34,837 nt of DNA from a virus. Positions 1-34,837 of the stretch are shown piece by piece. Where the stretch lies: positions 1-34,837 of IMG/VR virus record IMGVR_UViG_3300048904_000088. One strand, 5' to 3'. The position numbers and the translations under genes are program-made. The notes under the pieces are model-generated. The model had not been told where the DNA came from. It worked only from the letters and a program-made list of their open reading frames with translations, and ran no database searches. Numbering within the stretch: position 1 is the first letter of the stretch; every line of letters begins with the position of its first letter.

Positions 1-391
1 CAACCATTGCTCCCACGCTGTCAAAACCCAAATCTTTGTAATGGAATCCCATTACCTGCATCATGCCCCAGCTAGTGGCCTGCATTGCTGCATCTTTGTC
101 TTTGCCAAAGGCATCATTGAACGCTTTCCACTCTCCGGGCTGTTTCTCCACTTTGTTCTCCTCCCAAACGCCGTGCCCGCTGAATCCGTCAAGTGCATCA
201 ATTTTCCGATACCATGCCGGCTCAAATTGGATCAATATTTTTCCGGTTTCGGTATCAAAGCCCCGGCCCGATCCCTCCACCATGATAACGGCACGTAATG
301 CGGCATATTCAAAGCCGTGCGCCCTGGCAATTTCAATGATCTGTTGTTGGGTAATCAATTTACCCTGCAATGATGTGTGCATGTTACTCAT
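1..391 (-). CDS. N-acetylmuramidase endolysin (C-terminus beyond window)
   Basis: Peptidoglycan-cleaving lysin, probably a muramidase that lyses the host at the end of infection. The visible 130 residues match the N-acetylmuramidase family formerly called DUF3380: residues 32-45 read ALRAVIMVEGSGRG with the likely catalytic Glu at 39, then QFEPAWYR near 55-62, and SWGMMQVMGFHYKDLGF near 107-123, the family's second signature. The ATG at 391 overlaps the end of the upstream lysis gene by 8 bases. The frame is open to the window edge, so the C-terminus, including any cell-wall-binding domain, is not seen. No signal peptide is visible, so export would need a holin, and two candidate small membrane proteins lie just upstream. 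Family identification is from recognisable motifs. Confidence 0.88.
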   Translation of the reverse strand, partial: MSNMHTSLQGKLITQQQIIEIARAHGFEYAALRAVIMVEGSGRGFDTETGKILIQFEPAWYRKIDALDGFSGHGVWEENKVEKQPGEWKAFNDAFGKDKDAAMQATSWGMMQVMGFHYKDLGFDSVGAMV

Positions 392-1061
392 TTTTTAAAG
401 CGGTTAAATCAATAATTGTTGCATTTGGGTTTTTGCTGGTAATGTCAACGTACCCAATTTTTTTGCCGTAACGAATGAAAAGGAAACGGTGTTTGCGCCT
501 CCAGTACCCAACCCACTCAACCGGCACGTTGACATTGTAAGCAACGGTTGCTTTGGATTTGGCCAAACAGGAATCAATGGCACCTGTTTCCGGATTGCGG
601 CATGTGTCCATGTGCGGCAAATCAACCCAGGCTTTAACGAAAGTGAATGTGTCGGCCCATTCAAAGTATTGGCCTTTCCAGCCAATGGGCAACCCGGCAA
701 CGGTATCATGTAGCGTTATATACTTCACCTCCGTTTGGCCCCCTCCAGACACGCCAATGTTTGCTTTGACGTAATCCCGCAATTGTTTCCGGGCAATGTC
801 CCTCAACTTACAAACGCTATCCATTTGGGCTTTGGTGAAAACGTCCGTGTTGCGGGCCGCGCCCTCCTCAACTTTCTTTGTGAGGTGTTTTTGGCCGTTG
901 TGATCCGTCCACCGCTTGCCGGTGTCCTGGGCCGCTCCTGCAATGGCCTTTATTTCATTCAAATCTTTGCGGGCCGTGCATCCGCTCTTTTGGCTCCAGA
1001 AAAGGAAAAATGCCGCAACTAATGCGGCAATTCCAAAAATTGTTTTAAACGTGTTTGGCAT
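384..1061 (-). CDS. Membrane-anchored lysis-cassette protein
   Basis: A 225-residue protein with one N-terminal membrane segment (about residues 7-22) followed by SGC and a soluble, charged domain. It has no lipobox, so it should be an inner-membrane protein with its bulk outside the cytoplasm or in the periplasm. It sits between a small two-helix membrane protein and the muramidase, with 1-base spacing upstream and an 8-base overlap downstream. That context suggests a lysis accessory role such as a spanin-like function. I cannot see the long coiled coil expected of a classical i-spanin, so the role is inferred from position. The C-terminal part (about 150-225) is rich in beta-prone residues and aromatic/Arg clusters (VGYWRRKHRFLFIRYGKKIG). 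Confidence 0.6.
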   Translation of the reverse strand: MPNTFKTIFGIAALVAAFFLFWSQKSGCTARKDLNEIKAIAGAAQDTGKRWTDHNGQKHLTKKVEEGAARNTDVFTKAQMDSVCKLRDIARKQLRDYVKANIGVSGGGQTEVKYITLHDTVAGLPIGWKGQYFEWADTFTFVKAWVDLPHMDTCRNPETGAIDSCLAKSKATVAYNVNVPVEWVGYWRRKHRFLFIRYGKKIGYVDITSKNPNATIIDLTALKNE

Positions 1062-1062
1062 G

Positions 1063-1482
1063 TTATTGTGGATTTTCAGTTAACAATGGTTGCGGCTCAT
1101 TTTGGGCCTGCTCTTTGGCCGGTTGCGGCTCCGGTGTGGTGTTACCTCCTCCTAAGATACCGGCCCGGATTTTGGCAACGTTATTGGCCAACAACCCCAG
1201 CTTTTCCACGCTGGTTATTTTGAGGGCCAAAACTATAAAGAGGAGGTTGGCCAATACCAAAAACATAATGAGGTAAGTGAATATTGTTGCCCCCTCCGGC
1301 TTGCACTTCACCAATTGGTAAGTGATCCACATGCCGGCCACCTCCACAACAACGGTTAATGTTGCGATCCCCCACGCCATGTTTCTTTTTATCGAAACTT
1401 CGCCGTTGGGCTCTGAGTTCATTTTTTTGAAAAAGGCCCAGATTGCATTGATTGCTCTGCTAAGAAAGTTTTTCTTTTCCAT
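1063..1482 (-). CDS. Two-helix membrane protein, candidate holin
   Basis: A 139-residue protein. Charged N-terminus (residues 1-33), two membrane segments at about 35-58 and 65-90, then a Gly/Pro/Gln/Glu-rich cytoplasmic-type tail. Small size, two helices and position just ahead of the anchored protein and muramidase fit a holin or holin-like pore protein. The ATG at 1482 overlaps the end of the preceding small membrane gene by 23 bases, suggesting translational coupling. No specific holin family is recognised. The alternative is an antiholin partner of the neighbouring membrane protein. Confidence 0.62.
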   Translation of the reverse strand: MEKKNFLSRAINAIWAFFKKMNSEPNGEVSIKRNMAWGIATLTVVVEVAGMWITYQLVKCKPEGATIFTYLIMFLVLANLLFIVLALKITSVEKLGLLANNVAKIRAGILGGGNTTPEPQPAKEQAQNEPQPLLTENPQ

Positions 1483-1792
1483 CGTCTGTTGTTGTGGTTT
1501 TTGATTTTTTAATTCTTACCCCGCGCTCTGGGTTCTTTCGCTTTGGCATCTTTGGCCGGTAACGGCTCCGGAAATTGTTGATATAAAGCACAATCCACAA
1601 CGTTGCATAGTTCTTTTGCAAAGTCTTGTATTGATTTAAAAATGCCATTATTGTGGTGAGCCCTGCGACAAAGGCCAACAACATCTTGACAATTAAAAAC
1701 CCCTTTACTAGCCACATGCCGGCATTGAGAATATACATGAGTATCAAATTTTCCCGGTGATCCATCTGAAAGTTGTTAGTTAACGCCCTCAT
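1460..1792 (-). CDS. Small membrane protein, second holin/antiholin candidate
   Basis: About 110 residues from the ATG at 1792. The frame can be extended to a TTG at 1828, and there is an internal ATG at 1765 (MDHRENL); I prefer an ATG but cannot decide between the two. A long hydrophobic stretch (about residues 18-55) could form two closely spaced membrane helices, followed by a strongly basic tail (RSRYRPKMPKRKNPERG). It follows the large leader-bearing tail protein and overlaps the next gene. With the neighbour at 1063-1482 it resembles a paired holin/antiholin arrangement. The function is inferred from topology and context only. Confidence 0.55.
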   Translation of the reverse strand: MRALTNNFQMDHRENLILMYILNAGMWLVKGFLIVKMLLAFVAGLTTIMAFLNQYKTLQKNYATLWIVLYINNFRSRYRPKMPKRKNPERGVRIKKSKTTTTDDGKEKLS

Positions 1793-1831
1793 TTGCAAAG
1801 TGTTAATGGCTGTGAAAGTAATACACAATTT

Positions 1832-3748
1832 TTATAAAGAGAAAAATGCAACTAGGTTGCTCATTACTGCATCCTCCTCAATCGTGGACAATGAACCGTC
1901 ATAAATCACAATTGCCGCAACATCTGCATCCAATGCGTATGTGCCCTCTGGCCTTGCACCCACAACCAACTGGTAATTTCCTAACCCATTTGTGTTATTT
2001 GAATTGTTTGTACCAGGCAACGGGGCTCCAGACGCGCCCAAATTATCTCTAATTATGATCTCATTTGTTGATGCGATCTTATCAATTTTTGACAGGTAAA
2101 CTTTCTTTGAACTTGCCACAGTTGGCAACCATGTTGTGACAAATCCAACGTTTCCTTTTAACCTTGTGTAAAATCTCTCCGCTATTGCTCCGCTTGGGCC
2201 TTGCAAATTCTGCTCAAATCCATCTGTAAGCAATCCGTAAAATGCATTACCATAGGTTAATATTGTGCCAATACCCGGTGCCCCTGGCCACCTTAAAACA
2301 ACAAATATTTGAGCCTTTGACGCTGGCCACAATGCGCCGCTTACTGCAGCACTAAGGCTTGCCAATGTTCTGTAAATACCGTGTGAGGGGCTTGTTGCGC
2401 TGGGGCTTGGCGGGAATCGTATTGCGGCCTGCACACCAAATTGAGCTGGCACATATTGCGCTGCATTACCAGACACCAGCGGCAAATGGTTTCCATTTCC
2501 TGAAATGTCCTGAATTGCCGTTATGTCCAATCCGGCCCGCGTCAACAATGAAACGTGCCCGAAATACCCGGCAACTAATTTGCTATCATATGGCAATGAC
2601 GGTGCCGGAGCGTCTAATGTATCTGTGTCTATGCTAGACGGGTCGCTAGGATATCCTGCGCATACATTCCAAACCGTAATTGTGTAATGCGTTGTTGGAA
2701 TCAAATCATTTATAATAACTGACATATCACCAGTTGCAATGATTCCAGAGTCATAGCCATCCGATCCGGTAACCTGATATTGGTAAACTCCGGTTAACAT
2801 ATCATCTCCCCAGCTAAACGTTATTGAGGTTGGTGTTACGTCATCAAATCCCAAATTAATTACCGGGCTGCATGCTAACTCATCTGTATCAAATTCAACC
2901 GTTGACCATTCGCCAATTGCTCCGTTTGAACACACAGCCCTCACCGTAATTGTGTAATGCGTTCCCTCTGTCAAAACAGGGGCCGTTGCAATTGCCACCA
3001 AATGGGTTGTGACAATTCCGGAATCATACCCATCTGATCCGGTAATCTGGTATTGGTAAAAGTCTGCACCAGGTATTAAATCCCATTCAAATGTTACTTG
3101 GTAATATCCCGCATCGGTAACGGCCAAACCCTCTATTGCTCCGCACGATCCGGAAATGTCATTGAAAATTGGAGAAATGCATTTATCCTCAGTCCGCAAA
3201 TTGTTCCAATCCAATGTGGCTTGGTAAGTCATTATTTCACCTTGACCACGCAACAACACCATATCAGCATTAAACAAGGTCACAATACCATCATTGCCGC
3301 CAAACATGAACCCGCCCATTGTTTCATACCACACCCGGAAATGCTTACCCAATCCCAGGCTCATGATAAACTCATGGTTAGTTTGGTTAACGTCATCAAT
3401 GGTTGCATGGATAACGTGATCTTTTCGCACCGTCACCTTTCTCCCTCCGGAGATAACGGCCCGCTTTGCTGTTGGTGCCGGCTTGTCACCGATTACCCAC
3501 AAAGTGCGTATGGCATCAATTGCCGTTCCCGTCTGGGTTAAACGAAAACTCCACTCCGCACCATTTGACCAATCAACAAACGGCATTGCACCAACCCGTG
3601 CAATAAAAATCCTCCTTATTTCGGAGGCTCTAATGTCTGGGGCACAGAAATTAAAATCAGTTTGTGGCAATGATTCAGAATTGCAAACCGGGCTCCCAAA
3701 TAGGTGCAAAAAATGCTTTGCTGCTGACTGAGAAATGAGCTTTATCAT
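1832..3748 (-). CDS. Leader-bearing tail-protein paralogue with two FnIII domains and a lectin-like domain
   Basis: A 638-residue probable virion protein that likely binds host surface glycans. Residues 1-18 form the shared leader (MIKLISQSAAKHFLHLFG). Residues 19-200 are clearly paralogous to the protein at 3822-4715: both have SLPxxDFxFCxP, GDKPAPT/N, ISGGRK, RKDHxIxATxDxV and GGFMFGGNxGI. Two fibronectin type III-like repeats follow (about 205-293 and 295-388), each carrying YQYQ[IV]TGSDGYDSGI and HYTITV. Residues 395-638 look like a LamG/concanavalin-like domain (DISGNGNHLPL near its start, QLVVGARPEG and DVAAIVIYDGSLS near its end). The gene lies behind a strong terminator, so it is probably made in small amounts from read-through. 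That fits a minor, decorated version of a tail protein. Confidence 0.75.
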   Translation of the reverse strand: MIKLISQSAAKHFLHLFGSPVCNSESLPQTDFNFCAPDIRASEIRRIFIARVGAMPFVDWSNGAEWSFRLTQTGTAIDAIRTLWVIGDKPAPTAKRAVISGGRKVTVRKDHVIHATIDDVNQTNHEFIMSLGLGKHFRVWYETMGGFMFGGNDGIVTLFNADMVLLRGQGEIMTYQATLDWNNLRTEDKCISPIFNDISGSCGAIEGLAVTDAGYYQVTFEWDLIPGADFYQYQITGSDGYDSGIVTTHLVAIATAPVLTEGTHYTITVRAVCSNGAIGEWSTVEFDTDELACSPVINLGFDDVTPTSITFSWGDDMLTGVYQYQVTGSDGYDSGIIATGDMSVIINDLIPTTHYTITVWNVCAGYPSDPSSIDTDTLDAPAPSLPYDSKLVAGYFGHVSLLTRAGLDITAIQDISGNGNHLPLVSGNAAQYVPAQFGVQAAIRFPPSPSATSPSHGIYRTLASLSAAVSGALWPASKAQIFVVLRWPGAPGIGTILTYGNAFYGLLTDGFEQNLQGPSGAIAERFYTRLKGNVGFVTTWLPTVASSKKVYLSKIDKIASTNEIIIRDNLGASGAPLPGTNNSNNTNGLGNYQLVVGARPEGTYALDADVAAIVIYDGSLSTIEEDAVMSNLVAFFSL

Positions 3749-3762
3749 AAAAAATTTATTTG

Positions 3763-3794
3763 AAAAAAGGGGCTGTAATTTTCATTACAACCCC
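3763..3794 (-). terminator. Rho-independent terminator between the two tail paralogues
   Basis: On the minus strand an 11-base stem (GGGGTTGTAAT pairing with ATTACAGCCCC, one G-U pair) with a short loop is followed by six T residues. It sits just after the gene at 3822-4715 and before the start at 3748. No promoter box is seen between it and the downstream start. Confidence 0.85.
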
Positions 3795-3821
3795 TCAATA
3801 ATAGTAAAAATATACGGTCAA

Positions 3822-4715
3822 TTATGCAAACAATACGTCACCGCTTGCAATTGTGCCGGAGTGTGAAACGCCCAGCGCATCCGTAAACCTGAAAGGCATA
3901 CCCAGGAAGTCAGCAAACATATTGCACGTTAATTTCAACACACCACCAACTTTAATTGTCATGACAATGCCGCCCGTGTCAATAAGCGGGTTGATGTCGG
4001 TGTATTCAAATTTAGCCACCGCATTTGTTCCACCGGCCAATGCGAAGTCACAAGCACCTTGTGTTGGCGTTGCGTCATCTGCAAACGTAACCATTGTATC
4101 AAATGAAGTTGTGCCCAGGAGCGTTTGACCAAATATTGGTGACGTGCAACGTTGCTCAGTTGTCGGAGAAACCCATGTTATGACGTAAGCATAAGACATT
4201 GTTTCACCATTACCCCGTGGCAACACCATATCACCAGATATTTCAATTGCAATACCTGAGTTGCCGCCAAACATAAAGCCTCCAGCGGTTTCATACCACA
4301 TTTTGAAACGCTTGCCGGATTCAACGGCCTGCAAAAATGCGTGGTTTGCGTCTGTCACCTCATCAACCGTTGCGTTGATAGTGTGATCTTTCCGGGTGTT
4401 GTGCTTACGGCCTCCGGAAATGTCTTTTTTGGTGGTGTTGGGTGCGGGCTTATCTCCTATAACGGTAAGGCAACGGATTGCATCAATGTCCGTTTCCGTT
4501 TCGCTCACGCGCTGCTCCCACTCCTCTGCTTGCTCCCAATCGTCGAAATCAGCGGCTCCAACTTTGGCCAAAAATATGCGGGTGATCTCTGACAACTTCA
4601 CCTCCGGATCACAGAAATCAAAATCAACTGGAGGCAACGTTTCAGCCGCACACGAAGGGGTGCCGCCAATATGCACATACCTCCGGTTTACAAAAGCTAA
4701 AAATGTACGTTTCAT
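3822..4715 (-). CDS. Leader-bearing tail (tube-like) protein, short paralogue
   Basis: A 297-residue probable virion structural protein. Residues 1-18 are the shared leader MKRTFLAFVNRRYVHIGG, followed by a core (19-200) that is also the N-terminal part of the 638-residue protein downstream. The core is beta-rich, and GKRFKMWYETAGGFMFGGNSGI followed by LPRGNGETMSYAYVITW resembles tail-tube-type folds, though I cannot prove this. Residues 200-297 look like a small Ig-like add-on. The gene is read after the tape measure and a large tail protein, and a strong terminator follows it. A tail tube or distal tail protein is my best guess; a head-surface protein remains possible because the same leader occurs on the capsid protein. 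Confidence 0.65.
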   Translation of the reverse strand: MKRTFLAFVNRRYVHIGGTPSCAAETLPPVDFDFCDPEVKLSEITRIFLAKVGAADFDDWEQAEEWEQRVSETETDIDAIRCLTVIGDKPAPNTTKKDISGGRKHNTRKDHTINATVDEVTDANHAFLQAVESGKRFKMWYETAGGFMFGGNSGIAIEISGDMVLPRGNGETMSYAYVITWVSPTTEQRCTSPIFGQTLLGTTSFDTMVTFADDATPTQGACDFALAGGTNAVAKFEYTDINPLIDTGGIVMTIKVGGVLKLTCNMFADFLGMPFRFTDALGVSHSGTIASGDVLFA

Positions 4716-4787
4716 AAAAAAATTTTATTGGGTTAACTCAATGCTGTAAATGTAATCTGTTTTTCCTAATAACTAAAATGCGGGGCA

Positions 4788-6059
4788 TTAACAACTTGGA
4801 GACGGTGTACTCAATGCACTCTCCACGGTTGTATCAAAAGAGAATGTTGAATATGTCACCTTAAATTGAGTTGCACCAACACCACCGGGGATTGAACCGC
4901 TCCAACCGGTAACGCTGATAATTTCGGCTCTGGGGATATAGGAAACACGCAACACCCACGCCCCGGCCCCGGTCTTACTCCATAACCTTGCAAAATACCC
5001 TGCTGTAAATCCGGTTGTGAGCTTAGCGGTTACGCCTCCGGAGGGCTCACAATATGTTGTCACCAATGTTTGGCCTCCACCGCTTGGCGGGTCTACTGGT
5101 GCCGGCTCATCCATTGCTTGCTCACATGACGTTGTGGCCAAAAGGCTCATTTGCTCAAATGTTACTGTTACTTGGGAATATGCTTCATCGCTTGTTCCGT
5201 CATGTGTAACATCAATATTTTTTAACTCACCTCTCCTTAATGCTCGATCCGTTATTAACTCTTTATAATCATGTATCTGCATTACATACAACGCAACCTT
5301 TATAAAATCAGGCACCAAAGCCGACAATTTATATTTTATCGCGGCCTTTTGAAAAGTTGGGATTAACTCATTATTACCATCTCTCTCTCCCTCAATTTCC
5401 ACCTCTGGCTCACTTGCTGTAATGAATGAATCTAAGTATAAAAGATTATAAAAAGAACCATCACCAGGATAATGAAGTGGTGACAAATCGGAATTGTGAT
5501 ACCATTTAAATATCACCGCCTCACAATTCAAATCCGATTCACCCCATCCAAAACGTTTCTCCGGAACCCTAAAAATTTCGCTTGTAAAGTACCCATTGAA
5601 TGGAGCCGCTGGGCTAATGCCATCAACTGGCACAATCCCCAAAACCGGATCAACGATACCTTGCGTAAATTTCATTTCCATATAGTACAAACCAGGCTCC
5701 AAATCAATGGCCGCTGTAATCCCTGCATTGGTGGCATTTTTAAACATGAAATAATCTTTCCCGTCCAATGTGCCCCACTCCAAATATGTGGGTGATAAAA
5801 ATGAACTGAGGTCAACTGCCACCGCGTCCTCAAATCCATCCAAATAATCCTGCATTGTGGCATCCTCACATGCCTTTTTTATTTTCCAATGCACCGGCAC
5901 CTCTGAGGTTGGTTGCTTGAAAAACTGGAAAGGCAAGATACCGTTGTAAGGTGCCAATTGCGCAAAAACCATGTCTTTGGAGACATGGTTGCGCAAACGA
6001 TCCTGTTGAAAAATTCGTGGATACCACGGTAACGAATTTGGTAAATTATTGAATAACAT
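4788..6059 (-). CDS. Tail protein of unknown role (post-tape-measure)
   Basis: A 423-residue protein starting 5 bases after the tape measure stop, so it is co-transcribed and probably coupled. It is rich in aromatic residues and beta-prone segments, with a Pro/Gly hinge near residues 322-332 (PAPVDPPSGGG) followed by a compact Ser/Thr/Gly-rich C-terminal domain of about 90 residues that looks Ig-like. In siphoviruses the gene just after the tape measure usually encodes the distal tail protein, and that is the likely role by position. I do not recognise a family signature. It lacks the N-terminal leader carried by the next two tail genes. Confidence 0.6.
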   Translation of the reverse strand: MLFNNLPNSLPWYPRIFQQDRLRNHVSKDMVFAQLAPYNGILPFQFFKQPTSEVPVHWKIKKACEDATMQDYLDGFEDAVAVDLSSFLSPTYLEWGTLDGKDYFMFKNATNAGITAAIDLEPGLYYMEMKFTQGIVDPVLGIVPVDGISPAAPFNGYFTSEIFRVPEKRFGWGESDLNCEAVIFKWYHNSDLSPLHYPGDGSFYNLLYLDSFITASEPEVEIEGERDGNNELIPTFQKAAIKYKLSALVPDFIKVALYVMQIHDYKELITDRALRRGELKNIDVTHDGTSDEAYSQVTVTFEQMSLLATTSCEQAMDEPAPVDPPSGGGQTLVTTYCEPSGGVTAKLTTGFTAGYFARLWSKTGAGAWVLRVSYIPRAEIISVTGWSGSIPGGVGATQFKVTYSTFSFDTTVESALSTPSPSC

Positions 6060-6064
6060 AACGG

Positions 6065-9000
6065 TTAGTTTTTACGGATTTTAATTTTCTTTTTTCCTTT
6101 AATAACAACATCAAAGCCGTTTTCCTCATACTTAATTTCACGCTGCTCATTCTGCCTCACCAAAGTTTGTATGCCCTTATCAATGCTGGCAAGCTCCATT
6201 GGCTTTTCGCTATGGCTGGAATGGATTACGGTATTATTGATAAATGCCGTATGTTCCCGGCCCTCCTTAATAGCTCCTGCCAATTCCTCATCTAGAGCCA
6301 TGTGAACACCCAAACCGCTCAACATACTACGCATTTCACGGTCTGACATTGATTCAATTTTGTTGTTGTTGATAACCTCCAGCAACGGCATAAATTTCTC
6401 CGTCTGTCTCTTTGCGGTCACAAACTCACCCTCCTCCAGCTCCATCACACCGGCATTGCGATCCGGGGAGAAATATTTTTGCCCGCCCTCTGCGTGTGAC
6501 TTACCCCCGATCATACCACCATCACCAAATTGTTGAGGTTGTATTGCCTCATATGTCTGGGCCTTTGAAATAACAAATGCCGTCAACATTGCAGTAATTG
6601 CAGCAATGGCCACCGGCACCGCAAACGGCCCTCCAATGGCTGTTGCTTGCAACATAATGTTGGTTGACGCTGTAATGAGGTTTGCAGCCTGCAACGCTGT
6701 CTGTGCGTCTGCCTGTGCCTTTTGGCTTTTCTGCAACTCCTGCTGGTATGCCTCCTGTTGTTTCAAATCCTCCTGCCTTGATTGCTCTTTGGCGTTCATT
6801 TGATCCAATATCCCCTGTATATTGGAGGCATAACCGGCATCACGCAACGCAATCTCAGCTTGCAAACGGCTCCGCAAATCGTCCAATTCTTGGTTGTCCT
6901 GGTCAATTGCCGCTTGCTTGGCATCAATCATTTTTTGGTAACGATCCTGAACCAATTTGCTGTAACTGTCCACCGCTTGCCCTATGGAGTTGAACATGCT
7001 GGAGACTTGTTGCGTTGCAAAATCCAGCTCCTTTTGGCTGGCACCCGGCAATAATAAGCTCATCACCGTTTGCGGAGGAGTATTGCCAACGGCCTGTTGC
7101 AATCCCTGCTTTGCAGCATTCACCCGCGCCTCTGCATTTGCCAATTCCTGCTCCGTGGCTGCATCACCGGATTTTTTCAGTAAATCCAATTGTTTCTGGG
7201 CCGCGCTCAACTCCTCCTTAAGAATTTCAATGTTCTTAAGTGCAATGATCCGGTTGCTCTGGGTGGCATACAACTTATTTTCATTGATTAAGTTGACGTT
7301 TTTTTGTTTCTCCAGCTCAATTTGTTTCAACCCCTGCTCCTTTTCCACCTGGAGGCTGTCATGTTCCAATTGGAGCATTACAGCATTAATTGCTTTCTCC
7401 TGATTCTCTTTGGTGAGGTTCTTTGCGGAAATTGCATTTATCTCTGCCTCTGCTGCCAATCGTAGCTGCTCCAATCGCTTTTCCGTGCTGTCTTTCTCCA
7501 ATGCAAGCAACTGTTGCTGTATTTCGTAATCAAATGCAATTTGCTGGGCACGGTACTTTTTCCGCACCTCCTCCGCTGCAATCTCTCCCTCCTCTGTTAC
7601 CTGGGCTTTGAGGGCATTGATTGTTTTGCCTTGCTGTTGCTCCAGCGCAATTTGTTGGTTCAATCCCTCAATGCGTAATGCAATCACATCTTTGTCCGCT
7701 TCACCGGCAACGCTCAACTCAATCTGGGCCTCTTTGCGCTGCTCCTGCAAGTTTCTCAACCGGGCTCCGTGTTCCTGATCTAGTGCCGCAATCTTGTCTG
7801 CAACTCCCTTTTTAATGGTGGCAATCTCTTTATCTTGCCCGTCCTTCATTTCTGCAATTTTGGAGGCTTGAATGTCATTAGCATATGCACGGGTTTGTTG
7901 CAAAATGGCCCGCTCCGCTTCACCGTTGGCAAAACGTTGTTTCAACGTGTCCAATTGCAGCTTTGCCAATTCCTCTTTCTTTTCCCGCTCCATCTTTATG
8001 CGATCCACATTTATTTGGGTTGCAGCGTTCAAACTGTCTTTCTCCAATTTGTCTATGCGATCCAGTATTTTTTGCCGGGTTTCTGCATAATTTTTATCAT
8101 TGGTGTCTAGTGCCAACGCCGTGCGGTATGCGTCCTCTATGGCCAATTTATTATCCGAAATCTGAGCGTTTAACCTGTCAATTCCTATTTGTGTCAAAAC
8201 TGACTGATTCCGTTTGAGTGCGTTGGCCTCTGCCTCCTTTACTTTCAACCGCCTGTCAGTAATGGCAATGTCCTCCTCCAAAAACTTTTGCTGGGCCTCC
8301 AACAACCTGTTTGCCTCCTCAGTTGACAACCCCACCTCCTTTTGCGCCTGGGCAAATTGATATAATGCAATTGCCGCAACCGCCAACACCGCAATGATTG
8401 CCGTGAGCGGGTTGGCAAGTAATGCCGCTGTCCAACTTTCCGTGGCCACGGTTGCCGCTTCAACTGCAACCGTGTTTGCTTCGGTAACTACTGTTGCAAC
8501 TTCATTTGTGGTTGTGGCAACCGCTTGCGCCTCCGTCTCCGCTACCGTGGCCGCTGTCTCCTCCGTAATGGCCGTTGTGTGAGCTTGCCGTGCGTATGTT
8601 TGGAGGTAAACGGACAATGCGGAATCTTTGTTGAGAACGTTGGCCACCTCCTGAATACCTTGTAAAATGGCCATTGCGCCCTGCACCTTTTGAATGGCCT
8701 TTGCTGCCTCCTCACTTTGCTCACCAAAAGCCGCCAATGCACCTTGACCAATAGCGAATGCACCGGCCAATCCCCGCACCGCTGTAATACCCGCATCCAA
8801 TCCTTTGGTGTCCGATGCTAACCGGGCAATGCGTTGTGAGGTGTCCCCCAACTGATCCTGCAACTCACCGGCCCTTTGTGACAGCTCAATGAATTGCTCC
8901 GTGTTGCCTTGCCCGGCCAACTCCATTGCCGCCAATTCCATACGCATTTCACGCAACTGCGTCCGCAAACTTTTCACCCGTGGCTCTGCCTGATCCGGCA

Positions 9001-9592
9001 CCGGATCAACCTTTGGTATTTTTGAAAGGTCTGCAACAACCTCTGTTGCATCCTCCATGAGAACATTTAAAAATTTGTCGGCCTCCTGAATTTGTTTGCT
9101 CAATGTGGCAAACGCCGGTGTGCCCTGGCTCAATCCGGCCAACTGTTTCTTTGCCGTCTCCAGAATAAGGGCAAATCCCTCCGTTTGGGTTTTGGCTCCT
9201 TTGAGCTGGTTGGTTAAAAGGTCAATTGAACTTTTATCAATATTGAAACGGAAATCAACCGGCTTTCCTATGGCATCACGCATTTTTGCAACGAATGATC
9301 CCAATTTTTCAGTAATGCCGTTGGTGTTGATCTTATCCGGTGAAAATGCCTTTTCCAAATCGGTGCCGGCCTGCTTCGCGGCTGTCTGGAGCTTTTGCGC
9401 TGCCTCTGCACCTTGTCCCAACTTGGCGTTGAGGGCATCACTATTTTTTGCAGCTTGCCCCAATGCATCACTCATTTGGGTTGTGGCCTGCTTTGCAGCC
9501 GTGGTAACACCGGCCAATCCCTCCTCAATTTCCGTGAACCCGGTTAAAATCCCTCTGGTGTCAATCCCCAATGGGAGCATGAAATTTTCCAT
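6065..9592 (-). CDS. Tail tape measure protein
   Basis: A 1175-residue protein that sets tail length and is threaded through the tail tube. Long Ala/Glu/Lys/Gln-rich coiled coils span about 20-370 and 415-960. A hydrophobic segment at about 385-412 (LLANPLTAIIAVLAVAAIAL) and another at about 970-1008 are typical of tape measures and could insert in the host membrane. The C-terminus has the Gly-rich GGMIGGKSHAEGG motif near 1027, then MELEEGEFVTAKRQTEK, often seen at the end of such proteins. It follows the frameshifting chaperone pair, the standard synteny. At about 1.5 Angstrom per residue (established rule of thumb) the tail would be roughly 170-180 nm. A terminator and a promoter-like box lie just upstream. 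Confidence 0.92.
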   Translation of the reverse strand: MENFMLPLGIDTRGILTGFTEIEEGLAGVTTAAKQATTQMSDALGQAAKNSDALNAKLGQGAEAAQKLQTAAKQAGTDLEKAFSPDKINTNGITEKLGSFVAKMRDAIGKPVDFRFNIDKSSIDLLTNQLKGAKTQTEGFALILETAKKQLAGLSQGTPAFATLSKQIQEADKFLNVLMEDATEVVADLSKIPKVDPVPDQAEPRVKSLRTQLREMRMELAAMELAGQGNTEQFIELSQRAGELQDQLGDTSQRIARLASDTKGLDAGITAVRGLAGAFAIGQGALAAFGEQSEEAAKAIQKVQGAMAILQGIQEVANVLNKDSALSVYLQTYARQAHTTAITEETAATVAETEAQAVATTTNEVATVVTEANTVAVEAATVATESWTAALLANPLTAIIAVLAVAAIALYQFAQAQKEVGLSTEEANRLLEAQQKFLEEDIAITDRRLKVKEAEANALKRNQSVLTQIGIDRLNAQISDNKLAIEDAYRTALALDTNDKNYAETRQKILDRIDKLEKDSLNAATQINVDRIKMEREKKEELAKLQLDTLKQRFANGEAERAILQQTRAYANDIQASKIAEMKDGQDKEIATIKKGVADKIAALDQEHGARLRNLQEQRKEAQIELSVAGEADKDVIALRIEGLNQQIALEQQQGKTINALKAQVTEEGEIAAEEVRKKYRAQQIAFDYEIQQQLLALEKDSTEKRLEQLRLAAEAEINAISAKNLTKENQEKAINAVMLQLEHDSLQVEKEQGLKQIELEKQKNVNLINENKLYATQSNRIIALKNIEILKEELSAAQKQLDLLKKSGDAATEQELANAEARVNAAKQGLQQAVGNTPPQTVMSLLLPGASQKELDFATQQVSSMFNSIGQAVDSYSKLVQDRYQKMIDAKQAAIDQDNQELDDLRSRLQAEIALRDAGYASNIQGILDQMNAKEQSRQEDLKQQEAYQQELQKSQKAQADAQTALQAANLITASTNIMLQATAIGGPFAVPVAIAAITAMLTAFVISKAQTYEAIQPQQFGDGGMIGGKSHAEGGQKYFSPDRNAGVMELEEGEFVTAKRQTEKFMPLLEVINNNKIESMSDREMRSMLSGLGVHMALDEELAGAIKEGREHTAFINNTVIHSSHSEKPMELASIDKGIQTLVRQNEQREIKYEENGFDVVIKGKKKIKIRKN

Positions 9593-9613
9593 AGCTAAAA
9601 CAATTGTGTGTCA

Positions 9614-9621
9614 TAAAGATA
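9614..9621 (-). promoter_or_regulatory. Promoter-like -7 box for the tape measure gene
   Basis: TATCTTTA on the minus strand matches TAnnTTTG at all fixed positions except the last. It lies 21 bases before the ATG at 9592 and just after a terminator hairpin. A TTG lies 17-18 bases upstream as a possible -33 element. The call rests on the same layout recurring at other junctions in this window. Confidence 0.4.
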
Positions 9622-9630
9622 TAAAAATAT

Positions 9631-9655
9631 AAAAGCCCCAATGGTTGGGGCTTTT
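9631..9655 (-). terminator. Terminator between tail chaperone and tape measure
   Basis: A perfect hairpin, AAAAGCCCCAA with TTGGGGCTTTT around a 3-base loop, followed on the minus strand by TTTTATATTTTTA. It starts 2 bases after the stop of the 9657-9878 frame. It is symmetric enough to work in both directions. Confidence 0.8.
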
Positions 9656-9656
9656 A

Positions 9657-9878
9657 CTAACTCTTATTGTTGCGTGATCTGTTGCGGGCATTCTCATCTT
9701 TGATCCGTTGCAACCACAAATCATAAATGCCCCAGAAATCCAAAACGTCTAATGCAATTATGCGGTTATACTCATCAATTGAACCGTTGGCCATTTTAAA
9801 CCACAACTCAACCCAGCTCTTTTTGATCTTTTTTAATTCTGCTTCGGGGTGGAGGGGCTTGTTGTCTGCTCCGGCCAA
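9657..9878 (-). CDS. Tail assembly chaperone, -1 frameshift extension (GT-type)
   Basis: A 73-codon frame overlapping the end of the 200-residue gene by 46 bases in the -1 frame. It has no ATG: its first possible start is a TTG, and that TTG is exactly the first codon read after a -1 slip on the heptamer at 9878-9884. I therefore read it as the T part of a G-GT tail-chaperone pair made by programmed frameshifting; the fusion would have about 259 residues (186 from the first frame plus 73). The encoded segment is amphipathic and charged (AELKKIKKSWVELWFKM, then LQRIKDENARNRSRNN). Its place just before the tape measure is the conserved location of such pairs. Independent start at TTG is possible but less likely. 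Confidence 0.75.
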   Translation of the reverse strand: MAGADNKPLHPEAELKKIKKSWVELWFKMANGSIDEYNRIIALDVLDFWGIYDLWLQRIKDENARNRSRNNKS

Positions 9879-10435
9879 TTTCCCCGTGGGCTCATTTCTA
9901 AGGCTGCGTTGATTACGGTTTGGGCCACCTCCATTTTTTCCAAAATGTTTTGGGTAAAGCTGGTATAGAGTTCGGTGAATCCAGGTACTATAATCAACGC
10001 AATAGCGAAAAAATCATGAGTATCTATGCCGGCCCTTTTCCAATCCTCCAATTTCTGCACCACCGTATCATTTCCCCATTGCGTCCTATCCTCTTCTTTC
10101 GTGTTCACGCATAGGGTGCAAATTTTGAGCATGGTTGGCTCTTTCTCTTTGAGCTTCACCATATGATTCAAAAGTTTGTCCGCATGCACCGCTGCGTCCG
10201 CAAACCTTACTTTGTTGAGCAATTCCCGCTGGGTAATCATGGCCTCATAAATTTGCTCTAAGGTCATACCCATTTGCAACTCCCTCTGGAGAATCACAAA
10301 CTCACAGTAACGGCCAATTGGCAAACGTGTCTCCAGATAGTACGTTTTCCCGTTGGCCTCAAATTGGCCTGCTTTAAAGTCTATCCGCTTAAGGGCTCCC
10401 AGGCTGTCCCAATTGCTGGTGTCAATTTTCTGCAT
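9833..10435 (-). CDS. Tail assembly chaperone (G-type), zero frame
   Basis: A 200-residue protein placed two frames before the tape measure, the standard site of the tail assembly chaperone that binds the tape measure while the tube polymerises. It has a beta-rich N-terminus (FKAGQFEANGKTYYLETRLP) and a largely helical remainder with LNHMVKLKEKEPTMLKICTLCV. The last 14 codons are disposable: the slippery heptamer GGGAAAT lies at codons 184-186, and about a tenth or fewer of ribosomes would be expected to shift into the 9657-9878 frame (family knowledge, not measured here). The ATG at 10435 overlaps the upstream membrane gene by 14 bases. Confidence 0.75.
   Translation of the reverse strand: MQKIDTSNWDSLGALKRIDFKAGQFEANGKTYYLETRLPIGRYCEFVILQRELQMGMTLEQIYEAMITQRELLNKVRFADAAVHADKLLNHMVKLKEKEPTMLKICTLCVNTKEEDRTQWGNDTVVQKLEDWKRAGIDTHDFFAIALIIVPGFTELYTSFTQNILEKMEVAQTVINAALEMSPRGNWPEQTTSPSTPKQN
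9878..9884 (-). promoter_or_regulatory. -1 frameshift slippery heptamer GGGAAAT
   Basis: In the zero frame the ribosome reads G GGA AAT; after a -1 slip it reads GGG AAA and continues with TTG GCC GGA into the second frame. This is the X XXY YYZ form and differs from the lambda G-T site (GGGAAAG) only in the last base. The shifted frame is open for 73 codons. No clear stimulatory stem-loop was identified by eye downstream. Confidence 0.75.
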
Positions 10436-10778
10436 CGTTTTTTCGTTGTATTTGATTAATGATAAATGAAATTATGACGGTAAAAATAATAGCTGATCCA
10501 ATGGTGAGCAAGTGGCAAAGGAGATTGTAATGCCGCCAATGGTACCTGATATAAAGCCACAACGCCAATTGCCCGGCAAAACATTTCTCACAGCCCCAAA
10601 TGGGCCGGTAAAACCACCGCTCCACCTCAACGTTGTTCACAACCTTAATCCCTACCTTTTGACCGATTACAAACCACCAATTGGCCACGCGCTCATTGGG
10701 GAGGATCACCAACAACACCGTTGAGAATATTGAGCAACAAAGGCCCAGATAAAGGGCCAAATTAAAGTTGTGAATCAT
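10422..10778 (-). CDS. Small membrane protein with CxxC motif
   Basis: A 118-residue protein with hydrophobic segments at about 5-26, 63-80 and 85-110. A short cytoplasmic-type loop between them contains WGCEKCFAGQ, a CxxC pair after a Trp-Gly. It overlaps its upstream neighbour by 4 bases and its downstream neighbour by 14, so it is translated as part of the connector/chaperone cluster. A membrane protein inside a tail-assembly gene cluster is unusual. I recognise no family and propose no function. Confidence 0.6.
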   Translation of the reverse strand: MIHNFNLALYLGLCCSIFSTVLLVILPNERVANWWFVIGQKVGIKVVNNVEVERWFYRPIWGCEKCFAGQLALWLYIRYHWRHYNLLCHLLTIGSAIIFTVIISFIINQIQRKNDAEN

Positions 10779-11398
10779 TGTACAAAGTTGAGTTGTTTAA
10801 AACAGGTTTGAGACACCCAAAATTTACATTGCAAGTCAAGGGCAAAATATTCATATGGGGGCCGGAGATATTGCAATTCTGCCTCATCGTAATTGTAACG
10901 GGAAAATATATTGGCATCTTGTATTGGCACCCCTGCAAGCGTCACAAACAACCGGGAAATGCCAATTGTTGAGTTGATCCCCGTGCCCTTTACCAAACGG
11001 GCCACGATCTCAGAAATAAAGTTGGCCGTTACCTCCTCATATTTCGGCATATCTCCCTCCAGAATCTTTTGCCGGTTCACCCAGCAAACCAGACGTAACC
11101 GGGACACCACCGCCAATTGGCCGGCCTTTACTTTCGCGCCGGTGTCTGGAGTGGTTCCAAAGTCCTCAAAGTAAAGTATGCCTTTCTTTGTGCCATCTGG
11201 CACCAACGCCCGCTCTCCCATGCCGTCCTCAATATCATAGGACACCGGCAATTTCTTTTGGATTTTCTGGGCCTGCTGATCCGTTCCGGCCTCTGCATAC
11301 CTTGTATCAATGACGGGTTGGGCAAGCCCTGCAACCGTGTGCAAAAAGGGCAAATCAACCAACATGCCCTTTAAAATGTTTGATAGTTCCTTTACCAT
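10775..11398 (-). CDS. Probable tail-terminator/tail-completion protein
   Basis: A 207-residue protein between a head-tail-joining-type gene and the tail chaperones, the usual location of the tail terminator. It has no membrane segment, and the mixed alpha/beta sequence opens with MVKELSNILKGML. The internal segments LAVVSRLRLVCWVNRQKIL and LQYLRPPYEYFALDLQCKFWVSQTC are consistent with a small beta-sheet protein of that class. I cannot identify a named family. It ends by overlapping the membrane protein at 10422-10778 by 4 bases. Confidence 0.55.
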   Translation of the reverse strand: MVKELSNILKGMLVDLPFLHTVAGLAQPVIDTRYAEAGTDQQAQKIQKKLPVSYDIEDGMGERALVPDGTKKGILYFEDFGTTPDTGAKVKAGQLAVVSRLRLVCWVNRQKILEGDMPKYEEVTANFISEIVARLVKGTGINSTIGISRLFVTLAGVPIQDANIFSRYNYDEAELQYLRPPYEYFALDLQCKFWVSQTCFKQLNFVQ

Positions 11399-11401
11399 AT
11401 A

Positions 11402-11965
11402 CTAAAAACCGTTGTTTTTAAAGATAAGTTGGATTTGCTCCAACATTACCTGAGTTAAAATTTTGATCTCCTCCGGCCCCAATGACTTGCCCAGGTAATC
11501 CCCGTACCTGTCACGGTTCCAATTCATCTTGTTAACAACCTCCGCTGAATTGCCACCCAGCGGGCAAACAATTTGCCCCTCTCCTTTGTAGTATGGAGTT
11601 TGCGGCCCCATTCCGGCCCACATCTTATTGGTAAACCCCAGGTCAACATGATCTGTTGGCAAACCCTCCGCTCTCCGGAGGTCGGCCCACGTCATGCCGG
11701 TTTCCTCTCCGTCCTTCGCGGCCTCATCCTTTTTTTTGACGCTCTCAATGTATGCGGCACCGGCATTGCTCTTTTCCTTGCCGTCAAAAAACCACGCTGG
11801 CAACTTGTTACCAGAATACATTGCGCCAAAGCCTTGTTGCCTAATTTTCCGCTCAATGAGGGCTTTGGCCGTTATCGTGTTCAAACGGGAAAGGTCAGGC
11901 AAGGAATTTAATATTTCCTGCCTGACCTTTTGCAACCGCCTCTGTAAATCGTTGAGGTCTGCCAT
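11402..11965 (-). CDS. Head-tail joining/virion morphogenesis protein
   Basis: A 187-residue protein whose centre reads TWADLRRAEGLPTDHVDLGFTNKMW; the pattern LRRxxGLxxxHVDLxxTxxMW resembles small phage head-completion or virion-morphogenesis proteins. The ATG at 11965 overlaps the stop of the previous gene by one base (TAATG). A near-perfect inverted repeat lies in codons 12-26 (11890-11930). The gene order capsid, unknown structural gene, this gene, tail-terminator candidate matches a head-tail connector segment. Role inferred from motif and order. Confidence 0.55.
   Translation of the reverse strand: MADLNDLQRRLQKVRQEILNSLPDLSRLNTITAKALIERKIRQQGFGAMYSGNKLPAWFFDGKEKSNAGAAYIESVKKKDEAAKDGEETGMTWADLRRAEGLPTDHVDLGFTNKMWAGMGPQTPYYKGEGQIVCPLGGNSAEVVNKMNWNRDRYGDYLGKSLGPEEIKILTQVMLEQIQLIFKNNGF
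11890..11930 (-). repeat. Long inverted repeat within the start of a coding sequence
   Basis: Arms AAAGGTCAGGC and GCCTGACCTTT pair perfectly over 11 bases, then continue through AGGAA/TTCCT with a single bulge, leaving a loop of about 7 A/T bases. The structure falls 35-75 bases after the ATG at 11965. No T run follows it, so it is not a simple terminator. Confidence 0.7.
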
Positions 11966-13059
11966 TAGCTGTAAATTGTACCTTTTACAATCTTATCCTC
12001 TTTGCAAGTGTAACAATTGGTTTCTCCCAATGTGAGGTTGTTGGCAATGGCTGTAATACGATCCTCATATTCTTTCCGGAAATGGTTGCGCTTGCCCCAT
12101 AGGTACTCACGATTTTGCAAGTTCACCCGGTTAACCTGGGCACCCTTAAAAATGTACTCAATCCAAAGCTCCCCGGCCTTGTATCTGGTGGCCCACGCCA
12201 TCATTTGTTGTATGGCCTCCTGTTTGTCGTATTCGCGGCACACAACGGTGTCTGTGTCGCAACCAACCTCCATTGAAACGGAAAAGCCATGCCCCCTTTC
12301 GTCTGCTGTAACGTTGTGTAAACGCTGGGTGTCGCTGAATGCAACGCCTTTGTAAGTCATGTATGCATTTAACGCTCTGGTTAAATCCCGCCCGTTGCAT
12401 GAGCCGCACCGGATATTGTTATTTTTCGGCATCAACCCTCCGGCCTCATTGCGATCATAGAAAATCCAGTATTCCAGCGGGTGGCCGTCCTCCTCCATTG
12501 GTAAGGTAATGCCGCCCTCCGGCATGGTGGCGTTTGTCCACGATCCGGCAACGGTTGTGATCTCCAGCGTGTGCAATGGCTCATCAACGAAACTCATATC
12601 TTTTGCATACACCTTATGAATGTACACATTGAACGTTGCGGCACCATTGAGACAAAGGGAAATTGCATTGATTTTGATATTGCCGGCAATGGCCTCGATC
12701 ATGCGGTATCTTTGGCCCTGATATTGTCCGCTTGTGTGCAATACCCCAGACACGGAGCGTTGCCCCACTTGCCCGTTGAACTTAATTTTTGCAGGCTGGA
12801 AACGGCTATTGATTGCCAAAAGTAAATCCGCTTTCAGGCTCTTTTGGGCCTCCGTTTTCGCGTCCAATGCTGACTGCAACGCAAACTCCATTGATTCCTG
12901 TGTATCTATGGCCATAAGGTCAATGCCGCCCGGCAATGCATCCATAAACAAGTCAGAATTGGAAACGGCAATTGCGGCTTGCATTTCCTCACTTAGCTCA
13001 TTGTAGAATGGAATGGAGGCGTTGTTGGTAACGCCAATAATATCTGTAATGCAGTCCAT
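11965..13059 (-). CDS. Conserved structural protein following the capsid gene
   Basis: A 364-residue protein. The frame is open to 13134, but I choose the ATG at 13059 because a terminator and a well-formed promoter lie between 13078 and 13117, which would place the longer start outside the transcript. It has a beta-rich centre with many aromatic residues, a CGSC pair near residue 220, several other Cys residues, and a C-terminus ending in TNCYTCKEDKIVKGTIYS. The N-terminus MDCITDIIGVT and the position right after the capsid suggest a virion protein of the head-tail or tail region. No family is recognised with confidence. Its TNCYTCK heptapeptide is also found in the lipoprotein at 28033-28296. 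Confidence 0.6.
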   Translation of the reverse strand: MDCITDIIGVTNNASIPFYNELSEEMQAAIAVSNSDLFMDALPGGIDLMAIDTQESMEFALQSALDAKTEAQKSLKADLLLAINSRFQPAKIKFNGQVGQRSVSGVLHTSGQYQGQRYRMIEAIAGNIKINAISLCLNGAATFNVYIHKVYAKDMSFVDEPLHTLEITTVAGSWTNATMPEGGITLPMEEDGHPLEYWIFYDRNEAGGLMPKNNNIRCGSCNGRDLTRALNAYMTYKGVAFSDTQRLHNVTADERGHGFSVSMEVGCDTDTVVCREYDKQEAIQQMMAWATRYKAGELWIEYIFKGAQVNRVNLQNREYLWGKRNHFRKEYEDRITAIANNLTLGETNCYTCKEDKIVKGTIYS

Positions 13060-13077
13060 AATGGTTAAATGTTTTCT

Positions 13078-13109
13078 CAAATGTATAATAAAAAACCCGG
13101 CACCGCAAA
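13078..13109 (-). promoter_or_regulatory. Bacteroidota-type promoter upstream of the connector operon
   Basis: On the minus strand TTTG (13109-13106), 20 bases, then TACATTTG (13085-13078), an exact TAnnTTTG box. The ATG at 13059 follows 18 bases later. The -33 TTTG falls in the loop of the terminator hairpin, so terminator and promoter are nested. Confidence 0.65.
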
Positions 13110-13117
13110 GTGCCGGG
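13090..13117 (-). terminator. Terminator after the major capsid gene
   Basis: The hairpin CCCGGCAC with GTGCCGGG around a 6-base loop is followed on the minus strand by a run of T residues. It lies about 25 bases after the capsid stop codon. Confidence 0.88.
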
Positions 13118-13142
13118 CTTTCCCCTAAATTCACAAAGGTTC

Positions 13143-14249
13143 TTATGCTGTTACCTTGTAACCATAAATACCTGTTGGCGTGTACTCCGTGCCGTCAATT
13201 GTTTGAGGGCATGGTGTTGGGTTCAGGAATATACCTCCACGGGTAATAAACCTCCAGGTGTGTATATCACGGCCCGCATTACAGCTCATTGTGTAAATGA
13301 CATCGTAATAAACGCCGGGGAGAATGTTGGATTTGTAGCGGAAACGGGTTTGGTTGATCTTACCGCGCTTTTCCACCGGGGCATCCGTGTAACGTGTGTA
13401 CGTGTTCATTGAAACCGCATTGCGATCCACTAAGAACATATTTTCAGCAACACCGGCTCCGGTAAAGTTCCACATATCGAAATTCAAATCAATTTTCGAT
13501 TTGCGGAGGTCGTTGCCCTTGCCGTCAAGGTTTCCACCGTCTAATCCTGCGTTCATCCACTCCTCAAAGAAAGTGCCATCCTCCAGGTAAAAACCACTTT
13601 CGGCCATGTTAAGCTGCATTTGCTTAATGAGGTTGGCAACCATACCCATTTTGTAAGACGCTGCCGGGATCAAAGAGCGGGTATTGGCCGCATCCCACGT
13701 AAATGGTGAGGAGCGGTTGGCAATAACCGGAATGTTTGGCCCCATGTTGGCTTTGTAATATGCAATGATCTGGCGTGTCCACCATTCGCTCAACTGCTTA
13801 TCAGCTTTGAGGAAACCGTGTGCCACTTGCTCCACGCGCTCATACATGTTTGTACGAATTTTTTCATCATCAACCGAAAAGTCAAACTTTTGGCTCATGG
13901 TCATTTCATACTCCTTGCTGTCGCTCTCCAGCTCTGGGCCTTCGATGTCGCAAACGTCCGTTGTCTGGTCGAAATCGTCCGTGTCCAAACCGCACGATTT
14001 TATCCAGGTAAGGTTTACAATGTTGTCTTTGTCTGGGTTGTTAAGCTCCTGCACACGGGCCGTTTGCTTTTCCAGTTGAGTAATTGCAGCGTCACAATGG
14101 GGTTTGATGTCATCGGTAAATTTACCCTCTGCCCATTTCTCCTCTGCTTTCAATTTGTACTCCAGAATTTCCGACTCATCGAAATCTCCAGCGGCACCGG
14201 CTACGTGTACATATCTCCGGTTAACGAAAGGCAAAAAAAGTTTTTTCAT
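13143..14249 (-). CDS. Major capsid protein with N-terminal leader
   Basis: A 368-residue protein identified as the main head shell protein by its place after the portal, minor head and scaffold-like genes, its length, and a composition typical of HK97-fold capsids without membrane segments. Residues 1-18, MKKLFLPFVNRRYVHVAG, are the leader also found on four other virion genes. Residues 20-75 are acidic and helical (DESEILEYKLKAEEKWAEG), a plausible delta-like or scaffold-contacting segment. The C-terminal half is beta-rich, with TRFRYKSNILPGVYYDVIYTM. No promoter lies directly upstream, so it is transcribed with the two preceding leader-bearing genes; a strong terminator follows. Confidence 0.78.
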   Translation of the reverse strand: MKKLFLPFVNRRYVHVAGAAGDFDESEILEYKLKAEEKWAEGKFTDDIKPHCDAAITQLEKQTARVQELNNPDKDNIVNLTWIKSCGLDTDDFDQTTDVCDIEGPELESDSKEYEMTMSQKFDFSVDDEKIRTNMYERVEQVAHGFLKADKQLSEWWTRQIIAYYKANMGPNIPVIANRSSPFTWDAANTRSLIPAASYKMGMVANLIKQMQLNMAESGFYLEDGTFFEEWMNAGLDGGNLDGKGNDLRKSKIDLNFDMWNFTGAGVAENMFLVDRNAVSMNTYTRYTDAPVEKRGKINQTRFRYKSNILPGVYYDVIYTMSCNAGRDIHTWRFITRGGIFLNPTPCPQTIDGTEYTPTGIYGYKVTA

Positions 14250-14290
14250 AAAAAAGTTGTGTGTTAAAAATTGGGTTAAAAAATGGCTCC

Positions 14291-15274
14291 TTACTTTTTG
14301 CCGTTTTCGCTTCGGTAAGTGTCCATTACAACACGCTTTTGTTCAGGCTTTAAATCTCCCCTGTCCATTATCGCGGCCAATTCTGTTGCGTTCTTTGGTT
14401 TCGTTACTCCAGCCGGATAAGCCGCGCCGCCGCCTGCTCCTCCTTTGCTTTTGTCTGCACCGCCTGCTCCTCCTGGGTTTGCACCGCCGTTGTTAGCGGC
14501 AAAATCAAAATGAGTTGTGGCGATTGCTTTAACGTGTTCCGCAAAATCCAACGTGTGACCGTGTTGATCTTGTTGTAATGCACCGTCCTTTGACACTAAA
14601 ATTTTTCCGTCTTTCTCCTCATAGTCGAAACCAGAAAGTGAATTGAGGAAAGTCTTTTTTTGCGTCTCCGCTACTGTGGCATTTGTTGAAAAAACCGGGT
14701 TCAGGCCGGTGAGCAATGTCATTGCGCTCTCTCCAACTTTGCTGAATGTTGAGGCTTTGGCATGCTCCGTTTTAATTTGGGTCACTTCGTCCGTGTGGGC
14801 CTTTTTAGCGTCTGCCACTTGCTTTTTCCAAATGGCCTCCTGCTGCTGAAAGAAAGAGGATTTTTTAATGTCCTCATCATTTTTTGCGGCACCTTCACCG
14901 GCCTTTTTGCTTATGATTTCGTCCATAAGCTCAATGCCGATTTTGTCAGATTCAACCCCGTAATGCTCCTTTAATTCTTTTTCGCGCTGTGTAAGCCCTT
15001 CGGATTTCCCTTTGTTTTCACCCTCTTTGAGCTTGCCTTTGGCCGCTTCAATTTGGATTTTTTTGACCCTTTCCACATCATGAGCTTTTACAGCATCAAT
15101 TGCGGCTTGTGCCGTGGTTCCGTCCTTTAGAATTTCGGAGATTGTATTTGCATCCAGCTTATAGACTGTGGATAAAAGTCCGGTAAGAATCTCCGTGCTA
15201 TCGGGTGCGCCCCCGTCACCAAAAACGTGTGTGAATCTTGATGAAGCAAAGAGTAATTTGGCCGTGTATTTCAT
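14291..15274 (-). CDS. Probable capsid scaffolding protein with variant leader
   Basis: A 327-residue, Lys/Glu/Ala-rich protein with long predicted helices and coiled coil (about 80-180), a typical scaffold profile, directly upstream of the capsid gene where scaffolds are encoded. Residues 1-19 (MKYTAKLLFASSRFTHVFG) are a divergent form of the shared leader, one residue longer. A Gly/Ala-rich linker (about 262-290) precedes a short basic C-terminal helix (LKPEQKRVVMDTYRSENGKK) that could contact the capsid. A TACTTTTG box sits only 3 bases before the ATG, too close for a normal leader RNA. The scaffold role is inferred; no family is recognised. Confidence 0.6.
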   Translation of the reverse strand: MKYTAKLLFASSRFTHVFGDGGAPDSTEILTGLLSTVYKLDANTISEILKDGTTAQAAIDAVKAHDVERVKKIQIEAAKGKLKEGENKGKSEGLTQREKELKEHYGVESDKIGIELMDEIISKKAGEGAAKNDEDIKKSSFFQQQEAIWKKQVADAKKAHTDEVTQIKTEHAKASTFSKVGESAMTLLTGLNPVFSTNATVAETQKKTFLNSLSGFDYEEKDGKILVSKDGALQQDQHGHTLDFAEHVKAIATTHFDFAANNGGANPGGAGGADKSKGGAGGGAAYPAGVTKPKNATELAAIMDRGDLKPEQKRVVMDTYRSENGKK

Positions 15275-15339
15275 AACAAAAGTATTTTGTTGTGTTGAAA
15301 AAATGAAAAAAAGTTTTTTTGATGTTGGTATGCCGGGAA

Positions 15340-16137
15340 TTATTTGCCCGCTGGTTTGCCGTTGTTGGCTTTGCCGTTAGGCTTTGCCGGTGTCTTTTTA
15401 GTTGATCCGTTTGCCGCTGGAGCTGCTGGTGCCGCTGCTGTTTGCTTTGCCGCCTTTGCCTCTGGCATTTCCTTTGCGATCTCAACCCAGCCGGATTTGT
15501 TGTTGCCCAACGTCACCCATGTTTGCCTGGAGAAAGTGCGGAATTGCGGTTGCTTATGGCCTTTGAGTTGGCGTTTCGCGTCCACGTAATCCGGGCCGTG
15601 CAATGCCACCTTTGCCTCATGATCTGCCAACGCTTGCTCCTCTGCACTCAGCGGTGCCGGTTTGTTGCGGTCTGCAATGATCTCCTCCGCACGGGCAATT
15701 GTGCGCTTTGCTGGCTCCAGCAAGTGCGGGTTGTTGGCCAACTGAATTGCACCGTTCTCAATGTCCTCCTCACTTGGAGTTGGGATTGTGGTTGCTGGCT
15801 CCGTAACCTCCGGCTCCGGTGTTTCCTCTTTCACAACTGGCTCCTCTGGTGCGGGTGTAACAACTGGCTCTGGAGTTGTCACCGCTGGCTCAACCGGAGC
15901 GGGTGTTTGGCCGTCACCGTTTTGTTGCTCTGGAGCTGGTGTTGCTCCGTCTCCCTCCTTCGGGCCTTTGTCGGCATCTGCTTCACCGTCCTCTCCCTGG
16001 TCTTTGTCCTTATCCTTTTGCTCCTCCTGCTCCTTTTTTTCCTGCTGGGATTTCTGGAGGGCTTTTGCGGCATCGTCTACATTACCGGCAACGTGTGAAA
16101 ACCTCCGGTTGGTAAACGGTAAAAAAATCTTTTTCAT
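15340..16137 (-). CDS. Leader-bearing head-region protein with long acidic/Pro-rich linker
   Basis: A 265-residue protein. Residues 1-18 (MKKIFLPFTNRRFSHVAG) are nearly identical to the capsid leader. A highly charged Lys/Glu/Asp stretch (about 28-65) and a Pro/Glu/Thr/Val low-complexity linker (65-125) follow. A small domain spans about 130-225 (EEQALADHEAKVALHGPDYVDAKRQ, then FRTFSRQTWVTLGNNKSGWV), and the C-terminal tail is Lys/Ala/Pro-rich. The TWVTLGNNKSGWVEI core resembles a tiny beta domain. Position before the scaffold suggests an internal head protein, a decoration protein or a co-scaffold. It opens a transcription unit with its own promoter. Confidence 0.6.
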   Translation of the reverse strand: MKKIFLPFTNRRFSHVAGNVDDAAKALQKSQQEKKEQEEQKDKDKDQGEDGEADADKGPKEGDGATPAPEQQNGDGQTPAPVEPAVTTPEPVVTPAPEEPVVKEETPEPEVTEPATTIPTPSEEDIENGAIQLANNPHLLEPAKRTIARAEEIIADRNKPAPLSAEEQALADHEAKVALHGPDYVDAKRQLKGHKQPQFRTFSRQTWVTLGNNKSGWVEIAKEMPEAKAAKQTAAAPAAPAANGSTKKTPAKPNGKANNGKPAGK

Positions 16138-16161
16138 AAAACAATGATTTTTAGTTGGCTC

Positions 16162-16193
16162 TAAAGGTAGTAGAAACTTTTTTGAAACACAAA
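16162..16193 (-). promoter_or_regulatory. Promoter-like element for the capsid operon
   Basis: On the minus strand TTTG (16193-16190), 20 bases, then TACCTTTA (16169-16162), one mismatch from TAnnTTTG. The start codon at 16137 follows 24 bases later. The spacer contains a phased GAAAC tract (16173-16188). Confidence 0.55.
16173..16188. repeat. 11-bp-phased GAAAC tract, two copies
   Basis: On the plus strand GAAAC TTTTTT GAAAC, the two GAAAC elements exactly 11 bases apart. It lies inside the spacer of the capsid operon promoter. Related tracts occur at 22751-22780, 24126-24141 and 28340-28366. Confidence 0.7.
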
Positions 16194-16222
16194 GCCCCGG
16201 AGCTGTTATGCTCTGGGGCTTT
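16191..16222 (-). terminator. Hairpin terminator after the minor head gene
   Basis: The 13-base stem AAAGCCCCxGAGC with GCTCxGGGGCTTT has one mismatch and a 6-base loop. On the minus strand it is followed by GTGTTTC, a weak T tract, so termination may be partial. Confidence 0.6.
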
Positions 16223-16267
16223 GCTGTTGGCTATGCATTACCAATCCGTGCAAAACAAAGATATGCT

Positions 16268-17164
16268 TTATGCCGCAATTGCCAAATCAGGCCGCATAAT
16301 CACCGCCACGGTGTACGGAATCCAATTTAAATGATGTCGGCAACCAAAGCCTCCCAAATCTGTAAACGGGTTGTAATTGGGTTGCTTTGCCTCCTTCGGA
16401 TCAAATGCCGCTATCTCCTCACGGGTGAACACTTTGCCGTTGCGCTCAATGCAAAACTTTCTGGAGGTCTTTATTAAACCACCCTCATAAATGGCATAGT
16501 TCAATTTCAGCTTGTCCGCATACACTTGTGCCGCCGCCCGGTCAACCTGTGAATAAGTATCATAAACAAAGTTGCGGTAATACTTTTGGAGGAGGCCCGC
16601 CGTTTGCTGGTTGCCCTCAATGAATTGCTTTACCTCTGCTCTCATTGCGTCATGGCCCTGCTGTCCCACAACGGCCCGCAATGCCAAATTTTTCAAATCA
16701 TTCAACACTTTTGTGTCTGATACCGTTTTTTGCAAATAGCCGTTACCCTCCAAAGCTCCGTTACCTTTCAGGCCCAGCCATGATTGCATGAACTCTTTCA
16801 CCGTGGCATTTATTGGGATCAACACGGCCTTAGTGTTGAAGCCCTGGTAATACTTGCCGTTGAAATCCAATATTGATTTCACACCGTCAACCATTGTTTT
16901 GGCGATCTCCACACCGTCCGTTTTCACGTACTGAGTAAATATTGTGTCAACCGTGGCCAACAACCGCTTGTTGCGTAACGTGTCCTTTATGCGGCCATCC
17001 TCTGCCACGTCCAATTTGTTCACAAAGTCATTGAGGAAACGGTTGAGCAACTTTTGCTGGGCCGCTGTAACTGTTTTCTCCAGCTCTGCCAATAGCTCAT
17101 CAACCAATTTTGTGCGGTTGCCCGCTGCCTTTCGGATTAACTTTTGTAACTCCTTACCGTCCAT
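16268..17164 (-). CDS. Minor head protein, Mu gpF/SPP1 gp7-like
   Basis: A 298-residue head morphogenesis protein encoded directly after the portal, as in Mu-like and SPP1-like phages. The diagnostic C-terminal part reads CIERNGKVFTREEI, then NYNPFTDLGGFGCRHHLNWIP: a Cys, an Arg-Asn-Gly turn, NPxxDxGGxxCRHxxxW. These match the Mu F-like domain, in which the Cys/His residues may bind metal. The N-terminal 200 residues are helical. The protein probably sits inside the procapsid near the portal. A palindrome at 17179-17207 separates it from the portal gene. Confidence 0.82.
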   Translation of the reverse strand: MDGKELQKLIRKAAGNRTKLVDELLAELEKTVTAAQQKLLNRFLNDFVNKLDVAEDGRIKDTLRNKRLLATVDTIFTQYVKTDGVEIAKTMVDGVKSILDFNGKYYQGFNTKAVLIPINATVKEFMQSWLGLKGNGALEGNGYLQKTVSDTKVLNDLKNLALRAVVGQQGHDAMRAEVKQFIEGNQQTAGLLQKYYRNFVYDTYSQVDRAAAQVYADKLKLNYAIYEGGLIKTSRKFCIERNGKVFTREEIAAFDPKEAKQPNYNPFTDLGGFGCRHHLNWIPYTVAVIMRPDLAIAA

Positions 17165-17178
17165 TGATACATAATTTA

Positions 17179-17207
17179 AGCCCGGAAATTGTACATATTT
17201 CCGGGCT
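17179..17207 (-). terminator. Hairpin between portal and minor head genes
   Basis: The stem AGCCCGGAAAT with ATTTCCGGGCT is perfect over 11 bases with a 7-base loop. Only TTAAATT follows on the minus strand, so it may act as an attenuator or RNA-processing/stability hairpin instead of a full terminator. Confidence 0.55.
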
Positions 17208-17221
17208 GTTTACTGTAAAGA

Positions 17222-19222
17222 TTAATTGTTTTGCGGGTTGGGCTCTGCTGCTGGTTGAGGTTCCGGTGCGGGGTTGCCGTCTCCTCCGTTGCCATCACCG
17301 CCCGCTGGTGGAGTGTCACCCATGCCGTTGTTGCCCAGGTTCAACGCCAATGCATTGTCCTCTGCAATGTCATCCCGGTACGCCTGCACCATTTCATCAA
17401 CCAACGGCACTTGCTGGTCATATGACAGCATCCAAAAGCCTGGGTTGTCCAAATCCAGCTCAGAAAATATTGATTCAAAGTTGGCATACAACACTTTTGT
17501 GTCCGTGGAAACGTATGAGCTTGCCATGTTCATGGCAATAACGTCTGGGCTTTGGCCATTGAATGGGAAAAACTTGTGCTTAACCTCATACATGAGTTGG
17601 GCAATTTCGTCTCCATCGTTGACAATGGCCGCAATGTCTTTGTTGATCTGGTCAATGAGGAATGATGGAGCCCCAGACGCATTTGCCAATTGTAAGTCTG
17701 CCAACAACTCATCAATGGTTTTCATTTTAAAGTCCGTGGGGAATATGCAAATAATTTTGGGGTCTGCACTCTCCGGTGTTCCCGCGATCCGGCCAAACGT
17801 GTAAATAATATCTATCCACACATCACTGTATTTTTCGGAGAAAGGAAAGAGTGCATCATATGTACCCTGCATATTGTTCCGTACCTCCGTTGCTGTAATT
17901 GGGCTTTGGCCTGATCCAGACACCGGAGACGCGCCCGCGCTGGTCTTTGTCTGCTGGCTCTCACCAAACACCGCTGCCTTTGTCTCAATCTTAAGATATT
18001 CAACAAAGGCTTTTTGGAATGTGAGCAAATCAACCGGAGGTGATTTATACACCAACGTTTTGTCCAAATCCAATATTTCATTGTTAGGGGTGCCGGTGTC
18101 AGGCATTGGGAAATACAACGCATCCTGTGCCGTGGTGTGTACCTTAAAGCCCACACCCTTGCAGGCACCGCACACTTTACCATCCAACCCTTTGCCCAGA
18201 TTGCATTTTCTGGTTGATCCGTCAACAACCTCTCCTGGGCACCGCTGCACATACTGCATTTTCTGGGGGAATGCGTGGAGCGACATTGTTAAATCCATTT
18301 CGCTTACTGTCTTAATGGATTTCATGAGGTACGGCATTGCATCGTGCCAACCGTTCACGCACGTTTCCCCGTCCGTCTCAACGTCCGAAACATAGCCCAC
18401 ACGGAAACATGGAGCAAAGCCCAACTTTGGATCAAATACCCGTTGGATATAGTAAGTTTTATTTTGCGCCTGGTATAACTCCTCTCCGGGCTGGAGCTGG
18501 TAATTAATGGCTTTCAAATACTCTTTGTCCACTTGCTCCCATTGCACGGTGTAATCCTCATCATACAACGTAAACTTGTCCCCGGTGGTTGGATCATACA
18601 GCCCAGCGGCCCGCGCCTCCGCAATGGGTTGTTTCTTTGCTTTCTGGAGCTTGTTAAACGTAATGTCATTATGCACCCACAACCAACGGGTTTCCTCATT
18701 CTCAACATTCCAATTCCATGCGTCACAGCTTGGCACCTCAAAAGGCCGTGGTGTCACTACCTGGGCCGCGCTGTTTGGTGTGTCCCATTCGATCACCACC
18801 CACGCATTGGGGTCTGTAAATTGCAAAATAGGGTAACGGGTTTTCAACCAATAATCCAACCCTTTATTGTTGCTCCGCTTACGGCCATAAAAGGACATAC
18901 GCATTTTTTGCACGATCTCATTGCGGGTTGCGGTGCCAAAGTCAAATGACTTTTTCACGTTGTTGTTGCGCAATGCCTTGTTGAATGGCTTCATGAGGGC
19001 CGCACATACAGACGGTGTAATGGAAATGGTTAAGTCCACGCGCTGTTGAAATGCTTCCTCATCCTCTCTCCGCACAAAGCGTTTCAAAAGAAACTCCGCA
19101 TTTTCTCCGGTCACCAATGCCCGGTACACGTTGCGGAACTCAACGGCCCGCTCATAATAGCAATGCTGCTCTCTGGTATTTACAAATTGTTGTCCTAATG
19201 CAATTGCCTCATTCAGTTCCAT
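17222..19222 (-). CDS. Portal protein
   Basis: A 666-residue protein that forms the dodecameric DNA gate of the head. Evidence is its size, its place between the terminase genes and the Mu F-like minor head protein, and a mixed alpha/beta sequence with the long helical C-terminal half typical of portals. At about residues 324-365 it carries a Cys-rich insert (QRCPGEVVDG, then CNLGKGLDG, then KVCGACKGVGF) resembling a DnaJ-type zinc ribbon, unusual for a portal. Residues 640-666 are a Gly/Asn/Pro-rich tail. A promoter-like box lies 21 bases before the ATG, preceded by a terminator. Confidence 0.82.
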   Translation of the reverse strand: MELNEAIALGQQFVNTREQHCYYERAVEFRNVYRALVTGENAEFLLKRFVRREDEEAFQQRVDLTISITPSVCAALMKPFNKALRNNNVKKSFDFGTATRNEIVQKMRMSFYGRKRSNNKGLDYWLKTRYPILQFTDPNAWVVIEWDTPNSAAQVVTPRPFEVPSCDAWNWNVENEETRWLWVHNDITFNKLQKAKKQPIAEARAAGLYDPTTGDKFTLYDEDYTVQWEQVDKEYLKAINYQLQPGEELYQAQNKTYYIQRVFDPKLGFAPCFRVGYVSDVETDGETCVNGWHDAMPYLMKSIKTVSEMDLTMSLHAFPQKMQYVQRCPGEVVDGSTRKCNLGKGLDGKVCGACKGVGFKVHTTAQDALYFPMPDTGTPNNEILDLDKTLVYKSPPVDLLTFQKAFVEYLKIETKAAVFGESQQTKTSAGASPVSGSGQSPITATEVRNNMQGTYDALFPFSEKYSDVWIDIIYTFGRIAGTPESADPKIICIFPTDFKMKTIDELLADLQLANASGAPSFLIDQINKDIAAIVNDGDEIAQLMYEVKHKFFPFNGQSPDVIAMNMASSYVSTDTKVLYANFESIFSELDLDNPGFWMLSYDQQVPLVDEMVQAYRDDIAEDNALALNLGNNGMGDTPPAGGDGNGGDGNPAPEPQPAAEPNPQNN

Positions 19223-19243
19223 AATGGCTCATTTTGATAGTGG

Positions 19244-19251
19244 TAAAGGTA
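19244..19251 (-). promoter_or_regulatory. Promoter-like -7 box for the portal operon
   Basis: TACCTTTA on the minus strand, identical to the box before the capsid operon and one mismatch from TAnnTTTG. It lies 21 bases before the portal ATG. A TTTT is found 20 bases upstream where the -33 TTTG would be. Confidence 0.45.
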
Positions 19252-19271
19252 ATAGGGATTTTTAATAAATG

Positions 19272-19295
19272 AAAAGGCCCGTGAGAACACGGGCC
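19272..19295 (-). terminator. Terminator before the portal gene
   Basis: The hairpin GGCCCGTG with CACGGGCC around a 4-base loop, followed by TTTTCATTT on the minus strand, about 30 bases after the stop of the 19326-19910 gene. Confidence 0.85.
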
Positions 19296-19325
19296 ACCAC
19301 TTGTTGAAAACAATATGAAGCATCT

Positions 19326-19910
19326 TTATTGCACCGGCTCCGGCTTACGGTAATACTCATAAACCTTATCAACCTGAAATTTGTCTTTTATCCTGTATTC
19401 CGGATCAACGTTGTGCAACAATGAGGTGTGGGTGACATCAATGTAAAAGTGCTTTGGCGTAAATGGGAAATTGACGAATTGGCGGGAATGAACCACCGTG
19501 CCGTTTGGCCCCTTCACCGATCCCGTGAACGTGCGCCCGCTTTTCTCTTTGAACACAATTGCATCTAGGTAATAAGCCGGCCCATTCTCTCCAACCTTGA
19601 AAAGTTGCGGGCACCGCTTGTTTTGAAATAGCTGCTCCGGGTTGTCTGTAACCTCAACCCACTCCTCCGGTGTGCCCTCAATTGGGCAAATGGCTTTGTA
19701 GGTAAAGAGCTGTTTGATTGCGCCGGTAATAACGGCAATGGCTGCTTTGGCATGCTCCTCATTGTCCACGGTCAACCCAAACTTTTCTGCAAGGGCCAAA
19801 ATTTCCGGAATGAATGGAGCAATAATTGGTTGGTGATCCGGCCCAACGTTGGCCGCTGCCTGCATCAGAATTTCAAACTCTGTTTTTGCAAAATCGTGTG
19901 TATTTGTCAT
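19326..19910 (-). CDS. Conserved phage protein between terminase and portal
   Basis: A 194-residue protein with a helical N-terminal half and a beta-rich C-terminal half. The signature AICPIEGTPEEWVEV, then LFQNKRCPQLFKVGENGPAYYLDAIVFKEKSG, then VNFPFTPKHFYIDVTHT recalls a widespread uncharacterised phage family (CPxxGxxEW, QNxRCxxxFK, AYxxDxIVF). Its location between large terminase and portal suggests a head or packaging function. It is bounded downstream by a terminator, so it can be expressed apart from the portal operon. The function is unknown. Confidence 0.6.
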   Translation of the reverse strand: MTNTHDFAKTEFEILMQAAANVGPDHQPIIAPFIPEILALAEKFGLTVDNEEHAKAAIAVITGAIKQLFTYKAICPIEGTPEEWVEVTDNPEQLFQNKRCPQLFKVGENGPAYYLDAIVFKEKSGRTFTGSVKGPNGTVVHSRQFVNFPFTPKHFYIDVTHTSLLHNVDPEYRIKDKFQVDKVYEYYRKPEPVQ

Positions 19911-19960
19911 GCTGCTTTATATCGGTTTGCCTTTACACCGTAAGGTTTTTGTTTTTCTGA

Positions 19961-20074
19961 TTAATTGAGAACCGCATAAAACCAAATGGCACTTTTTCGA
20001 CAATCAAACGGCTCTCCCATTGTGTCAATATTAAGCCTTTGCCAATTTAGCGGTATGTATTTAAAGTAAGTCAT
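19961..20074 (-). CDS. Possible 37-residue small protein
   Basis: An ATG at 20074 opens 37 codons (MTYFKYIPLNWQRLNIDTMG, ending SAIWFYAVLN), too short for a 60-residue cutoff. It fills most of the gap between the large terminase stop and the 19326-19910 gene. It is rich in Trp/Tyr/Phe. A TAnnTTTA box (20080-20087) lies just 5 bases before the ATG, so either the box or the ORF may be fortuitous. No function can be proposed. Confidence 0.3.
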   Translation of the reverse strand: MTYFKYIPLNWQRLNIDTMGEPFDCRKSAIWFYAVLN

Positions 20075-20087
20075 GCCCTTAAAGATA

Positions 20088-21749
20088 CTATTCTTTCATG
20101 TAATCCTTTGCCTGCTCACATACAAGATACTCCATTGCGTCCGCACAATGGCCCAGCTTTTGGAACTTAATGCCGTTTGCGTCCTCCTCCTCCTCTTTGT
20201 ATTTGCCACCGTCTGGGCCTTGCAACAAGTATTCACAATCACGTATGAGGTTGGGGCAACTCTTTTCATCAATCTCAATTTCCACCTCCGGCAAACGGCC
20301 CGCAAATACTTTATCCACAAAATCCCGCCTTTTCCGCACTTGAATGTTTTGCCGTTTCGCCCGGAGCCAACCGGCACCCGTATAAACTTTATTGCCATTG
20401 CTCCATGTGTTCTCAATGATCTTGTAGTTTGTAAGCGATCCCAACCCCTCAATGCGGGCATGGCCGGAGGCATCACCGTTCACAAAGATGTCCACACCGT
20501 AATGGCCGTAATCCTGGGCCACAACCTCCGCTGTTTGCTCCGTGGTGTTGTCTGGGTGCGGCATGCATATCTCCCTAAAGAATGAGAACCGCAACACGGT
20601 TATTTTCTCCAGCCCTTCCGCTGGCTCATCATACTTTTTGCGAATGTATTTAGGATCACCCGTTGGTGGTTCAATCCAGCGTGTGACATATCCCACATGG
20701 GCCAAAAGGCACGTTACGTATGGAGCGGCATTGAAGTCCCAGCCGGTGGCAATGGATTTTGTTTTGTCGAATGGTACCGGCTTAACGATTGTAAAGCGGC
20801 TAAAGCTGGGGAAAAACTCCCCGCCATTGCGCCCGAAAGGATAACCGAAAATGAATTTGAGCATTTCAGATTTCGACATACGCGCCCGCCTGTCAGAAAT
20901 AAAGCCCGGTTTCAAATTATGCTCATTCCAGTATGCTGAATAAATGCACACCATTGTTTCCGTTACCTCCTGCGTTTCCTCATTCACCGTTGGTATGAGC
21001 TTGCAAAAAAAGTCATCCTTTGCCGTGATCCGTTCCCTGATTTCCTTTTCATAGGGAGCAATGCCCAACAACTCAATGAGCCATTCCACATTGCCCTCTG
21101 CTGGAGACGTGTGTATGTAGCACGGAGCCCAGGCAACAAACCCTTGACGCTTGGCAACATCAAATGGCAACTCCGGAGCCCAGATAATTTTGTATGTCTC
21201 CTTATGAAACCAAAGGCCAATTTGACGGAGACGGCCCAGAATAACCGTTGTCAATGCCTCCTTTTTGGTGTCCTTCGTTTCGTCAAGGTGAGCCCATGCG
21301 AACTCCTTACCGTCATGGCTCTTATAGTTGTCCAACGATCCCATGAACACCACGGCACCATTGCGAAAGGAAATGATGTTGTTGTAAGTTTTGAAACGGA
21401 ATTTGGAGCGTTTCCAGCCCTTCACGTTGGGAGGCTTCACACCCACCACATATTGGCCGTGGGGCCGCTCATTCTTTTCATACTCCACCATGCCAAACAC
21501 GCTCTCCAGCGTCCCAAATACTGAGGTGAGGGTGGAGGAGCTTAATTGCTCATACGTGTTTGCGCCAATGAATCCTTTAGCCTCCGGGAATTGCGTTACC
21601 ATGATACCAACAACCAGACCGATCACAAGCGTTTTCCCTGCCCCTTGCCCAGCAATGTTTGCAATGATTGACGTGCGGGCCTGCATCACCTCGTTTTGCG
21701 GCTCCGATAACTCCACATTAATTTGTTTGACGTTTGGTTGTACTGCCAT
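20088..21749 (-). CDS. terL: Terminase large subunit
   Basis: The DNA-packaging motor ATPase and nuclease, 553 residues from the ATG at 21749 (MAVQPNV). The frame is also open to an ATG at 21893, but that start would overlap the upstream gene heavily. Walker A is AGQGAGKT (about 33-40), Walker B AWAHLDET with the catalytic Glu near 157, and a motif III-like HTSPAEG lies near 213. The RNase H-like nuclease domain shows ATGWDFNA (about 337), FVNGDASGHAR (about 424) and LGHCADAMEYL (about 533), giving the three acidic metal-binding positions. It overlaps the Cys-rich gene at 21718 by 32 bases. Confidence 0.93.
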   Translation of the reverse strand: MAVQPNVKQINVELSEPQNEVMQARTSIIANIAGQGAGKTLVIGLVVGIMVTQFPEAKGFIGANTYEQLSSSTLTSVFGTLESVFGMVEYEKNERPHGQYVVGVKPPNVKGWKRSKFRFKTYNNIISFRNGAVVFMGSLDNYKSHDGKEFAWAHLDETKDTKKEALTTVILGRLRQIGLWFHKETYKIIWAPELPFDVAKRQGFVAWAPCYIHTSPAEGNVEWLIELLGIAPYEKEIRERITAKDDFFCKLIPTVNEETQEVTETMVCIYSAYWNEHNLKPGFISDRRARMSKSEMLKFIFGYPFGRNGGEFFPSFSRFTIVKPVPFDKTKSIATGWDFNAAPYVTCLLAHVGYVTRWIEPPTGDPKYIRKKYDEPAEGLEKITVLRFSFFREICMPHPDNTTEQTAEVVAQDYGHYGVDIFVNGDASGHARIEGLGSLTNYKIIENTWSNGNKVYTGAGWLRAKRQNIQVRKRRDFVDKVFAGRLPEVEIEIDEKSCPNLIRDCEYLLQGPDGGKYKEEEEDANGIKFQKLGHCADAMEYLVCEQAKDYMKE

Positions 21750-22086
21750 TGGAAACAATCTTTGATAAAAAATATTCTTGGTTAAACCTATGCTGTAAGC
21801 TCTTAACAATGCGGCTCCATTGAACACGGTGCCGGCTGCACATATAGAAATGGTTTGATGCATCGAACCAACCACCGCTCCACCACTCACCATGTTTGCC
21901 CCGGCCCTCCCTTATGTTCTTTCGGTGCCAATAGTAAAAGGGATCATTTGCATAATCCCTCACCGTGCAACCTCCCTTACAAAAGGGCACAACGCATTTC
22001 CATTTCTTAAGCGTGTATGGCAACAACTCCAAATCACTATCCTTTATGCCTTGACGGGCCACCGCCTTTTTACACTTATTGCACAT
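21718..22086 (-). CDS. Small Cys-rich protein ahead of the large terminase
   Basis: About 122 residues from the ATG at 22086 (MCNKCKKAVARQG), which overlaps the stop of the upstream nuclease-like gene; the longer frame to 22131 begins with TTG and is rejected. It has a CxxC at the N-terminus and a second group, CVVPFCKGGC, near residues 30-40, consistent with a zinc-binding fold. A Trp/His-rich basic segment follows (YYWHRKNIREGRGKHGEWW). Possibly a DNA-binding accessory to packaging, from location; the family is not recognised. Confidence 0.55.
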   Translation of the reverse strand: MCNKCKKAVARQGIKDSDLELLPYTLKKWKCVVPFCKGGCTVRDYANDPFYYWHRKNIREGRGKHGEWWSGGWFDASNHFYMCSRHRVQWSRIVKSLQHRFNQEYFLSKIVSNGSTTKRQTN

Positions 22087-22741
22087 TGATCTCTGGTTTT
22101 TTGTAGTACAATTTCCCGTCTCTGTATTCAACGTTTTTAATCACCCGCCCGTTGCAGTATTCCACAATGGAGCGTTTGAACCCAGAAAGGGAGCCGTAAT
22201 GCCGGTATTGAATCTTTTCCCAGGCATCGTTGATTGAAATGCCGGTGTCCGTCCGTGCATACCGCATCACCGTCTCCGTTAGCTGCTCCACGAAATACCC
22301 AAAGGCCGTAATGCGGTCATTCTGTGATCCGGCCACGCTCCTTTTCATGTACTCCTCCAGCTTTAGTTGGCCGGGCCTCCGGTTCAATACTGGAGCAATC
22401 ATTTCCCTGATCTCTCCACGGCCTTTGTTGTAACCCAATTGCGGCAACTCCTTATAGGCCAAAACACCAATGCCCAGGTGACGGCACAATGCGGTCTGGG
22501 CTGGGTGCAAATGCCAATACCTTTTCACCGGCACCGCTGCGTAACTGTAATGGGCAATACCCCGTGCGCTGTGGGCCTGCCAAATCACATCAAAGTTGAG
22601 TGAGCATTTCACCTCCACGGCCAACCGCATTTGGCCCATTACGGCCACAATGTCAATGATACCTCCGTGCGGTACCTCTTTGTAAATCTCAAAGCCCTCC
22701 AGCCAATCAATGAACTTTTGGGCCAATTGCGCCTCTGTCAT
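22076..22741 (-). CDS. PD-(D/E)XK-like nuclease
   Basis: A 221-residue protein. The N-terminal 60 residues carry GGIIDIVAVMGQMRLAVEVK: an Asp at 30 in a beta strand, then the E-V-K triad (43-45), the classic D...ExK active site of the restriction-endonuclease/VRR-type fold. The region HSARGIAHYSYAAVPV fits the helix that follows. The C-terminal third (about 140-215) is helical and basic and may bind DNA. It lies between the small and large terminase genes. Possible roles are end processing during packaging, host DNA degradation or recombination. An 11-bp-phased repeat lies directly upstream of the ATG. Confidence 0.68.
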   Translation of the reverse strand: MTEAQLAQKFIDWLEGFEIYKEVPHGGIIDIVAVMGQMRLAVEVKCSLNFDVIWQAHSARGIAHYSYAAVPVKRYWHLHPAQTALCRHLGIGVLAYKELPQLGYNKGRGEIREMIAPVLNRRPGQLKLEEYMKRSVAGSQNDRITAFGYFVEQLTETVMRYARTDTGISINDAWEKIQYRHYGSLSGFKRSIVEYCNGRVIKNVEYRDGKLYYKKPEINVQ

Positions 22742-22750
22742 ACGTGCGTT

Positions 22751-22780
22751 TTTGAAACTTTATTGAAAGAATATTGAAAC
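22751..22780. repeat. 11-bp-phased GAAA tract, three copies
   Basis: On the plus strand GAAAC (22754), GAAAG (22765) and GAAAC (22776) are exactly 11 bases apart, each preceded by A/T-rich bases. The tract ends about 10 bases before the start codon at 22741. Confidence 0.7.
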
Positions 22781-22838
22781 CAAAGTGCGGTTTGTACACC
22801 GGGCCGAAAAGCCACAGGAGCGGTTATAAATGTTTTGC

Positions 22839-23357
22839 CTATGTGTTCAACTCATGGTTGGGGTGATCCCACCATTTGGCCGGCTTCATGCGGTTGGTCA
22901 ACCCTACCTGAGACAATAAACAGGTGGAGTAATCGACACAAACCAATTGCTCTTTGATCCAGCCAAAGTTTTGATACTTGGTGTCTGTAAAGAAATACGG
23001 GATTTTATCCGGCCCCTCCCCTGGCTTAAGCAACCGGGCCTTTTCCTGAATGAGTATTGAGCCGCATGTGCTGATCTCCTTACATGGTGCAAACCACTTT
23101 GCCCAAATGGTATCTTTCACCATTTGCCAATAATGCCACTCAATGGTGTTGTGTTTGGTGTCATCATGCTCAATCTTAACCACGTACTTTTTGTTTGGCA
23201 TATACTCAAAAACTGATCTGGAGGCACCCCAGCCCAGCAAGTCACCGCACACATGGTTGAACAATGCCCGGTTGGTCAATGGGCACTCTAAAAAATCCCT
23301 CAACATTGTTTCTTTTACTGTTGGGGCTAATCCGGTTTTACGTTGGTTACGCGCCAT
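22839..23357 (-). CDS. Protein-kinase-like fold protein
   Basis: A 172-residue protein. Residues 41-52 (LGWGASRSVFEY) resemble a glycine-rich loop, K61 lies in YVVKIE, and E73 falls in the following helix (NTIEWHYW), as in the N-lobe of kinases. After a linker-like CGSILIQEKARLL (hinge position), residues 130-144 (NFGWIKEQLVCVDYS) match the metal-binding Asn and DFG-like Asp of small phage kinase-like proteins. A canonical HRD motif is not evident and the C-lobe is short, so it may be a pseudokinase. It sits between the small terminase and the nuclease. Possible host-takeover or assembly role. Confidence 0.5.
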   Translation of the reverse strand: MARNQRKTGLAPTVKETMLRDFLECPLTNRALFNHVCGDLLGWGASRSVFEYMPNKKYVVKIEHDDTKHNTIEWHYWQMVKDTIWAKWFAPCKEISTCGSILIQEKARLLKPGEGPDKIPYFFTDTKYQNFGWIKEQLVCVDYSTCLLSQVGLTNRMKPAKWWDHPNHELNT

Positions 23358-23388
23358 GAATGGAAATTTTTGTGTGTGAATCGTAATG

Positions 23389-23419
23389 AAAAGAGGCCAA
23401 AACGTGTTTTTTTGGCCTC
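23389..23419 (-). terminator. Terminator after the small terminase gene
   Basis: The hairpin GAGGCCAAAA with TTTTGGCCTC around a 7-base loop is followed by TTTTCATT on the minus strand, 16 bases past the small terminase stop. Confidence 0.82.
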
Positions 23420-23435
23420 ATAGTGGAAATTTATT

Positions 23436-24095
23436 TTATCCCTCCCCCAGCAACCGTTGCTCATCCTCTCCAATCTCCTCTGCCTCCTCAATGGCCTCTC
23501 TGTCCCGTCTGGGCCGCACGGAAAACGTAATATCCCGCACCTCTGGAGCTGTGTATTCCGAAACGTCCCCGCCTTGCCCTGGTAACTCTGCTGCCTGCTT
23601 ATCCAGCCCCAGCAACTTAACACGGGCCGCAATGCACCGCTCAATGCCCAGCAAAAAACGGGCATCACCCACCCTTTGCACCATTGTCTCCTCCTCCCTT
23701 ACCTCATTTGGGTTGAGCAACCGCCGCTCATTGGTCTGTGGGTCTGTAACCATATCCCCGCCACGCTTCACAACCTTTTTACGCAATGGCTGGCAACTCC
23801 TCTCCCATGCCTCATGATACACCCGTTCAAGGTTATTGATTTTTGCAATCTCACGGGCTTTAGCTTTGGACAAGGTGGCCAACGTCTCTTTGTGCCATTG
23901 GTCAACAATTGCTTTGGCATCCTTCGTTACGCTCTTAACGCTGATCTCATAAGTCCGGTTTGCCGCTAACTCCTTTGCAATCTGGGTATAACCCACCCCT
24001 TTAAGGATAAATGGAGCAATGAAAATCAAATCTTGTTCCCGCTCCTGCTTCGTCCGTGTTGGCCCTTCGCTGGTTTTTTTCATCCCTTTTGCCAT
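23436..24095 (-). CDS. terS: Terminase small subunit
   Basis: The DNA-recognition component of the packaging motor. I take the ATG at 24095 (MAKGMKKTSEG) because AGGAG lies 5 bases ahead, one of the few good Shine-Dalgarno sequences in the window; the longer frame to 24143 starts with TTG. The protein has about 219 residues, with a helix-turn-helix-like segment (KGVGYTQIAKELAA) near residues 35-48, a long central coiled coil, and RVKLLGLDKQAAE near 165, a phrase common in small terminases. The C-terminus is acidic and would contact the large subunit. It is encoded upstream of the large subunit with three genes between, a wider spacing than usual. Confidence 0.72.
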   Translation of the reverse strand: MAKGMKKTSEGPTRTKQEREQDLIFIAPFILKGVGYTQIAKELAANRTYEISVKSVTKDAKAIVDQWHKETLATLSKAKAREIAKINNLERVYHEAWERSCQPLRKKVVKRGGDMVTDPQTNERRLLNPNEVREEETMVQRVGDARFLLGIERCIAARVKLLGLDKQAAELPGQGGDVSEYTAPEVRDITFSVRPRRDREAIEEAEEIGEDEQRLLGEG

Positions 24096-24125
24096 ATCTC
24101 CTTTGGGTTTGTAATTTGCGTTTTT

Positions 24126-24141
24126 GAAACTTATTTGAAAC
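24126..24141. repeat. 11-bp-phased GAAAC tract, two copies
   Basis: GAAAC at 24126 and 24137 on the plus strand, with TTATTT between. On the minus strand it includes TAAGTTTC, close to TAnnTTTG, 30 bases before the small terminase ATG. The minus-strand segment TTTCAAAAACGCA is shared with the tract before 22741. Confidence 0.65.
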
Positions 24142-24217
24142 AAACAATGTCTTTTGCCCGTTTCCGCTTGTCTTATGCTTTATTTTCCACATTTGGGCCT
24201 TTCCCGTCTGTGTCCCC

Positions 24218-24859
24218 TCACTTGTCTCCCCCTGGCTTATTCGTGTTCTTTGCCACCTCTTTTACCGTTTTGGGCTTTTCTTTCAATTTCAGGAGGATAA
24301 GTACCGCATGCTCCGGAGTTTCGGCAATTTCGGCCAACTTTTTCTTTACCGTTTCTGCCTGCTCCTCCGTATAGTTGAGCCGGATTTGCTTAACGTGCGC
24401 CAAACGGCTCTGGCTGGTTGGTGGCAATTCCTTTGGGTCAAGCTCCGGCAATGCCCCCTCATCAAACTTTAATCCCCAGCCCTCCAGCTCTGAAATATTC
24501 CACTCCTCTTTGAGAATATCATGATCCCATTCACCCCATTGCACATTGTCCTTTATCATGAACTCTTTGAGCTGGGCCGGTGTGAGGTCTTTGGCCCGCC
24601 TTACCGGGAAATGATCCCAGCCCAAAGCCTTGCATGCCTTTAACCGCTGGTTGCCCGCAACCAAATATCCCTCCTCATCCACAATGCCGGTGCGTATCAA
24701 CATCATTTCCGGAAAACCGGCAATGGATGTTTTCAAGCTCTCCAGCTCCGCATGAGTTATAAACTTTGGGTTGCCTGGGTGTTCCCGCACGTCCGAAATG
24801 GGCCACCACTCCAATTTGCTCTCCTCTTTCTGCATTAACTGCTCAACTGTCTGGTGCAT
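24218..24859 (-). CDS. ParB-like N-terminal domain protein
   Basis: A 213-residue protein with a ParB/sulfiredoxin-type N-terminal domain: EHPGNPKFITHAELESLKTSI, then LVAGNQRLKACKALGWDHFPV, where GNQRLKACKALG (about 69-80) corresponds to the conserved G(N/E)xRxxAxxxxG motif that binds CTP/ATP or has nuclease-like activity in the family. The C-terminal half is charged and helical. In phages such proteins often lie near the terminase or with DNA methylases and may act in modification, transcription or packaging. It starts 3 bases after the small membrane gene. The function here is not determined. Confidence 0.75.
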   Translation of the reverse strand: MHQTVEQLMQKEESKLEWWPISDVREHPGNPKFITHAELESLKTSIAGFPEMMLIRTGIVDEEGYLVAGNQRLKACKALGWDHFPVRRAKDLTPAQLKEFMIKDNVQWGEWDHDILKEEWNISELEGWGLKFDEGALPELDPKELPPTSQSRLAHVKQIRLNYTEEQAETVKKKLAEIAETPEHAVLILLKLKEKPKTVKEVAKNTNKPGGDK

Positions 24860-24862
24860 GGC

Positions 24863-25117
24863 TTATTTCTGGTTTTTTAATTGGTTATAGGTTCTTTTGA
24901 TAATAGCCCGCGCCCGCACCCTGTTAATGGCCGCAATGAGCCGTCCCCGTATTCCGTAATAATCCACGGCCCAAAATGCGAAATCCAACACCCAATCCAA
25001 TATCAGGAATGCAATTATTCTCCACCACGGGCAAGTTGCCAATGTGCCTATGCCGGCCACCTTTCCAAATAGGAACAACACAAAGAAAGAGTTGGCCAAT
25101 GTTAATTTGTTTCTCAT
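24863..25117 (-). CDS. Small two-helix membrane protein
   Basis: 84 residues. Hydrophobic segments at about 8-27 and 32-50, then a basic tail (RGRLIAAINRVRARAIIKRTYNQLKNQK) that should remain cytoplasmic. A promoter-like box (25136-25143) lies 18 bases before the ATG, so it is the first gene of the unit that also carries the ParB-like and small terminase genes. No family is recognised. Confidence 0.55.
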   Translation of the reverse strand: MRNKLTLANSFFVLFLFGKVAGIGTLATCPWWRIIAFLILDWVLDFAFWAVDYYGIRGRLIAAINRVRARAIIKRTYNQLKNQK

Positions 25118-25135
25118 TGAGTTTCAATTTTGTTT

Positions 25136-25143
25136 CAAACTTA
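25136..25143 (-). promoter_or_regulatory. Promoter -7 box TAAGTTTG
   Basis: An exact TAnnTTTG match on the minus strand, 18 bases before the ATG at 25117 and downstream of a terminator. No good -33 TTTG lies at 19-21 bases; the terminator T run occupies that place. Confidence 0.5.
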
Positions 25144-25162
25144 GTGAAAGAATCTTGCAAAT

Positions 25163-25188
25163 AAAAAACCGGGTGATCTCTCACCCGG
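25163..25188 (-). terminator. Terminator after the hexapeptide-repeat gene
   Basis: The perfect hairpin CCGGGTGA with TCACCCGG around a 4-base loop is followed by TTTTTTATTT on the minus strand. Confidence 0.9.
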
Positions 25189-25232
25189 CCTGAACTGTGT
25201 TGCTCGTTAACCCAAAAACTGCAACAACCTCT

Positions 25233-26012
25233 TTAGATTACCGCCTCCGTCTTTTCATCGGGTTTCATTTTCGGCTCGGTAATGGTTATGTTTTTCAACT
25301 GCTCCTCTGTGAATGCATTCTTTTCATGGAATGCGGCCACAATCTCAATATAACCGGCATACTCTGCAATTTGCTCCTTTGTGTATTCCTCATTTTCGCC
25401 AATTGCCTTGTACTTTTCGCGCCATTTCTTAATGGTGTATTTTTTGCACCCTATTTGAATGGCATCCTCACCCCACCAGGAGACAGCGTGACGTGATCCG
25501 CTTATGCATATAGCTTTTACAACTGCATCGTTTGGCACCTTTCCCTCATAGCCAATGCGGGTGTTGTCGCCAATGCTGGTGTTGTCGCCAATGCTGGTGT
25601 TGTCGCCAATGCGGGTGTTGTAGCCAATGCGGGTGTTGTCGCCAATGCTGGTGTTGTCGCCAATGCTGGTGTTGTCGCCAATGCGGGTGTTGTCGCCAAT
25701 GCTGGTGTTGTAGCCAATGCGGGTGTTGTCGCCAATGCTGGTGTTGTCGCCAATGCTGGTGTTGTCGCCAATGCTGGTGTTGTAGCCAATGCGGGTGTTG
25801 TCGCCAATGCTGGTGTTGTCGCCAATGCTGGTGTTGTCGCCAATGCTGGTGTTGTCGCCAATGCTGGTGTTGTAGCCAATGCGGGTGTTGTCGCCAATGC
25901 TGGCTGTGGGGTGAATATAAATTTTGCGCTTTGCCAACTCCTCCTGGCAAGTATCGAAATCAAACGGCATCCAGCCTTGTCCGTCAACGAATAAATAAAT
26001 GTGCTTTTTCAT
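25233..26012 (-). CDS. Hexapeptide-repeat (left-handed beta-helix) protein
   Basis: 259 residues. N-terminal domain about 1-35 (MKKHIYLFVDGQGWMPFDF), then about 20 hexapeptides of the form IGDNTS, IGDNTR or IGYNTS (roughly 37-155), and a C-terminal domain (ISGSRHAVSWWGEDAIQIGC, then EEYTKEQIAEYAGYIEIV). Each hexapeptide fits the LbetaH consensus [LIV]-[GAED]-x-x-[STAV]-x, three per coil, so the middle should form a rod of about 6-7 coils. No acyltransferase His is visible in the repeats. The C-terminal SGSRHxVSxWGxDxIxIGC pattern seems to be a recurring phage module. Possible surface or host-modification role; the function is unknown. Confidence 0.7.
   Translation of the reverse strand: MKKHIYLFVDGQGWMPFDFDTCQEELAKRKIYIHPTASIGDNTRIGYNTSIGDNTSIGDNTSIGDNTSIGDNTRIGYNTSIGDNTSIGDNTSIGDNTRIGYNTSIGDNTRIGDNTSIGDNTSIGDNTRIGYNTRIGDNTSIGDNTSIGDNTRIGYEGKVPNDAVVKAICISGSRHAVSWWGEDAIQIGCKKYTIKKWREKYKAIGENEEYTKEQIAEYAGYIEIVAAFHEKNAFTEEQLKNITITEPKMKPDEKTEAVI
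25552..25893 (-). repeat. 18-bp tandem repeat, 19 units
   Basis: Nineteen consecutive 18-base units of CCAATG(C/G)(T/G)GGTGTTGT(C/A)G type on the plus strand fill the 342 bases exactly. Variation is limited to a few positions that give Asp/Tyr and Ser/Arg choices in the protein. Because no unit contains a stop in three other frames, long shadow ORFs run across it. Confidence 0.95.
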
Positions 26013-26051
26013 TTTATGTGTGTTGTTTTTTTGATTTAAATTATTGAAAAA

Positions 26052-26294
26052 TTATTGTTGGTATTTCTGGTAAATGAAAAAGCGTTGGCCCACAACCTCC
26101 GTTGTGACATTGGCAAAGGTGTCTCCAAATACCTCTTTGACCTTAACCAATGATTTCTCATGATCTGCTGGGCTTTGCTTCATGCCCATAAGGTGCCGCA
26201 CCTCCCATTTCAGGTTGTCCCCCTCTGTTGTTATTGTTATCAATGAGGCCGGGAAAAGTTTGCGTAATCCGTTTTTGAATTTTGTAATGTCCAT
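26052..26294 (-). CDS. Small hypothetical protein
   Basis: 80 residues, soluble, mixed alpha/beta (MDITKFKNGLRKLFPASLIT, ending VTTEVVGQRFFIYQKYQQ). It starts 4 bases after the upstream gene's stop and ends the unit before the repeat gene. No motif is recognised. Confidence 0.5.
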   Translation of the reverse strand: MDITKFKNGLRKLFPASLITITTEGDNLKWEVRHLMGMKQSPADHEKSLVKVKEVFGDTFANVTTEVVGQRFFIYQKYQQ

Positions 26295-26298
26295 AAAG

Positions 26299-26688
26299 TT
26301 ATTTTTCTGATATTATTAATTGTGGTGCCGTTAACTGCAACGTGATCTCATCACGCCGTTTTTCAATGTTAGTAATTTGTTCATTCATTCCCGCCGTTAC
26401 TTTGCAAATTGCCTCCTTAAATGCTTTCTGGGCATTGTCCACTCCCACAAAGTAATTGGGCCGGCTTACCTCCCCATCATAATCAACATTCACACTTTCG
26501 ATCCTGTTGCCTATATGTCCACGATCATTAAACCCTAACTCAACGCCCCACGTTGAGAACTTAATGGAATTGTAATGCACCTCCAACACTCTGGGGTTTT
26601 TATCAACGTCAACAAGCTCAAAAAGACGCATTGGCATAAACCCTTTGCGGAACTCCGCTAACTGCTGTATTGAAACATTTTTATTCAT
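26299..26688 (-). CDS. Hypothetical protein
   Basis: 129 residues from the ATG at 26688; the frame extends upstream to 26880 but would lie wholly inside the neighbouring gene. AAGGAGG lies 6 bases before this ATG, supporting the start. It overlaps the ASCH/zinc protein by 8 bases. A beta-rich first half (RLFELVDVDKNPRVLEVHYN, then STWGVELGFND) is followed by a helical C-terminus. Unknown role. Confidence 0.55.
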   Translation of the reverse strand: MNKNVSIQQLAEFRKGFMPMRLFELVDVDKNPRVLEVHYNSIKFSTWGVELGFNDRGHIGNRIESVNVDYDGEVSRPNYFVGVDNAQKAFKEAICKVTAGMNEQITNIEKRRDEITLQLTAPQLIISEK

Positions 26689-27802
26689 TTGCCCCTCCTT
26701 CTGTTTTGGCCATAAACTCCGGCAAGTCGTGGCCGGTTTCGGCCTTGTAAGCCTCATTTTGATTCCGGTGAGCCTGGGCAATACCTGCTGGGCTGGCCCC
26801 CTCCAATTTGTTCTCAATGGCTGGGCCTGCCTGCAAGTCCTCATTGAGCCCGTGGCACCCGTCACTCTCCTCCAGCTCATCCCAACCGCATGTTGGGCAA
26901 TGGAGGTATGAACTTAAGCAATAATTGCACGGAGGGTTGTTGAAGCATGTGCAACCCTCACCCTCATAAGCAAAAGCAATTTTGCCGGTGCATCCGTCAC
27001 GGTTACAAATTGCCCCCTCCTCAATGCCCAACGGCTCCCATTTAACCGGAAAACTATAAACCATATTTTCCGTGTTTGCCGGCACCCCTGGTAGTGGGTC
27101 AATCCTTAAATTTTGAAACCGCTTTTGCATTTCCTTATCCTCCGATTGTGCAAATACTTTCCAGGCATCGTTGCCACCCTCTGTGTCAATTGCCCACTCA
27201 TTGGCCTTTGGGTATGGCACCGGCTGCAATGTTGATCTCTCTGCCAACCACTCCGGGGAAACGGTCATTGTGTGCGCTCCTGGTTTGCTGGCCGGAACAA
27301 TAAACTCCGGGCCTCCATTAATATGAACACCGCCCGGAGGAAATGTTGGCTCCCTTTGAGGCTGTGGTGCCCGCTGCATTGTGTCCAAACGGGCCAAATC
27401 TCCGTCATACGTGAATTTTGTCCAATGGATCAATTTCCAGGTTAAAGAGGTATTGTAATAGGCTAAAAAATCATTCAGCGTTTCAAAGCCATCATTGGCG
27501 GCAAGCAATAACATTTCCATTACCCCCAGCCTCCGGCCATCAATGAAAATTTCCGGAGTGTTGCCGTTTTCTGGGTACTTAAATGAAACCGTTTGCACAC
27601 TTGTGATTACCTGTTTACCTCCCCACCTTTGGGGCTTTCCCGATCTGACACCATACGCGAAATGCACGGTGTCCCCAGCTCTCCATGTGTTCTTTCTATC
27701 CTCTTTGAGAATATGAATTTTTTTGCCGGCCAACACCTTTTCTTTAAAGTGGGTTTTTCGGCCACGCTTTCCGGGAAATACTTTGGGAAATCCTAATAAC
27801 AT
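26681..27802 (-). CDS. ASCH-like domain protein with C-terminal zinc-ribbon region
   Basis: 373 residues. The first 120 resemble the ASCH/PUA-like fold: FPKVFPGKRGRKTHFKEKVL, then KIHILKEDRKNTWRAGDTVHFAYGVRSG, then IFIDGRRLGVMEMLLLAANDGF. That is the G...K..T.R..W..GD arrangement of ASCH proteins, some of which bind RNA or modified bases. A Pro-rich middle (about 145-200) leads to a Cys-rich region at about 264-314 with five CxxC- or CxC-type clusters (CNRDGCTG, CTCFNNPPCNYC, CPTC) that should bind two or more zinc ions. The combination suggests a nucleic-acid-binding protein. It opens the small-gene cluster 27802-26052. Confidence 0.55.
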   Translation of the reverse strand: MLLGFPKVFPGKRGRKTHFKEKVLAGKKIHILKEDRKNTWRAGDTVHFAYGVRSGKPQRWGGKQVITSVQTVSFKYPENGNTPEIFIDGRRLGVMEMLLLAANDGFETLNDFLAYYNTSLTWKLIHWTKFTYDGDLARLDTMQRAPQPQREPTFPPGGVHINGGPEFIVPASKPGAHTMTVSPEWLAERSTLQPVPYPKANEWAIDTEGGNDAWKVFAQSEDKEMQKRFQNLRIDPLPGVPANTENMVYSFPVKWEPLGIEEGAICNRDGCTGKIAFAYEGEGCTCFNNPPCNYCLSSYLHCPTCGWDELEESDGCHGLNEDLQAGPAIENKLEGASPAGIAQAHRNQNEAYKAETGHDLPEFMAKTEGGANE

Positions 27803-27835
27803 TGCTTTTTTGATTAATGGTTGTGTGTGAGAAAT

Positions 27836-28033
27836 TTATTCAATTGTGATCTTTACCGATGTTACAAATTGTCTGCCTCCTGCAATTTCTTTTGATACCA
27901 TATCTAACCCAGATAGTTTAAAATCATTGCTGGAGCATTTCACGGAAAACTCATTAAGTAGCTTATATATTTTCCCCTCAACTATTCTTTTTTCCGCTGC
28001 AAGCTCTGAGGCTGTTAGTTTTTGCTTTTCCAT
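27836..28033 (-). CDS. Small hypothetical protein
   Basis: 65 residues from the ATG at 28033, which overlaps the lipoprotein stop by one base (TAATG); the frame could start at 28042. N-terminal helix rich in Lys/Glu (KLTASELAAEKRIVEGKIYK) and a beta-prone C-terminus (RQFVTSVKITIE). Translationally coupled to the lipoprotein. No family is recognised. Confidence 0.5.
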   Translation of the reverse strand: MEKQKLTASELAAEKRIVEGKIYKLLNEFSVKCSSNDFKLSGLDMVSKEIAGGRQFVTSVKITIE

Positions 28034-28296
28034 TATTTGCAAGTAACGGTTGTTACATACAAAGTATCATTGGCTTTCCAATTCTTGGATTGCTCTTTTT
28101 CGTAGCGGGTAATTTCGCCGGCATCCATATCACATTTGGCCGCGCTGTCTTTCGTGTACGTGCTATTGGGTGAAGCAACGCCGGCATTGATCCGTGATTT
28201 TGATGTTACTGTCTTACAAGTGTAACAATTGGTTGCCTTTTTTGAGCATGAGGCAAGTGACAAACATGCAACGGAAATAATGATGAATTTTTTCAT
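28033..28296 (-). CDS. Phage-encoded lipoprotein
   Basis: 87 residues with a clear lipoprotein signal: MKKFIIISVACLSLASCSKK, with lipobox LASC so that Cys 17 would be lipidated and the protein anchored in a membrane. The mature part contains TNCYTCKT and ends VTTVTCK, giving several Cys residues that could form disulfides in the periplasm. It has its own promoter (28313-28320) behind a terminator. Phage lipoproteins often block superinfection or modify the host envelope; that role is a family-level guess. TNCYTCK also occurs in the structural protein at 11965-13059. Confidence 0.72.
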   Translation of the reverse strand: MKKFIIISVACLSLASCSKKATNCYTCKTVTSKSRINAGVASPNSTYTKDSAAKCDMDAGEITRYEKEQSKNWKANDTLYVTTVTCK

Positions 28297-28312
28297 GAGA
28301 ATTATTTTTTAC

Positions 28313-28320
28313 CAAAAGTA
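28313..28320 (-). promoter_or_regulatory. Promoter -7 box TACTTTTG for the lipoprotein gene
   Basis: An exact TAnnTTTG match on the minus strand, 16 bases before the ATG at 28296. A phased GAAAC tract (28340-28366) covers the -33 and upstream region; TTTC stands where TTTG is expected. The identical box precedes the plus-strand gene at 31399. Confidence 0.6.
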
Positions 28321-28339
28321 GGAGGTTATTTTGAATTTT

Positions 28340-28366
28340 GAAACTTTTTTGAAACTTTTTTGAAAG
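28340..28366. repeat. 11-bp-phased GAAAC tract, three copies
   Basis: GAAAC at 28340 and 28351 and GAAAG at 28362 on the plus strand, separated by six T residues each time, giving an exact 11-base period. It lies directly upstream of the lipoprotein -7 box. Confidence 0.75.
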
Positions 28367-28387
28367 TTTGCATTAAATACGGGTACT

Positions 28388-28410
28388 AAAAAGGGGGCTA
28401 AATGCCCCCT
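28388..28410 (-). terminator. Terminator after the 728-residue tail protein gene
   Basis: The hairpin AGGGGGC with GCCCCCT around a 5-base loop is followed by TTTTTAG on the minus strand, a few bases past the stop codon at 28414. Confidence 0.85.
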
Positions 28411-28413
28411 CTG

Positions 28414-30600
28414 TTATATCCTGAAAATTAGGTCAACCCGCATTATTTGGTCTGTGGGTTTCCATTCGGCCCGCTTGACGCATCCCGTTGCGGCCAATGC
28501 TGTGTTGATATACTCATGCGGGTTGAATGAGGCAACACAACAAAGTTTGAACGGCAACCTCACCTGTCTCTTTATGAACTTCACAGAATCAAATGAGGTT
28601 GTAACCCCGTTCATTGTGCCGGTGCTGGCATTTCTATCTGACATATAAAAGTTGGCATGGAGCAATGCAAACCCCATAACGTTGTTGTAAATGTCCGTTG
28701 TGTTGAGAATCGTTGGAGCCGTCACCCCGCCACGCAACCCGCCGCCAATGTCCCGTGTTGCAATGAATGTAAACCCGTCATCCGCAATTACCCCTTTCTT
28801 TACATCGGAGGTCACTTTGTAAGCGTTATTTGTTTTGTTGTCCACTACCTGGGTTTCCGATCCTCCGGAGTTGAGCAAAATGAAATAAACGTCATTGGTA
28901 ACTCTTTTCATATCGCGGGAAAATATGTTTTCTTTCTCCTTACGATTTACACAAAATCCGTCATAGGTAATTGGCAGGCCGGCAAAGTCATCATTTGGGG
29001 TAAACGTTACAATTTCGCGGGCCTCCTGAAATGAAAACATTTCCTTTGCTGGTAAGTTGTCAATGTCATAAGTGTATTGCCTTTTGCCTGCCAACATTGC
29101 GTTTAATGGTGGCACGGAAAGGTCAATTGCGCCTGGGTAAAGGAAATACCCGGAGCTGATATGCTCCAACCGGAAATCATTGCCAAAAATGCAATACTTC
29201 ACCTGAAATTGATACCACAACCATTTAAATAACTCCTCCGGTGTATAGGTGCCAACGGTTGCCGGCTCCGTGGCCCAGGGCCGTTTTACATCTGACTTTT
29301 GGAACATCAATATTTGATCCGTGTACGTGGGTTGGCCCGTCACCGGATTTGTGGAGGTTACGGTGTCGGGGTTGATCTGGAAAAATTCACTCTTAACGGT
29401 TAAGCCTGGGCAACAATGGGCCACAGCCTGCACAATTACATCATTGAGCGGTATGCCGTTTGGAATATGCTTTAGGCCATAAACATTTTTCCACCCGTCC
29501 AACCCGTGCTGATCCTCATTTGGCTCAACAATGTTGGTTGTTTCCCCAATAACGTAATTGGAGTAAATGTAATAAATGTAGTTATCCTCCAAAGGTATTG
29601 ACGGAGCTGGAGGCACGGTAAACGGGTGTACTTTCCGTTTTCTGGGCACCATTTTGGGAGGCCGTGCATACTTGTCCGCACCGGCAAATGTTTCAATGTA
29701 AATCCAATCTGGTGTCATTGGTGTGCCTGCCAACACCCATACATACTCACGGCACCATTTGAACCATGCCCAATATGCCATTGTTTCCGCTCCGCTGCCT
29801 GTGTCCTTTTCGCCAATTATATCATACCGGAAAGAGGACAACCGCCAACCAACCGCCGCTGCGTCATAAGCCCCGTTAAAATACGGGTAACTATCATGGT
29901 AAGGGTTTGACCCCACACTAAGTAATTCATGATAATCAACGGGGTTTCTGGTGCGCTCTGACAAGTCAATGGAGGCAAACAACACGCTCCCACTTTCTGG
30001 GTTGAATGCGTCACGCTCCTCTCCCTCGCATCCAAACAATGGGAACTCACAACGCCGGTTGGGAAACCATTGGAACGTTTGCGCGGCAAACGGAAATGAA
30101 AAGCCGCTGGCCGGCTCATGGCTCTCCCAATACTCAAACAATGGCACGTAATCATAAAGCTCAACCGGTGTTGGGCCTGCTCCTGCTGCATCAAAAATAT
30201 TGAGCTTGTCAACCTTGTACAAATTCAAACATTCGTATGGGTCTGGGCATATTACCGGGAAAGTCACTTGGCATTTGTCCAAATCCCAATGGCCATCACT
30301 CAACCGGATTTTGGTGCCCGGCAAAATCTCAGCTCCACCGCACCCAGGCATGTACATTTTCAAAAGCATTTCCGCACATCTATATCCGTCCGTTTCCCTC
30401 GCATACAACCAATTAAAATCAGCTCCAGCGAAAACCAATGATCCGTCCGCTTTAATGTCATATGCAAACCGTGGGTTGTCATCCTCATTTGATAGTGTCC
30501 ACGATATAACCAAAGAACTCTCATTGAGCGGTGTTGGGTCATATGTCCCGTAACCGTCCAAATCTAGCTGGTAAGTAAGTTTATTAGCTGGCAGTTTCAT
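28414..30600 (-). CDS. Large tail/baseplate-like protein
   Basis: A 728-residue protein rich in aromatic residues and Cys (GCGGAEI, PLFGCEGEERDAF, HCCPGLTVKSEFFQI), with beta-rich ends. The N-terminus LTYQLDLDGYGTYDPTPLNESSLVISWTL looks like a small beta-barrel domain; the middle (about 380-480) contains PEELFKWLWYQFQVKYCIFG followed by FRLEHISSGYF, a combination seen in tail hub or tip proteins that sense host contact. I do not recognise a precise family. It is read after the cysteine peptidase gene and separated from the main tail cluster by more than 18 kb, so the tail genes are split. The next start has an exact TAnnTTTG box 14 bases upstream. Confidence 0.55.
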   Translation of the reverse strand: MKLPANKLTYQLDLDGYGTYDPTPLNESSLVISWTLSNEDDNPRFAYDIKADGSLVFAGADFNWLYARETDGYRCAEMLLKMYMPGCGGAEILPGTKIRLSDGHWDLDKCQVTFPVICPDPYECLNLYKVDKLNIFDAAGAGPTPVELYDYVPLFEYWESHEPASGFSFPFAAQTFQWFPNRRCEFPLFGCEGEERDAFNPESGSVLFASIDLSERTRNPVDYHELLSVGSNPYHDSYPYFNGAYDAAAVGWRLSSFRYDIIGEKDTGSGAETMAYWAWFKWCREYVWVLAGTPMTPDWIYIETFAGADKYARPPKMVPRKRKVHPFTVPPAPSIPLEDNYIYYIYSNYVIGETTNIVEPNEDQHGLDGWKNVYGLKHIPNGIPLNDVIVQAVAHCCPGLTVKSEFFQINPDTVTSTNPVTGQPTYTDQILMFQKSDVKRPWATEPATVGTYTPEELFKWLWYQFQVKYCIFGNDFRLEHISSGYFLYPGAIDLSVPPLNAMLAGKRQYTYDIDNLPAKEMFSFQEAREIVTFTPNDDFAGLPITYDGFCVNRKEKENIFSRDMKRVTNDVYFILLNSGGSETQVVDNKTNNAYKVTSDVKKGVIADDGFTFIATRDIGGGLRGGVTAPTILNTTDIYNNVMGFALLHANFYMSDRNASTGTMNGVTTSFDSVKFIKRQVRLPFKLCCVASFNPHEYINTALAATGCVKRAEWKPTDQIMRVDLIFRI

Positions 30601-30614
30601 AACTCAATTTTTAT

Positions 30615-30622
30615 CAAAGCTA
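30615..30622 (-). promoter_or_regulatory. Promoter-like box TAGCTTTG before the 728-residue gene
   Basis: An exact TAnnTTTG match on the minus strand, 14 bases before the ATG at 30600 and overlapping the end of the A/T-rich stretch after the peptidase stop. No clear -33 element. Confidence 0.4.
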
Positions 30623-30623
30623 A

Positions 30624-31127
30624 TTAAATTAAATGGCCGCTCTCCTCCGGAACAAATGCAACAAATTGGTTGTGCCTGTCGCTGAAAAGGAGGCTCACGG
30701 AAATGATGTGATAATTTTTAATAAACCAAAGAATTTCCACCTCAAACACCTCCTCCTCACAACTATCAACAACATACCACTTTCCCGTTGCAAGGTTGCG
30801 AATTAAGCCCAGGTAATGCAACGCTCCGGAGGGCCGTGCAAATGAAATCAGGTATGGCACCAATCCTGAATCCATGCCCTCCATCTTGTCAGAAAAGAAA
30901 GATACATTGGCCTTATCAAATCGGTTGCCCACGCGAAACTCCAGCTTTGTGAGGAATAGCGGATAAATTGACAACCCGCCCTCTGATAGCTTTTTATTCA
31001 AATCCACCAAAGCCTCCCCGTCCTCCGTGGGGAGCTTGGCAATAAATTCTTTCTCATTGAATAAGTTGGCAAGAGTGTACGATCCACACCCAAATTGAGT
31101 TGTTTGCCTGAATGGAATTTTTTTCAT
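30624..31127 (-). CDS. C39/papain-like cysteine peptidase
   Basis: 167 residues. The N-terminus reads MKKIPFRQTTQFGCGSYTLA, with candidate oxyanion Gln 8 or 11 and catalytic Cys 14 in QxxCGxxxLxN, the usual start of C39-type peptidases. His 104 lies in GALHYLGLI and Asp 121 in KWYVVDS, 17 residues later, giving a full Cys-His-Asp set with normal C39 spacing. There is no signal peptide, transporter or membrane domain, unlike bacteriocin-export C39 enzymes. C39 enzymes cut after Gly-Gly-type leaders (established), which suggests a link to the Gly-ending leaders on five virion proteins here. A tail-tip peptidoglycan or host-targeted protease is the main alternative. Followed by a large tail gene. 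Confidence 0.6.
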   Translation of the reverse strand: MKKIPFRQTTQFGCGSYTLANLFNEKEFIAKLPTEDGEALVDLNKKLSEGGLSIYPLFLTKLEFRVGNRFDKANVSFFSDKMEGMDSGLVPYLISFARPSGALHYLGLIRNLATGKWYVVDSCEEEVFEVEILWFIKNYHIISVSLLFSDRHNQFVAFVPEESGHLI

Positions 31128-31142
31128 GTTGTGCGCTTGCTT

Positions 31143-31361
31143 TTATTGTTTGATTGAAATTACACCTTTGCCCCATTCAACAACCCCGATCTCCACGGGC
31201 ACCACTTTCCACCCGTACATCTTTTGAGCATCTGGAAATGTTATTTTCAAACCGGCCACGCTGTTGGCCTTTGCTCCCCTGCTTGACGGAGCCAATGTTG
31301 ACAAATCGAAATGCCCCGCTCTGGTCTTAAGGACAAACATTTTTTTAATTACTGTTGCCAT
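31143..31361 (-). CDS. Small hypothetical protein
   Basis: 72 residues, basic N-terminus (MATVIKKMFVLKTRAGHFDL), beta-prone C-terminus (GWKVVPVEIGVVEWGKGVIS). First gene of the unit containing the cysteine peptidase and the large tail protein, and divergent from the plus-strand secreted protein with 37 bases between starts. No motif is recognised. Confidence 0.5.
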   Translation of the reverse strand: MATVIKKMFVLKTRAGHFDLSTLAPSSRGAKANSVAGLKITFPDAQKMYGWKVVPVEIGVVEWGKGVISIKQ

Positions 31362-31382
31362 AATTTTATTTTTATACTTTTG
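31355..31382 (+). promoter_or_regulatory. Bacteroidota-type promoter for the plus-strand gene
   Basis: TTG (31355-31357), 17 bases, then TACTTTTG (31375-31382), an exact TAnnTTTG box. The ATG at 31399 follows 16 bases later, the same distance as at the lipoprotein gene. The -33 part lies inside the start of the divergent gene. Confidence 0.6.
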
Positions 31383-31398
31383 GTGAAATTAATTTTTT

Positions 31399-31830
31399 AT
31401 GAAACACTTTTTACTAATCATTCTGGCCTGCGTGGGGTTGACATTCGCCCCGCCCGCCGCACACGCACAAGATTATGTTGTGGGCTCCGCTCGTGATACA
31501 GCGAAACCAAACACAACGAAACGTCAAAAAATTGCCGTTGTCTCTCCTGGGGGCATCACGGTAAGTTACAAATGCACCCAGCTCACCGACACAATAACGG
31601 GCTATGTTTCCATTTGGGCCTCCCTGAATGATACAACATATTTCCCGTGGCCTGGAGCTGACAGTTTCGCAATTGCCGCTGCAACCAATTTGGAAAAGGG
31701 TTGGTTCCTGCGATCCCCAGACCTTTCAAACCCCGTGAAATGGCTGGAGGTGAGAACCCGGTGCCCTTCAAACACCACCAACGCAACCGGCAAAGCAAAA
31801 GTTGACGCACGATTGCGGGTATATAAATAA
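31399..31830 (+). CDS. Secreted protein, the only plus-strand gene
   Basis: 143 residues with a Sec signal peptide: MKHFLLIILACVGLTFAPPA, cleavage likely after AHA (about residue 23), leaving QDYVVGS at the mature N-terminus. No lipobox aligns with the cleavage site. The mature part is beta-rich with a GYVSIWASLNDTTYFPWPGA segment that resembles small beta-sandwich proteins encoded by other Bacteroidota phages. It has its own promoter and a strong terminator, the arrangement of a moron (an independently expressed, fitness-conferring gene). Possible periplasmic or outer-surface role such as receptor masking, by inference. Confidence 0.7.
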   Translation: MKHFLLIILACVGLTFAPPAAHAQDYVVGSARDTAKPNTTKRQKIAVVSPGGITVSYKCTQLTDTITGYVSIWASLNDTTYFPWPGADSFAIAAATNLEKGWFLRSPDLSNPVKWLEVRTRCPSNTTNATGKAKVDARLRVYK

Positions 31831-31851
31831 CCAAAGAGCGTTAAAACAAAC

Positions 31852-31884
31852 AATCCGTGGCCCTCCAAAGCCACGGATTTTTTT
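31852..31884 (+). terminator. Terminator after the plus-strand gene
   Basis: ATCCGTGGC pairs with GCCACGGAT around an 8-base loop and is followed by seven T residues on the plus strand. The minus-strand side has only a broken T tract, so termination of the convergent operon here may be weak. Confidence 0.88.
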
Positions 31885-31910
31885 GTGTTGTTTCTTATCC
31901 TGCATAGCCT

Positions 31911-32471
31911 TTATTTTATCTCATGAGCAACCCCGGCACCGATCAATGACGGCATTAAAGAGTGCCCACAATCATATGAATTTGCCATCAAATGGTTGAT
32001 ACAACCAACGCTGTTAATATCATGTGCCGCCGTCATCAACTCACCGTCCTTATAAATATTGAAACCCAACTTTATTGCATCAATTACAAATTCATAATCA
32101 TTATACGGGTTGTTTATTTTTACGGTGGCAAAGCTGGGGTAAAAATTACCTTTCGCATCCTTTTCTCCCTCAACCTCCGTATTCACTTGCCAAAACTTAT
32201 TGTTGTTGTTCCCAGATTGAAAGGCAATTGGGCACATGATTTTGGCAATGGCAATTGCATCAACGTCCGACATATCATAAAGCCTCCGGAGGAGCAATTT
32301 GCATTCATATTCGTATGTCCAAAGGTTTGGTGCGATCTCCAAACAAACCTGTTTGCTCCACGGGGTATTTCCTTTCACGCCCGTGTACAATGTGGGCTTG
32401 CCTTTATACATCACCTTTGACCCGATGTATGCACCGTAAATTTTTAATAATATTTCGTTGGTTAAGTCCAT
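31911..32471 (-). CDS. Hypothetical protein ending the early-type operon
   Basis: 186 residues, soluble. The sequence IYGAYIGSKVMYKGKPTLYT at the N-terminus looks like a small beta barrel; the rest is mixed. The start lies 3 bases after the stop of the 57-residue gene. It is the last gene of the unit and converges on the plus-strand gene. No family is named with confidence. Confidence 0.55.
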   Translation of the reverse strand: MDLTNEILLKIYGAYIGSKVMYKGKPTLYTGVKGNTPWSKQVCLEIAPNLWTYEYECKLLLRRLYDMSDVDAIAIAKIMCPIAFQSGNNNNKFWQVNTEVEGEKDAKGNFYPSFATVKINNPYNDYEFVIDAIKLGFNIYKDGELMTAAHDINSVGCINHLMANSYDCGHSLMPSLIGAGVAHEIK

Positions 32472-32474
32472 GAT

Positions 32475-32648
32475 TTATTGTTTTGTTGCCTGATAATTTT
32501 TTTCATTCTGTATTCTCTCCAGCAATGCCCGCCTTTGTTTTATCAGCTTCATATGCTCCTCAAAAGGCATGTGGGCATACATGGTTGATTCCAGCATTTT
32601 CAACTCACATTTGAGCCGTTGCAATTGCGTCAATGGTAACTGTATCAT
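32475..32648 (-). CDS. Small 57-residue helical protein
   Basis: Found by reading the gap: the ATG at 32648 overlaps the stop of the upstream gene (ATGA), and 57 codons follow, ending 3 bases before the next ATG. The sequence is helical and charged (MIQLPLTQLQRLKCELKMLE, then FEEHMKLIKQRRALLERIQN), a likely coiled coil. The exact stop/start coupling on both sides strongly supports a real gene. Unknown role. Confidence 0.7.
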   Translation of the reverse strand: MIQLPLTQLQRLKCELKMLESTMYAHMPFEEHMKLIKQRRALLERIQNEKNYQATKQ

Positions 32649-33001
32649 GGATTTTGCTTTTTATGGTGAATTACAAAACATCTTCTTTTTGGGCACCATT
32701 CGCTCTTTGCAACCTCGCGGTTTTTCTCAGCAATATAAATGCCCTCCGATCCCTTAAGCCGGAGAAATGAGGGCTCTTTGATTGAGCTTTCATTTCTCTT
32801 TTTCGGTGGCTTCTTACTGAGCTTTACCACCTCCTCATGGCCGGTAACTTGGCTCCGGCCATTGCGCCGGTTGGGGTGAGTGTATGGTGTCACCCGCTTT
32901 ATGAGCTTTGCCCGGCCCTCTGCCTGGGCCTCCATTTCATATTGGATTTCGCGCCGGGTAATAATGTAACGCTCTCCCGGCTTACGCTTTTTAACTCCCA
33001 T
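32645..33001 (-). CDS. Basic hypothetical protein
   Basis: 118 residues from the ATG at 33001; ATG codons at 33055 and 33040 are in frame but would overlap the upstream gene by up to 65 bases. Very basic (MGVKKRKPGERYIITRREIQ, then KLSKKPPKKRN), ending in a Cys/His motif (WCPKRRCFVIHHKKQNP), so RNA or DNA binding is plausible. Overlaps both neighbours, consistent with tight coupling. Confidence 0.55.
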   Translation of the reverse strand: MGVKKRKPGERYIITRREIQYEMEAQAEGRAKLIKRVTPYTHPNRRNGRSQVTGHEEVVKLSKKPPKKRNESSIKEPSFLRLKGSEGIYIAEKNREVAKSEWCPKRRCFVIHHKKQNP

Positions 33002-33218
33002 TTTCAGTTGTGTTTGCTGTTTTACAATCTGGGTTTTCATACTGCCAAACCCCATTTACAAAATGCTCTGATATTGTCCCCGTTCTCAACATGCCTCCAT
33101 TGTACAATATTCGCTTTCGCCGTTTAATGCCGCATTTGCCGCACACCTCCACAATGTTTTGCTCCTCCTCATCCCATTTGGTGCCCCAGGTATGCCGGGC
33201 CGCGCCGGTCTTACTCAT
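32991..33218 (-). CDS. Small CxxC protein
   Basis: 75 residues with VCGKCGIKRRKR near the middle, a single CxxC pair followed by basic residues, and another Cys near the C-terminus. It may be half of a zinc ribbon. The ATG at 33218 overlaps the previous gene by 8 bases. Unknown role, possibly nucleic-acid binding. Confidence 0.55.
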   Translation of the reverse strand: MSKTGAARHTWGTKWDEEEQNIVEVCGKCGIKRRKRILYNGGMLRTGTISEHFVNGVWQYENPDCKTANTTENGS

Positions 33219-33462
33219 TGCCGCCTCCGTTCATTTTCTGGGCAACTAGCACCATTGCCTTTAATTGTCTCTGTGTTTGCTCATCCAGCGGCACCGGGTA
33301 CGCAATGGCAAACCCCTTGCCCTTAAAGCTAATTAGCTCACAAGATTCAAAGGCCAAAAACTGGCTCTCCGGGTGTTTGGCAACTGCTGCTGCCAATGCC
33401 TCCTTTTCGTCTGAGGCTTCAATGTCATGAAAGATTGAAAAATGTACACGGTAAACTGGCAT
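33211..33462 (-). CDS. Small hypothetical protein
   Basis: 83 residues, ferredoxin-like pattern (MPVYRVHFSIFHDIEASDEK followed by an Ala-rich helix and two strands). It resembles small proteins in which a strand, the phrase EASDEKEALAAAV and a helix alternate. The ATG at 33462 is 22 bases after the upstream stop. No function assigned. Confidence 0.5.
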   Translation of the reverse strand: MPVYRVHFSIFHDIEASDEKEALAAAVAKHPESQFLAFESCELISFKGKGFAIAYPVPLDEQTQRQLKAMVLVAQKMNGGGNE

Positions 33463-33484
33463 AAAGTTGTTTTTTGGGTTAATG

Positions 33485-33910
33485 TTATGATTTTTGATTC
33501 CTGTTTTTATTTAGCATTTTAGAACGCTCTTTGTTACCCCTTATTGATCCGGATATAATTTTTCTGTTTTTCTCTGCCTTGCTCTCCATCCAAAGAAAAT
33601 TTCTTTGTTTGAAATCTAAATTTTTATACGTCTTATCCCTTTCAATTATATCAAATAGAGCTTGCCCAATCATTCTAACCTGACCACCATCCAATAATTT
33701 CCCCGGCTTTTCAATTTCTCTTTCCGGATTGATACACAAATATTCTTTGACCTCCTCATTAAAATCAATCTGGGCACAATGGTAATAAACCCATAAAAGG
33801 TATTTGTGTTTCTGCAAATTGATAAGTTCTATTACTGACAAATCAGCGTGAATGCCGAATTTCAATACACTTTTTAGCGTCAATTTTCTTAATAAGTGCG
33901 TCCCGTTCAT
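33485..33910 (-). CDS. Hypothetical protein, A/T-richer than neighbours
   Basis: 141 residues. The first 60 (LTLKSVLKFGIHADLSVIEL, then KHKYLLWVYYHCAQIDFNEEV) follow a pattern of small phage proteins with SxLxFGxxxxxxVxxLI and YLxWVYxxC, loosely like the DUF3820 type; the tail is strongly basic (KAEKNRKIISGSIRGNKERS). The DNA is visibly richer in A/T than flanking genes, hinting at separate acquisition. It starts 13 bases after the HNH gene stop. Function unknown. Confidence 0.5.
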   Translation of the reverse strand: MNGTHLLRKLTLKSVLKFGIHADLSVIELINLQKHKYLLWVYYHCAQIDFNEEVKEYLCINPEREIEKPGKLLDGGQVRMIGQALFDIIERDKTYKNLDFKQRNFLWMESKAEKNRKIISGSIRGNKERSKMLNKNRNQKS

Positions 33911-33923
33911 GATTTTATGTTAT

Positions 33924-34352
33924 TTAAAAGAGTGATTGTTGGCCGGTCTTTTTGGCCCTGTTTTTCCTGAAATTTTCGCGGTGGTGGTCACGATCCCGGT
34001 TTAAATGGCACCTCTGACAAAGTGCCCGGAGCCTGTCCAATTTCACCTCATTGTTGCCTTTATCGTTGTCAAGGTGTGCAACTGTCAATACAACCTTTAT
34101 GCGGCCATCACCGGCTCCCCTTGTTTTGTAAAAGCCATATTTATTTTGCTGGCTCAATAACCAATCTGCACAATATTCAAATTCCGCTCCCTCCCCTCTA
34201 ATAATCATTGCATGATTTTTCACCCCGCACTCCTCACAACACGCATGCACCTTGATCTTTTTACCGTCCTTAACTTCACCGGCCCGTTGCATGACAGCGG
34301 GCCGGATTTCTGTTTTCCAATTTGGCGGGTAATCATTGTAATTGATAGGCAT
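33924..34352 (-). CDS. HNH endonuclease
   Basis: 142 residues. A Zn knuckle CEEC (39-42) and CQRC (112-115) frame a beta-beta-alpha core: VVLTVAHLDNDKGNNEVKLDRLRALCQRCHLNRD, with His 93 (general base), Asn 96 or 101 and His 116 as the HNH residues. The C-terminus is basic. It is a free-standing nuclease encoded one base after the DnaA-like gene and well away from the terminase genes, so it may be a packaging helper or an early host-DNA nuclease; I cannot tell which. Confidence 0.85.
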   Translation of the reverse strand: MPINYNDYPPNWKTEIRPAVMQRAGEVKDGKKIKVHACCEECGVKNHAMIIRGEGAEFEYCADWLLSQQNKYGFYKTRGAGDGRIKVVLTVAHLDNDKGNNEVKLDRLRALCQRCHLNRDRDHHRENFRKNRAKKTGQQSLF

Positions 34353-34353
34353 G

Positions 34354-34728
34354 TTAATTGAGCTGGTATGGTTTACGATCCCAATGCATCACCGATTTAT
34401 ATAAACGCATCACGCCCGGCATTTTCTTAATGTCATCCTCCAGTTTGTTCATTGCGTTGCCAATTGTGGTGTGGTCGTATTCGTGGCCACCCAGCATTGC
34501 GCCAACCTCTTTTTGAGAAAAGCCATAAGACAGCATTACTTTCCAGAATACCCAGCGGGCAAACTTCAAATCCTCGCGTTTGCTTTTGATCTGCAATGAT
34601 TCAATGGGGATTTTAAGGAACATGCATATTTCCCTGATAACGTCCGCAACAACACCTCTCCCACCGTCTGAAATTGTCGGTGTGTGCCAATCAATGTTGG
34701 GTATTGGTATTTGATAACTGTATTGCAT
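34354..34728 (-). CDS. DnaA domain IV-like DNA-binding protein
   Basis: 124 residues matching the C-terminal DNA-binding domain of DnaA without its ATPase. The match is KSKREDLKFARWVFWKVMLSYGFSQKEVGAMLG, then DHTTIGNAMNKLED: the basic loop (KSKRED), the helix-turn-helix and the signature DHTTI (85-89), which in DnaA reads DHTTV/I and contacts the DnaA box. It could bind DnaA-box-like sites to steer host replication initiation or act as a phage regulator. It starts 3 bases after the partial gene upstream. Confidence 0.85.
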   Translation of the reverse strand: MQYSYQIPIPNIDWHTPTISDGGRGVVADVIREICMFLKIPIESLQIKSKREDLKFARWVFWKVMLSYGFSQKEVGAMLGGHEYDHTTIGNAMNKLEDDIKKMPGVMRLYKSVMHWDRKPYQLN

Positions 34729-34731
34729 GGC

Positions 34732-34837
34732 TTATTTCTTTTTAGGCTTGAAATTTTCTGATTCAATCGGGTTGTAATGGATTCCCTGCATGAATGCCTC
34801 CAACCTCTCATTTGCCTGGGCTGCTGTGATGTGGTCA
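34732..34837 (-). CDS. C-terminus of an unidentified gene (cut by window edge)
   Basis: The last 34 residues, ending ERLEAFMQGIHYNP, then IESENFKPKKK, lie open to the window end; the start is beyond it. The stop is 3 bases before the DnaA-like ATG, so it belongs to the same operon. The fragment is too short to identify. Confidence 0.6.
   Translation of the reverse strand, partial: DHITAAQANERLEAFMQGIHYNPIESENFKPKKK

Follow-up and report, generated by a model that had tools for sequence, protein, structure and literature searches.

Five proteins encoded in the virion module of a Bacteroidota phage open with a common leader of 18-19 residues ending in [RKH][YF]xH[VIL]xG, which, judged from sequence, is best read, at a probability of roughly one half, as an assembly propeptide resembling the capsid targeting sequences (CTS) of T4 and removed after its final glycine. 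The phage is represented by IMG/VR record IMGVR_UViG_3300048904_000088, a virus sequence of 34,837 nt (hereafter the window, meaning the whole stretch of DNA that was analysed), and all five leader genes lie on its minus strand. The window is 100% identical to a second IMG/VR contig (50,052 bp) that overlaps both of its ends; together the two form a circle of 53,043 bp, and the motif could thus be examined in an apparently complete genome.

A leader common to five virion-module proteins

The leaders were found in A16, the scaffold candidate SC, the major capsid protein MCP, B2 and B1:

16084..16137, minus strand: leader of A16, MKKIFLPFTNRRFSHVAG, next residue N
15218..15274, minus strand: leader of SC, MKYTAKLLFASSRFTHVFG, 19 residues, next residue D
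14196..14249, minus strand: leader of MCP, MKKLFLPFVNRRYVHVAG, followed by AAGDF
4662..4715, minus strand: leader of B2, MKRTFLAFVNRRYVHIGG, next residue T
3695..3748, minus strand: leader of B1, MIKLISQSAAKHFLHLFG, next residue S

An earlier note, made from the letters of the window, had listed these five open reading frames with their N-termini, and all were recovered on the minus strand at the same positions. HxxG closes every leader, at residues 15-18 (16-19 in SC), with Gly at -1 in 5/5 and with A, A, G, F and F at -2; three of the five thus end in AG or GG and two in FG, and the residues following Gly show no conservation among the five proteins. The leaders are short and basic, start with MKK and in three cases carry twin Arg, which together with the small residue at -1 recalls a secretion, lipoprotein or Tat signal peptide. 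This origin is scarcely credible: a hydrophobic core is absent, in line with the earlier rejection of a Sec signal, the h-region of about 7-15 residues is not present, only six residues follow Arg-Arg in the case of Tat, and a signal peptide makes little sense on a capsid protein.

The motif was applied as a regular expression to the first 32 residues of all frames from all starts, and in this phage it matched these five genes only, against 0.043 matches expected from shuffled N-termini (2000 shuffles, maximum 1); the first 32 residues in five other Bacteroidota phages gave zero matches. Leave-one-out PSSMs run over the 466 ORFs of the 53-kb circular genome placed the held-out leader among the top five every time, the remaining places being taken by the other four leaders. 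Leaders scored 9.6-27.6 and the best non-leader no more than 8.4, the lowest held-out leader being that of B1 with 9.6 versus 5.3 for its best non-leader. The pattern [RKH][FY]xH[VIL]xG is absent from the interior of other long proteins of the phage; a looser match occurs at residue 33 of one 172-aa protein. Both approaches therefore bear out the shared N-terminal motif as real and, as had been proposed, as limited to virion-module genes, the non-structural ones giving no match by regular expression or by PSSM.

Proteins that carry the leader

15340..16137, minus strand: A16, 265 aa, acidic and low-complexity, in the head module directly upstream of SC
14291..15274, minus strand: SC, scaffold candidate, 327 aa, 13 distinct homologues, all leaderless
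13143..14249, minus strand: MCP, 368 aa, 12 distinct leaderless homologues
3822..4715, minus strand: B2, 297 aa, probable tail protein, leaderless homologues in relatives
1832..3748, minus strand: B1, 638 aa, probable tail protein with a pair of fn3 domains and a C-terminal region

Past the leader these proteins are unrelated, in agreement with the earlier reading, apart from the paralogues B1 and B2, which share about 50% identity across the N-terminal domain. The gene order portal, minor head, A16, scaffold, capsid is kept in relatives. The AF2 model of MCP built from 7 sequences has low confidence (pLDDT 44), its top weak fold matches being mostly phage HK97-fold capsid proteins, and residues 1-20 (pLDDT about 23) fit a flexible tail. 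Among the protein identities proposed in the earlier note, that of the capsid protein thus has the gene order, its homologues and the weak fold matches in its favour, while the tail-like role of B1 and B2, which gave no match to PDB and PHROGs profiles, is probable from gene position and the fn3 domains of B1. SC is a candidate for the scaffold by position and composition. As a profile search for A16 homologues returned none, its probable homologues are recognised by their same position in relatives and, by eye, by SRQ[ST]WxxL...GWxE[IV].

Leaderless relatives and the position of the junction

Almost no relatives came from sequence libraries or from tblastn searches of known phages, and single-protein contig scans returned near-identical copies only. 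A portal search in Chitinophagales led to one syntenic prophage, the profiles of which gave prophages in more Bacteroidota genomes and IMG/VR contigs. With homologues accepted at profile E <= 1e-3 and duplicate records merged, the leader was absent from 12/12 capsid, 13/13 scaffold and 6/6 B-protein homologues. In 9 of the 12 capsid homologues Met1 stands opposite Gly18 of the MCP leader, two more having one extra residue and one having four, so that M/AAGDF or M/AAGTF is aligned with HVAG/AAGDF of the window's MCP (the slash marks the junction). The nearest relative, IMGVR_UViG_3300037071_000975, with 44% capsid identity, aligns only from MCP residue 19, its capsid protein starting MAAGTFSPSALLNIQLKAESMWSEGQF where that of the window reads (leader)AAGDFDESEILEYKLKAEEKWAEGKF. 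Scaffold homologues start about six residues past the end of the leader, and B homologues have 6-14 residues ahead of the common region, compared with 18 in the leader.

Because the homologues are leaderless and those of the capsid protein begin where the leader ends, the leader is, on this comparison of sequences, a modular and lineage-specific addition at the ancestral N-terminus, which agrees with its earlier description as removable-looking. Since any sequence added at an N-terminus would be expected to join cleanly at the former start codon, the junction alone is no proof of cleavage. The possibility that relatives carry a leader under another form was rejected, since an all-against-all comparison of N-termini found no common leader of their own in any of them. 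Degenerate DNA patterns run against IMG/VR returned only this phage and 1-3 chance matches, and 67 matches in GTDB were either accidental, located inside cellular proteins (NAD-epimerase-like) or part of Sec signals. The motif, for which the earlier note had suggested a wider search, is therefore not widespread: within IMG/VR and GTDB the leader is found in this phage only.

Conservation of peptide or of DNA

Conservation at the level of protein, claimed previously from codon differences, was borne out. The MCP, A16 and B2 leaders differ pairwise by 2-7 synonymous and 4-8 non-synonymous codons of 18, their DNA being still recognisably alike, while the DNA of the SC and B1 leaders is no more similar to any other leader than shuffles are, and within the 60 nt upstream no pair of leader genes is clearly alike; the constraint thus falls on the peptide. 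The B2 leader shares 13/18 identical positions with that of MCP and only about 4/18 with the leader of B1, its paralogue, so leaders appear from their sequences to have been exchanged between genes or to have co-evolved across them. The DNA likeness of the A16, MCP and B2 leaders and the resemblance of B2 to MCP instead of its paralogue are also what a short selfish or recombination-borne coding cassette, spread to gene starts and functionless, would leave behind. We hold this to be very unlikely, given that upstream DNA is not common to the leader genes, that each of the five copies stands precisely at the N-terminus of a virion gene and that the motif is kept where similarity of DNA has gone.

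In MCP a TTG at codon 6 is the one other in-frame start, and similarity to the homologues in relatives sets in at residue 19, so that its leader must be translated; an upstream DNA element merely read through was rejected, there being no in-frame start between codon 6 and the conserved region. Translation itself might be the target if the first 18 codons or residues tuned initiation or pausing in those late genes whose expression is strongest. Each of the five leader genes is preceded by a 5' gap of its own, of 41-130 nt, most neighbours lying within 8 nt, and the starts are A/T-rich. Against such a nascent-chain or translation element, which we consider improbable, portal, minor head and TMP are likewise preceded by gaps and yet lack a leader, such gaps also occur in the leaderless related phages, and an RNA element in particular is unlikely because the DNA of the SC and B1 leaders is unrelated to that of the others.

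Removable propeptide or retained tag

Our statements on function are drawn from the sequence of one phage. The features of the leader, short and basic with an invariant Gly placed exactly at the old N-terminus, fit an assembly propeptide. In this scheme the principal self-assembling proteins of the phage (capsid, scaffold, scaffold-adjacent A16 and the two tail-like paralogues) would have gained it at their N-termini and, while attached, it might serve as a common recognition tag holding or recruiting subunits in assembly; a putative peptidase would then cleave behind the invariant Gly, so that each mature protein would have the same starting point as its untagged counterpart in related phages. 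For MCP, with Met1 of relatives aligned to Gly18, a cut after Gly18 would give the same AAGDF N-terminus as removal of Met in relatives. Against the propeptide, a protease confined to the prohead normally could not reach a leader on tail-like proteins, relatives manage without the leader, and scans of the head module and other phage proteins revealed no known prohead protease family.

A serious rival, especially since tail-like proteins carry the leader, is an uncleaved docking tag, retained in the mature protein and either bound by a common partner (chaperone, membrane site or assembly factor) or mediating contacts of capsid, scaffold and tail. Protein-level conservation suits it, head and tail-like carriers accord better with a cytoplasmic partner than with a prohead-internal protease, and no protease is established in the phage. 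An invariant Gly at the exact ancestral N-terminal junction, preceded by a variable -2 residue and followed by nothing conserved, looks more like a cleavage site, and we regard the retained tag as possible but rather less than probable.

Candidate peptidase

Under the propeptide reading, one gene offers a tentative enzyme:

30624..31127, minus strand: 167 aa, tentative peptidase candidate; C39-like cysteine-peptidase signature, weak, by sequence reading

Its product reads MKKIPFRQTTQFGCGSYTLANLF...HYLGLIRNLATGKWYVVD, with R-Q-x5-C-G near the N-terminus and then HYLGLI...YVVD; Gln stands six residues before Cys-Gly, and Asp lies some 16-17 residues beyond the later His. Q, C, H and D are ordered and spaced as in the papain-fold C39 domains, which in related bacteria read FPFYRQxxxxxDCG...HFVVVY...VADP. 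Alignment with the C39 profile is weak (21 columns, P=0.006), Pfam, PHROGs and PDB gave no match, C39 included, and the single-sequence AF2 model, with no homologues in the input, has pLDDT 37. Like the leader, the gene was found only in this phage, the contigs of relatives being incomplete. The canonical Gly of C39 substrates at -2 occurs in the B2 leader only. The product may tentatively be taken as a candidate leader peptidase, a lead only. It is doubtful that one leader, cut after Gly by a phage-encoded C39-like cysteine peptidase, matures both head and tail proteins in a system that this lineage acquired recently and that differs from the serine prohead proteases of known tailed phages. 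Literature searches on C39-type proteases in phage maturation or on N-terminal processing in Bacteroidota phages turned up nothing direct.

Known systems and significance

Precedents that may be invoked for the propeptide are the T4 CTS, the short propeptides of SPN3US and viral proteases cutting AG/X or GG/X. In T4, internal proteins IPI, IPII and IPIII carry capsid targeting sequences of 10-19 residues that are removed by the prohead protease gp21 (PMC9026906). Common to both cases is a short N-terminal leader that one phage places on several virion proteins of otherwise different kinds, which targets them to assembly and is then removed, both steps being presumed for the present phage. The T4 cut follows an acidic residue. 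There is no sequence relation between the two leaders, no prohead protease was recognised here, and the T4 sequences belong to internal cargo proteins directed to the scaffold core, while the HxxG leader stands on MCP, SC, A16 and two tail-like proteins; because the carriers differ, it is not classed as a CTS.

In SPN3US a single protease encoded by the phage trims the N-termini of several head proteins, two of the propeptides being as short as 20 and 24 residues (PMC10052503). Propeptides of this SPN3US/phiKZ type, processed by gp245, are mostly 111-254 residues long, have no common leader sequence and belong to head substrates with a known protease. The earlier note knew of no phage leader of this form, and here T4 IPI-III (PMC9026906) and SPN3US (PMC10052503) correct it: a short shared phage propeptide is already known from T4.

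Double-glycine leaders of C39 peptidases end in GG, GA or GS with L(-12)xxxE(-8)L(-7) (PMC6363468) and are similar in being N-terminal and removed after Gly, as presumed here, in a phage that has a C39-like Q-C-H-D protein. They need Gly at -2, which is present in 1/5 phage leaders, the E and L positions being absent, and C39 substrates are exported peptides instead of virion proteins. Maturation proteases of poxvirus (vaccinia I7L), adenovirus and ASFV cut precursors after Ala-Gly or Gly-Gly (PMC1198262). The AG or GG endings of 3/5 leaders resemble such sites; two leaders end in FG, and these viruses are unrelated to the phage. The vaccinia I7L, adenovirus and ASFV proteases differ in fold and catalytic order.

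Within these collections and papers, the set of carriers (capsid, scaffold, tail-like), the HxxG ending with Gly at -1 and the recent origin in one lineage appear to be new. The propeptide reading predicts that the mature proteins begin at residue 19 (20 in SC) and offers a candidate enzyme, and a portable tag ending in Gly may be of practical use in loading phage particles or processing them. If the leader is cleaved, the phage would have a maturation scheme built on one portable tag borne alike by capsid, scaffold and tail-like proteins, and it would clearly exemplify how a group of virion proteins gained a common propeptide within one lineage.

Circular genome map and further features of the phage

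Comparison of the records revealed that the window and IMGVR_UViG_3300048903_000141, a second contig of the same phage (stretches L014-L016), overlap at both ends with 100% identity there; joined through these overlaps, they make up a circular map 53,043 bp long. Features of the window lying along this map are as follows.

19326-19910, Tad3 homologue (Pfam, E 2.7e-18)
25549-25907, in-gene tandem repeat within gene 25233-26012
28414-30600, 728-aa protein, homologue of a 576-aa product of G564, a Bacteroidota genome with a related prophage (E 7e-20)
31399-31830, plus strand, likely gene surrounded by minus-strand genes

The second contig breaks exactly at the tandem repeat, which encodes SIGDNT/RIGYNT hexapeptides (left-handed beta helix). 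The homologue of Tad3, an inhibitor of type I Thoeris defence, is placed between terminase and portal. In the product of the plus-strand gene, MKHFLLIILACVGLTFAPPAAHA is a typical Sec signal peptide; a Pfam search with this product gave no match. Two non-virion proteins (L014:8940-9422 and L015:1732-2112), probably small paralogues, resemble each other at their N-termini (..CTxEQAxxLxxxGI..), and this similarity is unrelated to the leader ending in HxxG shared by five virion-module proteins.

Related prophages

The prophage family spread across Bacteroidota genomes (L094-L135, in G564, G798, G920, G1073, G1121, G1300 and others), of which Pfam and PHROGs detect next to nothing, has the common order portal, minor head, scaffold, capsid, tape measure. 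In G564 the 576-aa homologue adjoins the minor head gene, whereas the 728-aa version in the window is distant from the head module.
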